Source of the DNA: Catenulispora sp. MAP5-51
GTDB taxonomy: Bacteria > Actinomycetota > Actinomycetes > Streptomycetales > Catenulisporaceae
NCBI RefSeq assembly: GCF_041261205.1
Contig: NZ_JBGCCH010000001.1
Location: forward strand, 1 to 64,000
Direction: 5' to 3'
Length of the DNA: 64,000 nucleotides
Of this stretch, positions 1 through 64,000 are shown in pieces (the stretch's first letter is position 1; each line of letters starts with the position of its first letter). The translations under genes were made by a program, and so were the position numbers. The notes below the pieces were generated by a model, which saw only the letters and a list, made by a program, of their open reading frames with translations, made no database searches and was not told the origin of the DNA.

Positions 1-91
1 CCCCGGAAGCCGCCCTCGACTGCGCTGCCGGGCTCTACCTCGGCGAACCGACAGCCTGATCAAACCCCCGAAGAATCAACGCGGCGCTGCA

Positions 92-217
92 CTAGGACTG
101 ATGAACTTCACGCTGACGCAGCTCGACGTCGCTTTCTGCCCGGAGGTCTACATCAACGTCTACACGCCCAGCGACGCCCAGACGTGGGCGCTGCTGGCGC
201 GGACCAGACAGGGTTGA
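92..217 (+). pseudogene. Possible C-terminal relic of an XRE/MmyB-type regulator
   Basis: A short reading frame open to a TGA at 215-217 encodes a peptide containing LTQLDVAFCPEVYINVYTPS. The spacing of the small beta-strand and the YTPSD turn resembles the end of the MmyB-like ligand-binding domain found in many actinomycete XRE regulators, as in the intact regulator at 5742-6668. No helix-turn-helix is visible upstream inside the window, and another frame (3-59) ends at a TGA, so this is at best a decayed tail. The assignment is by eye and weak. Confidence 0.25.
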
Positions 218-331
218 TGTAGAGCGCTTCTGTTTGAAGTGCCAGCTGTTTGAAATGCGGCGGCCCTGGTGTATGTGTGGGTCGGGTTGGGGGTGTTGGT
301 TCGGTTGGTGGGTGGGTTTTAGAGGCTCTCT

Positions 332-360
332 ACGGCTTCGCGCATGATTTACGGGATCCG
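332..360. repeat. Dispersed 29-bp repeat, copy 1
   Basis: The segment begins ACGGCTTCGCGCA and ends CGGGATCCG. It recurs at 42872-42900 with 3 mismatches in 29 positions. Both copies lie outside convincing genes, which suggests an intergenic repeat family in this genome. Confidence 0.6.
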
Positions 361-410
361 CAGGCTGGCGCGGTCGTCAGGCGGTGGTCTGGGCTGCGTT
401 GGCTGCTGAT

Positions 411-856
411 GGTCTGGGCAGGTGGTGCTGTCTACTGCGATAGTCAAGATCAAGAGCGACAGTCGCAGGCCACAGTCACAGGCGACAGTCAAGGGCGCCT
501 CCGGCGGCGCCTGCGCGGCGTGCGGCCTGGCTCCGGGGATGGGGGGTCGCCCTGGCTGCCGGCGGCCGCTGCTTGTGGTCGCCTCTGTCCCGGATTCCCC
601 GTCTGTGGTGTGGGCGGGGTCCACTCGGTGAGGCACAGCGGCGGCCGGGTGGTGCGTGCGTGAGGTGCGGGAACCCTTCCCACAGGCGGGACAACAGCGA
701 CCACAAGCAGCGTCCGCCGCCCGACAGCGCGGCCCCCCATCCCCGGAGAGAGCGCCGCTCGCCGCGTAGGCGCCGCCGGAGGCGCTCTTGACTGTGGTCT
801 TTGACTGTCGCTCTTGATCTTGACTATCGCAGTAGACAGCACCACCTACCCAGACC
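411..856. repeat. Large imperfect inverted repeat (about 190-bp arms)
   Basis: Bases 412-464 match the reverse complement of 803-855 with one mismatch in 53. The similarity continues inward with indels: both arms carry CAAGAGCG/CAAGGGCG followed by CCTCCGGCGGCGCCT, then GGGGATGGGG, then GCTGCTTGTGGTCGC, towards a centre near 600-670. The left arm has an extra piece of about 13 bases near 473-485. Each arm encodes the same peptide start, MVLSTAIVKIKSDS, on opposite strands, which reflects the repeat and not a gene. No transposase and no clear flanking target duplication were seen. The rest of 218-1012 shows no convincing gene. Confidence 0.85.
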
Positions 857-1012
857 AAATGCCGGCCCTGGCACGCACCTTAGGTGCTGCCACGCACAAC
901 GCCCGCCTCCTACAAGCGATCCCGCGACGAACGCCGGATCTTGACGCCCGCTGCCTTCTCCGTCAGCCTGTCGCCTGACAACGACGTCGGCCGCTGGCAT
1001 GCAAGGAGACGA

Positions 1013-4000
1013 ATGCGCCGTCTTGGGAACGTTCACACCCGTAGATCCCGCCTCACCCCCAGACCCCGCCTCATCGCGATGCTCAGTGTTGCGATACTCG
1101 CGATGGCCATCTCCCCTCAAGCAGCCAGCGCCGGCTCCGCGGACGCCAAAGCCGTGCCTGTCTCGGATCCCGCGGCCATCGTCAATCCCCTGATCGGCAC
1201 CGGGAGCGGCGGCGACGTCGTGGGCCAGGTCGACATGTTCCCCGGGGCCGTGACGCCGTTCGGCATGGTGCAGTGGAGTCCGGACACCTCCTCGCGGCCT
1301 CCGGGCGGCGGGTACGACTACGCCGACACCTCGATCAGCGGGCTCAGCCTCACCCACGTCTCAGGGCCCGGATGTGCCATCGGCGGCGACTTTCCGGTGC
1401 TGCCGATGGTCGGCGCCGTTCCCGCGGACCCGTCCTCCGCGCGGCAGCCCTTCAGCCACAGCACCGAATTGGCGACCCCGGGCCTGTACTCGGTGACCCT
1501 CGCGCCCGGAACGTCTGGCGCGATCAAGACCCGGCTCACCGCCACCGCGCGTACGGGGTTGGGCGAATTCACCTTCCCGGCCACCGACCAAGCGCGGGTG
1601 CTGGTGAACTCGGCCGGATCGGCGTCCGGCAGTTCGGCGGCGACCTTCGCGGTGACCGGTGACCGGGAGATAACCGGCTCCGTCACCAGCGGCCACTTCT
1701 GCGGACAGCCCAACTCCTACACCGTCTACTTCGCGGCGCGATTCGACCGGCCCTTCACCTCCTCGGCCACCTGGAGCGGCGGTACCGGTGGCACTTTGAC
1801 CTTCGACACCCGCGGCGATTCGAAGGTGCGGATGCAGGTCGGGGTCTCCTACACCTCGGCCGCCGGCGCGCGCCGCAACCTCGCGGCCGAGGCGACGTCG
1901 TGGAACGTGGACGATGTGGCGCGTGCGGCCCATCAGGCCTGGAACAAGCAGCTGCGCAAGATTGAGATAGCCGGCGGTACCGCCGCTGAGCAGTCGAGCT
2001 TCTACACCGCGCTCTACCACACGCAGCTGGACCCGAGCGTGATCGACGATGCCGACGGTGCGTACCCCGGCTTCGACGGGAAGGTCCACACCGCGCCCGC
2101 CGGACACCATCAGTACTCGAACTTCTCCGGCTGGGACGTCTACCGCTCCGAGATGCAGCTGATCGGGCTGCTCGACCCCGATCGCGGCTCGGACATGGCA
2201 CGTTCGCTGCTGGCCGACGCCGACCAGGGCGGCTGGCTGCCCAAGTGGCCCTCGGTCAACGGCTACACCGGTGTCATGAACGGCGACGCCGCCGATCCCA
2301 TCCTCGCCGACCTCTACGCTTTCGGCGCCCGCGATTTCGATCTCGGCAAGGCGGTCGCCGCGATGGTCCACGGCGCCCAGGGCACCGGCGCTCCGGGCCA
2401 GGGCTGGTATGTGGAGCGGCCGCACGGCCAGGACTACATCGCCAAGGGCTACGTACCCAACGTCGGGTCCGACTCGATCAGCCCGGTGCCCAACGGTGCG
2501 TCGGAGACCGAGGAATACGCGCTGGCGGACTTCGCCATCTCCCAGTTGGCCCACGCCTCCGGTGACACGGCAGAGGAGTCCGTGTTCTTGAAGCGCTCGC
2601 AGAACTGGGCGTCGGTGTTCAACACGGCTACCGGGTACATCCAGCCGCGCGACGTCGACGGCGCCTTCCCGTCCGGGGACCCGACCACCGCCGGCCAGTC
2701 CGGCTTCGGCCAAAGCGGCTTCCAGGAGGGCAACGCGTCGCAGTACACGTGGATGGTGCCGCAGAATCTGCGAACCCTGTTCGACGGCATGGGTGGCGAT
2801 GCCGCGGTGCGGCAGCGGCTGGACACGTATTTCACGCAGCTCAACGCCGGGCCGAACCAGCCGTACCACTGGCAGGGCAACGAGCCGGCGTTCGGCACGC
2901 CGTGGGCGTACGACTCCGCGGGCGCACCGTGGGAGACGCAGCGCGTGGTGCGGCGCATCACCTCGACGCTGTATTCCGCGACCCCCGGCGGCGAGCCGGG
3001 CAACGACGACCTCGGTGCGATGAGCTCGTGGTACGTCTGGGCGACGCTGGGCGTGTACCCGCAGACCCCGGGCGTGCCGATGCTGGTGCTCGGCGCGCCG
3101 TTGTTCTCCTCGGCCGTCATCCACGCCGGTGCCAACACCCTGACCATCAAGGCTCCGCAGGCCGGTGACGCGGCTCCGTACATCCAGAGCGTGCGCCTGG
3201 ACGGCCGGGCAACGCAGCACACGTATCTGATGCTGGACGGCCGCGATCACCACCTCGACTACACGCTCGGCGCCTCGCCCGACCAGACGTGGGGTTCGGC
3301 GCCCCAGGACGCGCCGCCGTCGTTCGGCGCCGGGCCGGTCAGCTTCCCGCCCGCCACCCGGGCGGCGTTGTCGGTCACGCCGCAGCAGGTCCGTGTGGCG
3401 CCCGGGACGACGACGAGCGTCACGGTGAAGGTCGACAACACGCTGGGCACGTCCCCGGCGACCGTCACCTGGAGCGCGCAGGGTCCGGCCGGTCTGGCCG
3501 CCACGCCGTCGCAGGCCACTGTCACGGTCGCGGCCGGGGCGGTGACGACGACCGCCGTCAGCCTGGCCCCGGACCCGGCGACGGCCTCGGGCTACTACCA
3601 GGTCGCGGTGCGGGCGAGCGCGTCGAACGGCGCGGTGCTGCCGACCACCGACATCCTGGCCACCGTCGCGGCGCCCGGCGTCTTCATCCCGACCGCCTAT
3701 GTCACCGACTACAGCGACGGGACGCTGACCCCGGTCGACATCCGCACCGGCAACGCGGGCCCGGCCATCCCGGTCGGCAGCGGCCCCGACGGCGAGGCGA
3801 TCACGCCGGACGGCAAGCGCCTGTTCGTGGCGAACAACAACACGAACAACGTGACGGTCATCGACACCACGACCAACCAGGTGATCGCCACCGTTCCCGT
3901 CGGCAGCGTCGCCGCCGACCTGGCCGCGACCCCGGACGGCAGGACGGTCTGGGTCAGCGACTTCGGCGACGGCACCGTCCAGCCGATCGACGTGGCCACC

Positions 4001-4579
4001 CTGACCGCCGGCCCGCCGGTGAAGGTGGGCAGCCAGGCCGAACGCGTGATGATCAACCCCGCCGGCACCCAACTGTGGGTCGCGAACCAGGGCGACGGCA
4101 CGGTGAGCGTCGTCGATCTCGCCTCGCGCACCGTCGTGCACACGGTCGCGGTCGGCGCGGCGCCGTTCGGCGTCGCCTTCGCCCACGACGGTTCCAAGGC
4201 GTACGTGACCAACGGCGGCGGCAACAGCGTCTCGGTCATCGACACCGCCGCCTACGCCGTCTCCGCCACGATCCCGGTCGGCGCCGGCCCGCAGGGCATC
4301 CGGGTCTCCCCGGACGGCTCGGTGGCCTACGTCGCCGACTCCGGCGCCGGCGGCGTCACCCCGATCACCATCGCGACCGGCGTCCCCGGCGCGCTCATCC
4401 CGACCGGGTCGGGCGCCTACGCGGTCGGCTTCACGCCGGACAGCACCGTCGCGTGGGTGGTCGACACCAACACCAACGACGTGCGTCCCGTGACGGTCGC
4501 CACCGGCGCGGTCGGTGCACCGGTCGTCGTCGGCAACGTCCCGGACGGAATCGTGGTGACGCCCGCCACCGCTCACTGA
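1013..4579 (+). CDS. Secreted GH92 alpha-mannosidase with C-terminal YVTN beta-propeller
   Basis: Predicted exo-acting alpha-mannosidase that trims mannose from extracellular glycans (GH92 enzymes are calcium-dependent inverting hydrolases). The ATG at 1013 is chosen because AAGGAG lies 4 nt upstream and a signal peptide follows (basic N-terminus, hydrophobic stretch, ASA cleavage near residue 40). An upstream in-frame GTG at 884 has neither. The GH92 domain spans roughly residues 50-765, with family hallmarks VNPLIGTGSGGD, ETEEYALADFAISQLA and GNDDLGAMSSWYVW. An Ig-like domain (about 775-885) follows, then repeats of the type VANNNTNNVTVIDTTTNQVI (about 890-1188) typical of a YVTN seven-blade propeller. 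At 1188 aa it is much longer than a plain GH92 enzyme (about 750-800 aa). It is monocistronic and ends at a strong hairpin. Confidence 0.93.
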   Translation: MRRLGNVHTRRSRLTPRPRLIAMLSVAILAMAISPQAASAGSADAKAVPVSDPAAIVNPLIGTGSGGDVVGQVDMFPGAVTPFGMVQWSPDTSSRPPGGGYDYADTSISGLSLTHVSGPGCAIGGDFPVLPMVGAVPADPSSARQPFSHSTELATPGLYSVTLAPGTSGAIKTRLTATARTGLGEFTFPATDQARVLVNSAGSASGSSAATFAVTGDREITGSVTSGHFCGQPNSYTVYFAARFDRPFTSSATWSGGTGGTLTFDTRGDSKVRMQVGVSYTSAAGARRNLAAEATSWNVDDVARAAHQAWNKQLRKIEIAGGTAAEQSSFYTALYHTQLDPSVIDDADGAYPGFDGKVHTAPAGHHQYSNFSGWDVYRSEMQLIGLLDPDRGSDMARSLLADADQGGWLPKWPSVNGYTGVMNGDAADPILADLYAFGARDFDLGKAVAAMVHGAQGTGAPGQGWYVERPHGQDYIAKGYVPNVGSDSISPVPNGASETEEYALADFAISQLAHASGDTAEESVFLKRSQNWASVFNTATGYIQPRDVDGAFPSGDPTTAGQSGFGQSGFQEGNASQYTWMVPQNLRTLFDGMGGDAAVRQRLDTYFTQLNAGPNQPYHWQGNEPAFGTPWAYDSAGAPWETQRVVRRITSTLYSATPGGEPGNDDLGAMSSWYVWATLGVYPQTPGVPMLVLGAPLFSSAVIHAGANTLTIKAPQAGDAAPYIQSVRLDGRATQHTYLMLDGRDHHLDYTLGASPDQTWGSAPQDAPPSFGAGPVSFPPATRAALSVTPQQVRVAPGTTTSVTVKVDNTLGTSPATVTWSAQGPAGLAATPSQATVTVAAGAVTTTAVSLAPDPATASGYYQVAVRASASNGAVLPTTDILATVAAPGVFIPTAYVTDYSDGTLTPVDIRTGNAGPAIPVGSGPDGEAITPDGKRLFVANNNTNNVTVIDTTTNQVIATVPVGSVAADLAATPDGRTVWVSDFGDGTVQPIDVATLTAGPPVKVGSQAERVMINPAGTQLWVANQGDGTVSVVDLASRTVVHTVAVGAAPFGVAFAHDGSKAYVTNGGGNSVSVIDTAAYAVSATIPVGAGPQGIRVSPDGSVAYVADSGAGGVTPITIATGVPGALIPTGSGAYAVGFTPDSTVAWVVDTNTNDVRPVTVATGAVGAPVVVGNVPDGIVVTPATAH

Positions 4580-4606
4580 TGACAGGGGATTGAGAAGTTG
4601 AGAAGG

Positions 4607-4645
4607 TGATGCCCGGCCGAGGCTCTCAGCCTCGGCCGGGCATCA
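4607..4645. terminator. Bidirectional hairpin terminator
   Basis: The 16-bp arms at 4607-4622 and 4630-4645 are perfectly complementary (TGATGCCCGGCCGAGG in the left arm) around a 7-nt loop. It sits between the convergent GH92 and metallo-hydrolase genes. There is no U-tract, which is usual in actinomycetes. Confidence 0.8.
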
Positions 4646-4725
4646 TGCGCGCGAGCCTCCGCTCACAGAAGCCCGCCAGAAGCCCGCCAGAAGCCCGCGC
4701 TCTGGCCGCCGCGCCGGCGCTCGAA

Positions 4726-5625
4726 TCAGTACGCGGGGAACGGACCCCAGTCCTTGATCGCGAACGCGCTGCCGCTGCGGACGACCTCCAACGCCGTCTG
4801 TCCGCTGAAGTGCGCGGGCAGGACCAGCGCCGTGTTGTCCGCGGCCCAGCCGAGCAGGTCGCGGCGGGTGGTCCGGGCCGTGGCCGGGTCCTCGCAGAAG
4901 CAGCTGTGGTGGTCGGGGTGGGAGACCTGGAGCGGGGTGTGCATCAGGTCGCCGGCGAACAGGGCGCGGTCGGTGCCCGAGGTCAGCTGGAGGACGGACG
5001 CGCCCGGTGTGTGGCCCGGCGCCGCCACCAGGCGCAGGTTGCCGTCCACCGTGTGCTCGCCCTCCCACAGCTGGACCAGACCCGCGGCGCGGATCGGTTC
5101 GACGCTGTCCTCGAAGGCGCCGGCGTTCACCCCGTTCGCGATATCCGGGTTCTTCGAGGGATCGAAGTGCTCGACGTCGAGCCGGGGCATCAGGTAGGTC
5201 GCGTTGGGGAAGGTCGGCACCCACCGTCCGCCCTCCAGCCGGGTGTTCCAGCCGATGTGGTCGACGTGCAGGTGGGTGTTGATGACCAGGTCCACCTCCT
5301 CGGGGCGGATTCCCGCGCGGGCGAGGTTGTCCAGGTAGCCCGAGGACAGGTGGTCCCAGGCGGGGACCGCCGAGCGGGTCTTGTCGTTGCCGATCCCGGT
5401 GTCGACCAGGATGATCCGGCCTTCGCTGCGCAGGGCGAAGGTCTGGAACGCGACCTGCACGATCCGGTCCTCGGCACCCAGGTGGTCCGGGACGAGCCAG
5501 TGCCGGTTGTCCTGCCAGTCCCGGTCGGGCCAGCCGGGGAAGAACTGCTCCGGGGTCATGCCGACCGGCCCGTGCAGCTCCTCGACGCGGGCGACGGTGA
5601 CGTCGCCGATGGTGATCTCGTTCAT
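4726..5625 (-). CDS. MBL-fold metallo-hydrolase
   Basis: A 299-aa soluble protein of the metallo-beta-lactamase superfamily. The zinc-binding signature HLHVDH, preceded by DLVINT, lies about one third of the way in. A downstream GHTPGASVLQL holds the next histidine ligand and a later AGDLMH the bridging aspartate. The build resembles lactonase/hydrolase members such as quorum-quenching-type AHL lactonases, but the substrate cannot be read from sequence. The start at 5625 (MNEITIGD) is preferred over an upstream in-frame codon at 5712 because similarity begins there and the longer form would run through the promoter region shared with the divergent regulator at 5742. No strong ribosome-binding site is visible. 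The divergent XRE regulator is a likely controller. Confidence 0.85.
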   Translation of the reverse strand: MNEITIGDVTVARVEELHGPVGMTPEQFFPGWPDRDWQDNRHWLVPDHLGAEDRIVQVAFQTFALRSEGRIILVDTGIGNDKTRSAVPAWDHLSSGYLDNLARAGIRPEEVDLVINTHLHVDHIGWNTRLEGGRWVPTFPNATYLMPRLDVEHFDPSKNPDIANGVNAGAFEDSVEPIRAAGLVQLWEGEHTVDGNLRLVAAPGHTPGASVLQLTSGTDRALFAGDLMHTPLQVSHPDHHSCFCEDPATARTTRRDLLGWAADNTALVLPAHFSGQTALEVVRSGSAFAIKDWGPFPAY

Positions 5626-5741
5626 GCCACGACTATCGATCGTCGTCCGGGCCGGCAACCACGCCGTGTCGGGGTGCCCCTGTGCGTGGCACACCCCGGC
5701 AGGGTGCGGCACAGCGGCCGCGATGGTCCGACAATGGGCCC

Positions 5742-6668
5742 ATGGCTGATCGCGAGAACCCGGGCGAACTCGGTGAGTACCTCAAGGCGTGCCGCGCGCG
5801 CGTCCGGCCCGAGCAACTCGGCGTCACGCCCTACGGCGACCGGCGTCGCGTTCCGGGCCTGCGCCGCGAGGAACTCGCGCTGCTCGCGGGCGTCAGCCCC
5901 TCGTACTACGCCCGCCTGGAGCAGGGGCAGTCCCGCAACGCCTCGCCGCAGGTGCTGGACGCGATCGCGGCGGCTCTGCGGCTGGCCCCGACCGAGCGGC
6001 AACACCTGCACGCCCTGGCCGAGTCCGCCGGCCGGCGCCGGATCACCCGTCCGGCGCCGGTCGAACACGCCGATCCGGCCCTGCTCGAGCTGCTCGGCGC
6101 GATGCGGGAGGTCCCGGCGCTCGTCCTGGGCAGGCGCGGCGACGTGCTGGCCTGGAACCCGATGTGCCACGCCCTGCTGGCCGGCCACCTCGACCGCGAC
6201 AGCACCTCGGTCCCCGGCCGCCGTCCCAACATGACCGAGCTGGTCTTCCTCGACCTCCACACCCGCGCCCTCTACGCGGACTGGGACAGCAAAGCCCGAG
6301 CCGTCGTGGGCAACCTGCGCCTGGCGGCCGGAGCCCACCCCGACGACCCGGCCCTGGCCGCCCTGATCGGCAAGCTGATCCTGGCCAGCCGGGAGTTCAC
6401 CACGATGTGGGCCGACCACCGGGTCCAATCCTGTGCGACCGCCGCCTACGAGCTCCACCACCCGATCGTGGGAACCCTGACCGTCACCCAGCAGACCCTG
6501 CGCTCGGTCGAACGACCCGACCAGACCCTCATCACGTGCACCGCTCCGCGGGAATCCGCGTCCGCCGCGGCGCTGGAGCTCCTGGCCCATGTGGCACATC
6601 AGCCGGTCCGCGACGGTGCCGAGGTGGCAGAACCAGAAGGTGCCGAGGTGGCAGAACTACCGGCCTGA
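5742..6668 (+). CDS. XRE-family regulator with MmyB-like ligand-binding domain
   Basis: A 308-aa transcription factor. An N-terminal helix-turn-helix (residues about 10-75, RRVPGLRREELALLAGVS then YYARLEQG) is followed by a MmyB-type sensor domain (about 100-275) related to PAS folds, ending in the usual strand pattern GTLTVTQQTLRSV. Such proteins generally repress a divergent oxidoreductase or hydrolase gene, and here the divergent partner is the metallo-hydrolase with only 116 bp between starts. The ATG at 5742 is preferred to a GTG at 5682. The C-terminus ends in a short duplicated GAEVAE element, probably a local slippage duplication. Confidence 0.9.
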   Translation: MADRENPGELGEYLKACRARVRPEQLGVTPYGDRRRVPGLRREELALLAGVSPSYYARLEQGQSRNASPQVLDAIAAALRLAPTERQHLHALAESAGRRRITRPAPVEHADPALLELLGAMREVPALVLGRRGDVLAWNPMCHALLAGHLDRDSTSVPGRRPNMTELVFLDLHTRALYADWDSKARAVVGNLRLAAGAHPDDPALAALIGKLILASREFTTMWADHRVQSCATAAYELHHPIVGTLTVTQQTLRSVERPDQTLITCTAPRESASAAALELLAHVAHQPVRDGAEVAEPEGAEVAELPA

Positions 6669-6755
6669 CCTTGTACTAGAATCGCGCAGTCGTCCCGAGG
6701 CCGTCCTGACACGCCGGCCGTTTCGGAGCCTGAACCGGTCTACAGAAGGTTCTGA

Positions 6756-7295
6756 ATGGGTGCTGCGCGTGCGGACTGGACAGCGGACGCCTTCATGGCC
6801 GAGCTGTTCCGTGTGCATTCGGGCCCGCTCCTGCGCTATCTGCTGCGTCTGACCCTGGGGGATACGGCGCGCGCCGAGGATCTGTTGCAGGAGACCATGG
6901 TGCGGATCTGGCGCCATCCGGAGAACTTCGGCGGCGAGGTCGAGGCGTTGCGGCCGCTGGTCTTCACGGTCGCGCGGCGGGCGGCGGTCGACGCGGCGCG
7001 GGCTCGTGGCTCCCGGCCCCAGGAGGTCGGCGACGCCGAGGAGTCGGGGGTGGACGCGTTCGGGGCCGAGGAGCCGGAGTTCGAGCGCGTGCTGGTGGCG
7101 CAGGTGATGAAGCGGGCGTTGCTCAAACTCAGCCCGGAGCATCGGGTGATGATCGTCGAGGTGCATTTCAACGGCCGCACGATCGAGGAGACGGCTCAGC
7201 TGCTGGGGATTCCGTTGGGTACCGCCCGGTCTCGGACGTACTACGCGGTGCGGAACCTGCGGAAGGCGTTGGCCGACCTGGGGTATGAGCGCTGA
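6756..7295 (+). CDS. ECF-type RNA polymerase sigma factor
   Basis: A 179-aa group 4 sigma factor. The sigma-2 region (residues about 20-85) includes LLRYLLRLTLGDTARAEDLL and WRHPENF. The sigma-4 region (about 120-175) has the HTH IEETAQLLGIPLGTARSRTY. It has sigma-2 and sigma-4 but no sigma-3, and no extra C-terminal domain. The ATG at 6756 follows AGAAGG at a 6-nt spacing. ECF factors of this size usually sit directly upstream of a zinc-finger anti-sigma gene. Here the next sequence is an IS fragment and the nearest such anti-sigma gene starts at 12814, so the pair may have been split. Confidence 0.92.
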   Translation: MGAARADWTADAFMAELFRVHSGPLLRYLLRLTLGDTARAEDLLQETMVRIWRHPENFGGEVEALRPLVFTVARRAAVDAARARGSRPQEVGDAEESGVDAFGAEEPEFERVLVAQVMKRALLKLSPEHRVMIVEVHFNGRTIEETAQLLGIPLGTARSRTYYAVRNLRKALADLGYER

Positions 7296-7401
7296 GCGGA
7301 AAAATCTTGCGGCGTCGGTGATATGAGGCGCGGCCCCGCGCGTAGTGCATCTCGGAACCGCTGCGTTCCTGTCTGAGATGTCGATGCGAGGGGAGTACCC
7401 C

Positions 7402-7719
7402 ATGGACGGCGACCTCACTGATGCCCAGTGGGCTCTGCTTGAGCCGTTGTTGCCCGTTCCGACGGCGCGCGGGAAGGGCGGACGGCCTCGTTACCGGTCG
7501 CGGCGCGAGCTGATCGACGGCATCCGCTGGCGGTTTCGTGAGAGTGGGCGCTGGGACCGGGTTCCTGACCGTTACGGGCCCCACCAGACCACATATGCCC
7601 TTTTCTACGCGTGGCGGAAAGACGGCACGTGGGAGCGGCTGGTCTCGGCTCTGGGCGCCGGTCCGGAGGCACGCACCATCATTCCGTGGGCCTCCACGGC
7701 AGGGGGCGCCAAGCGCTGA
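7402..7719 (+). pseudogene. IS5-family transposase, N-terminal fragment
   Basis: The 105 codons encode the IS5/IS427-type N-terminal domain: DLTDAQWALLEPLLP, RYRSRRELIDGIRWRFRESG and TTYALFYAWRKDGTWERL. In complete elements a DDE catalytic half follows, usually by frameshift into a second frame. Nothing resembling it occurs before the next gene at 7827, so the element is truncated and immobile. A GGGGAG lies upstream of the ATG. Terminal inverted repeats could not be paired. The fragment lies between the ECF sigma gene and the signalling operon, marking an old insertion or rearrangement. Confidence 0.85.
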
Positions 7720-7826
7720 GTGCCGCTTGCGTACTGTGACCATGCATACTTTGCTGATCTGCCCCGCCACTTCCGCCGGCGGGCGGTTGTCTTCGCGCTT
7801 TCACCGGCGAAAGGTCTGGTTCCGGC

Positions 7827-8978
7827 ATGGGCACAGTCGCGGCGAGGCGGCGCGGGCGGCGGGTCGCGGTGATCGCGCTGGTGGTCGCGGCGGTCGTTCC
7901 GGCTGTCGGGGCCGCGGCCGTGGTGTGGGACAACTCCGGCACGTCGCTGGCCTCGGTGCGTGCCGAGAGGCGCGGAATCCAGTATTTGGGCCAGACCGTG
8001 AAGCTCTTGGTGTCGGTCGCGCAGGCCCAGTCGGCGGCGGTGCGGAGCCTGCCGCCGGCGCAGCCTGGCCTGGCCACGGCGGTCGCCGCCGTGGACGCCA
8101 CAGGCCTGCCCGGCGATCCGGATCCCGGCGCCGGCACGTTGTGGGCCCAGATCCGGCCCCAGGTCTTGGCCCTGTCCGGCAACCCGGCGACCGGCGCGGC
8201 TGCCTATCGGGCGTACAGCCAGGTCACGGACCTGCTTCTGCAACAGATCACGGCCATCGACGACGCGTCCGGCCTGGTGCCGGATTCCAGGGCGGATGCC
8301 TACCATCTGATCGACGCGTTGACGGTCTTGCTGCCGGACATGGAAGTGCAGGCGGGACGCTACGACGACCAGGTGACTTTGACCGAACCCACGGCGGGGA
8401 CGATGCAGCCGGGTACGGCCGCTGCGACAGCGCAGATCGCGGTGCTGCGGGACCGGATCGCCGTGGACGCGCACGCGTTCGTGACCGCGCTGAACAAGGT
8501 CTTCCGCACCACCGGCAGCGCCACCTTGGGTCCGCATCTCCTGGGCGATGTCGACCTGGTGAACACCGACATCAACGCGCTGGCGCCGACGGCGTCGGCG
8601 ATCGACGAGGCCCTGATCATGCGGTCGGCGCCGACCGTGTCCCAGGAGCGCAAAGCGTTCGACCCGGCTGTGCAGGTGTTGGAGACGGCCGGCCTGGACG
8701 AGTTGGACAAGCTGCTCCAGGTCCGCGAGGCCGGGTACGACCGGCAGCGGCTGGAAGTGGCGGCGCTGCTCGGCGGCGGTGCGATGCTCGCGGCGTCGTC
8801 GCTGGGATGGCTGTGGTGGCGGCGCGGCCCGGGCCCGGATGTCGAGCAGGAACCGGAGCAGCATCGCCGTCAGGTGTCGAGTCGGCGGTCCGGGCAACGG
8901 CCCCAGCCCCAGCCCCAGCCCGAGCCCCAGCCCCCGGCCGACACGGCTCCGCTCGCCCTGCCCGATCGGCACCCCTGA
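7827..8978 (+). CDS. Two-TM extracytoplasmic protein of a signalling operon
   Basis: A 383-aa membrane protein of unrecognised family. It has an N-terminal membrane helix (VAVIALVVAAVVPAVGAAAVV, residues about 14-33), an alanine-rich, probably helical extracytoplasmic region to about residue 310, a second helix (LLGGGAMLAASSLGWLWW) and a cytoplasmic tail ending in PQPQPQPEPQP. The topology is that of a bacterial sensor lacking an output domain. Its stop overlaps the ATG of the histidine kinase (8976-8980), so the two are translationally coupled and may form one receptor. The ribosome-binding site is weak. The inference of a sensing role rests on context only. Confidence 0.75.
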   Translation: MGTVAARRRGRRVAVIALVVAAVVPAVGAAAVVWDNSGTSLASVRAERRGIQYLGQTVKLLVSVAQAQSAAVRSLPPAQPGLATAVAAVDATGLPGDPDPGAGTLWAQIRPQVLALSGNPATGAAAYRAYSQVTDLLLQQITAIDDASGLVPDSRADAYHLIDALTVLLPDMEVQAGRYDDQVTLTEPTAGTMQPGTAAATAQIAVLRDRIAVDAHAFVTALNKVFRTTGSATLGPHLLGDVDLVNTDINALAPTASAIDEALIMRSAPTVSQERKAFDPAVQVLETAGLDELDKLLQVREAGYDRQRLEVAALLGGGAMLAASSLGWLWWRRGPGPDVEQEPEQHRRQVSSRRSGQRPQPQPQPEPQPPADTAPLALPDRHP

Positions 8979-11290
8979 TGACCCGCCCCCGGCGCGGGCT
9001 GCTCATTCGGCACAAGCTCCACCTGCTCGTGGCCGTTCCGCTCGTGGGGCTGCTCCTGGCGACCGCGCCGCTCATCGATGACCGGGTGAGCCGTGCTTCG
9101 CAGGCTTCGGATCTGGCCGGCTTGATGACGGCGGCCGACCGGATCGGCGCGCTGGTGCAGGACGTGCAGCAGGAGCGGCTGTTGTCGATCTCCTATCTGG
9201 CCTCGCCGGACGCCGCGCCGAACGCCGTGGTGGTCCAGGAGGCGCTGGTGTCCGGGGCGGCGGCCGATCTGCGCCGGTCCCTGGGCCGCCGGCTCACCCC
9301 GGAGTTGACCGCCGCCCTGGACGGCGTGGACGGCCTCGGCCCGCTGCGCCAGCAGGTGCTGCACCAGACCGTGACGCCGAACCGGCTCAATTCCGCCTAC
9401 GACACCGTGGTCGGCGCCTTGATCGATGCGATCGGCCTGATCCACCCCCGGGACGCCACGGTCGCCGGCAGCGCGGACCAAGCCGCGCTCGACGCGCTGT
9501 TCCGCGCCGATCAGTACCGCGGCACAGCCGGTGCGGCACTGCTGGCCTCGCTCGCGGCGCCGGCCGGCGCCGCGGGGGCGCTCGGCGCGGCCGGCCGCGC
9601 CGAGCAGGCCGAGGCCGTGGAGGTCGACCGGTTCAAGGAACTGGCCACGGCCGACCAGGCGCGGCTGTTCCGCCTGGCCGAGTTCGGCACGGCCTCCGCG
9701 CTCGTCAACGATCTGCAGGGCCAGATCGAGACCGCGCACGGTGCCCCCGCTGATGCCCAGGCCGGGTCCGCCCCGAGCCCGGCTTCGCAGACCCAGACCC
9801 AGACGCAGACACAGACCCAGCCCGCCGACGACCGCAGGGTCCTGGTCGACCGCCTCGCCGACGCCGTCACGGCCCAGTACGGCCTGCGAGTCCTGGTCGA
9901 GGAGAAGATCGCCCACGACATCTCCACCGAGGCCGAGCATGCCGCGCACACCGAGCGGATCGCCGCCCTCGGTTTCGGCGTGGCGGTGGAAGCCCTGGTC
10001 GTCGTGGTCATCTGGCTCAGCATCAGCATCCGTCGGTCGATCTCCGAACCGCTGCGCGGCCTGACCGAGGCCGCGACCGAGGTCGCCGACCTGGCCGACT
10101 CCGAGCTGCGCCGGGTCGCCGACGTCGACGACTCCGGGCCGCGCGCGCCGATGCCGCGCCTGGCGGCGGTCCGCCTCACCAGCCGCGACGAGGTCGGCAC
10201 GCTGGCCGAGGCGTTCAACCGGGTGCAGGCCACCTCGGCGCGGCTGCTGGAGCGGCAGATCCTCAGCCGGCGCAATGTGGCCGTGATGTACGGCAGCATC
10301 GGGCGGCGCACCCTGAACCTGGTGCGCCGGCAGCTGGCGCTCATCGACGAACTCGAAGCCGGGGAGGCGGACGCCGACCGCCTCGACCGGCTGTTCCGGC
10401 TCGACCACGCCGCCTCCAGGCTGCGCCGCAGCGCCCACAGCCTCATCGTGCTGTCCGGCACCCCGTACGAGGACGGAGCCCCCGGCGAGCCGCTGACCTT
10501 GTATGACGCCGTCCGCGCCGCGCAAAGCGACATCGACGACTACCGTCGCGTGGTCCTGACCTCGGTCGTCGAGGACCTCCTGCGGCCCCGCACGGCCGGC
10601 GACGTCGTCCTGGTCCTGGCCGAGCTGCTGGCCAACGCGGTCGCCTTCTCGCCGCCGGACAGCAAGGTCGAGGTCGCGGCCTACAGCATCGGCGGCGACC
10701 GGTGCGTGCGGATCGTGGACCACGGCGTGGGCATGCCCGCGGACCGGATCGAGGAGGAGAACACGCGCCTGGTCTCGCGCGAACGGCTGGACTTGGCGCC
10801 GACCGACCTGCTGGGCCTGTTCGTGGTCGGCCGGCTTGCTCGGCGGCACGGGCTCAGCGTGCGGTTGTCCGAGTCTCCCGGCGGCGGGGTCACGGCGGTC
10901 GTCGTCATTCCCGACCGGCTGTTCGTGGCGGGTACCGAGAAGGGCGGGGCGGAGGGCGGGATCCCACCAGAGGTCGCCGAGGCGATCCGTCGTGCGATGA
11001 CGGCGTGGAGCGGGGAAGGCGTGGGACGACAGCTTCCCGCCCAGAGGGCCGGCGCGTCGGCTCCGGACCCCGACGACGCGCTGCCGGCCTGGCAGCCGTC
11101 CCGGGACCCCGGCGCCGTCCCGTTCCGGCTGGACCGGCGCGTGCCCGGGGCCACCATGGCGCCCCGAACCGGCGGCACGCCCGGCACGCCGTCACCGACA
11201 CCGGACCCGGAGGCGGTTCGCGCCGAGATCGAGGCCTTCGAAGCGGGAGAGGCGCGCGCCGCTGCGGAGACGAGCGTGGAGAAGCAATGA
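8978..11290 (+). CDS. Nitrate-sensor-type histidine kinase (conservon CvnA-like)
   Basis: A 770-aa sensor kinase. The first membrane helix (about residues 15-32) leads into a NIT-type extracytoplasmic helical domain (about 45-325) with the characteristic QQERLLSISYLA. A second helix (about 335-350) and HAMP-like region follow, then a dimerisation segment RLFRLDHAASRLRRSAHSL and an HATPase_c domain (N box ELLANAVAFSPP, G1 box DHGVGMP, GLFVVGRLARRHGL). A QTQTQTQTQTQ tract interrupts the sensor domain near residue 270. This architecture matches the CvnA kinases of Streptomyces conservons, which work with roadblock, DUF742 and GTPase partners and have no cognate response regulator. The ATG at 8978 overlaps the upstream stop, and the stop overlaps the roadblock start. 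Confidence 0.9.
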   Translation: MTRPRRGLLIRHKLHLLVAVPLVGLLLATAPLIDDRVSRASQASDLAGLMTAADRIGALVQDVQQERLLSISYLASPDAAPNAVVVQEALVSGAAADLRRSLGRRLTPELTAALDGVDGLGPLRQQVLHQTVTPNRLNSAYDTVVGALIDAIGLIHPRDATVAGSADQAALDALFRADQYRGTAGAALLASLAAPAGAAGALGAAGRAEQAEAVEVDRFKELATADQARLFRLAEFGTASALVNDLQGQIETAHGAPADAQAGSAPSPASQTQTQTQTQTQPADDRRVLVDRLADAVTAQYGLRVLVEEKIAHDISTEAEHAAHTERIAALGFGVAVEALVVVVIWLSISIRRSISEPLRGLTEAATEVADLADSELRRVADVDDSGPRAPMPRLAAVRLTSRDEVGTLAEAFNRVQATSARLLERQILSRRNVAVMYGSIGRRTLNLVRRQLALIDELEAGEADADRLDRLFRLDHAASRLRRSAHSLIVLSGTPYEDGAPGEPLTLYDAVRAAQSDIDDYRRVVLTSVVEDLLRPRTAGDVVLVLAELLANAVAFSPPDSKVEVAAYSIGGDRCVRIVDHGVGMPADRIEEENTRLVSRERLDLAPTDLLGLFVVGRLARRHGLSVRLSESPGGGVTAVVVIPDRLFVAGTEKGGAEGGIPPEVAEAIRRAMTAWSGEGVGRQLPAQRAGASAPDPDDALPAWQPSRDPGAVPFRLDRRVPGATMAPRTGGTPGTPSPTPDPEAVRAEIEAFEAGEARAAAETSVEKQ

Positions 11291-11772
11291 GCGACACACC
11301 GACAGAACCGACGACACCGACGACACCGACCACACCGACAGCACCGGCCGGGGCCGAACTCAGCCGGCAGGCGCAGGACTTCTCCTGGACGGTGGACGCC
11401 TTCGTCCGGCAGACCGACGGCGTCACCGACGCGATCGTGGTCTCCGCGGACGGGCTGCCGATCGCGGCGTCCGAAACCCGCGGCCCGGACGCGGCCGACC
11501 GGCTCTCGGCCATCGTCTCGGGGCTGGCGAGCCTGGCCGGCGCGGTGACCACCACCGAGGACCTGGGCCCGCTGAACAAGATCATCCTGGATCTGGCCGA
11601 CGGCTATCTCCTGGTGGCGGCGATCGGACACCGGGCGCTGCTCGGCGTGCGCGCCCTGAAGGAATCCGATCTCGGCACGGTGGCCTTCGAGATGACCGTG
11701 TACGCCCGTCAGGCCGGCGCGCGCCTGACGCCGCCGCTGGTCCGCGAACTGCAGCGGGCCAGGCCGCTGTGA
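11287..11772 (+). CDS. Roadblock/LC7 protein (conservon CvnB-like)
   Basis: A 161-aa protein. After a low-complexity N-terminus rich in TPT repeats (residues about 3-20), the roadblock/LC7 fold begins near residue 27: DFSWTVDAFVRQTDGVTDAI, then VVSADGLPIA and a long conserved helix around LSAIVSGLASLAGAV. In conservons this protein (CvnB) binds the kinase and regulates a small Ras-like GTPase (CvnD). Neither the DUF742 partner (CvnC) nor the GTPase is encoded next door. Start and stop overlap both neighbours (ATGA at 11287-11290, GTGA at 11769-11772). Confidence 0.9.
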   Translation: MSDTPTEPTTPTTPTTPTAPAGAELSRQAQDFSWTVDAFVRQTDGVTDAIVVSADGLPIAASETRGPDAADRLSAIVSGLASLAGAVTTTEDLGPLNKIILDLADGYLLVAAIGHRALLGVRALKESDLGTVAFEMTVYARQAGARLTPPLVRELQRARPL

Positions 11773-12728
11773 GGTTCGCGGACACCCGCGCCGCGGCTCG
11801 CCCCCGACTTCGGCACCGGCACGGGCACCGGCGGCGGATCAGAGCGCTGGCCGTCCTCGCGGCGCTGGCCTGCGCACCCGGGCTGGCAGCCGGGTGCCGG
11901 GCCTCCGGCCCCCGGTCCGCGGCGGACGTGGGTGTCGGCCAGGTCGATCCGGCGGCCCGCTCGCAGCTGCCGCCGGAGATCCTGGCCCGCGGGCTCGTGA
12001 CGATCGCGACCGACCCCACGTACCCGCCCGACGAGTTCCGCCAGTCCGACGGCACGCTGGTGGGCATGGACGTGGACCTGGCCCGCGCGGTCGGGGCCAA
12101 GCTGGGCGTGCGAGTGCAGTTCACCCAGGTGCAGTTCCGGGACATCCTCGCGGGAGTGCAACAAGGGGAGTACGACATCGGGGTGTCCTCGATCACCGAC
12201 ACCACGCGCCGGGAGGAACTGGGCGACTTCGTCACCTACTTCCAGGCCGGCTCCTCGCTGCTGGTGCGCGGCGGCAACCCGCTGACGCTCTATCCGGACG
12301 ACGAGTCGCTGTGCGGGCACCGGGTCGCAGCCCAGGAGGGCACCGTCGAGGTGGATCCCGTGCTGTCCTCGCGGTCGGCGCAGTGCGTCGCCGACGGCCT
12401 GCGCCCGATCACCACGGTCGTGGTGGCCGCCGAGGCCGACTCCCGGGCCGCGGTGCTCAGCGGCCGTGCCGACGCGATGTTCGAGGACGCCCCGATCGCC
12501 TCGTACGAGACGGCGCACTCCGGCGGCCAGTTGCAGACCGCCGGCGACCAGATCGACAAGGCTCCCTACGGTTTCGCGCTGGCCAAGGAGGACAAGCCGA
12601 TGGACGACGCCATCCTGCGCGCGATGCAGGACCTCATCGACGACGGCGAGTACGCGGCCATCCTGTCCCACTGGGGCCTGACCGCCGGCAGGGTCCCGGC
12701 CGCGACGCTGGACGGAGCGATCAATTGA
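11769..12728 (+). CDS. Polar amino-acid ABC-type substrate-binding lipoprotein
   Basis: A 319-aa extracellular solute-binding protein family 3 member. A basic N-terminus and hydrophobic helix end in a lipobox LAAGC, so it is probably anchored to the outer membrane face by diacylglycerol. The binding fold begins at LVTIATDPTYPPDEF and contains LVGMDVDLARAVGAKLGV and YDIGVSSITDTTRREE, typical of glutamine/arginine-type binders. No permease or ATPase gene accompanies it. Its GTG start overlaps the roadblock stop, making it the last gene of the operon. It may therefore present a ligand to the kinase instead of, or as well as, feeding a distant transporter. That sensing role is inference. Confidence 0.88.
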   Translation: MRFADTRAAARPRLRHRHGHRRRIRALAVLAALACAPGLAAGCRASGPRSAADVGVGQVDPAARSQLPPEILARGLVTIATDPTYPPDEFRQSDGTLVGMDVDLARAVGAKLGVRVQFTQVQFRDILAGVQQGEYDIGVSSITDTTRREELGDFVTYFQAGSSLLVRGGNPLTLYPDDESLCGHRVAAQEGTVEVDPVLSSRSAQCVADGLRPITTVVVAAEADSRAAVLSGRADAMFEDAPIASYETAHSGGQLQTAGDQIDKAPYGFALAKEDKPMDDAILRAMQDLIDDGEYAAILSHWGLTAGRVPAATLDGAIN

Positions 12729-12813
12729 CGTCCGTTCATCCCTTCGCAACTTCGCGCGCGAGTACCATGACCGACAAACGGACCACGAGATATGCCCGGT
12801 GGGGAGGTATGCG

Positions 12814-13563
12814 ATGAGCTCAAGGAACCGCAACACCCAGCCGGGACCGGAACACACCGCGGCGAACAGTGAGGCGCTCGCGGCGTATGTCCTCAACGCC
12901 TTGGAGCCCGAGCAGCAGGCCGCGATGCAGCAGCACCTCCAGGACTGCGACATCTGTTACCTGGAGTACACGAGTCTGGGTGTACTGCCCGGTCTGCTGG
13001 ACTCGCTCTCGCCGGAGGACATCAGGGAACTGACGGCGACGGTCACACGGCGTGCCGGGGCGCAGGCCGGGCAGCCCGCGAGCGTGACCGGCGCCCGCCC
13101 CGATCGCTCGGCACGGCCGGCGCGGTCGTGGTCCCGCCGACGGCGCGCACTGCTGGCCGGCGGCGCGTTCTCGGCCGCGATGGTCGCCACCGGCTTCGCC
13201 CCCGCCTACGCGGACAGCACACCGCCGGCCGCGCACCCCGGCGAGACGGCGAAGCCGGCGCCGGACCCGTCGGCGGCACCGGACGCGGCAGCGGCGGCGG
13301 TGGTGCTGACTGTGTCGGCGCAGAGCCTGCCCGAGGACCTGACCGCCCTGGACGTGGAACTCCGCTCACCCCGGGCGCTCCGCGAGTGTGTGTTGGAAGT
13401 GACGACGGACGACGGCGCGCGCATCGAAGCCTGCCGCTGGTCCGGTACGCCGAGCACCCGCGTGGTGTTCAGCGGCGACATCCCGCTGGCGGCCGCGCGG
13501 CTGCGGGCGGTGGCCGTTTTCACCGGGGACGGCACGGTTCTGGCGCGGCACGAGCTTCCTTAG
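12814..13563 (+). CDS. Zinc-finger anti-sigma factor
   Basis: A 249-aa membrane-associated anti-sigma factor. The N-terminal ZAS/zf-HC2 domain holds the H-x3-C-x2-C signature in HLQDCDICYLEY (residues about 38-49), the part that clamps ECF sigma factors in the cytoplasm. A basic stretch SWSRRRRALLAGGAFSAAMV marks one membrane helix near residue 110-130, followed by an Ala/Pro-rich linker and a small extracytoplasmic beta domain resembling RskA-type sensors. The ATG at 12814 is chosen for the upstream GGGGAGG at a 6-nt spacing. The only ECF gene in the window is at 6756, and this is its most likely partner although they are not adjacent. Confidence 0.85.
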   Translation: MSSRNRNTQPGPEHTAANSEALAAYVLNALEPEQQAAMQQHLQDCDICYLEYTSLGVLPGLLDSLSPEDIRELTATVTRRAGAQAGQPASVTGARPDRSARPARSWSRRRRALLAGGAFSAAMVATGFAPAYADSTPPAAHPGETAKPAPDPSAAPDAAAAAVVLTVSAQSLPEDLTALDVELRSPRALRECVLEVTTDDGARIEACRWSGTPSTRVVFSGDIPLAAARLRAVAVFTGDGTVLARHELP

Positions 13564-13669
13564 TAGGACCCTGATAGCGAACACCAGAGTCATGGTCACC
13601 TGGTGTATCGCCTGGCACACTACGGACACCGTCACACGTCAACTCCGAGCCCTTCGGTGAGGTGTCTTC

Positions 13670-15994
13670 ATGGCTGACCACGGCAGTTCGCAGCGGCAGG
13701 ACACAGCCGAGCCCGATGCCGGCTTGCGGCGGCGGCGCTTCCTCGGCTTCCTGGTCGCCGCGCCGACGCTGGCCGTGGCGGTCGACTGGGCTCAGCCGGC
13801 CCCCGCCGGGGCGGCCGTGGTGACCCTGCCGCAGCCGGAGGACCTGTTCGATCTGGGCGACATGCAGAACCTGGCCGCGGCTCCGACCTCCGGCCTGATC
13901 TCGGTGCGGCTCGACGCGGACGGGACCGCTTTCTTCGCCGTGCCCCGGGCCGAGGTCGGGCAGGGGATGACCACGGCCGTCGCGATGATGGTGTCCGAGG
14001 AGCTGGACCTGCCGCTGGACCGGATCGTGGTCGGGCTGGCCGACGCGCGGCCCGAGCTGCTGATGAACCAGCTCACCGGCGGCTCGAACTCCATGCGGAG
14101 CATGTACCTCCCGGTGCGTACCGCCGCCGCGATCGCCCGGCAGCGGCTCGTCGACACCGCCGCGGCCCAGTGGAATGTCCCGGCGGCCGACGTGAGCACC
14201 GCCGCGGGCGTGGTCAGCGGGCCCGGCGGGCTCAGCGCGACCTATGGTTCGCTGGCCACGGCGGCGGCCGCCGACCAGACGGTCGCCGTGACCGCCTCGC
14301 TCAAGTCCCCGGCGCAGTTCGGGGTGCTCGGTACGCCGCGGGGCCGCATCGACGCGCGGGACATCGTGACCGGCCGCAAGCAGTTCGCGATGGACGTCAC
14401 GGTGCCCGGTGCGCTGCCCACGATGGTCGCGCGCCCGCCGACGATCAACGGCACGGTCGTGGCGATCAACAACCTGTCCGCGGTCCTGGCCATGCCGGGC
14501 GTCACCGACGCCGTCGCGATCAGCCACGGCGTCGCCATCCGGGCTCAGACGTTCGGGCAGTGCATCGACGCGATCCAGGTCGTCGACGTGACGTGGGGCC
14601 CGGGCACCGTGGACGGCGAGTCGGACGCGACGGTGCTGGAGAAGCTGCGGGCCGCGCAGCTGCCGATGATCGTGCCCCCGCTGTTGAGCCAGACCGTCGA
14701 CGCCGAGTTCGTGTTCGCCTTCGCCAGCAACGCCCCGCTGGAACCGGACTGCGCGATCGCCGATGTGCGCGGCGACCGTGCGGAGATCTGGGCCAGTCTG
14801 AAGGTGCCGATCGTCGCGCAGTCCGAGATCGCCGCACAGCTCGGTCTGCCGGTCGAGGCGGTGACCGTGCACGTCACGCAGGGCGGTGGCTCGTTCGGGC
14901 GGCACCTGTTCCACGACGTCGCCGCCGAGGCTGCCCAGGCCTCGCAGAAGATGGGCAAGGCGGTCAAGCTCTCCTGGTCCCGGACCGATTCCTTCCGGCA
15001 GGGCCGGGTGCATCCGATGTGCACATCGCGGGTGCGGATGAACTACCTGCTCGGCAACGTCCTGAGCTATGAGCAGCGGCACACCGGTGTGCAGACGGAC
15101 TTCGGGCACGGACTCGGCGAGATGATCACCGCGACCGCCGCGAGTCTGCCCGTGGCCGGGAACCTGACCTTCGCCGAGACGATCTTCGAGCTGACGCAGA
15201 GCTCTCCGTACGACTTCGGCGTCACCACCCAGCTGCTCAACGAGATCCCGGTGGAGTTCAACACCGGCAGCATGCGCAACATCTACTCGCCGAACGTCGT
15301 GTGCGCGCAGGAGTTGACGGTCGACCGGGTCGCCGCCCGGATGGGTCAGGACCCTGTGACGTTCCGGCGGGGATTCCTGCGCGACCAGAAGGTGCTCGCC
15401 GTGCTGGACAAGGCCGCGGACCTCGGCCAGTGGGGCAGGCCGATGCCGGCCGGCACCGCGCAGGGCATCGCCGTGCACACGGAGTACCGCGCCGCGATCG
15501 CCGTACTCGTGGAGATCGACTGCACGCCCGCGACCGTCGATCGGCCGATTCAGGACGGCGTGGGCGGGCCGCGCGTGACCAAGGCGCTGATCGTCGTCGA
15601 CCCGGGCTTGTGCATCAACCCGACAGGACTGGAAGCGCAGATGATCGGCGGCATGCAGGACGGCATCGCGCTGGCTCTGACCTCGAGTCTGCACGTCCAG
15701 AACGGGATCCCGCTGGAGGGCAGCTGGGACAACTACTTCTACACGCGCGAGTGGAACACGCCACCGGATCTGCAGGTGGTCATCATGCCGAACACCAGCG
15801 ACACCCCGAGCGGCGCGGGAGAACTCGGCGTCGCGCCGGCGTTCGCGGCCGTCGCGTGCGCGTACGCCAGGGCCACCGGCACGATGCCGACCTACTTCCC
15901 GATCAACCACAACGCGCCGCTGGGGTTCACCCCGCTTCCTCTGGAACCGTCCACGCCGCAGTCGCCCACCGACGGCCTGGCGCATACCTTCTGA
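13670..15994 (+). CDS. Tat-exported molybdopterin hydroxylase large subunit (IorB-like)
   Basis: A 774-aa member of the xanthine dehydrogenase/isoquinoline 1-oxidoreductase beta family, which hydroxylates aromatic N-heterocycles or oxidises aldehydes with a Mo-cytosine or Mo-pterin dinucleotide cofactor. A Tat signal (RRRRFLGFLVAAP) lies at residues about 20-45. The body holds the cofactor loops AEVGQGMTTAVA, GGGSFGRHLFHDVAAEAA and, near the C-terminus, SGAGELGVAPAFAAVA, whose glutamate is the expected catalytic base. GAGG at 13659-13662 precedes the ATG. It forms a unit with the 2Fe-2S subunit 52 bp downstream (large before small, the reverse of iorAB). A medium FAD subunit is absent, consistent with the IorAB type, which donates electrons to cytochromes. 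Confidence 0.9.
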   Translation: MADHGSSQRQDTAEPDAGLRRRRFLGFLVAAPTLAVAVDWAQPAPAGAAVVTLPQPEDLFDLGDMQNLAAAPTSGLISVRLDADGTAFFAVPRAEVGQGMTTAVAMMVSEELDLPLDRIVVGLADARPELLMNQLTGGSNSMRSMYLPVRTAAAIARQRLVDTAAAQWNVPAADVSTAAGVVSGPGGLSATYGSLATAAAADQTVAVTASLKSPAQFGVLGTPRGRIDARDIVTGRKQFAMDVTVPGALPTMVARPPTINGTVVAINNLSAVLAMPGVTDAVAISHGVAIRAQTFGQCIDAIQVVDVTWGPGTVDGESDATVLEKLRAAQLPMIVPPLLSQTVDAEFVFAFASNAPLEPDCAIADVRGDRAEIWASLKVPIVAQSEIAAQLGLPVEAVTVHVTQGGGSFGRHLFHDVAAEAAQASQKMGKAVKLSWSRTDSFRQGRVHPMCTSRVRMNYLLGNVLSYEQRHTGVQTDFGHGLGEMITATAASLPVAGNLTFAETIFELTQSSPYDFGVTTQLLNEIPVEFNTGSMRNIYSPNVVCAQELTVDRVAARMGQDPVTFRRGFLRDQKVLAVLDKAADLGQWGRPMPAGTAQGIAVHTEYRAAIAVLVEIDCTPATVDRPIQDGVGGPRVTKALIVVDPGLCINPTGLEAQMIGGMQDGIALALTSSLHVQNGIPLEGSWDNYFYTREWNTPPDLQVVIMPNTSDTPSGAGELGVAPAFAAVACAYARATGTMPTYFPINHNAPLGFTPLPLEPSTPQSPTDGLAHTF

Positions 15995-16046
15995 CCCGCG
16001 CTTCCCGACCCCGCGCTTCCCGACTCACGCTCTCTGAGGGAAAACG

Positions 16047-16523
16047 ATGACCACACACACTTTCGTGCTCAACGGCGAGCAGGTCAGCGTCGAGGCCGAG
16101 GACGGCGTCCGGCTGTTGTGGGTGCTGCGCGACCTGCTCGGCGTGACCGGGCCGAAGTACGGCTGCGCGCTGGACGTCTGCAAAGCCTGCACCAGCCACA
16201 TCAACGGCAAGGCGTTCAACCCGTGTTCGGTCCCGGTCGCGGACATCGCGCCGACCGACGAGATCACCACCATCGAGGGCCTGGCGGCCAGTGTCGGCGC
16301 CGATCTGCACCCGATGCAGCAGGCGTGGCTGGACCACGACGTGGCCCAGTGCGGGTACTGCCAGCCCGGCCAGATCATGGCCGCGGTCGCGCTGGTCGAG
16401 CTGGTGCGCTCGCAGGGCCGGGCGGTCACCGAGGCCGATCTGGACTCGCTGCGCAACATCTGCCGCTGCGGCACGTACTCGCGGATCCGGCAGGCGATCG
16501 TCGAGGGTGCTCAGAAGATGTGA
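16047..16523 (+). CDS. 2Fe-2S subunit of the molybdenum hydroxylase (IorA-like)
   Basis: A 158-aa iron-sulfur protein with two [2Fe-2S] clusters. The first is the plant-ferredoxin-type C-x4-C-x2-C-x11-C set within CALDVCKACTSHINGKAFN plus the next cysteine. The second is the C-x2-C (CGYCQPGQIM) and C-x-C (NICRCGTY) set in the helical domain. All eight cysteines are present. It carries electrons from the Mo subunit encoded just upstream. It has no signal peptide, so it would have to be exported with the Tat-bearing large subunit as a folded complex. AGGG precedes the ATG. Confidence 0.92.
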   Translation: MTTHTFVLNGEQVSVEAEDGVRLLWVLRDLLGVTGPKYGCALDVCKACTSHINGKAFNPCSVPVADIAPTDEITTIEGLAASVGADLHPMQQAWLDHDVAQCGYCQPGQIMAAVALVELVRSQGRAVTEADLDSLRNICRCGTYSRIRQAIVEGAQKM

Positions 16524-16571
16524 GTGAGGACCCGCTCGTCGCGCCGTCGGGCGGGCACCGGCTGGTGAAAC

Positions 16572-17297
16572 TCAGTCCAGGAAGCCGCGCAGCAGCATGG
16601 CGGTGCCGTCCAGGTGTTCCAGCATCGCGCGGCGCGCCCCTTCGGGATCGCCGCTGAGGACGGCGGTGGTGATGCGTTCGTGCTGGTGTGCGGCGTGCCG
16701 GAGGTTCACCGGCATCATGGGGATCGACTCCAGCAGGTCGTTGCTCCGCAGCCGGGCGTCGGCGACCGCGGCGGCCAGCTGCGGCGAGCCGGACAGCTCG
16801 GCGATGGCCAGGTGGTAGCGCGTGTCGGCGATGCGGTACGCGGCGATGTCCGCCGATTCGGCCGCCTTCATCCGATCCACCAGCAGGGCCCGCATCTCGG
16901 CGTCCAGGGTCCGGGCCGCGGCCGCCTCGGCGGCACCGCCCTCCACGGCGCGCCGGAACACCAGCGTGTCCTCGAGCCCGTTCGGCAACCGGTCCACGGC
17001 CTCGCGCAGATGCCCGTGCGGTGCCGGGGTCCGGAGCACGTAGGCGCCCCCGGCGCGGCCCCGCCGGCTCTCGACGATGCCCTCGGCCGACAGCACCTTC
17101 AACGCCTCGCGCACCGTGTCCCGGCTGACGTTCAGCAACTCGGCCAGCTCCCGCTCCGGGGGCAGCCGGTCCCCGATCGGCACCTCGCCGAGCTTGATCG
17201 CCCGCAGGATCCGCTCGATCGTGTCCTCGAACGCGTTGCCCGTCCGCACCGGCTGGAACAGCGAGTAGCCCTGGACGTCAGCCACCGTCGAGACCAT
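16572..17297 (-). CDS. FadR-type (GntR/FCD) transcriptional regulator
   Basis: A 241-aa regulator with an N-terminal winged helix (residues about 20-85: GDRLPPERELAELLNVSRDT then VREALKVLSAEGIVE) and an all-helical FCD ligand domain (about 100-235) with the metal/ligand-binding pattern RYHLAIAELSG and HQHERITTAVLSGD. The ATG at 17297 is preferred over an upstream in-frame codon at 17462 because GAGGGG lies just upstream and the longer form would read through the operator region. It is divergent from the permease-glnA operon, whose 231-bp upstream region carries a palindrome suited to this family (17471-17486). By analogy it represses amine catabolism and is relieved by a pathway intermediate. 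Confidence 0.9.
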   Translation of the reverse strand: MVSTVADVQGYSLFQPVRTGNAFEDTIERILRAIKLGEVPIGDRLPPERELAELLNVSRDTVREALKVLSAEGIVESRRGRAGGAYVLRTPAPHGHLREAVDRLPNGLEDTLVFRRAVEGGAAEAAAARTLDAEMRALLVDRMKAAESADIAAYRIADTRYHLAIAELSGSPQLAAAVADARLRSNDLLESIPMMPVNLRHAAHQHERITTAVLSGDPEGARRAMLEHLDGTAMLLRGFLD

Positions 17298-17470
17298 CGC
17301 CCCTCGTGAGTTCTTTCGAAGGCCTGATACCCGGCCATTATTGCTGCTTCGCCGTGCGCGTGTCCATGCCGCTCGCCGACTTCCCCAGACAGCACTGCCC
17401 GATCCGACTGATCTGGCTGAATGCTTGACACGGCGAAACGCCAGCCCCACACTTGCGGGCACCGCAATGG

Positions 17471-17486
17471 ATGGTTAGCCAACCAT
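17471..17486. promoter_or_regulatory. Probable FadR/GntR operator palindrome
   Basis: ATGGTT-AGCC-AACCAT is a perfect 6-bp inverted repeat with a 4-nt spacer. It contains the TGGT...ACCA half-sites common to GntR/FCD regulators and lies 43 nt upstream of the permease GTG. It is the only obvious palindrome in the divergent region. Confidence 0.6.
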
Positions 17487-17528
17487 TAAGAGTCCCGAAA
17501 CTCCCGCCGCGTTTGCCGGAGGTGCTCC

Positions 17529-19061
17529 GTGACCGCCGAATCCACCGATACCGACAGACCGCTCGAGGGCGACGAGCAGCGTCTGCACGAAATGGGCTAT
17601 GCCCAGGAACTGGCCCGCTCCATGTCGGGCTTCTCGAACTTCGCCGTCTCCTTCTCGATCATCTCGATCCTGTCCGGGTGTCTGACCCTGTACGGGTACG
17701 GCATGACCACCGGCGGCCCGGCCATGATCGTCTGGGGCTGGCCGCTGGTCGGCCTGATGACCCTGCTGGTGGGCCTGTCCATGGCCGAGGTCTGCTCCAG
17801 CTATCCCACCGCCGGCGGCCTGTACTTCTGGGCGGCCAAGCTGGCCCGCGGCAACGGTGCGGCCTGGTCGTGGTTCACCGGGTGGTTCAACTTCCTGGGC
17901 CAGGTCGCCACGACCGCGGGCATCGACTACGGCGCGGCGCTGTTCGCCAACGCCTTCCTGGACCTGCAGTTCAACTTCGCGACCACGCCCGGCCACACCC
18001 TGACGATCTTCGGCGTGATCCTGCTGCTGCACGCTCTGCTGAACACCCTCGGTGTGAAGCTGGTGGCCCTGTTCAACGACATCAGCGTCTGGTGGCATGT
18101 CGTCGGCGTCGCGATCATCGTCGGCGTGCTGGCGTTCTGGCCCTCCCACCACGCCTCGGCCAGTTTCGTGTTCACCAAGTTCGTCAACGAGACCGGCTTC
18201 CACAACCCGCTCTACGTCGGCCTTCTGAGCCTGCTGCTGGCGCAGTACACGTTCACCGGCTATGACGCCTCGGCGCACATGACCGAGGAGACCAAGAACG
18301 CCGCCGTGGCCGGGCCCAAGGGCATCATCACCTCGATCCTGGTCTCGCTGGCCGCCGGCTGGGTCCTGCTGATCGGCATCACCTTCGCCATCACGAAGTA
18401 CGACGGCGCGGTGACTTCCGGGACCGGGGTGCCGCCGGTCCAGATCTTCATCGACGCCATCGGCACCACCGGCGCCAAGCTGCTGCTGCTGATCGTCATC
18501 GGCGCGCAGTTCTTCTGCGGCATGGCCTCGGTGACCGCGAACTCCCGCATGATCTACGCCTTCTCCCGGGACGGTGCGCTGCCCGGCTCGAAGATCTGGC
18601 ACCGGATCAGCGACCGCACCCGCACGCCGGTGAACGCGGTCTGGCTCGCCGCGGTCGGCGCCTTCGCGCTCGGTCTGCCCTCGATGTGGAACAGCACCGC
18701 CTACGCCGCGGTGACGTCGATCTCGGTGATCGGGCTCTACATCGCGTACGTGATCCCGGTGTTCCTGCGGCTGCGCCAGGGGTCCTCCTTCGAGCGCGGG
18801 CCGTGGCACCTGGGCCGCTGGAGCCGGCCCGTGGGCACCATGGCCGTGGGGTGGACCGTGCTGATCACGGTGATCTTCGTGCTCCCGCAGGTCAGCCCGA
18901 TCACCACCAAATCGTTCAACTACGCCCCGGTCGCGGTCCTGGTGGTCCTCGGTTTCGCCGGAGTGTGGTGGCTGGTCTCAGCCCGGCGCTGGTTCACCGG
19001 GCCGAGAGTGCAGGGTTCGCTGGAAGAGCTGGAAAACATCGAAGAAGGGCTTGAACACTGA
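17529..19061 (+). CDS. APC-family amino acid/amine permease
   Basis: A 510-aa transporter with about 12 membrane helices of the amino acid-polyamine-organocation superfamily. It opens with FSNFAVSFSIISILSGCLTL and has GGPAMIVWGWPLVGLMTLLV and FTGYDASAHMTEETKNA, the last being typical of GABA/amine permeases of the BAT1/GabP-like subgroup. It probably imports the amine or amino alcohol degraded by the genes downstream. The GTG start is preceded by GGAGG at a 6-nt spacing. The stop overlaps the ATG of the ligase gene by one base (19061), indicating translational coupling. Confidence 0.9.
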   Translation: MTAESTDTDRPLEGDEQRLHEMGYAQELARSMSGFSNFAVSFSIISILSGCLTLYGYGMTTGGPAMIVWGWPLVGLMTLLVGLSMAEVCSSYPTAGGLYFWAAKLARGNGAAWSWFTGWFNFLGQVATTAGIDYGAALFANAFLDLQFNFATTPGHTLTIFGVILLLHALLNTLGVKLVALFNDISVWWHVVGVAIIVGVLAFWPSHHASASFVFTKFVNETGFHNPLYVGLLSLLLAQYTFTGYDASAHMTEETKNAAVAGPKGIITSILVSLAAGWVLLIGITFAITKYDGAVTSGTGVPPVQIFIDAIGTTGAKLLLLIVIGAQFFCGMASVTANSRMIYAFSRDGALPGSKIWHRISDRTRTPVNAVWLAAVGAFALGLPSMWNSTAYAAVTSISVIGLYIAYVIPVFLRLRQGSSFERGPWHLGRWSRPVGTMAVGWTVLITVIFVLPQVSPITTKSFNYAPVAVLVVLGFAGVWWLVSARRWFTGPRVQGSLEELENIEEGLEH

Positions 19062-20425
19062 TGGGTCCGTATCGCGGTCGCCTGACCCTGGACGAGCTGC
19101 GCGACATGGTCGCGGCGGGCACGATCGACACGGTCGTCCTGGCTCTGACCGACATGCAGGGCCGGTTGCAGGGCAAGCGGATCGCCGCCGACTACTTCCT
19201 GTCCGACGTCGTCCCGCACGGTTCGGAGGGCTGTGGCTATCTCCTGGCTGTCGACGTCGACATGAACACCGTCGAGGGCTATGCCCTCTCCTCGTGGGAG
19301 GGCGGCTACGGCGACCTCGTCATGGCCCCGGACATGGCCACGCTGCGCCTGGTGCCCTGGCATCCGGGCACCGCGATGGTGCAGTGCGACGTGGCACATC
19401 ACGACGGGACCCCGGTCAGCGCCTCGCCGCGCCAGGTGCTGCGCCGCCAGCTCGACCGGCTGGCCGCACTCGGCTGGGACGCCTACGTGGGCACCGAGTT
19501 GGAGTTCATCGCCTTCCGGGACACCTACGAGCAGGCCTGGGACCGTGACTACCACCGCCTGACCCCGGTCAACCAGTACAACGTCGACTACTCGGTGCTG
19601 GGCACCGGCCGCGTCGAGCCGCTGCTGCGCCGGCTGCGCAACGGAATGGCCGGCGCGGGCCTGGTCGTGGAGTCGGCCAAGGGCGAGTGCAACCTCGGCC
19701 AGCACGAGATCGCGTTCAAGTACGACAAGGCCCTGAACACCTGCGACGACCACACGGTCTACAAGACCGGGGCCAAGGAGATCGCCTCGCAGGAGGGCGT
19801 GAGCCTGACGTTCATGGCCAAGTACAACGAACGTGAGGGCAACTCCTGCCACATCCATCTGAGCCTGCGCGACCGGGAGGGCAGCCCGGTGATGGCCGGC
19901 GACGGTCCGCACGGCTTCTCGCCGGTCATGGAGCACTTCCTGGCCGGACAGCTGGCCGGCCTGCGCGACTTCTCCTTGTTGCTGGCCCCGAACGTCAACT
20001 CCTACAAGAGGTACGTCGCCGGGAGTTTCGCCCCGACCGCGATCGCATGGGGGCGCGACAACCGCACCTGCGCGCTGCGCGTGGTCGGGCACGGCTCGTC
20101 GCTGCGGTTCGAGAACCGCGTGCCCGGCGGCGACGTGAACCCCTATCTCGCGGTGGCCGCGTTGATCGCGGCGGGACTGCACGGCGTGGAGAACCGGCTG
20201 GAGCTGGAGCCGGAGTTCGCCGGCAACGCCTACGCCTCCGACGCTCCGCGTGTGCCGTCCAACCTGCGCGACGCCATCGAGGCGTTCGAGGGCAGCCAGC
20301 TCGCCGCGGACGCGTTCGGCAAGGACGTCGTGGCGCACTACGCCCATGCCGGCCGGGTCGAGCTTGCCGCCTACGACTCGGAGGTCACCGACTGGGAGCG
20401 GCGGCGGGGGTTCGAGCGGCTGTGA
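19061..20425 (+). CDS. Glutamine-synthetase-like gamma-glutamyl-amine ligase (PuuA/GlnA4 type)
   Basis: A 454-aa type I glutamine-synthetase-fold enzyme. The N-terminal grasp domain is followed by the catalytic barrel with [44 protein letters not shown] and the ATP/glutamate loop [10 protein letters not shown]. The C-terminus ends with the conserved [14 protein letters not shown]. The tyrosine adenylylation motif of true GlnA is absent. The set of neighbours (permease, C26 amidohydrolase, aldehyde dehydrogenase) shows it glutamylates an exogenous amine with ATP, as PuuA does for putrescine and Streptomyces GlnA4 does for ethanolamine. The exact amine is not readable from sequence. The stop overlaps the next GTG start. 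Confidence 0.9.
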
Positions 20426-21150
20426 GCGGACGACCCCTGATCGGCATCACTTCGTACCACGACATGGCGTCCTGGGGAGTGTGGCAGCAGCCTGCCGCAC
20501 TGATCCCGTACACCTATGTCAGTGCCGTGACTCGGGCCGGAGGCGTCGCGGTGCTGCTGCCGCCGCAGCAATCAGGTGCGCTGGAGGCCGTGTCCGCCAT
20601 CGACGGCCTCCTGCTGGCCGGCGGACCGGACCTGGATCCGGACACCTACGGCCAGGATCCCCATCCCCGGACCGGCACGCCGAACAGCGAGCGGGACGAC
20701 TGGGAGTTCGCGGTGCTCGGCGAGGCTCTGCGGCAGCAGATCCCGGTCCTCGGGGTGTGTCGCGGGATGCAGCTGATGAACGTCGCGCTCGGCGGACGCC
20801 TCATCCAGCATCTGCCCGACCGGCTCGGCGACGTGGCGCACCAGCCCGCGCCGGCGGTGTTCGGGGACCAGAGCGTCCGGGTCCGGCCGGGCAGCCGGCT
20901 CGCGCCGATCCTGGGCACCGGCCCGGTACCGGTGCGCTGCTACCACCACCAGGCGGTCGCCGAGATCGGGCACGGTCTTCTGCCCGCCGCCTGGTGCGGC
21001 GACGAGACGGTCGAGGCCCTGGAGATGCCGGAGCGGGACTTCGTCTTCGGCGTGCAATGGCATCCCGAGGCCGCGCCGGAGGACAACCGCCTTTTCGAAG
21101 CCCTCGTCGAAGCGGCGTCGAAGAACAGCATCGAAAGAGAGAACGCATGA
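20422..21150 (+). CDS. Gamma-glutamyl amidohydrolase (peptidase C26, PuuD-like)
   Basis: A 242-aa class I glutamine-amidotransferase-like hydrolase. The nucleophile cysteine is in [17 protein letters not shown] and the His-Glu partners are in GVQWHPEA. The oxyanion region [15 protein letters not shown] also fits the family. PuuD removes the gamma-glutamyl group from gamma-glutamyl-GABA. Here it would release glutamate from the oxidised gamma-glutamyl product made by the neighbouring enzymes. The GTG at 20422 overlaps the upstream TGA, and its own TGA overlaps the ATG of the dehydrogenase gene. Confidence 0.9.
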
Positions 21151-22535
21151 CCGACAACGAGGCGGTGTCCGCCGGCTCCGTTCACGAGGTGGTGAACCCG
21201 GCCACCGAAGAGGTGATCGCCAAGGTCGAGCTCGCCGGGACCGCGGAGGCCGACGCCGCGATCGCGCGCGCCGCGGCGGCGTACGAGAGCTGGCGCTCCG
21301 TCGCGCCGGCCGACCGTGCGCGGCTGCTGCGGGCGTTCGCCGCCGAGGTCGACGCCGACCGGGAGCACCTGGCGGCCCTGGAGGTCGCCAACTCCGGTCA
21401 CACGATCGGGAACGCGCGCTGGGAGGCGGGGAACGTCAGGGACGTTCTCGAGTACTACAGCGCCGCTCCCGAAAGGAACTTCGGCCGGCAGATCCCGGTG
21501 GCCGGCGGGATCGACATCACCTTCAAAGAGCCGCTGGGCGTGGTCGGCGTGATCGCGCCGTGGAACTTCCCGATGCCGATCGCCGGCTGGGGGTTCGCGC
21601 CGGCGCTGGCCGCCGGGAACACGGTCGTGCTCAAACCCGCCGAGCTCACCCCGCTCACCGCGCTGCGTCTGGCCGAGTTGGCACTGCGAGCCGGGATCCC
21701 GGAGGGGGTGTTCCAGGTGTTGCCCGGGCGCGGTGCGGTCGTGGGCCAGCGTTTCGTGGACCACCCGGCGGTGCGCAAGGTCGTGTTCACCGGCTCCACG
21801 CGGGTCGGCAAGCAGGTCATGGCCGGATGCGCGGCGCAGGTGAAGCCGGTGACGCTGGAACTGGGCGGCAAGAGCGCGAACATCGTCTTCGCCGACGCGG
21901 ACCTGGCGGCCGCGGCGGCGGCGGCGCCGATGGCGGCGTTCGACAACGCCGGCCAGGATTGCTGCGCACGGTCCCGCGTCCTCGTCGAGCAGTCGGTGTT
22001 CGAGGACTTCATGGCCCTGCTGGAGCCCGCGGTGCACGGCGTGCGGGTCGGTGACCCGCTCGACGAGTCCTGCGACATGGGCCCGCTGATCTCGGCCGCG
22101 CACCGGGACAAGGTCGCGGCCTACGTCCCCGACGGCGCGCCGGTCGCCATCCGGGGGAGCGCACCGTCCGGCCCCGGCTACTGGTTCGCGCCCACGGTCC
22201 TGTCCCCGGTCGAACACTCCGCCGCCGCCTTCACCGAGGAGATCTTCGGCCCGGTGATCTGCGTGGCGCCGTTCCGCGACGAGGACGACGCGGTGCGCAT
22301 CGCCAACGACTCCGAGTACGGGCTGTCCGGATCGATCTGGACCCGCGATCTCGGCCGTGCGCTGCGGGTGGCCCGCGGCGTCGAGGCCGGCAACCTCTCG
22401 GTCAACTCCCATTCCTCGGTGCGGTACTCCACGCCCTTCGGCGGGTTCAAGCAGTCGGGCCTGGGCCGGGAACTCGGCCCCGACGCGCTGGACGCCTTCA
22501 CCGAGACCAAGAACGTGTTCATCTCCACGAACTGA
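21147..22535 (+). CDS. NAD(P)-dependent aldehyde dehydrogenase (PuuC-like)
   Basis: A 462-aa aldehyde dehydrogenase. It has the Rossmann segment with [20 protein letters not shown], the catalytic glutamate motif LELGGKSAN and the nucleophile cysteine in [14 protein letters not shown]. The C-terminal [19 protein letters not shown] closes the family pattern. In this operon it should oxidise a gamma-glutamylated aldehyde to the acid before the amidohydrolase acts. The ATG overlaps the preceding stop (ATGA at 21147-21150). Its gene is followed after 42 bp by the SDR gene, which has its own AGGAAA ribosome-binding site. Confidence 0.92.
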
Positions 22536-22577
22536 ACCGCGCAACCGAACCGCGCAACGAACGACAGGAAACACATC

Positions 22578-23345
22578 ATGAGCAAGCGTCTCGACGGCCG
22601 CGTCGCCGTCATCACCGGAGCCGGCAGCGGGATCGGCCTGGCCAGCGCGCGCCGCCTGGCCGCCGAGGGCGCCAAGGTGGTCTGCGCGGACGTGGACCCC
22701 GAGGCCGGCGAGAAGGCCGCCGCGGCGGTCGACGGCCTGTTCGTCCACGTCGACGTCACCGACGAGGCCGCCGTCGAAGCCCTGTTCCGCACGGCAGCCG
22801 ACACCTACGGCAGCGTGGACATCGCGTTCAACAACGCCGGCATCTCCCCGCCGGACGACGACTCGATCCTGGTCACCGGTCTGGACGCCTGGCGCCGGGT
22901 GCAGGAGGTCAACCTGACCAGCGTGTACCTGTGCTGCAAGCACGCGATCCCGTACATGCAGCGCCAGGGCAAGGGCTCGATCATCAACACGGCGTCCTTC
23001 GTGGCGGTGATGGGTGCCGCGACGTCGCAGATCTCGTACAGCGCGTCCAAGGGCGGCGTGCTGGCGATGTCACGGGAGCTGGGCGTGGAGTTCGCCCGCC
23101 AGGGCATCCGCGTCAACGCCCTGTGCCCGGGACCGGTGAACACCCCGCTGCTGCGGGAACTGTTCGCCAAGGACCCCGAACGCGCGGCACGCCGCCTGGT
23201 GCACATCCCGCTGGGCCGCTTCGCCGAACCCGAGGAGATCGCCGGCGCCGTGGCCTTCCTGGCCAGCGACGACTCCTCGTTCATCACGGCCAACACGTTC
23301 CTGGTCGACGGCGGGATCTCGGCGGCGTACGTCACGCCGGTGTAA
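22578..23345 (+). CDS. Short-chain dehydrogenase/reductase
   Basis: A 255-aa classical SDR with the NAD(P) loop TGAGSGIG (residues about 13-20), an acidic residue at the end of the second strand (CADVD), which favours NAD, the NNAG motif, and the catalytic YSASK. The C-terminus FLVDGGISAAY is the usual substrate-side end. As last gene of the amine operon it could oxidise an alcohol to the aldehyde used by the dehydrogenase upstream. That would suit gamma-glutamylethanolamide, since no amine oxidase gene is present. This step is inference. A strong hairpin follows 52 bp downstream. Confidence 0.9.
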   Translation: MSKRLDGRVAVITGAGSGIGLASARRLAAEGAKVVCADVDPEAGEKAAAAVDGLFVHVDVTDEAAVEALFRTAADTYGSVDIAFNNAGISPPDDDSILVTGLDAWRRVQEVNLTSVYLCCKHAIPYMQRQGKGSIINTASFVAVMGAATSQISYSASKGGVLAMSRELGVEFARQGIRVNALCPGPVNTPLLRELFAKDPERAARRLVHIPLGRFAEPEEIAGAVAFLASDDSSFITANTFLVDGGISAAYVTPV

Positions 23346-23397
23346 GACGGCCGACCTGCGGCTGAACTGTGCCGGCGCTCGGGACCCGGGCCTGGCG

Positions 23398-23442
23398 GTG
23401 CGGTGGCGTGGCGGCGTCGAGGACGCCGCCACGCCACCGCAC
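23398..23442 (+). terminator. Perfect 21-bp hairpin after the amine operon
   Basis: Arms 23398-23418 and 23422-23442 are perfect complements (GTGCGGTGGCGTGGCGGCGT in the left arm) around a GAG loop. Its position 52 bp after the SDR stop makes it the operon terminator. There is no U-tract. Confidence 0.8.
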
Positions 23443-23475
23443 ACAGCGGCGCGTGTCCGTCCGATCAGGGCTCGA

Positions 23476-23905
23476 TCACCCGGTCGCGCCCTGGCCGTAC
23501 CAGAGGTGGTCGTCGGGGCGTGCGACGGTGCCGGTGCCCCGAAGATCGGCGTAGAGCTGGCCGTCGGCGAACGCCGCGGTGACCCGGTGGCCGACGCGCA
23601 CAGCGAGCGCCGACTTCCCGATGCCGGCGGCGCCGGTGAGGACCACCACCGGGCCCGCGCTCCCAGCGGCCTGCATCGCCACCGTGCGGCAGAGATATTC
23701 CACGGCGCTCGTGCGCCCGACGAAGTCCGCCAGATCGCGAGGAATCTGGCGCGGCGTCGGCATCGCGGTCGTCGGTACCGGCCCGGCACTGCCGAAAGAC
23801 GCGGTACCCGGCGGCATCTCGGCGACGGCCGCAGGATGCCCCGAGCCTGCCGGATGCGAAACAGGTCGGCCCCTCCGGTTCCAGTTCTGAGACGAGGTAC
23901 ATGAT
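23476..23905 (-). pseudogene. SARP/AfsR-type regulator remnant
   Basis: On the minus strand one frame encodes QIPRDLADFVGR, then VVVLTGAAGIGKSALAVRVG (Walker A) and FADGQLYADLRGT, the start of the NB-ARC ATPase domain of AfsR-like SARP regulators. It ends within about 100 residues of the P-loop, where the family continues for several hundred. Immediately upstream, pieces in other frames resemble the end of the bacterial transcriptional-activation domain (LVSELEPEG in one frame, ADLFRIRQARGILR in another), indicating frameshifts. The remnant lies between the amine operon terminator and a convergently oriented secreted-protein gene. Confidence 0.65.
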
Positions 23906-24037
23906 GACGTGGTCCAGCCGTCTTCGCCCGAGGTTCCTGCCGTGTTGATGGTCGTCTGAGCACCCACCCGGGCTGTAACCCTTCGCCGTATCTCGGGATG
24001 AAAGGAACCTGTTTCACCGACTCATCAAGAGGACAGC

Positions 24038-25240
24038 ATGCGCAACAGAGCGATTCCCTTCCTGGCGCTGGCCGTCGCGGGCCTGCTGGCGGCCGGTGCC
24101 GCCGAGGCACAGGCGGCCGGCTCGATCTTCCAGGTCGTGGCCACCCCCAACACCGCCACCGCGCCGATCTCCAATGATCTGCTGACCGGGACGGCGAGTA
24201 CGTCGACGAAGGATGTGTGGGCGGTCGGCTTCGCCACCGATCCCGGCAACACCGACCACACGCTGGCGGAGCACTGGAACGGCACCCAGTGGTCGGTCTC
24301 GCCCACCCCGGACGGGACCTCCGGCAGCCAGCTCGCCGCCGTCGCGGCCGTGTCGCCGACGAACGCCTGGGCCGTGGGCCTGCAGAACTCCGATCAGCCC
24401 ATCGCCTCGAACACCACGCTGATCGAGCACTGGAACGGCTCCACCTGGTCCATCGTGCCGAGCCCGAACCCGGACACCGAAGGCGACGTGCTCACCGGCG
24501 TCACCGCGACCTCCGCCAACGACGTGTGGGCGGCCGGCTACTTCACGACAGGCGGCGGGACGGAGATCCTGCCGTTGTTCGAGCACTGGAACGGAACCGC
24601 GTGGAGCGTGGTGTCGGTGCCGGCCGTGGACTCCTCGGTCAGCTTCGTCCATTCCATCACCGCGGTGTCCCCGACCAACGTGTGGGCCGTCGGCTACCAG
24701 ATCGACGACTCCAGCGGCCACAGCGACGACCTGATCCTGCACTGGGACGGCACCCGCTGGACCGACCAGCCGATCCTGCCCATCGGCCAGGTCACCCTGC
24801 AGTCGGTGCACGCCGTCTCCGCGAACGACGTCTGGGCCGTGGGCACATCCCTCGGCGCCACCGGCGGCGACTCGACCAACCTCGCGCTGCACTGGAACGG
24901 CTCCGCGTGGACCTCGGTGAACATCCCGAACGTCGACACCCCGAACCAGGGCATCAATCTCCTGGAGAGCGTCACGGCGCTGTCCAGCACCGACGTGTGG
25001 GCCGTGGGCGCGGCCACCGGCTCCGCCGGCGTCAACCAGAACATGATCGAGCACTGGAACGGCAGCACCTGGAGCATCGTGCCCGCCGCGAACCAAGACC
25101 CGCAGGGCGACAACTCCAACACCCTGTTCTCCGTCGTCGCCACCGGACCGGGCAGCCTGACGGCGGTCGGTTCCTGGAGCAGTCTGCAACAGGGCAACCC
25201 CGGATCGCGCACCCTCGCCCTCACGACGACGCGCGGCTGA
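24038..25240 (+). CDS. Secreted repeat protein with DVWAVG/HWNGTxW motifs
   Basis: A 400-aa exported protein of unknown function. A signal peptide (MRNRAIPFLALAVAGLLAAG, cleavage near residue 27) is followed by about six repeats of 45-60 residues. Each has a T-x-x-DVWAVG strand and an EHWNGSTWSIVPSPNP-like strand. This alternation suggests a beta-propeller with one blade per repeat, as in kelch-like secreted proteins of actinomycetes. No catalytic motif is seen. AGAGGA precedes the ATG, and a perfect hairpin follows the gene, so it is probably monocistronic. A surface-binding or adhesion role is only a guess. Confidence 0.85.
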   Translation: MRNRAIPFLALAVAGLLAAGAAEAQAAGSIFQVVATPNTATAPISNDLLTGTASTSTKDVWAVGFATDPGNTDHTLAEHWNGTQWSVSPTPDGTSGSQLAAVAAVSPTNAWAVGLQNSDQPIASNTTLIEHWNGSTWSIVPSPNPDTEGDVLTGVTATSANDVWAAGYFTTGGGTEILPLFEHWNGTAWSVVSVPAVDSSVSFVHSITAVSPTNVWAVGYQIDDSSGHSDDLILHWDGTRWTDQPILPIGQVTLQSVHAVSANDVWAVGTSLGATGGDSTNLALHWNGSAWTSVNIPNVDTPNQGINLLESVTALSSTDVWAVGAATGSAGVNQNMIEHWNGSTWSIVPAANQDPQGDNSNTLFSVVATGPGSLTAVGSWSSLQQGNPGSRTLALTTTRG

Positions 25241-25296
25241 GCCGCGGGGGAACGCGGAAACGCGGAAACGCAACGGCCTGGGAAAGGTGCCGATTG

Positions 25297-25338
25297 TGCC
25301 GATCCGGGATGCGGGCGACAACGCATCCCGGATCGGCA
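25297..25338 (+). terminator. Rho-independent-type hairpin
   Basis: Perfect 17-bp arms at 25297-25313 and 25322-25338 (TGCCGATCCGGGATGCG in the left arm) enclose an 8-nt loop and are followed by TTTG. It lies 57 bp after the secreted repeat protein and before the convergent oxidase gene, so it can serve both. Confidence 0.85.
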
Positions 25339-25399
25339 TTTGAGCGAGCACACCCGGCGCGCGAGCGGGAACCCGCCGGCGTCTACCGGTGTCCGCCGG

Positions 25400-26776
25400 C
25401 TATCGCGGCACCGGCATTGCCATGAACACTCCGTCGGGGTCGTAGTGTGCCTTGACCGCCAGCAACCGCTCGGTGTTGCGCCCGTACGCGTCGGCGACGC
25501 GGGGGTCGTCGCGCGCCATGAGATTCGGCCAGCCGCCGGGCAAGGCGTGTGCGTCCATGCGGTGTTCGGTGTCTCGGACCCAGGCTGACTCTGTCACGCC
25601 GTCGCTGTCGCCATCACCATCGCCGTCGGTCCACGACCCCAGGATCTCCACCACCAGGTGCTCGTCACGGTATTGATATGCCGTGGCGTCCGCGGCCACG
25701 CGGGTTGCCGCGCCGTGCGAGTGGTGCACGTTCAGCCCGCAGGTGGCCGGCATCTCGTCGCCGGCGTGGACGAAATCGTCGATGGCGGCGTCGGTGAGGC
25801 CCGGCAGGAGTCGGCTGGCGAGGTGGTAGTTGCCTCCGCGCGGGAACAGCTCGTCCATCGCGTGGACGGTGTCGGCCAGCGCGCGGTGGCCGACGTCTTC
25901 CAGCACCGGGTCACCGAGCGCGCGGACGCGGGCGATCTGCTCCTCGGCGCGGGCGGGGTCTCCGGCCCAGGTCGGACTGGTGAACAGGACCAAGCCGGCC
26001 GGCGTGTACAGGGCGCCGAACATCACGTCCAGCGCGTCGTCCGCGGAGGCCATCAGGTCCCGCCAGCCCCGCAGCACCGCCCTCGCCTGGTCCCACCCGA
26101 ACGCGATCATGCCGGTCGTGACTTCGGCGTGCGGGTTCAGACGGGTGCGCACCTCGGTCACGACGCCGAAGTTGCCGCCGCCCCCGCGCAGGCCCCAGAA
26201 CAACTCGGGCTCGCTGTGCGGATCGGCCGTCACGACCCGACCGTCCGCCAGCACTACCTCCGCCGCCAGCACGTTGTCGACACCCAGTCCGACCAGCCCG
26301 ATCAGGGTCCCATACCCGCCACCGAGCGTCAGCCCGGTGAACCCGACCGAGCTCACGGTGCCCACCGCCGCGGCGTACCCGTGCGGGCGCACAGCGTCCA
26401 GGACGTCCGTCACGGTCGCACCGCCGGCGACCCGCGCCGCCATGCCCTCTACGCCGTCCGTGCCCTCCACGGCGACCTGCCGCATGGCGCTCAGGTCCAC
26501 CAGCAGACCCCCGTCGCGCACGGCCCCGCCGGCCCAGTCGTGGCCGCCGCCCAGCACGCAGAGAGGCAGACCCGCGGACTGCGCCGCGAGCACCGCCGCG
26601 CGGACGTCGTCGGTCGAACGGCACCGCGCGATCACGGCAGGACGCCGGCGCACCTGCGCATTCCACGGCCGCACCGCCTGGGCCACCGCCTCTCCCGTCA
26701 CGACCATCTCGGCAGGCAGCTGCTTATGCAGCAGCCTGACAGCGGTCTCGACTCCGTTACCTGAGGGGGAAGACAT
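25400..26776 (-). CDS. FAD-linked oxidase of the berberine-bridge (BBE) family
   Basis: A 458-aa FAD_binding_4 oxidoreductase. The histidine for 8-alpha covalent FAD attachment is in VLGGGHDWAGG. The glycine-rich pyrophosphate loop is SSVGFTGLTLGGGYG, and the BBE C-terminus is NTERLLAVKAHYDPDGVF. In bicovalent members a cysteine occurs in the GTC-PTVG-like loop. Here the loop reads GTVSSVG, so the flavin is probably attached only through histidine. No signal peptide is present. GGAGG lies upstream of the ATG at 26776. A short DGDGDGDSDG tract near the C-terminus is unusual. The substrate is unknown; the family covers sugars, alkaloids and polyketides. Confidence 0.88.
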   Translation of the reverse strand: MSSPSGNGVETAVRLLHKQLPAEMVVTGEAVAQAVRPWNAQVRRRPAVIARCRSTDDVRAAVLAAQSAGLPLCVLGGGHDWAGGAVRDGGLLVDLSAMRQVAVEGTDGVEGMAARVAGGATVTDVLDAVRPHGYAAAVGTVSSVGFTGLTLGGGYGTLIGLVGLGVDNVLAAEVVLADGRVVTADPHSEPELFWGLRGGGGNFGVVTEVRTRLNPHAEVTTGMIAFGWDQARAVLRGWRDLMASADDALDVMFGALYTPAGLVLFTSPTWAGDPARAEEQIARVRALGDPVLEDVGHRALADTVHAMDELFPRGGNYHLASRLLPGLTDAAIDDFVHAGDEMPATCGLNVHHSHGAATRVAADATAYQYRDEHLVVEILGSWTDGDGDGDSDGVTESAWVRDTEHRMDAHALPGGWPNLMARDDPRVADAYGRNTERLLAVKAHYDPDGVFMAMPVPR

Positions 26777-26919
26777 GTGTCAGAGCCCTCCTTCGCGTGG
26801 CGATGTGCTCCTTCTTCCCATCGTCGTCGACGTGCGCCCGCCGGGTACAGTCCCGGTAGTCCTCTTAGGGGTATACCTGCCGCCGCGAAGCTGCGTGATG
26901 GTCGCCATGACCGACGGAA

Positions 26920-28464
26920 TCACATGGCTCGCCGCACCGCAGGACTCACCGATCTTTCGGTGCCGCGCGGTCTGGCTTCCGTCCGTGTAGGTACGCTCCT
27001 TCCCTGATACCTGAGGCACACAGCAGAGGCGGCGAGCCATAGCGGTGCGATGCTCGCGGCGAGCAGGCCGACGACGAGGTGCTTTGTCACCTCGTTTCCA
27101 TCGCCATATATCGAAACGAAGTACTGGAGAACGGCAAAACTCAACAGGATCCCTGCCACGAGGGCGAAGCCGCGAGGTTTCGAATTCGGCGCTGAGCGAC
27201 GAAATAGCCATACCGCAGCAGTGCCGCAGAAACCCCAGTAGCAGATGATCGCAGATATGCCGAAGCTGCGAAAGGCTCGTGAAATATCTGTCACCAGGAT
27301 CATCCGCTGTTCCTGGGTGCCGGCTGGGTGGTCCGCGCTCTCGTCATAGGTCCCGATGTAGTCATTTCTAAAAGACAGGTAGGCTTTCGCCCCGCCTGTG
27401 AAAATCTTGGCCGACATGGCGGGATTCATAGCAAAATAGTGGGCGAGGTTGACCTGCGTTAGCTTCCCCGAAATCGCCGCATACTCGGGATCATTGGGGA
27501 TGGACTTCTCGCTCCACCAGTTCGAGCCGCTGTATGCGCCAAACCTTCTTGGCAGGCCGAGGTCAACCGCAACGCCACCGGGATCTTTCGACAGGGGCAT
27601 CACGGTCATGGTCACTTCGTTGCTGACGTTGACCTTTTCGAGCGGGATATCTCCATCAGGTGAGAATGCTCCGAGCACCCACAGCGCTGTCATCAATATT
27701 GAACCGACGCAGAGCGCTGGAAGAGCGCGACTGCCGAGCCTGTTGCTGAAGCGACGAATTTCGATCTTGCGAAAAGCGAAGAAGAGGCATAGTGGAACCG
27801 CGAGTGTCGCGGTCTCGGTTTTGGCGCCGACTATCAGGAGTGCGCCGAACCAGGCGAGGAGAAACGCCGGCAATCGATGAGTCTCTCTGCCGACGAACGC
27901 CACAGCGGCAACGGCGAAAATAAGCACACCGTATAGTGCTGCAGTCTCGGTATAGGGCGAACCGGCGTAGTCGGCGAATGCCGCATCGGCGGCAACGATG
28001 AAAAGGGCCGCAGCAAAAGCGGTCCGAATGGCTGGCGAAATCCCCGAAAGAGTGCGGAGCGTGATCGCGATGACGACACCGACGATCATACAGTAAGGAA
28101 GAATGAGTTCCCGCGCGTCGAGGGCTTCTGATCGGCCGAGAATATTTTGGTCCATCCACGACGCAACAATGAGCGGAACTGCCTGAATCGTCGCGTATCC
28201 GTCACACTTCTGGCCCTTGAGGATCCCATAGTGGATCACAGCGAATGCCCAACGCCGACTACTCGGTGCCGCATGGATGACACAAAGTAGCCGACGCCCA
28301 TCGCCGTTGTCCGCCATCGTGACCGGTGTAGGAAACAGCAGTCGCGCTGCCATCGCAAGAGCGGCGACTAACCCGACTGTTTCGGGCGCGAATTTTCGAT
28401 CAAGTTGCGTGACGGCGAGCCGGTAGGCGTCCCTCGCCAGTGGCGGTGGCATGGCGTAGATCAT
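26920..28464 (-). CDS. Polytopic membrane protein of unknown function, lower GC
   Basis: A 514-aa protein with about ten predicted membrane helices (for example VGVVIAITLRTLSGI, GVLIFAVAAVAFVG, GFALVAGILLSFAVLQYFVS). A long loop of about 110 residues between helices (DGDIPLEKVNVSN onward) would face outside. An early motif VTMADNGDGRRLLC precedes the first loops. The topology is like GT-C glycosyltransferases or surface-polysaccharide enzymes, but I recognise no diagnostic motif. The G+C content is visibly below its neighbours (33 of 60 bases in 27421-27480), with codons such as ATA and AAA that are rare elsewhere here. This suggests horizontal acquisition. The start is uncertain because no good ribosome-binding site precedes the ATG at 28464 or the one at 28452. 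Confidence 0.75.
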   Translation of the reverse strand: MIYAMPPPLARDAYRLAVTQLDRKFAPETVGLVAALAMAARLLFPTPVTMADNGDGRRLLCVIHAAPSSRRWAFAVIHYGILKGQKCDGYATIQAVPLIVASWMDQNILGRSEALDARELILPYCMIVGVVIAITLRTLSGISPAIRTAFAAALFIVAADAAFADYAGSPYTETAALYGVLIFAVAAVAFVGRETHRLPAFLLAWFGALLIVGAKTETATLAVPLCLFFAFRKIEIRRFSNRLGSRALPALCVGSILMTALWVLGAFSPDGDIPLEKVNVSNEVTMTVMPLSKDPGGVAVDLGLPRRFGAYSGSNWWSEKSIPNDPEYAAISGKLTQVNLAHYFAMNPAMSAKIFTGGAKAYLSFRNDYIGTYDESADHPAGTQEQRMILVTDISRAFRSFGISAIICYWGFCGTAAVWLFRRSAPNSKPRGFALVAGILLSFAVLQYFVSIYGDGNEVTKHLVVGLLAASIAPLWLAASAVCLRYQGRSVPTRTEARPRGTERSVSPAVRRAM

Positions 28465-28639
28465 ACAAACCGTATCAGGGTCCTGCTCTGGCCGTAGTCA
28501 AATCTCATGGTCGATACCGCGGCCTTCGCTCGAAACGGTCACGAAGCTCATCCGCCGCCGTGAAGACGGCGTAACGCCCAGCGCGCCCGGCGTGTGATCG
28601 CCCGGAAACCTGCCCTTCCTACGGTGCTGGCTGTGGGAA

Positions 28640-28659
28640 CCCTCCCACGGCAGGGAGGG
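28640..28659 (+). promoter_or_regulatory. Hairpin covering the ribosome-binding site of the nitrate reductase
   Basis: CCCTCCC (28640-28646) and GGGAGGG (28653-28659) form a perfect 7-bp stem with a 6-nt loop. The right arm is the Shine-Dalgarno sequence of the TTG start at 28666. The anti-SD-like left arm could hide it, so translation may be controlled. Confidence 0.55.
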
Positions 28660-28665
28660 GCGGCC

Positions 28666-31600
28666 TTGACCACCACACCGGAAGCGACCCGGACCGCGCG
28701 CACCGTGTGCTCGTACTGCGGGGTCGGGTGCGGGATCACGCTGGAGATCGCCCGGGACCCGGAGACCGGGAAGCGGCGGGCGGTGAAGGCGTCCGGGGAC
28801 AAGGCTCATCCGGCGAACTCCGGGCGGCTGTGCACCAAGGGCGCTACCAGCGTCGACATGATGGCCGCGCCGGGGCGCGTTCGTAAGGCGCTGGTGCGGG
28901 CCGAGCGCGGGGATGAGCCGGTCGAGACCGATGTCGATGAGGCGATCGCGACCGTCGCGGCTCGGCTGCGGGCGATCCTGGACGAGCACGGTCCCGACGC
29001 TCTGTCCTTCTACGTCTCCGGCCAGATGTCGTTGGAGGCGCAGTACCTGGCCAACAAGCTGGCCAAGGGCTTTGTGCGGACCAACCAGATCGAGTCGAAC
29101 TCGCGGCTGTGCATGGCCTCGGCCGGCTCCGGTTACAAGCTCTCGTTCGGTGCGGACGGGCCGCCCGGCTCGTATCAGGATTTTGATTCCGCCGACGTGT
29201 TCTTCGTCATCGGCGCGAACATGGCCGACTGCCATCCGATCCTGTTCCTGCGGATGATGGAGCGCGTCAAGGCCGGCGCCAAGCTGATCGTCGTCGATCC
29301 GCGGCGCAACGCCACCGCAGACAAAGCCGACCTGTTCCTGCCGATCAAGCCCGGTACCGACCTCGCGCTGCTGAACGGCCTGCTGCACCTGTTGGTCGCG
29401 GACGGCCACATCGACGAGAACTTCATCGCCGAGCACACCGACGGCTGGGAGGCGATGCCGGAGTTCCTGCGCGACTATCCGCCGGAGACGGTCGCGCAGA
29501 TCACCGGCCTGCCCGAAGCCGGCATCCGGCAGGCCGCGGCGTGGATCGGCGCCGCGGGGGAGTGGATGAGCTGCTGGACCATGGGCCTGAACCAGTCCAC
29601 GCACGGCACCTGGAACACCAACGCGCTGGTCAACCTGCACCTGGCGACCGGCGCGATCTGCCGCCCCGGCTCCGGCCCCTTCTCGCTGACCGGGCAGCCG
29701 AACGCGATGGGCGGCCGGGAGATGGGCTACATGGGCCCGGGACTGCCCGGGCAGCGCTCGGTCCTGGTCGCCGACGAGCGGGCCTTCATCGAGGGCATGT
29801 GGCAGATCCCCGAAGGCTCCCTGCGTACCGAGGTCGGACGGGGAACGGTCGAGATGTTCGGGCAGATGGCCGCCGGGGACATCAAGGCGTGCTGGATCAT
29901 CTGCACCAACCCGGTGGCCTCGGTCGCCAACCGCAAGACCGTGATCGCCGGCCTGGAGGCCGCCGAGCTGGTCATCACCCAGGACGTCTTCGCCGAGACC
30001 GAGACGAACGCCTACGCCGACGTCGTCCTTCCGGCCACGCTGTGGGCCGAGTCCGACGGCGTCATGGTCAACTCCGAACGGAACCTGACCCTGGTGCCCG
30101 GCGTCATCGACCCGCCCGGCCAGGCGCTGCCGGACTGGCAGCTGATCGCGCGGGTGGCGTGCGAGATGGGCTTCGCGCAGGGCTTCACCTACGCGAGCTC
30201 TGAAGAGGTGTTCGAGGAACTGAAGCAGGCGTGGAACCCGAAGACCGGCTGGGACCTGCGCGGCGTGAGCTACGAACGGCTGCGCACCACCCCGGTCCAG
30301 TGGCCGGCGCCAGTCGCGGACGGCCCGGACCGCAACCCGATCCGCTACGTCAACGACGGCGTCAGCCAGACCCTGCTGGAACACCAGGACGGGACGCGCC
30401 CCCGGCTCGCCTTCCCGACCGCGAACGGCCGGGCGCAGTTCTTCGCCCGGCCGCACCTGCCGCCGGCCGAGCTGCCCGACGACGACTATCCGTTCGTCCT
30501 GAACACCGGACGGCTTCAGCACCAGTGGCACACGATGACCAAGACCGGGAAGGTCGCCAAGCTCACCAAGCTCACCCCGGGGCCTTTCGTCGAGGTCCAC
30601 CCGGAGGACGCGGCACGTCTCGGCATCGCCGAGGGTGATCCGGTGGAGGTCGCCTCGCGCCGCGGGCGCGCGGTGTTGCCCGCTGTGGTGACCGATCGGG
30701 TGCGGCTTGGGACCTGTTTCGCGCCCTTCCACTGGAACGACCTGTTCGGTGAGTACTTGAGCGTCAACGCTGTCACCAACGACGCGGTGGATCCGGTGTC
30801 CTTCCAGCCCGAGTTCAAGGTGTGCGCCGTGGCGCTGGCCAAGACGGCCGCGCCGGTGCCGGCGGTTGTCGTGACGCCCGCACCGGCTGCCGTGCCGGCC
30901 CCGACTCCGGCTCTGGCCGCCCCGACTCCGGCTCCGGCTCCGGCTCTGGCTCCGGTCGCCGACGAGTTGGCCACCGTGTTCGGTATCGCCGATTTAGCCC
31001 CGCCGGTCTTGGCCGAGCCGGAACGCCACTACCTGGCAGGCTTCTTGTCCGGACTGACTTTGAGGCCGCCGGATGGGAGCGTTCCGGTGCTGCCGCCGGG
31101 CGCGCCCTTCGCGCCGGAGACCGCGCTGTGGGTCGATGGCGTTCTGGCCGGGAGGTTCTCGCGCACCGCGTTGCTCGACAGGGCAGATCCAGAATCGGTC
31201 CCGGCGTCCCGGCGGCTGCTCGTGCTCTGGGCCTCGCAGACCGGCAACGCCGAGCAGTTCGCGGCGACCGTCACCGAACGCCTGGCGGCCGAGGGCCAGC
31301 GCGCCGAACTGCTGCCGATGGCCGACGCCGCCCCGGAGCATCTGATCCCTGATACCGATGCCCTGATCGTGACCAGCACCTTCGGCGACGGCGACGCCCC
31401 GGACAACGGCGCAGGGTTCTGGCAGGCGCTGTCCGCCCCTGACGCCGCCCGGCTCGACGGACTCCGGTACGCGGTCCTGGCCCTGGGCGACTCCAACTAC
31501 GACGACTTCTGCGGACACGGCCGGCGGATCGACGAACGGCTCGCCGAACTCGGCGCCACGCGGCTTCTGGACCGGACCGACTGCGAACCGGACTACGAAG

Positions 31601-32922
31601 ACCCCGCCGATCAGTGGCTGGGCAGCATCATCAGCGTCCTGGCACAGCCGATTGCCGTGCCCGCGGCCGTCGAGGCAGCGCCGAACCCGACGAATCCACC
31701 TCCGGCCGCAACTGCCCCGGCCTTTGCGCCGACTACAGCGCCGACCGCCCCGCCAGCCTCCGCGCCGACCACCGGCCCCGCCCCCGCATCCGCCTACACC
31801 AAAGCCTCGCCGTTCTCGACCCTGCTCGTCGGAAACCGCCTGCTGAGCCTGCCCGGCTCCGGCAAGGAGATCCGCCAGTTCGCCTTCGACACCCGCGAGG
31901 GCCAACTGGCCTACCAGGCCGGCGACGCCCTCGGCGTGTGGCCCGTCAACGGCGCCGACCTGGTCGCCGAGTGGCTCGCGCTCACCGGCGCCGATCCCGC
32001 CGAGCCGGTCGAGCTGGTCCAGGCCGGCGGCGCCGCGCCGCTGCCGCTGGCCGAGGCCCTGCGTACCCGCATGGACATCACGCGCATCACCACCGCCCTG
32101 CTGAAGTTCGTGGCCGACCGGACCGGCAACCACGACCTGAAACGGCTGGTGCGTCCGGACAACAAGGACGAACTCGCCAAGTGGGCCTGGGGCCGCCAGG
32201 CCGCCGACCTGCTCGCGGCGTTCCCGGTCCGGGCCCCGGCCGCCGAGTGGGTCAGGGTGCTCAAACGCCTGCAGCCGCGCCTGTACTCGATCTCCTCCAG
32301 CCCGCTGGCCCACCCCGGCCAGGTCCGCCTCACCGTCTCGGTCGTCCGCTACAGCGGCGAGAGCGGCCGGGACCGGGGCGGCGTGTGCTCGACGTACCTG
32401 GCTGACCACGCCGACGACGGCCCGGTGCAGGTCTTCGTCCAGTCCTCCCCGCACTTCCGCCCGCCGGCCGACCCCGCCACCCCCACGATCATGATCGGCC
32501 CCGGAACCGGCGTCGCACCGTTCATCGGCTTCCTGGAGGAGCGCCGCGAACGCGGCCACACCGGCGCCAACTGGCTCTTCTTCGGCGAACAGCATCAGGC
32601 CACTGACTTCTACTACCGCGAGGAACTGGAGGCACACCGGGCATCGGGCCTGCTGGACCGCCTGGACGTCGCCTTCTCCCGCGACCAGCGCGCCAAGATC
32701 TACGTCCAGGACCGGATGCGCGACCACGGCGTCCGGCTGTGGCGCCGGCTGCAGGAAGGCGCCCACCTCTACGTCTGCGGCGACGCCACGCGCATGGCCA
32801 AGGACGTCGACCAGGCGCTGAGGGACATCGCCATGGCCCACGGCGGCATGGAAGAGCAGGAGGCCGCCGCCTATCTGCGGCGGCTGGCGGGGGACAAGCG
32901 GTACGTGCGCGACGTCTACTGA
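28666..32922 (+). CDS. Assimilatory nitrate reductase fused to CysJ-like flavoprotein reductase
   Basis: A 1418-aa bifunctional protein. Residues about 10-720 are a NasA/NasC-type molybdopterin nitrate reductase: the N-terminal [4Fe-4S] cysteines are in [10 protein letters not shown] plus RLCTKG, followed by [21 protein letters not shown] and [12 protein letters not shown] Pro/Ala linker (about 725-765) leads to a flavodoxin domain (about 845-985, [20 protein letters not shown]) and an FAD/NADPH reductase of the sulfite-reductase alpha type (about 1045-1418, [40 protein letters not shown]). The fusion lets NADPH reduce nitrate to nitrite in one chain. Known actinobacterial proteins have this layout. 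The TTG at 28666 is chosen for GGAGG 7 nt upstream; an in-frame GTG at 28594 would add a non-conserved leader. No nitrite reductase or nitrate transporter is adjacent. Confidence 0.9.
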
Positions 32923-32954
32923 GCCGATTCCCAGCCGGGCTCGCCTGCCCCGTA

Positions 32955-32976
32955 CGAGTCCGGGTGTAAGGACTCG
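32955..32976. terminator. Hairpin between convergent genes
   Basis: CGAGTCC (32955-32961) and GGACTCG (32970-32976) form a perfect 7-bp stem with an 8-nt loop. A GC-rich inverted segment follows (GCCGGCCGCCAGCCGCCGGC). It lies between the nitrate reductase and the convergent fusion gene. Confidence 0.55.
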
Positions 32977-33013
32977 GGCCGGCCGCCAGCCGCCGGCTGA
33001 CTTCGGCCAGACC

Positions 33014-34039
33014 TCAGCCGATGTCCAACAGCTGTTCGTAGAACCCGCCGAACCCGCCGGCGGGTTCTACGAGGTGGATCTCCAGGATCCAGTGGCAGAC
33101 GCGCCCGGCGCGGTCCGTGCCGCGCATCGGCGTGGTGTTGCCCGGGGCGATGTAGGAGTGGATGCGCTCGGCGTCCATGATCTCGTGCGGGAACTCGCCG
33201 ACCAGGTGGCCGGCGAAGCCGGTGCCGCCGAGGTGCCAGCCGGCTTCGCGGGCCAGCCGGTCGATCTCGGCGTGCAGCTGCGCGCCGGTGATGGCGGGGT
33301 GCTCGGCGAAGAAGCGGCGGCCGGCGTCGAAGATGCGGGGGAGGTCGGCGGTCAGGCGGAGTTTGACCGGGTCGTCGCCCAGGACGTAGGTGCGGCCGAG
33401 GTCGGCTTCGAATTCGGCGAAGATCGGGCCGAAGTCGGCGAAGGCGATGTCGTCGTGCTGCAGGATGCGGTCCGGGGGGTTGTCGTTGTAGGGCAGCAGG
33501 GTGTTGGGGCCGGAGCGGATGATGCGCTTGTGCCAGTGGCGGGTGGCGCCGAACAGGTCGTCGGCCAGGTCCCGGATCCGGTCGCTGATCGCCTTCTCGG
33601 ACTGCCCGGCCGCGATCAGGCCGTGTTCGACCACTGTGTCGAACAACTTGATGGCGTTGGCCTGCGCCTCCAGCAGCCGCCGGATTCGGAACTCCTCGGC
33701 GGTCGCGGAGTCGACGTACACCCACGCCTTCGCCCCGGAGCGCAGCTCGACGGGGACTCGCAGATAGTCGACCTCGTAGGCGTCGGCGGCGGCGAGGTCG
33801 TCCGGGCTCAGGGTGAACACCGTGCCCTCGACCGCGTCGTGCGGGTCGCCGCTCGGCACGGCGACCGGGTGCAGTTCGTTGCCGCTGTCGGCGATCACCG
33901 AGGCGTCGGTGATCGCCACCGTCTCCAGGCGGAAGCCGACGAGCGCGTCGGGCCGTCCGGACAGCTCGCGGCCGAACCTGGCCGTCTGCACGCGCGGCAG
34001 CCGGAGGGTGCCGTAGGAGAACAGAAGTTGGTCAGCCAT
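33014..34039 (-). CDS. Gamma-glutamylcyclotransferase-like/M24 metallopeptidase-like fusion
   Basis: A 341-aa protein joining two folds normally found separately. Residues 1-about 112 are an AIG2/GGCT-like domain with the substrate loop LLFSYGTLR and the expected catalytic glutamate in LAAADAYEVDYLRV. Residues about 120-341 are an M24 (pita-bread, Xaa-Pro-aminopeptidase-like) domain beginning RRLLEAQANAIKLFDTV. It has metal-ligand-type positions in IAFADFGPIFAEFEADLGRT, GHLVGEFPHE and CHWILEIHLV. The reading frame is continuous with no sign of a join error. GGCT enzymes release 5-oxoproline from gamma-glutamyl amines and M24 proteins cleave N-terminal residues, so a combined gamma-glutamyl-peptide role is conceivable but is inference. 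The ATG at 34039 follows a GGGGG stretch. Confidence 0.85.
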   Translation of the reverse strand: MADQLLFSYGTLRLPRVQTARFGRELSGRPDALVGFRLETVAITDASVIADSGNELHPVAVPSGDPHDAVEGTVFTLSPDDLAAADAYEVDYLRVPVELRSGAKAWVYVDSATAEEFRIRRLLEAQANAIKLFDTVVEHGLIAAGQSEKAISDRIRDLADDLFGATRHWHKRIIRSGPNTLLPYNDNPPDRILQHDDIAFADFGPIFAEFEADLGRTYVLGDDPVKLRLTADLPRIFDAGRRFFAEHPAITGAQLHAEIDRLAREAGWHLGGTGFAGHLVGEFPHEIMDAERIHSYIAPGNTTPMRGTDRAGRVCHWILEIHLVEPAGGFGGFYEQLLDIG

Positions 34040-34225
34040 GGAGACCCCCGGGTGCGCGGTGCAGATACCAGCGGAATCTTCTCACCCGGGCCGCATCTAC
34101 GCGTCGGCGCTCCATCGATTTGCGTATCAGTGTCTAGTGGCGGTTAACGTAAGACCCGGCCGGGCAGATCCCGAGGTATTCGGCGGGCACGCCGACCCAC
34201 AGGACGATTCTCAGGGGGTAGGCGT

Positions 34226-35014
34226 TTGCAGCCCATGGTGCCGCGTCAGTCCACGGCTGAGGCCGGCTTCTCCGCGTTGGAGGAGATCAAGGAGCTCGCC
34301 TTGTCGCGACCCGCCGCACGCGGCCAGTTGGGCCGACTCCGCGACGAGCACGTGACCCTGATCGCCGAGCTCGATCAGACCCACCCCGCCGCCGCCGATC
34401 TCGGCGACCGGTACGTCGACGCCGGAGCACGCGGGATCGCCGTCCGCACCCGCACGTCCGACGCGGACCCCGGCGCCGTGGCACAGATCAGTGCCCGCAT
34501 TCACGCCCCGCTGCTGTCCCTGGAGCCGGCCGACTCCAGCTACCGGCTCTGGTGGGCCCGGGCCTGCGGCGCCGACATGGTCGTGCTGCCCACCGAGACG
34601 CTGTCGGATCCGGCGCTGTACTCGCTGCTGGAGCGGGCCGAGTCGATCGGCATGGCCGCGATCGTCGAGGTGCGGGGGAGCGCGGATCTGGTGCGTGCGC
34701 TGCGTGCTCAGGCTAAGGCTGTCCTGTTGCGGCCTGATGCCGGTTCTGGTTCTAGTTCTGACGTCGGTGTCGGTGTCGGTGCCGGTGCCGGTATGGACGA
34801 GCTGCTGTCGCTGGTGCCGAACGGCGTGGTGAAGGTGGCCGAATGCGGTCCGGGCGGGCGTTCGAGCCTGATCACGTGCGCGCGCGGCGGTGCCGACGTC
34901 GTGCTGATCGGGGCGTCGCACCTGACCGGGACCGACCCCGCGTCGACCGTCGCCGGGCTCGCGGCCATGGGGGCCCACCCGGCTCTGACGGCGCGCGCCA
35001 GCCGGTCGGCCTGA
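34226..35014 (+). CDS. TrpC-like (indole-3-glycerol-phosphate synthase-like) barrel lacking catalytic residues
   Basis: A 262-aa TIM-barrel protein that aligns by eye with IGPS along most of its length: LIAELDQTHPAAADLGDRYV, then ARACGADMVVLPTETLSD, then AESIGMAAIVEVRG, and a phosphate-site end RGGADVVLIGASHLTGTDP. In true TrpC the first segment is AEVKRASPS and a second lysine lies in RKDF. Here both lysines are lost (AELDQTHPA; LSLEPADSS) and the Asn-Ala-Arg loop is replaced by LLRPDAGSGS followed by a VGVGVGAGAG tract. It probably does not make indole glycerol phosphate. No trp gene is nearby. The TTG at 34226 lies 7 nt after GGGGG; an ATG at 34235 is the alternative start. Confidence 0.7.
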   Translation: MQPMVPRQSTAEAGFSALEEIKELALSRPAARGQLGRLRDEHVTLIAELDQTHPAAADLGDRYVDAGARGIAVRTRTSDADPGAVAQISARIHAPLLSLEPADSSYRLWWARACGADMVVLPTETLSDPALYSLLERAESIGMAAIVEVRGSADLVRALRAQAKAVLLRPDAGSGSSSDVGVGVGAGAGMDELLSLVPNGVVKVAECGPGGRSSLITCARGGADVVLIGASHLTGTDPASTVAGLAAMGAHPALTARASRSA

Positions 35015-35173
35015 CTGGCGAAACAGCTCAGGGCCACCAGGGCCGGGTCGAGTTCGCGCAGCCTGTTCGCGCAGCCCCCGCTGTGTTCACAGACATTGTG
35101 TTCGGCACCCGTCCGGCCGCCCCCGGCAGCCACCCGAGCGGCTCCGGCACCGTGCCGACCGTAGATTCGAAAC

Positions 35174-35589
35174 CATGACCGGGACCTCGTGCCGACCCTG
35201 CTGGAGATCGCCGGGCTGGACGCCGCCGAGACGGCCGCCCGCCACCCGGGGCTCAAGGGGCACTCGCTGATGCCCGTGCTCCACGGCCGGCCGGTCCGCG
35301 AGGGCATCCTGAACGCGGTGGAGTCGATCACGACGCTGGACGCCTCGTTCTGGTTCGAGTTCGCCGACGCCGAGGCGCCCCGCCGGGCACACCCAAGCCG
35401 CAGCTCTACGACTACCAGGAGCGCCAGGGCCGCCACCCCGACGACCTGCTGGACGAGCTGAACACCCCCGAGCGCCGCCGCCGCTACATCGGCGAGTTCT
35501 TCGGCCACCGCATGTGGTGCCCGCCCAACGCCTTCAGCGAGGCCGACATCGCCCTGCTCACCGAGTCGGCTACCGCGCGCGAGCAGTGA
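35174..35589 (+). pseudogene. Sulfatase C-terminal remnant, frameshifted
   Basis: The first frame reads DLVPTLLEIAG and KGHSLMPVLHGRPVREGIL, the usual sequence just after the active-site half of type I sulfatases. Near 35385 similarity passes to another frame reading PQLYDYQERQGRHPDDLLDE and MWCPPNAFSEADIALLTE, which ends at TGA 35589. The N-terminal two thirds, including the formylglycine-forming cysteine motif, is missing. The upstream gene (34226-35014) is unrelated. This is a decayed 3' piece with at least one frameshift. Confidence 0.8.
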
Positions 35590-35684
35590 TGGTGATGACG
35601 CCGGACAGGCGGGGGAGTAGCGGCGTGAGAATACGGTGACGGTTGGAGCGTTTGGGGCGCCGGATCCGGGCTATCAGGAAGGTC

Positions 35685-35717
35685 GGCCGTCCCGGCCTCC
35701 CCCCCGCCGGGACGGCC
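35685..35717 (+). terminator. Strong hairpin downstream of the sulfatase relic
   Basis: GGCCGTCCCGGC (35685-35696) pairs perfectly with GCCGGGACGGCC (35706-35717) across a cytosine-rich 9-nt loop. The 35590-35857 stretch holds no gene. This hairpin is its only clear feature and insulates the MscS gene at 35858. Confidence 0.75.
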
Positions 35718-35857
35718 AATCGCGTTCTTCGTGCCTGTGGCTGTGGTCCCGGGCGCAGCCGCAGCGATCCTGATCACTTTCCCGCGCCCCCTGGTTTGAT
35801 CATGGCTGATCGCGGATAATCGGCGCGTTTGACCGGCGACGACCCTGGGAGGGCGGC

Positions 35858-36577
35858 ATGCACGACGGGAGTGTGAGTTCGGGGAACGGTGCGGAGCGAG
35901 AACTGCTTCTGCCACCCGCGGCCCACGCAGATGTACCGGACCTGCGCACGCGCGCAAGCCGGAGCCTGCGGCAGGTGCTCCTGCGACGCGGGGCCTTCGC
36001 CACCGCGATCGCGCTCGTGGCGCTGGTCGTCTCCTACCACTACGGCGGCTTGCTCGGTGCCGGCCAGCACCACGTCCTGCACCACCTGCTGGCGGCGGCG
36101 GGCGCCCTGGTGTTCCTCGGGGCCGCGGTGATCGCCGTGCGCTGCGCGACCAACGACATCCTGGGGCTGGTGCACGTCCCGGGCCGGCTCAGCGATGCCC
36201 GTGCGAGCACGTTCCGCATCCTGTGCCTGCTGTGCGGCTACATCCTCGTGGTCCTGGGCGGCCTGAGCCTGCTGCGGGTCCCGGTCGGGCACCTGCTGCT
36301 GGGCGGAGTCCTGACCGGGGTCATCCTGGGTATCGCGGCCCAGCAGGTCCTGGCGAACGTCTTCGCGGGCATCACGATCCTGTTCGCCAAGCCCTTCGCT
36401 GTCGGCGACGAGCTGCGCATCCGCTCCGGCGCCCTCGGCGGCCCGATCGTCGGCCGCGTGTCCGGGATGACGCTGACGTACGTGACGGTGTCGACCATCG
36501 CCGGCCCGGTGCTGCTGCCGAACAGCGCGGTGCTCGCGGCGGCGGTGGGGCCGGCGGCGGAGTGGCTTGAGCCCTAA
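35858..36577 (+). CDS. Short MscS-type mechanosensitive channel protein
   Basis: A 239-aa membrane protein. After a soluble N-terminus of about 40 residues come four membrane helices. The last is the MscS pore-lining segment ILGIAAQQVLANVFAGITIL, followed by FAKPFAVGDELRIRSG, which begins the beta domain of MscS. Canonical MscS continues through an alpha/beta cage of about 100 more residues. Here the protein stops soon after the beta domain (LPNSAVLAAAVGP). It may therefore be a minimal channel or a truncated one; the clean stop and good GGGAGGG ribosome-binding site favour a real gene. It ends 4 nt inside the convergent gene on the other strand. Confidence 0.82.
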   Translation: MHDGSVSSGNGAERELLLPPAAHADVPDLRTRASRSLRQVLLRRGAFATAIALVALVVSYHYGGLLGAGQHHVLHHLLAAAGALVFLGAAVIAVRCATNDILGLVHVPGRLSDARASTFRILCLLCGYILVVLGGLSLLRVPVGHLLLGGVLTGVILGIAAQQVLANVFAGITILFAKPFAVGDELRIRSGALGGPIVGRVSGMTLTYVTVSTIAGPVLLPNSAVLAAAVGPAAEWLEP

Positions 36578-37245
36578 GGCTTGTGCGAGGCCCGCATCCA
36601 CGGCAGCGCCGGCAGCGCGATCGCCGAGACCACGAGCGTGGCGAGTGTGTACGGGACGAGGTGGGCCAGCCGCGCCGGGTGCGGGGTGGCGGCCATGACG
36701 ACCATCGCGACCAGGAACGGCAGCATCAGCAGATCGCCGGCGAGGAAACGTCTGTGGTCGACGCGCTTGCCCAGCCACAGGTGCGCGCTGATCCGGCCGC
36801 AGACGACGGCTCCGGCCGTGAACGCACAGACCAGGATCCGCCAGTCGTCGAGGACGACGCCGGGGTCGCCGTCGGCGGCGTGCCAGGCGTCGGCGAATTC
36901 GAAGCGGACGACATGGCCGCGCCAGACCGCCACCGGGATGCGCGAGCCGACCGGTGCCTGGCTCCTGACATCCTCGGAGTCGGACAGGTAGATACGGTCC
37001 GAGCCCTGACCGCCGGCCCAGGTCACTTCGGCGGAGGTGCTTCCGCCGAACTTCTTGGCCTTGGCGAAGTCGAGGCCGGCCACCGTCGCGCTGGTGTGGA
37101 GCACCCCGGCCTGGTCGGCGGCGAAGGAGTGCACGGTGCGCGTCTGGTCCTCCAAGGAGGAGACCGCCTTCAGTGACGCGAACACGAACCACAGTGCCGC
37201 GACGGTCAAGAGTACGCCGATAAACCGCGCACGCAGGCCGCTCAC
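36574..37245 (-). CDS. Membrane protein of unknown function (four TM)
   Basis: A 223-aa protein. One N-terminal helix (FIGVLLTVAALWFVFASL) is followed by an extracytoplasmic domain of about 95 residues with a GSRIPVAVWRGHVVRFEF beta segment, then three C-terminal helices. The layout resembles small actinomycete membrane proteins annotated as hypothetical, and I recognise no catalytic motif. The GTG start at 37245 follows a GGGGGGAC ribosome-binding site. The 3' end overlaps the convergent MscS gene by 4 nt. Confidence 0.75.
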   Translation of the reverse strand: MSGLRARFIGVLLTVAALWFVFASLKAVSSLEDQTRTVHSFAADQAGVLHTSATVAGLDFAKAKKFGGSTSAEVTWAGGQGSDRIYLSDSEDVRSQAPVGSRIPVAVWRGHVVRFEFADAWHAADGDPGVVLDDWRILVCAFTAGAVVCGRISAHLWLGKRVDHRRFLAGDLLMLPFLVAMVVMAATPHPARLAHLVPYTLATLVVSAIALPALPWMRASHKP

Positions 37246-37289
37246 GATGTCCCCCCGGCTAGTTCGCCCAGCGATTTCCGCCTCGCTCT

Positions 37290-37346
37290 GATGGCGAATC
37301 CGATGGCGAATCTGATGGCGATGGCGATGGCGATAACCGATGGCGA
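37290..37346. repeat. GATGGCGA-type short tandem repeat
   Basis: ATGGCGA units begin at 37291, 37303, 37315, 37321, 37327 and 37340, giving spacings of 12, 12, 6, 6 and 13. The tract lies between the membrane-protein GTG and the 3' end of the GH65 gene. The open frame over it (MANPMANLMAMAMA...) is a repeat artefact. Confidence 0.8.
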
Positions 37347-37389
37347 CGATACCGACCGGTGGGCAAGGGCGCGGCCGATCCGGCCGGAC

Positions 37390-39792
37390 CTAAGCCGGAG
37401 ACCGCCGCACACTAGGCCGGTCCGCCTCGATCGGCCCCACCATCGATCCCGCCTCCCGCCGCCGCGGCTCGCGCCCCTGCGGCTGATGCGGCGGGGTCGT
37501 CGGGGGGATCCGGGCGATGGACCGGGTGACCGGGCTGTCCTCGGCGAGGGTGATCGGGTCGCCGTGGTGCAGGATCTTCAGTGCGGGGCCCTCCAGCAGC
37601 TGATACGTGACTGTTTCCGCCGTGATCTCCACGCGGATCCTGCTTCCGCGCAGGGCGAGGTTGACCGCCAGCCGCGTGATGCCCGAGGGCAGGCGGGGGC
37701 GGAAGGCGAGCGTGTCCTCGTGTTCGCGCATGCCGGCCAGGCCGGCGACCAGGGCGATCCAGGTGCCGGCCAGGGAGGCGACGTGCAGTCCGTCGCGCGT
37801 GTTGTGCTCCAGGTCGTCCAGGTCCATCAGCGCTGCCTCGGCCAGGTAGTCCTCGGCCAGTTGCAGGTGCCCGACCTCGGCGGCCATCACCGCCTGGACG
37901 CACGCCGACAGGGAGGAGTCCCGGACGGTGAGTGCTTCGTAGTAGGCGAAGTTGCGGGCCTTCTGTCCGTCGGTGAAGGCGTCGGGGCGCAGATACATCG
38001 CCAGGACCAGGTCCGCCTGCTTGACGACCTGCTTGCGGTAGAGGTCGAAGTAGGGGAAGTGCAGCAGCAGCGGGTACTGCTCCGGCGGGGTGTCGGCGAA
38101 GTCCCAGATCTCGTGCGAGGTGAAGCCTTCGGCCTGGGGGTGGACGTCGAGGACGTCGTCGTAGGGGATGTACATAGCCGCCGCCGCGTCCCGCCAGGAG
38201 GCCGCCTCCTCGGCGTCGACGCCGGCCTCCAGCGCCCGGTCGGAGTGGCGCTCGGCCACCTCGGCGGCCGCGAGCAGATTGTGCTTCGCCATCAGGTTCG
38301 TATAGACGTTGTTGTCCGCGATCGCGCTGTACTCGTCGGGTCCGGTGACGCCGTCGATGCGGAAGCGGCCGCGGGCGTCGTGGTGGCCCAGCGAGCGCCA
38401 CAGACGGGCCGTCTGGATCAGCAGGTCCAGCCCGATCGTCTGCTCGAAGTCGTCGTCGCCGGTGGCGGCGATGTAGCGGGTCACCGCGTCGGCGATGTCG
38501 GCGCCGACGTGGAAGGCCGCGGTGCCGGCCGGCCAATAGCCTGAACACTCGGCGCCGGCGATGGTGCGCCAGGGGAACGCGGCGCCCTTCAGGCCGAGTT
38601 GGCCGGCCCGCTCCTGGGCCATCGGCAGCGTGTCGTGGCGCCAGCGCAGGGCTTCGGCGGCGGCTTCGGGCAGGGTGTATGTCAGCACCGGGAGGACGAA
38701 GGTCTCGGTGTCCCAGAAGGCGTGGCCGTCGTACCCGGTCCCGGTCAGCCCCTTGGCCGGGATGGCCCGGCCCTGGGCCCGGGCGCCGGCCTGCAGCACG
38801 TGGAACAGCCCGAAGCGCACCGCCTGCTGGATCTCGGCGTCCCCCTCGACCTCGACGTCGGCGCGCGCCCAGAAGTTGTCGAGGTACTCGCGCTGCTCGC
38901 TGACCAGACCGTCCCATCCGGTTCGGGCCGCGGCGTTCAGCGCGCCCTCCACCTGGGCCCGTACCGCGGGCTCGGACCGTGCCTGCGACCACCCGTAGGC
39001 GACGTACTTGACCAGCCGCACCCGTTCTCCCGGCTTCAGCACGGCCGTCACCGTGTACCGGGCCAGGTCCTCGAAACACTCCACGGTCTCGTCCAGCGAG
39101 GGCGGCGCCTGGACCTGATGGCCCATGGCGGCGGCGACCCGCAGCCCGCTCACGGCGGTCTGGTGCACCAGCACCGCGCCGCTGGGCCGGCTGCTGTGCT
39201 CCTCCGGCACCAGCGGCGAGTCCAGGACGGCCGAGGTCCGGGGATCGCCGGAGATGTGGGGGAGCGCCTCGTTGGCGACCAGTTCGGACTGGACCACCAC
39301 CCACATCTCGTCGACGGCCTCGACCTCGTAGCAGATCGCCGCGATCGCGCGCTGGGTCATCGACACCAGCCGGCGCGAGTGCACCTTCACCTTCTTGCCG
39401 CCCGGGGACTCCCACGTCACCCGGCGCTCCAGCAGGCCGGTGCGGAAGTCCAGCACGCGCTCGTGCTCCAGGACGTGTCCGTAGCGCAGGTCGAACGGCG
39501 CGTCGTCGACCAGCAGGCGGATCACCTTGCCGTTGGTGACGTTGATGACGGTCTGGCCCGCCTCCGGGTCGCCGTACGCGGCCTCGGCGTAGGGCAGCGG
39601 ATGGGACTCGTAGACGCCGTTGAGGTAGGAGCCGGGCAGGCCGTGCGGCTCGCCCTCGTCGAGGTTGCCCCGCCAGCCGATGTGGCCGTTGCCCAGGGCG
39701 AAGACCGATTCGCTCTGGCCCAGGACGTCGAGGTCGAACTCGGTCTCGCGCAGGCTCCAGGGCTCGACGGCGTAGAACGAGTGACTGATCAT
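37390..39792 (-). CDS. GH65 glycoside phosphorylase (trehalose/kojibiose/maltose phosphorylase family)
   Basis: An 800-aa cytoplasmic enzyme with the GH65 N-terminal beta-sandwich ([20 protein letters not shown]), helical linker, (alpha/alpha)6 catalytic domain and C-terminal beta domain. The general-acid glutamate is in [10 protein letters not shown] and the phosphate/sugar site in [15 protein letters not shown] and [12 protein letters not shown]. The family phosphorolyses alpha-glucobioses to beta-glucose 1-phosphate plus glucose; which disaccharide is used cannot be read by eye. Its ATG overlaps the stop of the HAD gene (ATGA at 39789-39792), whose product would convert beta-glucose 1-phosphate to glucose 6-phosphate. 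The last 40 residues are Pro/Arg-rich and non-conserved. Confidence 0.93.
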
Positions 39793-40586
39793 GCTTTGCC
39801 GCCCTGGTCGGTGTTTTCGGCCAGCAGATCGGCCAGGTCGGTCACGACCGTGTCGGCGCCGTGCTTGTGCAGTTCCTCGGCCTGCCCGATCCGGTCCACG
39901 CCGACCACGAACCCGAAACGGCCGTCCCGGCCGGCCTGCACGCCGGCCAGCGCGTCCTCGAAGACCGCGGCCTGATCGGGCTCAACACCCAGCTTCTTGG
40001 CCGCCGCCAGGTAGGTGTCCGGGGCGGGCTTGCCCGGCAGGTCCTCCTCGGCGATGGTCACGCCGTCGATGCGGACCTCGAACATGTCGGCGATGCCGGC
40101 GGCCTCCAGGACGCTTTTGCAGTTGGCGCTGGAGGAGACCACCGCGCGGTGCAGCCCGGCGTCGCGGACGGCCTTCAGGTAGCGGACCGAGCCGGGGTAG
40201 ACGTGGACGCCGTCGGTCTTGAGCAGATCCAGCACGATCTCGTTCTTGGCGTTGCCCAGGCCGTTGACCGTCTCGGTGCCCGGCTTGTCGCCGGGGGAGC
40301 CCTCCGGCAGCTCGATGTGCCGCGACTCCAGGAACGAGCGGGTCCCGTCGGCCCTGGTCTTGCCGTCGACGTAGGTGTCGTAGTCGTCCTTCGGATCGAA
40401 GGGGACGAACGGTCCCGGACGGGAGCGCAGGTAGGTGTCGAACATCTGCTTCCAGGCCGCGGCATGGACCTTAGCGGTCTCCGTCAGGACGCCGTCGAGG
40501 TCGAACAAGCACGCCCGGATCCGCTCCGGCAGACCGGTCGCCGGGGTTGCCGCTCCATCGTCCGTGTGCTCTATTCGTCTGTCCAT
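39789..40586 (-). CDS. HAD-superfamily beta-phosphoglucomutase
   Basis: A 265-aa HAD-IA enzyme. Motif I is [20 protein letters not shown] (catalytic Asp pair), motif II is [16 protein letters not shown], motif III includes the lysine in GKPAPDTYL and motif IV is [14 protein letters not shown]. Together with the GH65 phosphorylase it forms the standard two-gene module that turns an alpha-glucobiose into glucose 6-phosphate. The start is uncertain: the ATG at 40586 lies in a duplicated element (TGCTCTATTCGTC occurs twice, at 40567-40579 and 40588-40600) and no clear ribosome-binding site is seen. An in-frame TTG lies at 40658. Confidence 0.88.
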
Positions 40587-40664
40587 GTGCTCTATTCGTC
40601 CATAGCCGACCCGGGCGTGTCGACCCGGAGGGCCCCGGTTGTACCGCGTCCGGGCCAATCTGCC

Positions 40665-42236
40665 TTACTCCAGCGGAATCGACTGCTCGTGGTGGAAGAC
40701 GTCCGCCGGATCCCAGCGGTGCTTAACGGCGACGAGGTTCCGTTCGTTGCTCCGGAAGTTGTCGAGGAAGTACAGCCGCAGCGCGTCGTCGACGTCGCCC
40801 CGGGAGTGGGTGCCCAGGACGTTGTCCGGATAGTTGTAGTACGCGCCCGCGACCGTTCCGCTCGGGTCGTTGGCCGGGTCGGGCGTCCCGCCGTAGTCGG
40901 CGTAGACGTCCCGGTAGAAGTCGTTGATCCACTCCAGGTGGGCGTCGGACTGGACGTCGTAGGGCGGATGGTCGCCCTCGCCGGGGCGCGCGGAGTTGAG
41001 CCAGTAGGTCTGGTACTGCAACTTCATGATCGAGTCGCGTTGGGGGACCGCGGTCGCGTCGGGGGCCACCCGGTTGACGGCCCCTCCGTAGCTGTCGACC
41101 TGCAACAGGCTCTGGTTCATGTCCGCGTCGTCGACACCCTTCGGCGTCGTGTGGAGCCAGCGGTAGATCGCATTGATCTGATTCGAGGGGAAGGCCTTGT
41201 TCATGTACGCGGACTTGTACTTGCCGAACTGATTCGGCCCGGAGCTGTTCATCGTCTGCAACGCTTCGAGGTAGGTGACCTGCTGGACGCTGTAGGTCCC
41301 CATGGGCGCCGTCATCCATCCCGGATGGCCGCCGAGCGGGGCGCGCAGCGGTGTGGGCTCGGCGACCGTTCCGAACAGCGTCCGCGCCTCGGTATACCGT
41401 CGCTCGACCTCGGCGCGGTGGTCCAGCAGGGTGGCGCCCTCGGCCGACACGGCCTGGACCACCATGCCGATCTGCCCGGCCGACACGTGCGTGAGCTTCA
41501 GCAGGCTGAACTGCGTCTCGGGCATTTCGGTCACGTACTGCGTGTAGACCGCGAGCAGGTTCTCGAACGACGCCGGGTCGATCGTCGGCCAGTCCCAGGA
41601 CAGGGTGAAGATCGAGGCGAACTCCGGCGCGTCGGGCAGCGCGTCGAAGTAGTAGCGCAGGATGACGCCGAAGTTGCCGCAGCCGGCGCCCTGCAGGGCC
41701 CAGAACAGGTCGCGCTCGTCCTGCGAGGGGCTCGTCGCCGCCACGTGGTGCAGCTCGGCGCTGTCCGACTTCGCGTTCCAGGTCACGATGTCGACCCCGG
41801 TGAGGAGGTCGACGGTCAGCCCGTGCAGCCGCGACAGGAGCCCGTACCCGCCGCCGGTGATGTGGCCCCCGGCGCCGACGGAGTAGCAGCTCCCTGCGGG
41901 CAGGGTCTTGTTGTAGGCGTTCAGCAAAGTCCGGTAGACGGTCCAGTTCTCGCACCCCGCCTCGACGAAGTAGGCGGACCGCTGCTCATCCCAGCCGACC
42001 CGGTTCATCGCGGCCATGTCCACCACGGCCTTGGTCGAGTCGTTGTAGATGAAGTCCTCGTAGCAATGACGCCCCGACACGACTTTGACATCGCGGCCGT
42101 ACCGCGAGATCGCTTCGCCGACCTGTGCGACCGCCTCGGCATCGTTCTCGGGGATGTAGACCGCCTCGAGATTCGGGGCGAACCAGCGCCGGTTGAAGCC
42201 CTGCCGGTCGCTCGGGACAACGGGACGTGAACCCAT
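40665..42236 (-). CDS. Bicovalent-type FAD-linked oxidase (BBE family)
   Basis: A 523-aa FAD_binding_4/BBE protein. Both covalent-flavin residues are present: histidine in VSGRHCYEDF and cysteine in LPAGSCYSVGAGGHITGGGY. This pattern is shared with aclacinomycin-oxidoreductase-like and chito-oligosaccharide-oxidase-like enzymes. The C-terminus NERNLVAVKHRWDPADVFHH is the BBE tail. The ATG at 42236 is chosen over an in-frame upstream start at 42377, which would overlap the divergent GyrI-like gene at 42356. No signal peptide follows either start, so the enzyme is probably cytoplasmic. The substrate may be a sugar lactol or polyketide glycoside; this is not resolvable here. Confidence 0.88.
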   Translation of the reverse strand: MGSRPVVPSDRQGFNRRWFAPNLEAVYIPENDAEAVAQVGEAISRYGRDVKVVSGRHCYEDFIYNDSTKAVVDMAAMNRVGWDEQRSAYFVEAGCENWTVYRTLLNAYNKTLPAGSCYSVGAGGHITGGGYGLLSRLHGLTVDLLTGVDIVTWNAKSDSAELHHVAATSPSQDERDLFWALQGAGCGNFGVILRYYFDALPDAPEFASIFTLSWDWPTIDPASFENLLAVYTQYVTEMPETQFSLLKLTHVSAGQIGMVVQAVSAEGATLLDHRAEVERRYTEARTLFGTVAEPTPLRAPLGGHPGWMTAPMGTYSVQQVTYLEALQTMNSSGPNQFGKYKSAYMNKAFPSNQINAIYRWLHTTPKGVDDADMNQSLLQVDSYGGAVNRVAPDATAVPQRDSIMKLQYQTYWLNSARPGEGDHPPYDVQSDAHLEWINDFYRDVYADYGGTPDPANDPSGTVAGAYYNYPDNVLGTHSRGDVDDALRLYFLDNFRSNERNLVAVKHRWDPADVFHHEQSIPLE

Positions 42237-42355
42237 GGTCCCGAGAGTGACAGGTCGCGCCGGGGCCGCAAGCCGAGGAGGCCGGTCGGTGGACGCCCTC
42301 GCGCGGCCGCATTGTCTGAGGCATTTTTGTCCGAGGCGATCCGTAGGGTGCGGGC

Positions 42356-42862
42356 ATGACTGCTTCCCTGACCACACAGCCCGTCGTCAAGCACCGCGCC
42401 GAACAGCCCTGTGTCGGCATCACCGAGGTGGTCACGCTGGAGACGTTCGACATCGTCGAGCGGCGACTGCCAGAGGTCCTGACCTGGCTGGCCGCCCAGG
42501 GGCTCGAACCGGCCGGCCCGCCGTACTTCCGGTACCACGTCATCGACATGTTCCGGCGGCTCGAGGTCGAGGCCGGGGTTCCCGTCGCGACGGCTGTCGA
42601 CGTGGCCGGCGAGGTCCGCGCCAGCGTGCTGCCGGCGGGCCGTTACGTGGCCTACACGCACACCGGCGCGCCCGACACCCATATAGATGTCATCACCGCG
42701 ATCCTGGAATGGGCCGCCGAACGGGAACTGGTCTGGGACACGACCCCGACCCCGGAAGGCGACGCGTGGGGCTGCCGGCTGGCGAGCGTCTTGTCGGAGC
42801 CGGGCACGCAGCCGCCCGGCGCGGAGCTGGTCACGGAGTTCGCTTTCCGCCTCGCCGACTGA
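42356..42862 (+). CDS. GyrI-like small-molecule-binding protein
   Basis: A 168-aa soluble protein with the GyrI/BacR-type effector-binding fold in stand-alone form. A first strand-helix VVTLETFDIVERRLPEVLTW is followed by PYFRYHVID, then GEVRASVLPAGRYVAYTHTG and a C-terminal half ending ELVTEFAFRLAD. Such proteins bind hydrophobic or cationic small molecules and often act as sequestration or resistance factors. There is no DNA-binding domain. It is divergent from the bicovalent FAD oxidase (119 bp between starts), so the two may share regulation. The ATG at 42356 follows GGGTGCGGGC, a mediocre ribosome-binding site. Confidence 0.8.
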   Translation: MTASLTTQPVVKHRAEQPCVGITEVVTLETFDIVERRLPEVLTWLAAQGLEPAGPPYFRYHVIDMFRRLEVEAGVPVATAVDVAGEVRASVLPAGRYVAYTHTGAPDTHIDVITAILEWAAERELVWDTTPTPEGDAWGCRLASVLSEPGTQPPGAELVTEFAFRLAD

Positions 42863-42871
42863 CGCCCGCGC

Positions 42872-42900
42872 ACGGCTTCGCGCAGGGTTTGCGGGATCCG
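42872..42900. repeat. Dispersed 29-bp repeat, copy 2
   Basis: Begins ACGGCTTCGCGCA and ends CGGGATCCG, matching 332-360 with 3 mismatches in 29. It sits 10 bp after the GyrI-like gene and just before the convergent small gene, in intergenic DNA. A following GTCGCTGCTTGTGACTC also recalls the GCTGCTTGTGGTCGC element inside the 411-856 inverted repeat. Confidence 0.6.
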
Positions 42901-42907
42901 GGCCGCG

Positions 42908-43213
42908 TCAGCTGCCGCCGGTCGCTGCTTGTGACTCGGCACGGCCGGAAACCGCCCACCACTCGACCAGCCGCTCGGCGACCGCGCCTATCTCGGCGAG
43001 AACCGGCTCCAAGCCGAAGTGATCGGTCACCTCGTGCCGGAGGAACTCCTCGACCTCACGTCGGCCGGAGCCGTCGCGGAGCCGTTCGAGGAGCGGATCG
43101 ACGAGGCAGTCGTACTCATCCGCGACGAGATCAGCTACACCGATCGGATCCCACTCGTTGAGCAAGTGTCGCAGGTCGCTGATCATTTTCTCCGGCGGAG
43201 TCCACGGTTCCAT
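42908..43213 (-). CDS. Small conserved hypothetical (DUF1871-like)
   Basis: A 101-aa, acidic, probably all-helical protein. The core LLNEWDPIGVADLVADEYDC followed by LVDPLLERL and EEFLRHEVTDHFGLEP resembles the DUF1871-type family, small cytoplasmic proteins with an invariant W-DPI-G and E-Y-D pattern, sometimes found beside toxin genes as possible immunity proteins. No toxin partner is visible here. The ATG at 43213 lacks a clear ribosome-binding site. The gene is convergent with the GyrI-like gene and is separated from it by the dispersed repeat. Confidence 0.65.
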   Translation of the reverse strand: MEPWTPPEKMISDLRHLLNEWDPIGVADLVADEYDCLVDPLLERLRDGSGRREVEEFLRHEVTDHFGLEPVLAEIGAVAERLVEWWAVSGRAESQAATGGS

Positions 43214-43261
43214 GACTCAAGATTGTCACCCTTGCCGTAGCCTGACCGGCTGCCTCACGCC

Positions 43262-45349
43262 CTACCCCCGCCGCAAATGCAGCACCGTACTGGCGTAATC
43301 CCCCTCCGGCAGCTCAAGCGCCAGCCCGGCGCGCGCCGTCGTCCCGCTGATGCGCACGTCCCGATCGACGTCGTAATACTCCGCATCGCCGTCGAGCGCG
43401 GTCAGCCGCACCACGGGATTCGGCAGTCCGGCGCCGGTCTGCGGCCGCCAGGCGATGACCACGTGCTCGTCGCCGTCGGCCGATGCGTAGTGCACCGCTG
43501 TCGTGTGGCCTTCGGTTGTAGGTCGGTGCAGTACTCCGTGCTGCACGACGCTGCGGATGCGCTTGTACGTCGCGACCAGGTCGGCGGCCTCGGTCAGCTC
43601 TTCCTTGCTCCACTCGGTCAGCTTGCCGCCGATGCCGAGGGCGCCGGCCATGGAGACGTGGAACCGGAAGCGCAGGGGGGTGCTGCGGCCGGTGGCGATG
43701 TTCGGGCTGTCGGTGATCCAGGCGGCCATGACCTGCGCGGGGAAGTACTGGCTGAAGCCGTGCTGGATGCCCAGGCGGTCCACCGGGTCGGTGTTGTCCG
43801 AGGTCCAGATCTGGTCGGTGCAGGCCAGGACGCCGGCGTCGGCGCGGCCGCCGCCGCCCGCGCAGGCCTCGATGCGCAGCTGCGGGTGGTCGGTGCGCAG
43901 GCGGTCCATGATGCGGTAGACGGCTCGGGTGTGGTCGATCCACAGCCGGTCCGGGTCGGGGTGGCCGGGTCGGCCGGCGTCGGTGACGGCCCGGTTGGCG
44001 TCCCATTTCAGGAAGTCGATGCCGTTGTCGCGGACGAGTCGGTCCAGCCACTGGTGGGCCCACCGTTCCACCTCCGGCCGGCCGTAGTCCAGCATCAGCT
44101 GCTGGCGCAGTTCGGTCGCGTCGCGGCTCGGGGTGTGCAGCACCCAGTCGGGGTGCGCGCGGTACAGGTCGCTGTCGGCGTTGACCATCTCCGGTTCGAC
44201 CCAGAGTCCGAACCGCATGCCGAGCTGGTGCACCTTCTCCACGAGCGGCCCGAGGCCCTGGGGGAACGCGCCCTGATACGGCTGCCAGTCGCCCAGGCCC
44301 GCGGTGTCGTCGCGGCGGCCGCCGAACCAGCCGTCGTCGAGCACGAACAGCTCGACGCCGAGCTGCGCGGCGGCCTCGGCCAGGCGCAGTTGTCCGGCCT
44401 CGTCCACGGCGAAGCCGGTCGCCTCCCAGGAGTTGTAGACCACCGGCCGGTCCTCGGCCGGCGTCGGGATGACGTACCGCCGCAGGTAGTCGTGCCAGGC
44501 CCGGCTGGCGCCGCCGAACCCGTCGACGGTGTGCACCCCGGCGAACACCGGGGTCTGGAGGCTCTGACCCGGGCCCAGGGTCCAGCTCAGGCCCTCGTGG
44601 CCGAGGCCGCCGGTGAAGGTTACCCGGTCGGTGGGGTCGCGGTGCAGCGCGATCCGCCAGCTCCCGCTCCAGGCCAGCGCCGCGCTCCAGACCGCGCCGC
44701 GGTCCTCCTCGGCGGTGCCGTCGTCGACGGCGAGCCAGGGGTTGGCGTGGTGGCTGGTCAGTCCGCGCCGGCTGGTGAACACGGTCTCGGCGACCGGGAC
44801 CGGGGTCCGGCGCAGCTGGAACTCCTGGTTCCAGGTGCCGACCAGGTGGCTCATCCGGTAGTCGGCGAGCGGCGGGAGGGTCCAGGCCGCGGAGTCGGCG
44901 CGGCCGACGGTGACCGGTTCGCCGCCGTCGTTGATCAGGACGGTCCAGCGCTCGATGACGTCGGTGTCCGGGCGTACCCGGTAGTGCAGCTCGGCGCGCA
45001 GCGGATAGCGGCGGTCGTGCAGCGCGATCACCAGGTGCCCGCCGTCGATCTCGTGGCCGGCGCGGCCCCACTGCGCGCCGCGGGTGCCGTCGGCGAAGCG
45101 GATCTGCAGGCCCGCCGGGCCGAAGCGGGCGCCGGTCTCGATGCCGAGCTCGTCGGCCGTGCCGTCGCCGTCGAAGCTGTTGGTGAGTGCGGGCCGCGGT
45201 GACGCCTCGACGGCCTCGTGCGTGCCCCACGCGACGTGGCGGGGACTGCCGTCGGGATCCTCGCGGATCACGTAGCGGGTGCGGGGTGTGGTCAGCAGCC
45301 AGCTGCCGCGTGCGGGGTCGTAGGTCACGGATTGCTGGGGAACACGCAC
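43262..45349 (-). CDS. GH36 alpha-galactosidase
   Basis: A 695-aa enzyme with the GH36 N-terminal beta-supersandwich, a (beta/alpha)8 barrel starting near YNSWEATGFAVDEAGQLRLA, and a C-terminal beta domain. The catalytic nucleophile aspartate is in DFLKWDANR (near residue 450) and the acid/base aspartate in IWTSDNTDP (near 518). The substrate pocket motif LDDGWFGGRRDDTAGLGDW is present. There is no signal peptide, so it acts inside the cell on imported oligosaccharides. The GTG start at 45349 follows GAGG. It is divergent from the ROK regulator, with a shared 151-bp region containing phased GCAGAT repeats and the ROK promoter. Confidence 0.95.
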   Translation of the reverse strand: MRVPQQSVTYDPARGSWLLTTPRTRYVIREDPDGSPRHVAWGTHEAVEASPRPALTNSFDGDGTADELGIETGARFGPAGLQIRFADGTRGAQWGRAGHEIDGGHLVIALHDRRYPLRAELHYRVRPDTDVIERWTVLINDGGEPVTVGRADSAAWTLPPLADYRMSHLVGTWNQEFQLRRTPVPVAETVFTSRRGLTSHHANPWLAVDDGTAEEDRGAVWSAALAWSGSWRIALHRDPTDRVTFTGGLGHEGLSWTLGPGQSLQTPVFAGVHTVDGFGGASRAWHDYLRRYVIPTPAEDRPVVYNSWEATGFAVDEAGQLRLAEAAAQLGVELFVLDDGWFGGRRDDTAGLGDWQPYQGAFPQGLGPLVEKVHQLGMRFGLWVEPEMVNADSDLYRAHPDWVLHTPSRDATELRQQLMLDYGRPEVERWAHQWLDRLVRDNGIDFLKWDANRAVTDAGRPGHPDPDRLWIDHTRAVYRIMDRLRTDHPQLRIEACAGGGGRADAGVLACTDQIWTSDNTDPVDRLGIQHGFSQYFPAQVMAAWITDSPNIATGRSTPLRFRFHVSMAGALGIGGKLTEWSKEELTEAADLVATYKRIRSVVQHGVLHRPTTEGHTTAVHYASADGDEHVVIAWRPQTGAGLPNPVVRLTALDGDAEYYDVDRDVRISGTTARAGLALELPEGDYASTVLHLRRG

Positions 45350-45376
45350 AGGTCAACCTCACCAGGCAGGCCGAAG

Positions 45377-45416
45377 GCAGATCTAAGAGAAGATCGCGGA
45401 GCAGATTGAAGCAGAT
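45377..45416. promoter_or_regulatory. Phased GCAGAT/AGATC repeats between GH36 and ROK genes
   Basis: GCAGAT occurs at 45377, 45401 and 45411 and AGATCG at 45391, mostly about ten bases apart. The repeats lie 28-67 bp upstream of the GH36 GTG on the other strand, where an operator for the adjacent regulator would be expected. Binding is conjectural. Confidence 0.35.
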
Positions 45417-45464
45417 CACTAAGCGGTGGTGAGCGTAGGGCGGGCCGCGGCCTGAAATCAATAC

Positions 45465-45494
45465 TTGACGAAAGAAATTAATCAGCGTTACGTT
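45465..45494 (+). promoter_or_regulatory. Promoter of the ROK regulator gene
   Basis: TTGACG (45465-45470) and TACGTT (45489-45494) are separated by 18 bp, matching a vegetative actinomycete -35/-10 pair. The -10 ends 6 bp before the GTG at 45501, which predicts transcription starting at or next to the start codon. The AT-rich GAAATTAAT between the hexamers could bind the regulator itself. Confidence 0.55.
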
Positions 45495-45500
45495 TCCGCC

Positions 45501-46682
45501 GTGTCTCCGAACAGATCACCCCAGCCGCTGGCCGCCACCCCGGCCGCGACCGCCGTGCTGGCCATGGTCCTGACCGAGGGCCCGCTCAGCCGGGTCGATC
45601 TGGCGCGGCGGCTCGGCATCTCCTCGGCCGCCGTGACCAAGGCCGCCCGGCCCTTCCTCGACGACGGCTACCTGCACGAACTGGACTCCGAACGGACCGC
45701 GCCCGGCGCCGGCCGCCCGGTCAGCCCGCTGGCGATCACCCCCGACCGGGAGTTCGTCCTCGGGATGAAGGTCACCGCCGACGAGGTGATCGGCGTGGTC
45801 TGCGATCTGAAGGCACGGATCCGGACCTCGGCGCACCGCTCCCTGCCGGACTGCGAGCCGGCCACCGTCCTGGACACCCTCACCGTCCTGGCCGGCGAAC
45901 TGCTCGACTCCGATCCGCGGGTGCGGGCCAAGACGCGCTGCCTGGGACTGGCCGTCTCCGGCGACGTGGACCAGGCCGAAGGGCTGGTCCGGCTGTCCCC
46001 GCTGCTGGGCTGGGAGAACGTGGACCTGGCCGGCCCGGTGGGCGAGGCCACCGGTCTGGCCGTGGTGGTCCAGAACGATGTCAAAGCGCTCACAGTCGCC
46101 GAGCACTGGTTCGGCGAGGGCGTGGGCACCGACGACTTCACCCTGGTCACCGTCGGGGCCGGCATCGGCTGCGGCATCGTCACCGGCGGCCGGCTGCTGT
46201 CCGGCGCCTACGGGGTGGCCGGCGAGGTCGGCCACATCTGTGTCGACGCCTCAGGGCCGGTCTGCCACTGCGGCGCCCGGGGCTGTGTCGAGGCGATCGC
46301 CGCCACCGAGGCGATCGTCGGCCGGGCCCGGCAGCTGACCGGGCGCGGCGACCTCACCTTCACTGAGGCCGCCGAGCTCGCCCGGTCCGGGTCGGCCGGT
46401 TCGGAAGAGGTGCGCGCCCTGTTCTCCGAGGCGGGCACCGCGATCGGCCTGGGCATCACGGCCGTGGTCAACCTGATCGGCCCGGAGCGGATCGTGGTCT
46501 CCGGCGAGGGCCTGGACGCCTACGACCTGTTCGAGACCGAGATCCGCGAGGCGTACGCCACCCACGCCTTCGGTGCCGCGGCCCGCGCTCCGCTCACCAT
46601 CCGGCCGCTGCCGTTCGAGGAATGGGCTCGCGGCGCCGCCGCGGTCGGCATCCAGTCGCTGTTCGCACCGGCTCGCCGCTAG
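45501..46682 (+). CDS. ROK-family sugar-responsive repressor
   Basis: A 393-aa regulator with an N-terminal winged HTH (residues about 15-75, GPLSRVDLARRLGISSAAVT) and a ROK sugar-kinase-like domain. The latter includes the phosphate loop VGAGIGCGIVTGGRLLSG, the GHICVD histidine and the zinc site CHCGARGCVEAI. It probably represses the flanking glycan genes and is released by an imported sugar. The GTG at 45501 is chosen because the promoter hexamers end just before it, so the mRNA would be leaderless. An upstream TTG at 45465 coincides with the -35 box and lacks a ribosome-binding site. Confidence 0.9.
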   Translation: MSPNRSPQPLAATPAATAVLAMVLTEGPLSRVDLARRLGISSAAVTKAARPFLDDGYLHELDSERTAPGAGRPVSPLAITPDREFVLGMKVTADEVIGVVCDLKARIRTSAHRSLPDCEPATVLDTLTVLAGELLDSDPRVRAKTRCLGLAVSGDVDQAEGLVRLSPLLGWENVDLAGPVGEATGLAVVVQNDVKALTVAEHWFGEGVGTDDFTLVTVGAGIGCGIVTGGRLLSGAYGVAGEVGHICVDASGPVCHCGARGCVEAIAATEAIVGRARQLTGRGDLTFTEAAELARSGSAGSEEVRALFSEAGTAIGLGITAVVNLIGPERIVVSGEGLDAYDLFETEIREAYATHAFGAAARAPLTIRPLPFEEWARGAAAVGIQSLFAPARR

Positions 46683-46736
46683 CCACCGGCCGTATCGGCA
46701 CGGGCGAAAACCACACATCACCCACGCACCACGGGG

Positions 46737-46756
46737 ACCCGCTCTGCCGAGCGGGT
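46737..46756 (+). other. Small hairpin between ROK and binding-protein genes
   Basis: ACCCGCT (46737-46743) and AGCGGGT (46750-46756) form a 7-bp stem with a 6-nt loop, about 40 bases before the binding-protein ATG. It could attenuate read-through from the regulator gene or be part of the leader. Confidence 0.4.
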
Positions 46757-46795
46757 GACCTCTCATACCCGCATTCCCTCATTCAGGAGGACGTC

Positions 46796-48139
46796 ATGTC
46801 CCGTGGATCAAGCGCTTCACCCACAGATCGTATAGACGGCATAGGCCGCCGCAGCCTGCTGCGCGGCGCGATAGGCGGCGCGGGCCTGCTGCTCGCCGCC
46901 CCCGCCCTGGACGCCTGCGCCAAGAGCACCGCCTCCACCTCTTCCGGCAGCGGCGGCGGCGGTGGAAACCAAGTGACGTTCGGCTCCGACGGCTCCGACC
47001 CCACGCCCCGCAAGGCGTACGGCGCCCTCACCACCGCGTTCACCGCCGCCAGCGGCATGCAGGTCCGCACCAACGTCCTGGACCACAACAGCTTCGCCCA
47101 GCAGATCACCGCCTACCTCCAGGGCACCCCGGAGGACGTGGTCACCTGGTTCGCCGGCTATCGCATGCAGTTCTTCGCGCAGAAGAACCTGCTGCACCCG
47201 ATCGACGACGTCTGGGACGCCATCGGCGCCAACTTCTCCGACGCCGCGAAGAAGCTGAGCCTGGGCCTGGACGGCAAGGCCTACTTCGTCCCGCTCTACA
47301 ACTACCCGTGGGGCGTCTTCTACCGGAAGAGCCTGTTCCAGGCCAAGGGCTACCAGCCGGCGGCCGACTGGGACAGCTTCGTGGCGCTGTGCGGCCAGAT
47401 GAAGAAGGACGGCCTGTCCCCGCTCGCGGCGGGCTTCGGCGGCGGCGACTCCTGGACCAACCTGGGCACCTTCGACTATCTCAACCTGCGGATCAACGGC
47501 TACGACTTCCACATGCAGCTGATGGGCGGCAAGGTCTCCTGGTCCGACCCGCGTCTGAACGCCGTGATGGACCACTGGCGGCAGATCGCGGCGTTCAACC
47601 AGGCCGGCGCCTCCGGGCGCAAGTGGCAGGACGCGGCGCAGTCGGTGTTCGACAAGAAGTCCGGGATGACGGTCACAGGCCTGTTCATGGGCCAGGCCAT
47701 CACCGACGAGACGCTGCGCGACGACATGGACTTCTTCCCCTTCCCGGCCATCGACCCGACCCACGGCCAGGACGCCGTCGAGGCACCCACCGACGGGTTC
47801 GTGCTGAGCGCCAAGGCCAAGCACGCCGACGCGGCCAAGAAGATGCTCGAGTGGATCGGCACCCCGGCCGCTGAAACGGTTTACGCCGGTGTCGACCCGA
47901 GCAACGTCGGGGCCAGCACCAAGGCCGACGCCGGCAAGTACAACGCGCTCCAGCAGAAGTCGGCGCAGCTGATCGCCTCGGCGAAGTACATCACCCAGTT
48001 CGGCGACCGGGACAGCGACCCCGGCTTCATCTCCGCCGTCGTCGAACCCGGATTCGCGCAGTGGCTGGCCTCGCCCGACGACGGCGCGTCCACGCTGAAG
48101 AAGATCGAATCGCAGCGCTCCCAGTACTTCACGTCCTGA
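46796..48139 (+). CDS. Sugar ABC transporter substrate-binding lipoprotein
   Basis: A 447-aa family 1 extracellular solute-binding protein. A twin-arginine signal (GRRSLLRGAIGGAG) ends in the lipobox LDAC, so it is a Tat-exported lipoprotein. A serine/glycine linker then leads to the binding fold (VTFGSDGSDPTPRKAYGALT onward) with FAGYRMQFFAQKNLLHPIDD and YNYPWGVFYRKSLF. A strong AGGAGG lies 5 nt before the ATG. It is the first gene of the import operon, followed by two permeases. Family 1 binders with this spacing take up oligosaccharides; the ligand is presumably a fragment of the glycan attacked by the neighbouring hydrolases. Confidence 0.93.
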   Translation: MSRGSSASPTDRIDGIGRRSLLRGAIGGAGLLLAAPALDACAKSTASTSSGSGGGGGNQVTFGSDGSDPTPRKAYGALTTAFTAASGMQVRTNVLDHNSFAQQITAYLQGTPEDVVTWFAGYRMQFFAQKNLLHPIDDVWDAIGANFSDAAKKLSLGLDGKAYFVPLYNYPWGVFYRKSLFQAKGYQPAADWDSFVALCGQMKKDGLSPLAAGFGGGDSWTNLGTFDYLNLRINGYDFHMQLMGGKVSWSDPRLNAVMDHWRQIAAFNQAGASGRKWQDAAQSVFDKKSGMTVTGLFMGQAITDETLRDDMDFFPFPAIDPTHGQDAVEAPTDGFVLSAKAKHADAAKKMLEWIGTPAAETVYAGVDPSNVGASTKADAGKYNALQQKSAQLIASAKYITQFGDRDSDPGFISAVVEPGFAQWLASPDDGASTLKKIESQRSQYFTS

Positions 48140-48188
48140 TGGCGGCCGGCGAGCGGATCGGTCGGAAATGGCCGGAAAGGGGAGTGGC

Positions 48189-49157
48189 ATGGCCCTCACA
48201 GCCGAAGTGACCGGCAAGAACGCCAAGTCCAGGGCACCACGGCGCGGCTCCCGCATGCGGGTGCTGTCGGTCGGGGACAAGGCGTTCCTGGCAGTGCTGA
48301 TCGGGGTGCCGCTGCTCGCGCTGCTCGCCTTCGTCTGGCTCCCGGCGCTGGCCTCGGTCGGGATCTCCTTCACCCAGTGGGACGGCATCGGGTTCGACTC
48401 GATCCACTGGGTCGGCCTGCAGAACTACAAGAACATCTTCACGAACTACCCGCCGTTCTGGCCGGCCGTGGAGCACAACGTCATCTGGATGGTGTTCACC
48501 GCGCTGGTGCCCACGCCGGCCGGCATCTTCCTGGCCTACCAACTGGACCGCAAGATCCGGTTCAGCCGGGTCTACCAGATGGCCATCTTCCTGCCGGTGG
48601 TGCTGTCCACGGCTGTCGTCGGGTTCATCTGGGAGATCATCTACGACCCGGACCACGGATTGCTCAACAGCGCGCTGGGGACCAACAACCCCTCCGGCAA
48701 GCACTACATCGACTGGCTCGGCAACCCGCACCTGAACCTGTGGGCGGTGCTGGTGGCCTCGGCGTGGCGGCACACCGGCTACGTGATGATCCTGTACTTG
48801 GCCGGCCTGAAGAGCGTCGACCCCTCGTTGCGCGAGGCCGCCGCGATCGACGGCGCCAACGGCCGTCAGACCTTCCTGCGGGTGATCGTGCCGGCGATGA
48901 AGCCGATCAACGTGACGATCATCGTCATCACGGTGATGGAGTCGCTGCGCGCCTTCGACATGGTCTACGTGCTCTCCGGCAACAACGGCAGCAAACAGGG
49001 CATGGAGCTGCTGTCCCTGCTGATCACCAACAACACCGTCGGCGAGTCGCCCCGTCCGGGGTACGGCTCGGCGCTGGCCACCGTGCTGCTGGTGGTGTCG
49101 CTCGGCGCGATCGTCACCTTCCTCGTGCAGAACTTCCGGAAGGAGCGCCAGGCATGA
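48189..49157 (+). CDS. Sugar ABC transporter permease (MalF-like)
   Basis: A 322-aa inner-membrane permease with six predicted helices. The first (FLAVLIGVPLLALLAFVWLP) follows a basic cytoplasmic N-terminus. The ATPase-coupling EAA loop reads EAAAIDGANGRQTFLRVIVP. The ATG at 48189 is chosen because AAAGGGGAG precedes it; an earlier ATG at 48168 lacks a ribosome-binding site. The stop overlaps the second permease ATG. No ATP-binding gene is present in the locus, as is usual where a shared MsiK-type ATPase serves several importers. Confidence 0.93.
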   Translation: MALTAEVTGKNAKSRAPRRGSRMRVLSVGDKAFLAVLIGVPLLALLAFVWLPALASVGISFTQWDGIGFDSIHWVGLQNYKNIFTNYPPFWPAVEHNVIWMVFTALVPTPAGIFLAYQLDRKIRFSRVYQMAIFLPVVLSTAVVGFIWEIIYDPDHGLLNSALGTNNPSGKHYIDWLGNPHLNLWAVLVASAWRHTGYVMILYLAGLKSVDPSLREAAAIDGANGRQTFLRVIVPAMKPINVTIIVITVMESLRAFDMVYVLSGNNGSKQGMELLSLLITNNTVGESPRPGYGSALATVLLVVSLGAIVTFLVQNFRKERQA

Positions 49158-50110
49158 CCACCACCACCGGGACCGGCCTGCCCAAGGCTTCATCGAGTTC
49201 ACCGACGGCGGCCCGGGCCGGCCGGACGGGCAAAAAGGGCAGCGCGCCGTCCGGAACCCGCAAGCCGCGCGGGATCGGCCGGCACGTGTTCCTGGCAACC
49301 GTCTCGATCGGCTGGCTGATCCCGCTGCTGTGGGCGCTGTTCACCTCGCTGCGGTCCTACTCCGACACCGCCGAACACGGCTATCTGAGCTGGCCGCACG
49401 GGTTGAGCTTCGACAACTTCAGCACCGCCTTCGACCAGTCCGGGATGCCGCACTTCTTCTGGAACAGCCTGCTGATCACCGTCCCGGCGGTGCTGCTGAC
49501 CCTGCTGTTCGCCTCGGCCGTGGCGTTCTTCGTCTCCCGGTTCGACTTCCGGTTCAACATCGCGCTGCTGATGCTGTTCACCGCCGGGAACCTGCTGCCG
49601 GCCCAGGTGATCATCACTCCGCTGTACAAGCTCTACCTGCAACTGCCTCTGCCGAGCTTCCTGAGCGGATCAGGGTACTTCTACGACTCGGCGTTCGGCG
49701 TCATCACCATCCACGTCGCCTACCAGTGCGGCTTCTGCGTCTTCGTGCTCAGCAACTACATGCGCACGATCCCGCGGGAGATCAGCGAGGCGGCGCTGGT
49801 GGACGGCGCGCCGGTGTGGCGGCAGTACTTCCAGATCATCCTGCCGCTGTGCCGGCCGGCGTTCGCCGCGCTGGCCACGCTGGAGTCCATCTGGATCTAC
49901 AACGACTTCTTCTGGTCGCTGATCCTCATGGAGACCGGGGACAAGCGTCCGGTCACCTCGGCCCTGGCCGGGCTGTCCGGCGAGTACTTCACCAATCCCA
50001 ACCTCATCGCCGCCGGGGCCTTGATGACCTGCGTCCCGACGCTGGCCATCTATCTGGTCCTGCAGCGCCACTTCGTGGGCGGCCTGACCATCGGGGCGAG
50101 CAAGACCTGA
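49154..50110 (+). CDS. Sugar ABC transporter permease (MalG-like)
   Basis: A 318-aa permease pairing with the preceding one. A Ser/Thr/Lys-rich N-terminus of about 45 residues is followed by six helices and the EAA loop EAALVDGAPVWRQYFQIILP. The C-terminus QRHFVGGLTIGASKT is typical of MalG-type subunits. The ATGA overlap at 49154-49157 couples its translation to the first permease. The next gene, a secreted alpha-galactosidase, starts 55 bp downstream, probably in the same transcript. Confidence 0.93.
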   Translation: MTTTTGTGLPKASSSSPTAARAGRTGKKGSAPSGTRKPRGIGRHVFLATVSIGWLIPLLWALFTSLRSYSDTAEHGYLSWPHGLSFDNFSTAFDQSGMPHFFWNSLLITVPAVLLTLLFASAVAFFVSRFDFRFNIALLMLFTAGNLLPAQVIITPLYKLYLQLPLPSFLSGSGYFYDSAFGVITIHVAYQCGFCVFVLSNYMRTIPREISEAALVDGAPVWRQYFQIILPLCRPAFAALATLESIWIYNDFFWSLILMETGDKRPVTSALAGLSGEYFTNPNLIAAGALMTCVPTLAIYLVLQRHFVGGLTIGASKT

Positions 50111-50165
50111 GCTGTACCTGTATCTGTTCTCGTCGTTCGCGGGGGTCACCGAAGGGGAAATCAGC

Positions 50166-51986
50166 ATGCGTACACGTATCGAACGGCCGCGCCGCGCGGC
50201 CGTGCTCGCGGCCCTGCTCGGCACGCTGCCGGCGCTCGGCCTGATCCAGCTCCCGGCCGCGGCGGGCGCGTCCGGGAACGCTGGCGGTTCGGGTCGGGAT
50301 GCAAACGGCGGCACCGTCGCCGCCAAGCCCTACATGGGCTGGAGCAGCTGGAGCCTGGAGTCCACCACCGCCCCCGGCGTCAACGCCGCCGGCCAGGGCG
50401 GCTCGCTCACCGAAGCCGAGGTGCTCGCGAACGCCGACGTCATGGCCGCCAAGCTGAAGTCGCACGGCTACACCTACGTCAACATCGACGCCGGCTGGTG
50501 GATGGACGACCAGTGGAAGACGGAGTACGACGGCAACGGCATCCCCAAGGCCGACCCGACGCGCTTCCCCGACGGCATCAAGGCCGTCGCCGACCACGTC
50601 CACAAGGAGGGCCTCAAGCTCGGCCTGTACCTGCCGGTCGGGCTGGAGATCGCCGACTACCAGGCCGGCAACTTCCCGATCGCCGGCGCGCCGCAGTGCC
50701 ACACCCATGACATCGTCTATCCCGACCTGCGCACCACCAACGGCTGGGACAGCGCCTACAAAATCGACTTCTCCAACCCCTGCGCGCAGAAGTTCATCGA
50801 CTCCGAGGCCAACCGCATGGCCTCCTGGGGCATGGACTTCCTGAAGCTGGACGGCGTCGGGCCGGGGTCGGTGAAGAGCGGCAACAACTACGACAACACC
50901 ACCGACGTCGCCGCCTGGTCCCAGGCCCTGAAGAAGACCGGGCGGAACATCCAGTTCGTCCTGTCCTGGTCGCTGGACCACGCGCACGTGGCGACCTGGC
51001 AGCAGTACTCCAACGGCTGGCGGATCGACACCGACGTCGAGTGCTACTGCAACTCGCTGGTGACCTGGCAGAACTCTGTGGTGGGACGCTGGACCGACGT
51101 CATCCCGTGGATCGCCGACGCCGGCCCCGGCGGCTGGAACAACCTGGACTCCCTGGACGTCGGCGTCGGCTCGATGGACGGCCTCACCGACGACGAGCGC
51201 CAGAGCTACATGACGCTGTGGGCGATCGAGGCCGCGCCGCTGTACACCGGCGACGACCTGACCAAGCTCGACTCCTACGGCCTGTCGCTGCTGAGCAACG
51301 ACGAGGTGATCGCGGTCGACCAGGCCGGGCACCCGGCGCGGCCGCTGACGCAGGACACCGACCAGCAGGTCTGGTACAGCCGCAACCCCGACGGCTCGCT
51401 CACCGTGGCGCTGTTCAACCTCGGCACCGCGCCGGCGACCGTCACCGCTCCCTTCTCTTCGCTGGGCATCGCCGCCGGCAGCTCGGCGACGGTACGGGAC
51501 CTGTGGTCGCACCAGAGCCTGGGCACCATGTCCGGCCAGTTCTCCGCGACCCTGCCGGCGCACGGCTCGCGGCTGCTGACGGTCGTACCGAGCGGCGGAA
51601 GCCTGGTGTCGTATGAGGCCGAGTCGCCGACCAACGTCCTGTCCGGCGGCGCCGCCGTCAGCGGGTGCAGCGGCTGCTCCGGCTCGCAGAAGGTCGGCAG
51701 CCTCGGACACGAGGGCGCCCTGACGTTCACCGGCGTGCAGGCCGCGAAGGCCGGCACGCGCACCGTCACCGTGGTCTACGACGACGGCGACACCAACGGC
51801 CGTCCGCTCACCTACAGCGTGAACGGCGGAGCGCAGACCACGATCCAGGCCCCCGGCACCGGCGGCTGGAACACGGTCGGCACCCTGACGATCTCGGTGC
51901 CGCTGCGCGCCGGATCCAACACCATCACCTTCACCGGCCCCGACTCGAACACCTACTCGCCCGACATCGACCGGATCATGCTGTGA
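50166..51986 (+). CDS. Secreted GH27 alpha-galactosidase with C-terminal CBM35-like domain
   Basis: A 606-aa exported enzyme. The signal peptide covers residues 1-about 35. The GH27 barrel starts at KPYMGWSSWSLEST and includes YTYVNIDAGWWMDD. Nucleophile Asp229 is in FLKLDGVG, and the acid/base Asp290 follows the family arginine by four residues in WRIDTDVE. An antiparallel beta domain follows, then (about 480-606) a carbohydrate-binding module of the CBM35/CBM6 type starting YEAESPTNVLSGGAAVSGCS. It should remove terminal alpha-galactose from polymeric or oligomeric glycans outside the cell. AAGGGGAAAT precedes the ATG. Its stop overlaps the GTG of the GH95 gene. Confidence 0.94.
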   Translation: MRTRIERPRRAAVLAALLGTLPALGLIQLPAAAGASGNAGGSGRDANGGTVAAKPYMGWSSWSLESTTAPGVNAAGQGGSLTEAEVLANADVMAAKLKSHGYTYVNIDAGWWMDDQWKTEYDGNGIPKADPTRFPDGIKAVADHVHKEGLKLGLYLPVGLEIADYQAGNFPIAGAPQCHTHDIVYPDLRTTNGWDSAYKIDFSNPCAQKFIDSEANRMASWGMDFLKLDGVGPGSVKSGNNYDNTTDVAAWSQALKKTGRNIQFVLSWSLDHAHVATWQQYSNGWRIDTDVECYCNSLVTWQNSVVGRWTDVIPWIADAGPGGWNNLDSLDVGVGSMDGLTDDERQSYMTLWAIEAAPLYTGDDLTKLDSYGLSLLSNDEVIAVDQAGHPARPLTQDTDQQVWYSRNPDGSLTVALFNLGTAPATVTAPFSSLGIAAGSSATVRDLWSHQSLGTMSGQFSATLPAHGSRLLTVVPSGGSLVSYEAESPTNVLSGGAAVSGCSGCSGSQKVGSLGHEGALTFTGVQAAKAGTRTVTVVYDDGDTNGRPLTYSVNGGAQTTIQAPGTGGWNTVGTLTISVPLRAGSNTITFTGPDSNTYSPDIDRIML

Positions 51987-54379
51987 CCTCTCACGATCTG
52001 GTGCTGGCGTGGCCTCGACCGGCGGACAGCTGGTTCGAGGCCGCGCCGGCCGGGAACGGCCGGCTGGCCGCCATGGTCTGTGGCACCACAGTCATTGGCG
52101 GCCGGCGGCTGGGCCACTGGCAGATCAACGACTCCACGGTCTGGTCCGGCACCCCTTCGACTCCGGCCGAGGGGCTCACCGACGTTATGGCCGCCGGTGC
52201 GGGTCCGGACCGGCTGGAAGAAGTGCGTGCGGCGATCCGGGCGCAGGACTACCGGCGTGCCGAGCAGCTGCTGATGTCCTTCGAGGGCCGGTACAGCCAG
52301 GAGTACCTGCCGTTCGTCGACCTGTGGATGTCGCTCGACGGCGAGGGCGACTACCTCGGCCGGACGCTCAACCTCGACAACGGCGTCGTCGCCGAGGAGA
52401 TGGTTCTCGACGGAGGTCGGCGCGCTGTTCGCCGGACGTGGGCGAGCCGGCCGGCCGGTGCGCTGTGCGTCGTGCTGGAAGTCGCCGAGGGCACCGCCGA
52501 CATCGACCTCGAACTCACGTCCGAGCTGCGGGTCGTGCAGCGCACCGGTCTGAGCATCGCCGTCGAGATCCCCGTGGACGGCGCCCCGACCCACGAGCCG
52601 ACCGCCGAGCCGCACCGATATTCCTACGGCCCCGTCGACGGCTACGACCCGTACGCCGTGGCCGCGATGGCGCTCGACACCGACGGCACCGTGCACGTCG
52701 CCGACGGCGTCGCCCGCGTGACCGGACTGTCGCGCCTGCTGCTCGTGCTGACCAGCTCGACCGGCGGCGCCGACTTCTGGTCGGGGAACGGCCCGGTGTC
52801 CCGCGAAGGACACCGCGACCGCGCCGCGCGCAACGCCCAGGCGGCACTGCGGCTCGGAACCGATCAGCTGCTGCACGACCACGAGAACGACCTGCGTGCC
52901 CTGCTCGGCGGCATGGAACTGACGATCGGCGCGCGCCGTGCCGGGACGTTCGACGTGGCCGAGGAGGTGTTGTCCGGCAAGGACGAACACTTGACGGCGA
53001 CCGTGATCGTCCAGCTCGGGCGCTATCTGCTGGCCTCGGCGTCCCGGCCCGGCGGCGGACCCCCGCCGACGTTGCAGGGCATCTGGAACCGGGAGATCAG
53101 CCCGCCGTGGTCGTCGAACTACACCCTGAACATCAATACCCAGATGAACTACTGGGGCGCCGAGACGGCCGGGCTCGGCGCGTGCCACGACCCGCTGTTC
53201 CGGCTGATCGAGCGGCTCTCGGAGACCGGGGCGCCGGTCGCCCGGCAGCTCTATGACGCGCGCGGCTGGCTGGCCCATCACAACACTGACATGTGGGGCT
53301 GGGCGCTGCCGGTCGGGATGGGCCACGGGAGCCCATCCTGGGCGATCTGGATGATGGGCGGCGTCTGGCTGACCCAGCATCTGTGGGAGCACTACGAATT
53401 CAATCAGGACCTTGACTTCTTGCGCCAGCGTGCCTGGCCGCTGATGCGCGGCTGTGCCGAGTTCTGCCTGGACTGGCTGGTGGAGGGCCCGGACGGGCTG
53501 CTCGACACGATCCCGTCCACCTCGCCGGAGAACCTGTTCATCTCGGCCGAGGGCACGATCGAGTCCCTGTCGGTCTCGACGGCGATGGACATGGCCTTGA
53601 TCAGGGCCCTGTTCATCCGCTGTCTGGCAGCCGCCGAACTACTCGCGGTCGAGGATCCGGTGTGCGCCGAGATCAGTACCGCGTTGTCCCGGCTGCGGGC
53701 GCCGGGCCTGACCGCCGACGGCCGGTTGCTGGAGTGGGGCCAGGACCACGTCGAGCAGGATCCGCAGCACCGGCACATGTCCCAGATGATCGCCGTCTAC
53801 CCGCTCGACCAGATCGATCCGGACCGGACACCGGTGCTGGCCGGTGCGGCGCTGGCCACGTTGGAGGGCCGCGGACCCGGGGCGATGGGCTGGTCCTGGT
53901 CCTGGAAGATCGCGCTGCGAGCTCGGCTCCGTGACGCCGCCACGGCCCGCGAGCTGCTGCTGGAGGCCACGCGGCCGTTTCCCGGCGATCCGGACCAGCC
54001 CGGTCCGGTCACCGGCACGGAGTGGGGAGGGCTGCTGCCCAACCTGTTCAGCACCCACCCGCCCTTCCAGATGGACGGGAACTACGGCCTGATGGCCGCG
54101 GTGGTGGAGATGCTGGTGCAGAGCCAGGGCGGCGTTATCAGGGTCCTGCCGGCACTGCCGGAGCAGTGGCCCGACGGCGCGTGTCGCGGCATCCGCTGCC
54201 GAGGCGGCCTGGCTGTGGACCTGGCCTGGAGTGATGGCCGGCTCGCCGCGTTGACCGTGCGCCGGTTGCACGGCGATGGCGGCCCGGTTCAGCTGGAGTA
54301 CCAAGGCAGGCGAAGCCAGATCCAGATGCCCCGCGGTTCCTCGGTGGACCTCGGCGCGGATCTGGAGGTCTTGTGCTGA
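51983..54379 (+). CDS. GH95 alpha-L-fucosidase/alpha-L-galactosidase, cytoplasmic
   Basis: A 798-aa glycosidase of GH95 with the N-terminal beta region (WFEAAPAGNGRLAAMVCG), helical linker, (alpha/alpha)6 barrel and C-terminal beta domain. By family knowledge (AfcA of Bifidobacterium) catalysis needs an Asn-x-Asn pair, a glutamate and an aspartate. These appear as TLNINTQMNYWGAE, PSTSPENLFIS and FQMDGNYGLMAA. There is no signal peptide, so it acts on imported oligosaccharides. GH95 enzymes remove alpha-1,2-L-fucose or alpha-L-galactose, and the sequence does not settle which. The GTG at 51983 overlaps the GH27 stop, and its stop lies 7 bases into the next gene. Confidence 0.93.
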   Translation: MTSHDLVLAWPRPADSWFEAAPAGNGRLAAMVCGTTVIGGRRLGHWQINDSTVWSGTPSTPAEGLTDVMAAGAGPDRLEEVRAAIRAQDYRRAEQLLMSFEGRYSQEYLPFVDLWMSLDGEGDYLGRTLNLDNGVVAEEMVLDGGRRAVRRTWASRPAGALCVVLEVAEGTADIDLELTSELRVVQRTGLSIAVEIPVDGAPTHEPTAEPHRYSYGPVDGYDPYAVAAMALDTDGTVHVADGVARVTGLSRLLLVLTSSTGGADFWSGNGPVSREGHRDRAARNAQAALRLGTDQLLHDHENDLRALLGGMELTIGARRAGTFDVAEEVLSGKDEHLTATVIVQLGRYLLASASRPGGGPPPTLQGIWNREISPPWSSNYTLNINTQMNYWGAETAGLGACHDPLFRLIERLSETGAPVARQLYDARGWLAHHNTDMWGWALPVGMGHGSPSWAIWMMGGVWLTQHLWEHYEFNQDLDFLRQRAWPLMRGCAEFCLDWLVEGPDGLLDTIPSTSPENLFISAEGTIESLSVSTAMDMALIRALFIRCLAAAELLAVEDPVCAEISTALSRLRAPGLTADGRLLEWGQDHVEQDPQHRHMSQMIAVYPLDQIDPDRTPVLAGAALATLEGRGPGAMGWSWSWKIALRARLRDAATARELLLEATRPFPGDPDQPGPVTGTEWGGLLPNLFSTHPPFQMDGNYGLMAAVVEMLVQSQGGVIRVLPALPEQWPDGACRGIRCRGGLAVDLAWSDGRLAALTVRRLHGDGGPVQLEYQGRRSQIQMPRGSSVDLGADLEVLC

Positions 54380-55350
54380 CCGATCTGGACACGCCTGGAC
54401 TGTGGGAGTATCGCAGTGCTCATCAGGAGCCTGATGACTTCGACGATTTCTGGCAGGCCACCCTCTCCGAAGCGGCCGACATCCCTGTGGACGTGAAGCT
54501 GGTACCGGTCGAAACGGGACTGCTGACGGTCGACGTCTTCGACGTCACCTTCGCCGGATTCGGAGGCGCTCCGATCCGGGCGTGGCTGCGGCTGCCGCGT
54601 GCGGTTTCCGGTCCGCTGCCGGCGGTAGTGCAGTTCCACGGCTATGGAAGCGGACGCGGCCACGCGTTGGACGATCTGCTCTGGGCCAGCGCCGGTTACG
54701 CGCATCTGCTGGTGGACGTACGCGGCCAGGGCGGCGGGTACGCGGGCGGCGACACCGGGGATCCATCCGGTTCCGGGCCGTCCGCGCCGGGGTTCCTCAC
54801 CCGGGGGATCGAGAGCCCGCAGACGTACTTCTATCGGCGCGTCTTCGCCGATGCGGTACGGGCAGTGGAGGTGTTGCGCCAGCATGAAGCGGTCGATGCC
54901 CGGCGCGTCAACGTCTTCGGTGCGAGCCAGGGCGGCGGAATCGCGTTGGCTGTCGCCGGTCTCGCGACTGATCTGGCCGGGGTATTCGTTCAGGCGCCCT
55001 TCCTCTGCGACATCCGCCGCGCGACGCTGATCACTGATACCGATCCCTACCACGAGATCAGCCGCTACCTGGCCGCACACCGCACGTCGGTCGATCTGGT
55101 GTTCGGCACCCTCGGGTACTTCGACGCCATCGGCTTCGCCCGCCGGGCCACCGCCCCGGCGTGGTTCTCCGCGGGTCTGATGGACGACGTCTGCCCGCCA
55201 TCCACCGTCTTCGGCGCGTACCACGCCTACGCCGGCCCGAAGCAGATCAAGGTCTGGGACTACAACGGACACGACGCCGGCGGCTCGCACGACCTGGCGA
55301 CCGCGCTCGCGGCGTTCGGGACCGGCCTTCCCCGGCACGCAGAATCCTGA
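54373..55350 (+). CDS. CE7-family acetyl esterase (acetylxylan esterase/cephalosporin C deacetylase type)
   Basis: A 325-aa alpha/beta hydrolase of carbohydrate esterase family 7. The family RGQGG motif occurs in LVDVRGQGGGYAGGD. The nucleophile serine is in VFGASQGGGIALAVA, the catalytic aspartate in GLMDDVCPPSTVFG and the histidine in YNGHDAGGSHD. CE7 enzymes deacetylate imported acetylated oligosaccharides in the cytoplasm, and no signal peptide is seen here. The GTG start overlaps the GH95 stop and follows TGGAGG. Its presence implies that the glycan handled by this locus carries O-acetyl groups. Confidence 0.92.
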   Translation: MLTDLDTPGLWEYRSAHQEPDDFDDFWQATLSEAADIPVDVKLVPVETGLLTVDVFDVTFAGFGGAPIRAWLRLPRAVSGPLPAVVQFHGYGSGRGHALDDLLWASAGYAHLLVDVRGQGGGYAGGDTGDPSGSGPSAPGFLTRGIESPQTYFYRRVFADAVRAVEVLRQHEAVDARRVNVFGASQGGGIALAVAGLATDLAGVFVQAPFLCDIRRATLITDTDPYHEISRYLAAHRTSVDLVFGTLGYFDAIGFARRATAPAWFSAGLMDDVCPPSTVFGAYHAYAGPKQIKVWDYNGHDAGGSHDLATALAAFGTGLPRHAES

Positions 55351-55369
55351 GATTGGACGGACGACTTCC

Positions 55370-58300
55370 ATGGCACGACCGGCGAATCAGCCCTTCAACT
55401 CCTCGCGGCGCAGCGTCCTGGCAGCCGGATCGACGCTGCTGGCCGGCTTCGCCCTGGACCTCACGCTCCCCAGCGCCGGCTTCGCCGCCGAGCCCGCCGC
55501 GGCCGCCGGCCGGCCCTCGACGCCGGGGGAGCTGGCCCTGTACCGGCCGGTCGAGGTCTCCTCGACGGACTACGCGGCCACGCCCGCCGAGTTCGCGGTC
55601 GACAAGGTGACGCTGGCCGGGGTCCGGGGCACCGGATGGCGCGCCGCCGACGGCGATCCGCAATGGATATCGGTGGACCTGCAGGCGGTGTGCCAGGTGA
55701 CCTCCGTCCATCTGACGTTCGAAGCGGCGGCCGGGGATCCGGTGTTCGTCAAGCCGACCTCCGGCAACCCGTGGGACGGGACCACCGGGCAGGAGAACCT
55801 GTCGAGCTACGCGACGGCCTTCATCATCGAGACCTCCACGGACAAGACGTCGTGGACCAGCGTGTATCAGACCACGACGGGTACCGGCGGGGCGATGGTC
55901 ATCGACCTCGCCACCCCGGCCTCGGCGCGGTGGGTGCGGTTGACCTCGACCCGGCGCTCGGACGCGAATCCGGTCGGGCTCAACGGTTTCGAGGTGTACG
56001 GCACCGCGCCGACCCCGCGGCCTTCCGCCACCGGCTGGACCGACTGGGGGACGCACGACCACCGGCCGCCCGCGCTCACCGTGGCCGGCGACGGTACCGT
56101 GCCGCTGGAATCGGGGTGGGTGCTGACGCTGGACGACTGGGCTCCGGCTTCCGGCGACGGGACCGCGTTGTCCCGTCCGACTGTGGACACCAGTGCGTGG
56201 CTGCCCGCACTGGTCCCCGGCACGGTCCTGGCCTCCCTCGTCGAGCAGGGACACCTGCCCGATCCGGTCGCGGGGTTCAACAACCTGCACATTCCCGAGG
56301 CGCTGTCCCGGCATTCCTGGTGGTACAAGCGCGACTTCGCATTGCCCCACTCCCTGCCCACCGGCTCGGGACGCCGCATCTGGCTGGAGTTCGACGGCGT
56401 CAACCACCACGCCGACGTGTTCCTCAACGGCGCGCAGGTCGGCAGCCTCACCTATCCGTTCGCGCGCGCCGCGATCGACGTGACCTCGCATCTGGTGTCC
56501 GGCGAGCAGTCGGTCGCGGTGAAGATCACGCCGATGCCGTTCCCCGGCAGCCCCGGAGACAAGGGCCCGGCCGGACAGTCGTGGGTGGACGCCGGCGCGC
56601 CGATGATGAATCAGAACTCGCCGACGTACCTGGCGGCCTCCGGCTGGGACTGGATGCCGGCCGTGCGCGACCGGGTCAGCGGCATCTGGAACCATGTGCG
56701 GCTGCGTTCCACCGGGGATGTGGTGATCGGCGATCCGCGCGTCGACACGGTGTTGCCGAAGCTGCCCGATACCTCTACCGCCGCGGTGACCATCGTGGTG
56801 CCGGTACGCAACGCCTCATCGAGCGCCGTGAGTGCGACGGTGACAGCATCCTTTGATGCCGTGCGCGTCACTCAGACCGCAACCGTACCTGCGGGCCAGA
56901 GCCGTGATGTCGTCTTCGCTCCCGCGCAGTTCGCGCAGCTGAACCTGAGCAACCCCAAGCTGTGGTGGCCGAACGGCTATGGCGATGCCGACCTGCACGA
57001 CTTGCATCTGGCCGTCACCGTCGGCGGCCGCAGCAGCGACCAGCGCACCACCCGCTTCGGCATCCGGCAGTACGACTACGAATACAAGACACCGCTGACG
57101 TTCGTCGCGACCGGCGACGCCTATACCCAGACGGTGCGCCTCGGCGCGCGGCAGGCCCGGTACGTCCGGATCAACTGCCAGACGCGGGCCACCGGCTGGG
57201 GCTTCTCCATCTGGACGCTGGCCGTCACCGATAGCAGCGCACCCGGCACCGATCTGGCGGTGCACCAGCCGGTCACCGCCTCGTCGCAGGACCCTTCCAA
57301 TCCCGCCGCCGACGTCACCGACGGGAACTCCGGCACGCGCTGGTCCTCGGACTACGCGGACGACCAGTGGATCGAGGTCGACCTCGGCGCGTCGGTGTCC
57401 TTCGACCAGGTGGCCGTCACCTGGGAGCAGGCGTATGCGGGCACTTACTCCGTGCAGGTCTCGGCCGACGGCTCGACGTGGACCGACGCCGGCAGCGTGG
57501 ACAACACGGTGATCCCGTTGCCGTTCAACGGGGGAGACGCGAGCCTGGACGTCGAGACGTTCGCCGCGGCCTCGGGGCGCTTCGTGCGGATCGGTTTCGG
57601 TGTGCGCCAGACCAGCTGGGGCAACTCGCTGTGGACCCTGTCGGTCATCGACAGCGCCGACTCCGGCACCGATCTGGCGCTGCATCAGCCGGTCACCGCC
57701 TCGTCGCAGGACCCTTCCAACCCCGCCGCCAACGCCACCGACGGCAACAGCGGCACCCGCTGGTCCTCCGACTACGCCGACGACCAGTGGATCCAGGTCG
57801 ACCTCGGCGCGACGCACAGCTTCGACAAGGTCGCGATCCTGTGGGAGCAGGCCTACCCGAAGACGTACGTCATTCAGGTCTCCGACGACGGCTCGGCCTG
57901 GACGGACGTCAAGACGGTCGGCCTGGCCCCGGAGTCGCTGAAGATCAGTGTCAATGGTGTCAGGGTCCTGTGCCGCGGCGGGAACTGGGGCTGGGACGAG
58001 CTGCTGCGCCGGATGTCCGCCGAGCGCATGGACGCGGCGCTGCGCATGCACCGCGACATGAACTTCACGATGGTCCGCAACTGGGTCGCCGCCAGCAACC
58101 GCGAGGAGTTCTACGAAGCCTGCGACGCCTTCGGCCTGCTGGTCTGGAACGACTTCCCCAACGCCTGGGGTATGGACCCGCCGGACCACGACGCGTACAA
58201 CACGCTCGCCGCGGACACCGTGCTGCGCTACCGCATCCACCCGAGCGTGGCCGTCTGGTGCGGTGCCAACGAGGGCAACCCGCCCCAGCCGATCGACGAC

Positions 58301-59455
58301 GGCATGCGCGCCGCCGTGACCACCGGCGCCCCCGGCATCCTGTACCAGAGCAACTCCGCCGGCGGGAACATCACCGGCGGCGGCCCGTACTACTGGATCG
58401 AGCCCGCGAGCTACTTCGACCCGGCCACCTACGGCAGCCACAGCTTCGGCTTCCACACCGAGATCGGCATGCCGGTCGTCCCCACCGTGCCGAGCCTGCA
58501 GGCCATGGCCGGCGACCAGCCCGCCTGGCCCATCGGGGGTCCGTGGTACTACCACGACTGGAGCGAACACGGGAACCAGTCGCCCTCGATCTATCAGGGC
58601 GCCATCGAAGCCCGCCTACAGCCCTCGGACACCCTCGACGACTTCGCCCGCAAGGCCCAGTTCGTCAACTTCGAGAACGCCCGCGCCATGTTCGAGGCCT
58701 GGAACGCCAACCTGTGGGCGGACGCCAGCGGCCTGATGCTGTGGATGTCGCACCCGGCCTGGCACAGCACGGTGTGGCAGACCTACGACTACGACTTCGA
58801 CGTGAACGGAATGTACTACGGCGCACGCACGGGCTGCGAGCCGATCCACGTGCAGGCCGACCCGGTGAACTGGCAGGTCATGGCCCTCAACCACACGCCG
58901 GGGACGCTGACCGGGGTGACGGTGTCGGCGCAGTTGTTCACCCTGTCGGGCAGCCAGATCGGTCCGGCGCAGACTGCCACGATCAACGTCGCCGCGGCAG
59001 GCAGTGCGAAGGCCTTCGCCCTGCCGTGGACCGACGCGTTGCCCGACCTGCACCTGCTGCGCCTGACGCTTCGAGACGCATCCGGCCGCCAGCTGTCGCA
59101 GAACACGTATTGGCGCTACCGTGCGCCATCGGCCATGCAGGCCCTGAACACGATGCCGCACACACGCCTCACGGCATCCCTGGGCCGCATGACCACCAGC
59201 CCCGACGGCCGCCACCACGCCACGGCGACGGTCGGCAACCACGGCTCGTCCATCGCGGCAATGGTCAGACTGTCGCTGCTGAACCGCACCACCGGCGACC
59301 GGATCCTGCCGACGCTCTACGACGACAACTACATATGGCTGCTGCCCGGCGAGACCCGCACCCTCGGCGTCTCCTTCCCGGCTGGCGCGCTGGCGTCCGG
59401 GGTACCGGAACTGCATGCCGAGGGCTACAACACGGCAGCGGTCATCGCAGGCTGA
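55370..59455 (+). CDS. Tat-secreted GH2 exo-glycosidase with inserted discoidin-like domains
   Basis: A 1361-aa enzyme. A Tat signal (SSRRSVLAAGSTLLAGFALD) is followed by an F5/8-type C (CBM32-like) domain (about 55-210) and the GH2 sugar-binding and Ig-like domains (about 240-575). The barrel (from about 852, CRGGNWGWDELLRRMSAERM) has acid/base Glu968 in WCGANEGN and nucleophile Glu1031 in FHTEIGMP, and beta domains follow to the C-terminus. The GGNWGWDE and CGANEGN motifs are closest to exo-beta-D-glucosaminidase/beta-mannosidase-type GH2 enzymes. Residues about 575-850 are an insertion between the Ig-like domain and the barrel, made of tandem discoidin-like units that share the segment HQPVTASSQDPSNPAA. 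It is last in the operon and a hairpin follows. Confidence 0.92.
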   Translation: MARPANQPFNSSRRSVLAAGSTLLAGFALDLTLPSAGFAAEPAAAAGRPSTPGELALYRPVEVSSTDYAATPAEFAVDKVTLAGVRGTGWRAADGDPQWISVDLQAVCQVTSVHLTFEAAAGDPVFVKPTSGNPWDGTTGQENLSSYATAFIIETSTDKTSWTSVYQTTTGTGGAMVIDLATPASARWVRLTSTRRSDANPVGLNGFEVYGTAPTPRPSATGWTDWGTHDHRPPALTVAGDGTVPLESGWVLTLDDWAPASGDGTALSRPTVDTSAWLPALVPGTVLASLVEQGHLPDPVAGFNNLHIPEALSRHSWWYKRDFALPHSLPTGSGRRIWLEFDGVNHHADVFLNGAQVGSLTYPFARAAIDVTSHLVSGEQSVAVKITPMPFPGSPGDKGPAGQSWVDAGAPMMNQNSPTYLAASGWDWMPAVRDRVSGIWNHVRLRSTGDVVIGDPRVDTVLPKLPDTSTAAVTIVVPVRNASSSAVSATVTASFDAVRVTQTATVPAGQSRDVVFAPAQFAQLNLSNPKLWWPNGYGDADLHDLHLAVTVGGRSSDQRTTRFGIRQYDYEYKTPLTFVATGDAYTQTVRLGARQARYVRINCQTRATGWGFSIWTLAVTDSSAPGTDLAVHQPVTASSQDPSNPAADVTDGNSGTRWSSDYADDQWIEVDLGASVSFDQVAVTWEQAYAGTYSVQVSADGSTWTDAGSVDNTVIPLPFNGGDASLDVETFAAASGRFVRIGFGVRQTSWGNSLWTLSVIDSADSGTDLALHQPVTASSQDPSNPAANATDGNSGTRWSSDYADDQWIQVDLGATHSFDKVAILWEQAYPKTYVIQVSDDGSAWTDVKTVGLAPESLKISVNGVRVLCRGGNWGWDELLRRMSAERMDAALRMHRDMNFTMVRNWVAASNREEFYEACDAFGLLVWNDFPNAWGMDPPDHDAYNTLAADTVLRYRIHPSVAVWCGANEGNPPQPIDDGMRAAVTTGAPGILYQSNSAGGNITGGGPYYWIEPASYFDPATYGSHSFGFHTEIGMPVVPTVPSLQAMAGDQPAWPIGGPWYYHDWSEHGNQSPSIYQGAIEARLQPSDTLDDFARKAQFVNFENARAMFEAWNANLWADASGLMLWMSHPAWHSTVWQTYDYDFDVNGMYYGARTGCEPIHVQADPVNWQVMALNHTPGTLTGVTVSAQLFTLSGSQIGPAQTATINVAAAGSAKAFALPWTDALPDLHLLRLTLRDASGRQLSQNTYWRYRAPSAMQALNTMPHTRLTASLGRMTTSPDGRHHATATVGNHGSSIAAMVRLSLLNRTTGDRILPTLYDDNYIWLLPGETRTLGVSFPAGALASGVPELHAEGYNTAAVIAG

Positions 59456-59467
59456 TACCGCGTCGGC

Positions 59468-59498
59468 GGCCGCCGCTCCGCTCGTTGGTGCGGCGGCC
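59468..59498 (+). terminator. Hairpin terminator after the glycan operon
   Basis: GGCCGCCGC (59468-59476) and GCGGCGGCC (59490-59498) form a perfect 9-bp stem with a 13-nt loop, 12 bp after the GH2 stop. It separates the operon from the tRNA genes. Confidence 0.65.
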
Positions 59499-59545
59499 AG
59501 GAAAACCATTCGCAATTCAAGCCATCCACCGGCGACAATCATTCC

Positions 59546-59621
59546 GACGGGATGGGGAAGTTCGGTCGTTCTCGCGGGCCTCATAAGCCCGAGGTCGCCG
59601 GTTCGAATCCGGCTCCCGTCA
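59546..59621 (+). tRNA. tRNA with CAT anticodon (Met-like), atypical
   Basis: The 76 nt fold as a full cloverleaf. The acceptor is GACGGGA/TCCCGTC, 7 perfect pairs, with discriminator A. The D stem is GGGA/TCTC and the anticodon stem CGGGC/GCCCG with loop CTCATAA. The T arm is GCCGG-TTCGAAT-CCGGC. Anticodon CAT is at 59582-59584. It lacks the initiator signature (position 1-72 is a G-C pair, and the anticodon stem does not have three G-C pairs at 29-31), so it is an elongator-Met-like or lysidine-type Ile tRNA. CCA is not encoded. The D-loop sequence is unusual. Confidence 0.8.
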
Positions 59622-59625
59622 CTTC

Positions 59626-59697
59626 GGGCTTATGGTGTCAACGGCAGCACGGCCGCCTTGCACGCGGCTGGTCCGGGTTCGAATCCCGGTGGGTCCA
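59626..59697 (+). tRNA. tRNA-Ala (TGC anticodon), atypical
   Basis: The 72 nt fold as a cloverleaf, 4 nt after the first tRNA. The acceptor GGGCTTA/TGGGTCC includes G-U wobbles at positions 3-70, 5-68 and 6-67, and discriminator A. The D stem is GTGT/GCAC, the anticodon stem GCCGC/GCGGC with loop CTTGCAC, and the T arm CCGGG-TTCGAAT-CCCGG. Anticodon TGC is at 59659-59661. G3-U70 is the classical alanine identity element, so charging with alanine is expected. The short D-loop and weak acceptor differ from normal tRNA-Ala. CCA is not encoded. Confidence 0.75.
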
Positions 59698-59747
59698 CAG
59701 AACGGCGGCGGCTCCCGGTGAGTGGTCGGTCTGAAGATTGCTTTTCC

Positions 59748-60710
59748 TCAGAACCCCAGCTTCTTCAGGCTGCAAATCATCGGCCGCACCTGACTTGTAT
59801 AAGCATCCACATTCGCCCAGTACCCCGCCGCCACGCCGGAGACGCCGGTCGCCGCTGCCGTGAGTTGCGCGCACGTCGCGCCGTCGGAGGGGGGCTTGCT
59901 GCGGCCGAGGCCGGCGAGGAAGAGGGCGGCGGGGTTTGCTGCCTTGACTTGGTTGGCGACCCTTGTGGTGATTGAGGTGTAGGTGGGGGCGTCGAGTTCG
60001 AGTTGTTGGCCCTGGTATTCGAAGATGTCGCCGGGGGCGAGGTACTGGGCCGCGGCGGCCAGGTTGTGGCGGATGAAGGCGTTGTAGTCCATGCCGTGGT
60101 CGTGGGCGGTGAGTGGGTACTGCGGGTTCCGGCCCGGGTAGGCGGGGTTGGGGGAGTTGTTGCACAGGTCGTTGCCGGGGGACAAGACCACTCGCAGGTT
60201 GTGGCTGTGGGCCGTGACGCAGAATTCCTGCGCGTAGCTGATCTGCGTGTGCCGGTTCAGCAGCCATGAGCCCTGTTCGATGTCCGGGGTGTCGGACCAT
60301 GACTCCGCGTCGTACTGCACGGCCTGCACCCAGGTCGGCAGGCCGGCGGCGATCGCGTCCACGAGGCCGGTCGTCCCGTTCTGATAGCTCTCGAACCTCA
60401 GTACCGCGACGCCGCTGTAGCCGGCCGGGATCGGTGAGGCGATGGTGTTGTCGCCGGCGTACGTGGTGCTGAACCATGTGCGACCGGTGTTGAACGCGCT
60501 TTGGCAGACCGCCGGACTGCCGGAGAGCACGGGGTCGGCGAGGTTGTCGAACGCTTCGCGGGCCAGCAGCCAGGTCAGCTCAGGCGCCTGATGGGTGGCG
60601 GCGGACGCGGTGGACGTGCCGAGCACCGAGGCCGTGACGGCGATCCCGGCCGCCGCACCGCTGTCGCGGATGAACTGCCTGCGGGTCCTGGAAGTGCTGG
60701 AAACCGACAT
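59748..60710 (-). CDS. Tat-secreted protein of unknown function, paralogue of the lipoprotein at 60745
   Basis: A 320-aa exported protein with a twin-arginine-type signal (SRTRRQFIRDSGAAAG, cleavage after SASA near residue 37). The mature part alternates strands and helices like a TIM barrel: VLRFESYQNG, AVQYDAESWSDTPDIEQ, LRVVLSPGNDLCNNSP, DIFEYQGQQLELD. The segment YDAESWSDTPDIEQ is shared with the neighbouring lipoprotein (YDAEHWSKTPDDEQ), and both continue with a similar HSHNLRVVLSPGNDL-type strand. Conserved Asp/Glu on strand ends suggest a glycosidase-like active site, but I know no named family. It is the last gene of a minus-strand cluster with a polysaccharide synthase, 34 bp after the lipoprotein gene. 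Confidence 0.8.
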   Translation of the reverse strand: MSVSSTSRTRRQFIRDSGAAAGIAVTASVLGTSTASAATHQAPELTWLLAREAFDNLADPVLSGSPAVCQSAFNTGRTWFSTTYAGDNTIASPIPAGYSGVAVLRFESYQNGTTGLVDAIAAGLPTWVQAVQYDAESWSDTPDIEQGSWLLNRHTQISYAQEFCVTAHSHNLRVVLSPGNDLCNNSPNPAYPGRNPQYPLTAHDHGMDYNAFIRHNLAAAAQYLAPGDIFEYQGQQLELDAPTYTSITTRVANQVKAANPAALFLAGLGRSKPPSDGATCAQLTAAATGVSGVAAGYWANVDAYTSQVRPMICSLKKLGF

Positions 60711-60744
60711 GAGAGTGCCTTTCGCTACGTTGAATCAAGTTGAA

Positions 60745-61644
60745 TCAAGAAGAGAAGCCCGGCAGCCCGGCCAGCCGCCCGTCGGTCAAAGCCGCGACCG
60801 CGACATCCGGCCGGGGCGCGTTGCACTTCGGGCAGTCGCTGCCTTTGCCGGGGACGTTCATCCAGAACCCCGACACGTGTCCGGCCCCGGCGAGCATCGC
60901 GGCGACCAGCATGTCGGGCGTGATCGCCGAACCGTGCGGGTTGGTCGACAGTCCGGCGAGCACCGTCGCCGCCGGGTTGACCACCCGGATCTGCGCGGAG
61001 ACCTGCGCCACGAAGCTCCCGTAAGCTTTCGCGTCCCGCTCCAGGCTCTGCGCCTGGATGTCTACGACGTCGGCGAACCGTGCGGCCTCGGCCCCGATCC
61101 GCCGCCGCACGAACGCCGCCGCCGGGTCCGCGGCCTTCCCGCCGCCGGCGTTCACCAGGTCCATCGCGGGCGTCGCTATGAAGATCAGCCCGTGCGCGTG
61201 CGCGAGTTGAGCCGCACGCTGGTAGAACGCCGCCGGATCGCGCTGCTCGTCGTCCGGGGTCTTCGACCAGTGTTCCGCGTCGTAGATGACCGCGCGGATG
61301 TCCGGTCGCAGGGTGCCGCGACTCAGGGTGTCGTCGAGGTCTGTGAAGCTCTTGAACGACATGGTCGGCACGACCGGCACGACGGTCGCCGGGCGCTCGT
61401 TACCGGTCAGGATCTCGAAAACCTGCGCCCCGGAAAGCCGAGCACGCGCATGGGGATCCGCGGTGAGCGCGTTCAGCGCCGCCTTGGTCAGGATCCAACT
61501 GGCGCGGTTGCCGGCCGTTGTTTGAGGTGTGTGCGACCTGGATCCGTGGTGTGTGCCGGCGGAACAACCGGCGGAAATCGCCACCACCAGCGCGCAGACC
61601 GCCGCCCGCACCAACCCTGCCCGCACCAACCCCGCCCGCCTCAT
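60745..61644 (-). CDS. Lipoprotein with barrel-like domain, paralogue of the protein at 59748
   Basis: A 299-aa exported protein. A hydrophobic N-terminus ends in the lipobox SAGC, so it is anchored on the outer membrane face. The mature region carries AVIYDAEHWSKTPDDEQ, AHAHGLIFIATPAMDLV, DVVDIQAQSLERD and VLAGLSTNPHG, matching the strand order of its secreted paralogue downstream. Near the C-terminus CPKCNAPRPD adds a Cys-x2-Cys absent from the paralogue. Its ATG overlaps the stop of the GT2 synthase gene (ATGA at 61641-61644), so the two are translationally coupled. The role may be processing or binding of the polymer made by the synthase; this is inference. Confidence 0.8.
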   Translation of the reverse strand: MRRAGLVRAGLVRAAVCALVVAISAGCSAGTHHGSRSHTPQTTAGNRASWILTKAALNALTADPHARARLSGAQVFEILTGNERPATVVPVVPTMSFKSFTDLDDTLSRGTLRPDIRAVIYDAEHWSKTPDDEQRDPAAFYQRAAQLAHAHGLIFIATPAMDLVNAGGGKAADPAAAFVRRRIGAEAARFADVVDIQAQSLERDAKAYGSFVAQVSAQIRVVNPAATVLAGLSTNPHGSAITPDMLVAAMLAGAGHVSGFWMNVPGKGSDCPKCNAPRPDVAVAALTDGRLAGLPGFSS

Positions 61645-63560
61645 CGCGCAGCCCCCTGCCACCGCACCCGCAGCCGCCACGGCAGCTTGACCGGCCGCAT
61701 CCCGAACGACAGGAACGCCTCGATCATGAAGAACCTCTTGAGGAACGAGAACGGAATCCACAGCACCAGCCACGGCAACAGCCGCAGCCGCCGGTAGTAC
61801 GCCATCACCACCAGCCGCGGCACGAACGAGCTCACCTGGCTGACCAGCAGCAGCACCAGGAATCGCAGAACGTTGTGACGCACCGCCGGCTCCAGCACCG
61901 ACAACTCCAGCGTCAGCAGCAACATGGCTGTCCCGAACGGCTTGAGCAGCCCTTTGCCGGCCCCCAGCGGCATCTTGAACCAGTTGCGCGGCCCCGGCGC
62001 ACCGCACCCGAACGGCGTGTACGCGGCGAAGCTCATGATCCCGCCCTTGCACCACCGGAACCGCTGCACCCGCAGCTGGCGCACCGTGGTCGGGACGTCC
62101 TCGTAGGAGATCACCCGCGGATCGATGGCCGCCCGGTATCCCAGCCGCGCCATCGAGCAGGTGAAGAACACGTCCTCGCCGAGCGTGCCGTGCACGAATC
62201 CGCCGGTCGCCAGCGCCGGCAGCCGCCGGAACGCGCAGAACGTGCCCGGTACGCACGGCACCGCGTCGACCTCCGCCAGCATCACCCGCGCGAAGCCGAA
62301 GCTGAAGATCATCTCCAGCGCCCGCATCCGGTCGATCCACGTGGTGTACGGCTCCTTCGGCAGCACGAACGCCCCGACCAGGCCGATGTCCGGGTGGGCC
62401 AGGAAGTGCGGCACCGAGTACACGAAGGCGTTCGCGTCCAGCGCGCAGTCGGCGTCGATCCGGTAGACGTAGTCGGCGGTGCATTCGGCGAGCGCCAGGT
62501 TCAGCGCCATCGACTTGCCGGCGTGCTTGCCCTGGGTGACCTCCCCGCTCGCGTGTCCGAACTGCTCGATGACCGTTTCGGCCAGCGCGCGGGTGTCGTC
62601 GGTGGACCCGTCGTCGCACAGGATCACCCGGACCGGACCTCCGTACGCCGCGGCGGCGCGGTCGATGGAGCGCAGCGTCCGCTCGATGACCACCGCCTCG
62701 TTGTACGCCGGGATGATGACGTCCAGCGGCGGCCGCCGGGCATCGGGTTTCGGCGCCCCCGGCCCGGCGAACCGGACCAGGCCGAGCAGCACGTAGATGC
62801 TGTCCATGACCCCGGCCCGCAGCGCGCGCACGACCAGGAACGCGACGAGCAGATCGGCCCCGGCCTTCGCGATCAGCACCACCGCCAGACTCCCCATCAG
62901 GCACAACGAGGCGGCCAGGCACAGCAGCAGCACCAGCGTCTCCCGCCGCCGTCCCGGCTTCCTGGCCGGCACCTGGGTCACGCGCGGGAACTGGAAACTC
63001 GTGAAGGCGAAGCGGTACACAACGAAGAACGCGACCGATTCCTGCAACACCAGGTCGATCAGCGGCAGCGGACCGACCGAGGTGTGCAGTGCGCGCGCGA
63101 CCAGGGCCAGGACCGTGGTCGTCACGACCGACATCGCCAGGAACAACACGCCGTGCGCCGCGATCATCAGCCGCCGGCCGGGGGTGGCCGGCAGGACCAG
63201 CGCGGTGATCACCATGAATTCGAGCACTGTCGTGGGGACCAGCGGCAGCAGCTTGCCCGCGTAGTACGTGGCGAACGCGGGGTCGTGGACCACCGAGTCC
63301 AGCAGCCGGGCCACCAGGGCCCGGTACAGCTGGACGAACGGCGACGTGCGGAACGCCACGATCACCACGTTGGCGGCCATGACCAGCGTGAGGAAGACGA
63401 CGACCCGGGGGAGCGAGGGACGTTGGAACGGCGGGAGCCTGACCACGGTTCCCGAGCCCCGGTCCGAGTCGTCGAAGTGCCGTCCGAGCGGTTGTAAGAC
63501 CACGTACAGCAGGACGGCGATGTCCACGATCAGCAGTACGAGGCCTGACGTGTGCCTCAT
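61641..63560 (-). CDS. Membrane GT2 polysaccharide synthase
   Basis: A 639-aa integral membrane glycosyltransferase. About six N-terminal helices form a long extra membrane region (residues 1-about 260). A GT2 catalytic domain follows: LDVIIPAYNEAVVIERTLRS, DDGSTDDT, the metal-binding RIDADCAL, the catalytic GTLGEDVFF and the processive signature QRFRWCKG. C-terminal helices form the export channel. This is the hyaluronan/chitin/cellulose-synthase-like type that polymerises and extrudes a beta-glycan. The ATG at 63560 overlaps the adaptor gene stop (ATGA at 63557-63560); an upstream in-frame start at 63593 is less likely. Confidence 0.9.
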   Translation of the reverse strand: MRHTSGLVLLIVDIAVLLYVVLQPLGRHFDDSDRGSGTVVRLPPFQRPSLPRVVVFLTLVMAANVVIVAFRTSPFVQLYRALVARLLDSVVHDPAFATYYAGKLLPLVPTTVLEFMVITALVLPATPGRRLMIAAHGVLFLAMSVVTTTVLALVARALHTSVGPLPLIDLVLQESVAFFVVYRFAFTSFQFPRVTQVPARKPGRRRETLVLLLCLAASLCLMGSLAVVLIAKAGADLLVAFLVVRALRAGVMDSIYVLLGLVRFAGPGAPKPDARRPPLDVIIPAYNEAVVIERTLRSIDRAAAAYGGPVRVILCDDGSTDDTRALAETVIEQFGHASGEVTQGKHAGKSMALNLALAECTADYVYRIDADCALDANAFVYSVPHFLAHPDIGLVGAFVLPKEPYTTWIDRMRALEMIFSFGFARVMLAEVDAVPCVPGTFCAFRRLPALATGGFVHGTLGEDVFFTCSMARLGYRAAIDPRVISYEDVPTTVRQLRVQRFRWCKGGIMSFAAYTPFGCGAPGPRNWFKMPLGAGKGLLKPFGTAMLLLTLELSVLEPAVRHNVLRFLVLLLVSQVSSFVPRLVVMAYYRRLRLLPWLVLWIPFSFLKRFFMIEAFLSFGMRPVKLPWRLRVRWQGAAR

Positions 63561-64000
63561 GAGGTGAGGCCGACGTTCACGGTCATGCCGCACAGGACGC
63601 CGGGCGGCGTGGCGGCCATGGAGATGACGACGTCGTAGTAGACACCGCTGGACACCCGCGCGGGATCCAGAAGGACCTTGTCGACGGTCCCTCGCACCGT
63701 TCCATTGACCGCCGCCACGGTCAGCGTCACCTGCTGCCCGGTGTGGATCTTGCCGATGTTCGCTTCGGGGACCTGCGCGGTCACCGTGAACGGTTCGGAG
63801 TACAAGGTGATGAGCGGTTGGTAGCCGGCCTGCTGGTTGGCTCCGGAACCGCTGCCGGCGCCGGCCGTGGGCTGCCCGGCGAACAGCTGGAAGCCTTGTT
63901 GCTGGCCGCCTCCCGCTGCTCCGGACTGCCCCGGAGGGCCCTGATACAGCCGGATTCCGTCGGAGCGCACCTGGTCGCCGACCGCGCCCGCGGTGTCGGC
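63557..64000 (-). CDS. HlyD-type periplasmic adaptor, C-terminal part (runs off the window)
   Basis: 147 codons are visible and the frame is open to the window edge, so the N-terminus is missing. The beta-barrel part has LITLYSEPFTVTAQVPEANI, GKIHTGQQVTLTV and VRGTVDKVLLDPARVSSGVY, typical of membrane-fusion adaptors of RND/ABC exporters. A Gly/Gln-rich insert (GAAGGGQQQGFQLFAGQ) precedes it. Its stop overlaps the synthase ATG, showing that an adaptor and a GT2 enzyme are made together. This recalls alginate-type Alg44/Alg8 pairs, although the proteins are not clearly homologous to those. Confidence 0.8.
   Translation of the reverse strand, partial: ADTAGAVGDQVRSDGIRLYQGPPGQSGAAGGGQQQGFQLFAGQPTAGAGSGSGANQQAGYQPLITLYSEPFTVTAQVPEANIGKIHTGQQVTLTVAAVNGTVRGTVDKVLLDPARVSSGVYYDVVISMAATPPGVLCGMTVNVGLTS

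Follow-up and report, generated by a model that had tools for sequence, protein, structure and literature searches.

A putative amino-acid-sensing gene block, probably derived from a conservon and framed by ECF sigma and anti-sigma factor genes in Catenulispora

The stretch analysed here, referred to as the window, comprises positions 1 to 64,000 of contig NZ_JBGCCH010000001.1 of Catenulispora sp. MAP5-51 (GCF_041261205.1), an 882-kb contig (C1). It carries a block of six genes in which a CvnA-type kinase and a CvnB-type roadblock protein are combined with a two-TM protein and a binding lipoprotein, and in which genes for an ECF sigma factor and an anti-sigma factor stand at the two ends. The block is more than a chance arrangement, as the gene order is kept in two further genomes and dN/dS is low. 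We tentatively read it, by analogy with GlnH-GlnX-PknG, as a conservon-derived amino-acid sensor whose output would be its own ECF sigma factor, a reading that we hold to be possible, at somewhat less than even confidence. The initial annotation had drawn the unit as the four genes at 7827–12728, which proved too narrow, since the sigma and anti-sigma genes belong to the conserved block. A possible output therefore lies inside the block, because these two genes travel with it. The genes and the labels used below are as follows.

6756–7295, + strand: sig, ECF sigma factor, 179 aa (Pfam Sigma70_r2 and r4)
7402–7719, + strand: small ORF of DUF4096 (IS4/5 transposase N-terminal type), 105 aa, in the gap between sig and A (Pfam)
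7827–8978, + strand: A, two-TM protein with a large extracytoplasmic part, no known family, 383 aa
8978–11290, + strand: B, CvnA-type kinase, NIT-HAMP-HATPase_c, 770 aa (Pfam, trees)
11287–11772, + strand: C, CvnB-type roadblock/LC7 protein, 161 aa (Pfam Robl_LC7)
11769–12728, + strand: D, family 3 amino-acid-binding lipoprotein, 319 aa (Pfam SBP_bac_3, lipobox Cys43)
12814–13563, + strand: asig, zf-HC2 (ZAS-type) anti-sigma factor, 249 aa (Pfam)

Gene models, Pfam and hydropathy agree with the earlier description of four overlapping genes for a two-TM protein, a CvnA-like kinase, a CvnB-like protein and a family 3 lipoprotein. Genes A to D all lie on the forward strand, overlap by 1, 4 and 4 bases (A/B, B/C and C/D, respectively) and have a third-position GC content of 0.89–0.93; the CvnB roadblock gene directly follows the cvnA-type gene at its 3' side, and asig starts 85 bases 3' of D. 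The sigma factor also matches NCBIfam NF007227 (E 6e-52), below the curated cut-off. The response regulator and transporter subunits reported as missing were indeed not found directly beside the block by a Pfam scan of the flanking genes; the same scan detected no Ser/Thr kinase domain. At 17529 there is a gene for an amino-acid permease of a different type. In an alignment of the three genomes that carry the block, nothing convincing was seen by eye as a promoter common to sig and A.

The order sig-A-B-C-D-asig is identical in the two other genomes (G005 and G012), hence the six-gene block is kept in 3 of 10 genomes of the genus. Kinase B has orthologues of >80% identity in three of 14 family genomes, namely its own, G005 (85%) and G012 (95%), and its best matches in the other family genomes reach at most 38%; in the class (79 genomes), its top-ranking kinase match from another genome is 40% identical. 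Protein A was found in the same three of the 14 family genomes, with orthologues 77% and 91% identical, and gave no match in seven of nine congeners, four of which are 99–100% complete. At the level of the order, A occurs in three of 147 genomes, plus two marginal matches (E 5e-4 and 9e-4) that we took as chance, as only part 293–374 of A was hit and no conservon gene was recognised nearby. D accompanies the kinase at all three loci, which bears out the conservation of the binding protein with the kinase that had been named as a test; sig, asig and the tight A–D overlaps are likewise retained in all three.

Comparison of the 18-kb G005 locus with the 64-kb window (matches over 150 bases, E ≤ 1e-10) found DNA similarity at 6709–13556 only, in three pieces. 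The similarity starts 47 bases ahead of sig and stops 7 bases short of the asig end. The G005 locus has different neighbours and a different genomic position. Similarity to G012 reaches into the flanks (4726–13560, then 16562–21435). All 12 dN/dS values (Nei-Gojobori, window against G005 and G012) for sig, A to D and asig fall between 0.11 and 0.29, those of sig being 0.11 and 0.22, and these six genes are under purifying selection. The small ORF between sig and A matches DUF4096 in both the window and the G005 copy, is of equal length at the three loci and has dN/dS values of 0.10 and 0.08. Against G012 its dS is 0.42, two- to fourfold the values of the six other genes (0.10–0.19), hence further transposon copies may have overwritten it.

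The descent of the block from a conservon was examined with 45 CvnA-type kinases, called in the window and in 40 fetched loci that are a selection among the places found. Kinase B contains NIT (residues 58–297), HAMP and HATPase_c domains, and the motifs H477 (LDH motif), N553 and D581-x-G583-x-G585 are kept in all ten kinases aligned. In trees, the three orthologous kinases group together as the sister clade of seven others (L017, L027, L024, L026, L025, L057 and L058), and the group of ten has support of 100 in a quick full-length tree of all 45 kinases and 100/100 in a more careful tree (LG+G4, 314 columns, 40 of the 45 kinases; L021, L022, L023, L030 and L073 dropped as long branches or fragments), although for both trees the program cautions that, because the three kinases sit on a long branch, their placement is uncertain however high the support. 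All seven sister loci encode CvnB, CvnC and CvnD, and C is 45–51% identical to the CvnB proteins of the sister conservons. The simplest reading of the trees is thus that CvnC and CvnD were probably lost on the branch of the three kinases, and the term reduced conservon used in the initial annotation fits this. That annotation had also named a loss confined to this block, with relatives keeping DUF742 and GTPase genes, as grounds for doubt. The relatives do keep them, but three genomes share the loss and purifying selection acts on the genes that remain, hence it does not look like decay. A scan of genome contigs with the kinase gave one unrelated locus.

Outside the window, genes were called by codon score with an ORF caller that had six window genes as its training set and that misses short genes; for the absence of CvnC and CvnD we therefore relied on tblastn and family searches alone. 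CvnC and CvnD queries gave nothing significant in the 64-kb window (tblastn, best E 0.07) and did not match either of the two orthologous loci, and the same queries recovered both genes in the positive-control locus, L017. Genome-wide, the five DUF742 (CvnC) matches and the eight matches to PF03029, the CvnD GTPase family (150 of 173 first-look candidates scored), all lie on contigs other than C1, in line with the reported absence of CvnC and CvnD. One of the PF03029 GTPases is an orphan on contig C29, with no other conservon gene in the surrounding 15 kb. We considered it as the lost CvnD of the block, which was not supported, as it is 71–73% identical to the GTPases of the C16 and C33 conservons and only 53–57% identical to those of the sister clade. 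The LPxR motif (taken from the available text of PMC4316618) was also considered as a sign of GTPase loss. The site reads LDRR in the window, LARR in G005 and LDRR in G012, and it proved uninformative, as L057 and L058 have LRRR yet keep CvnD. Other reduced conservons were found by tblastn (E ≤ 1e-4), including one with CvnA and CvnB only (L034), two with CvnA and CvnC only (L061 and L063) and two that have no CvnC match (L019 and L020). Orphan CvnB genes flanked by conservon genes have already been noted in the literature (PMC4316618, available text).

Binding protein D has a signal-peptide-like hydropathic stretch that ends in the lipobox LAAGC (Cys43). Its AlphaFold2 model has a mean pLDDT of 82, with 175 of 319 residues at 90 or more and residues 1–55 disordered. 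By Z score, the best structural match of this model is the glutamate-bound 5eyf (Z 28.6, rmsd 2.3, 233 residues aligned), followed at Z 27.2 and under by lysine-analogue/ornithine-, glutamine- and arginine-binding proteins; the top Foldseek match is a glutamine-binding protein. Residues R148, D240, S140 and T143 are invariant in all 13 proteins aligned, and the first two presumably correspond to R77 and D161 of the LAO protein, which we take to hold the carboxylate and amino groups of the amino acid. The predicted fold and the pocket residues support an amino acid as the putative ligand, and to this extent the amino-acid signal proposed in the initial annotation is upheld. The nearest non-orthologues of D, one of them in the same genome, are about 41% identical and look like ordinary ABC-importer binding proteins. 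The genes 3' of these non-orthologues were read by eye as permease and ATPase. A relationship of D to the kinase-fused binding domain StpK7 (NF052427) was considered and dropped, as the similarity is unspecific, with the importer-type proteins of L037 and L041 matching better (231.8 and 245.1 bits) than D (212.7 bits).

A binding-protein gene directly beside a conservon is not confined to this block. Individual Pfam scans detected one in eight of 28 loci, the window included, although this is a biased frequency since the loci were picked by similarity to B (one per kinase group of >60% identity, 27 groups in all, with one large group represented twice). The neighbours belong to six families: SBP_bac_3 (window), SBP_bac_8 (L017), Peripla_BP_6 (L019 and L020), OpuAC (L025 and L057), Peripla_BP_4 (L061) and NMT1 (L062). 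A further Peripla_BP_6 neighbour, at L074, was not counted, its group being represented by L064. A pooled scan covered 44 neighbours (three conservon genes and one duplicate were taken out of 48 slots; another 8 of the 56 slots fell at contig or stretch ends) and counted a second NMT1 member that was assigned to no locus. The pooled control of 120 genes (of 128, after eight long window genes were dropped) gave 137 families, and the 25 of them that were listed include none of binding proteins; the control is soft in that listed families have at least two members and single members are unlisted. Within the MAP5-51 genome, conservons with a binding protein are found on C12 (103 kb), C16 and C33 in addition to the window block. 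Two others in this genome have different neighbours, a GAF gene (CvnF type) on C7 and, on C40, genes read by eye as P450. An association of binding-protein neighbours with NIT-bearing kinases was not supported (NIT in 5 of 8 loci with such a neighbour and 14 of 18 without, leaving out the fragments L030 and L073).

Protein A has two TM-like hydropathy peaks, at 15–33 and 311–329. The window protein has no Pfam match; one of the three orthologues matches Trypan_PARP (9.9e-6), which we took as an effect of its acidic tail. A structure model of A was all-helical and of low confidence (pLDDT 37), too poor for a structure search, and a comparison with PDB sequences gave only a chance match (E 6.4). 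A second NIT or 4HB domain was considered for A and rejected, as a profile comparison with ten CvnA kinases showed no relation to NIT kinases (probability 2.3%).

Of 197 genomes in the class, 83 encode homologues of sig (E ≤ 1e-25), and ten loci with sigma relatives were inspected (L047–L056). In three of them (L047, from the same genome, L052 and L054), sigma and anti-sigma genes overlap, the latter being recognised by BLAST with asig (E 7e-5, 2e-10 and 8e-8, respectively), hence genes A to D seem to sit between cognate partners, as if inserted between a sigma switch and its brake. It is these three of ten loci that point to a sig-asig partnership as the probable frame around A–D; asig BLAST recognised no anti-sigma gene at the remaining seven. 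By eye, the overlapping next gene in L053 and L056 might be another kind of anti-sigma factor, and nothing anti-sigma-like adjoins the sigma gene in L050 and L051. BLAST with A, B, C and D found none of them among the genes called in the ten loci. The zf-HC2 assignment of asig is at 22.7 bits against a Pfam cut-off of 22.2, its zinc-finger motif H-x3-C-x2-C is kept in six of six aligned proteins, and it matches NCBIfam NF052375 at E 1.4e-10, below the cut-off. It has a single borderline hydropathy peak for a membrane segment (1.45, at about 112–131).

In the mechanism that we tentatively propose, the six genes, conservon-derived, would work together as a single unit that signals extracellular amino acids. 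On the outer face of the membrane, the anchored lipoprotein D would bind an L-amino acid and, once liganded, dock on the extracytoplasmic parts of A and on the NIT domain of B, changing the activity of B, which would signal via the roadblock protein C. With CvnC and CvnD gone, the output would be the co-encoded ECF sigma factor rather than a GTPase, asig holding sig until B and C relieve it. Support is fairly good for the receptor half of this proposal. How the signal gets from CvnB to the anti-sigma factor we infer, reading the output from gene order and from the finding of no GTPase gene alongside; we also infer the contact between D, A and B, the direction of the signal, the role of asig as brake of sig, the action of C on asig and the identity of the ligand. 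The model for this scheme is GlnH-GlnX-PknG, where, according to the available text of PMC6069109 and PMC9769921, a binding lipoprotein senses aspartate or glutamate and a kinase responds, GlnX being proposed to pass on the signal of GlnH. GlnX is described as having four TM helices and two periplasmic domains (PMC9769921, available text). By hydropathy, A and B add up to the same count, spread over two chains. Further weak hydropathy peaks of B fall in its NIT and ATPase domains.

Other readings of the block place its output elsewhere. The receptor could act in trans, with D, A and B setting C, which as a GAP would act on a CvnD GTPase encoded at another place in the genome, and with the sigma pair only regulating the cluster. 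C has kept its likeness to CvnB proteins that have a GTPase, the CvnB homologue MfpD of Mycobacterium is described as a GAP (PMC13343842, available text) and the genome offers eight CvnD-family matches, including the one on C29 that stands apart from any conservon. The C29 protein, however, is closest to the GTPases of C16 and C33 rather than to those of the sister clade, and tblastn found no GTPase in any of the three loci, so that we regard action in trans as a doubtful, if serious, candidate. The only role of the sigma factor may also be to have the block expressed. Autoregulation of the operon is common among ECF factors, and with asig starting 85 bases past the end of D a separate expression is conceivable, which would suit an independent stress switch (e.g. 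a redox switch acting via the zinc finger) of which the four genes are merely the regulon. The six genes are nevertheless kept as a unit at another genomic position in G005, and A to D were not found by BLAST among the genes called beside the sigma gene in the ten relative loci; we consider an independent switch unlikely.

Least of all do we expect D to be a spare binding protein of a separate importer and A to C the relics of a decaying conservon, an explanation that we hold to be very improbable. It could draw on the 41%-identical relative of D in the same genome, which is followed by the genes read as permease and ATPase, and on the conservons that have lost parts elsewhere (tblastn; PMC4316618, available text), but it has to contend with the purifying selection on A–D, the intact kinase motifs and the tight overlaps kept at all three loci.

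Among the matches listed in our search, which covered mostly literature outside subscription, no title or opening of an abstract describes such a gene set. In the available text of PMC13343842, a 2026 paper that counts the DNA-binding effector acting downstream of Cvn8 as still unknown, neither “ABC transporter” nor “lipoprotein” occurs, “binding protein” appears twice, for DNA-binding proteins, and “sigma” once, in a supplier's name. The suggestion in the initial annotation that the composition was undescribed can thus be kept for the set as a whole and not for its parts, as orphan CvnB genes (PMC4316618) and binding proteins that feed a kinase (PMC6069109) are in print, going by the available text of both. 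The block is a new variant built from known parts, present in few genomes. It could further be the first system of conservon descent whose transcriptional output can be identified, a lipoprotein driving CvnA and CvnB, which without a GTPase would act directly on the anti-sigma factor, with binding lipoproteins as a third, unrecognised class of accessory input beside CvnE and CvnF, although we think this rather unlikely. Its occurrence in three related soil bacteria suggests what may be a new way of reading nutrients outside the cell. What conservons sense and what they act on could both be tested in one six-gene unit of one soil organism.

The block matches known conservons/AGPS (PMC13343842, PMC8510531 and PMC4316618) in part. 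It shares with them a CvnA of NIT-HAMP-HATPase_c architecture directly followed by CvnB, and its kinase groups among the CvnA kinases in trees. It differs in having no CvnC or CvnD and in possessing a binding lipoprotein, a two-TM protein and terminal ECF sigma and anti-sigma genes. The accessory genes CvnE (P450) and CvnF (GAF) described in the available text of PMC13343842 go with CvnA proteins that lack a sensory domain, whereas B has NIT. The loci with the kinases closest to B (L017/L027 with SBP_bac_8; L025 and L057/L058 with OpuAC) also have a binding-protein gene adjoining cvnA, but of other families and beside full CvnA–D sets, and in their neighbourhoods BLAST gave no match to sig or asig. 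D itself has the predicted fold and amino-acid-type pocket residues of the family 3 polar amino-acid binding proteins. In contrast to two-component systems, no cognate response regulator adjoins the kinase among the flanking genes scanned.

Pairs of ECF sigma factor and ZAS anti-sigma factor resemble the block in that a Sigma70_r2/r4 protein and a zf-HC2 anti-sigma factor are encoded in one cluster; here four putative receptor genes lie between them, whereas in the relatives at L047, L052 and L054 the two genes overlap directly. The nearest functional parallel would be GlnH-GlnX-PknG (PMC6069109 and PMC9769921, available text), which likewise has an operon that encodes a kinase, an amino-acid-binding lipoprotein and a membrane protein bearing outer domains. 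The equal count of helices and outer domains in GlnX and in A plus B is an analogy and not homology. PknG is a soluble Ser/Thr kinase, whereas B is a histidine-kinase-type enzyme with TM helices of its own, and only the block includes a sigma factor. If the proposal is true, the binding-protein-to-kinase logic of GlnH-GlnX-PknG would extend to the histidine-kinase-type sensors of conservons and to sigma factors.

The gene set that follows the block running from ECF sigma factor to anti-sigma factor is a polyamine-type catabolic cluster, in which the SDR-like gene was assigned by reading only, and in the window it is set apart from the block by molybdopterin oxidoreductase genes.
13670-16523, genes for the large and Fe-S subunits of molybdopterin oxidoreductase
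16572-23345, GntR/FCD regulator, amino-acid permease, glutamine-synthetase-like, peptidase C26, aldehyde dehydrogenase and SDR-like genes
59546-59698, two adjacent tRNA genes, Met-CAT and Ala-TGC

Among the two further genomes of the genus carrying the block, a stretch matching the cluster also follows it in G012, where the locus has no DNA match to the oxidoreductase genes; no matching stretch follows the block in G005.

Within the block lies one small additional ORF, whose position is unchanged in the three genomes.
7402-7719, small DUF4096 ORF

Its length is equal across all three and its dN/dS in this comparison is low, despite raised synonymous divergence relative to G012; it may be a domesticated transposase piece or a recombining IS remnant.

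Reduced conservons and an orphan GTPase gene were also found at the comparison loci (own coordinates).
L019 3629-4834 and L020 4315-5715, Peripla_BP_6 binding-protein genes, each following an own-genome conservon without DUF742
L034 5501-8136, CvnA and CvnB only
L061 5712-8523 and L063 4860-8255, CvnA and CvnC only
L077 7404-7964 (contig C29), conservon-type GTPase gene; the 15 kb read there holds no other conservon genes; closest relatives, the C16/C33 GTPases of the same genome

Conservons of the sister clade adjoin binding-protein genes of differing families.
L017 8916-10109, SBP_bac_8 gene adjoining the conservon
L025 8606-9580, L057 9785-10744 and L058 5680-6636, OpuAC genes adjoining the conservons

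At L025 and L058, ABC-transporter genes (ABC_tran, BPD_transp_1) also adjoin the conservons.
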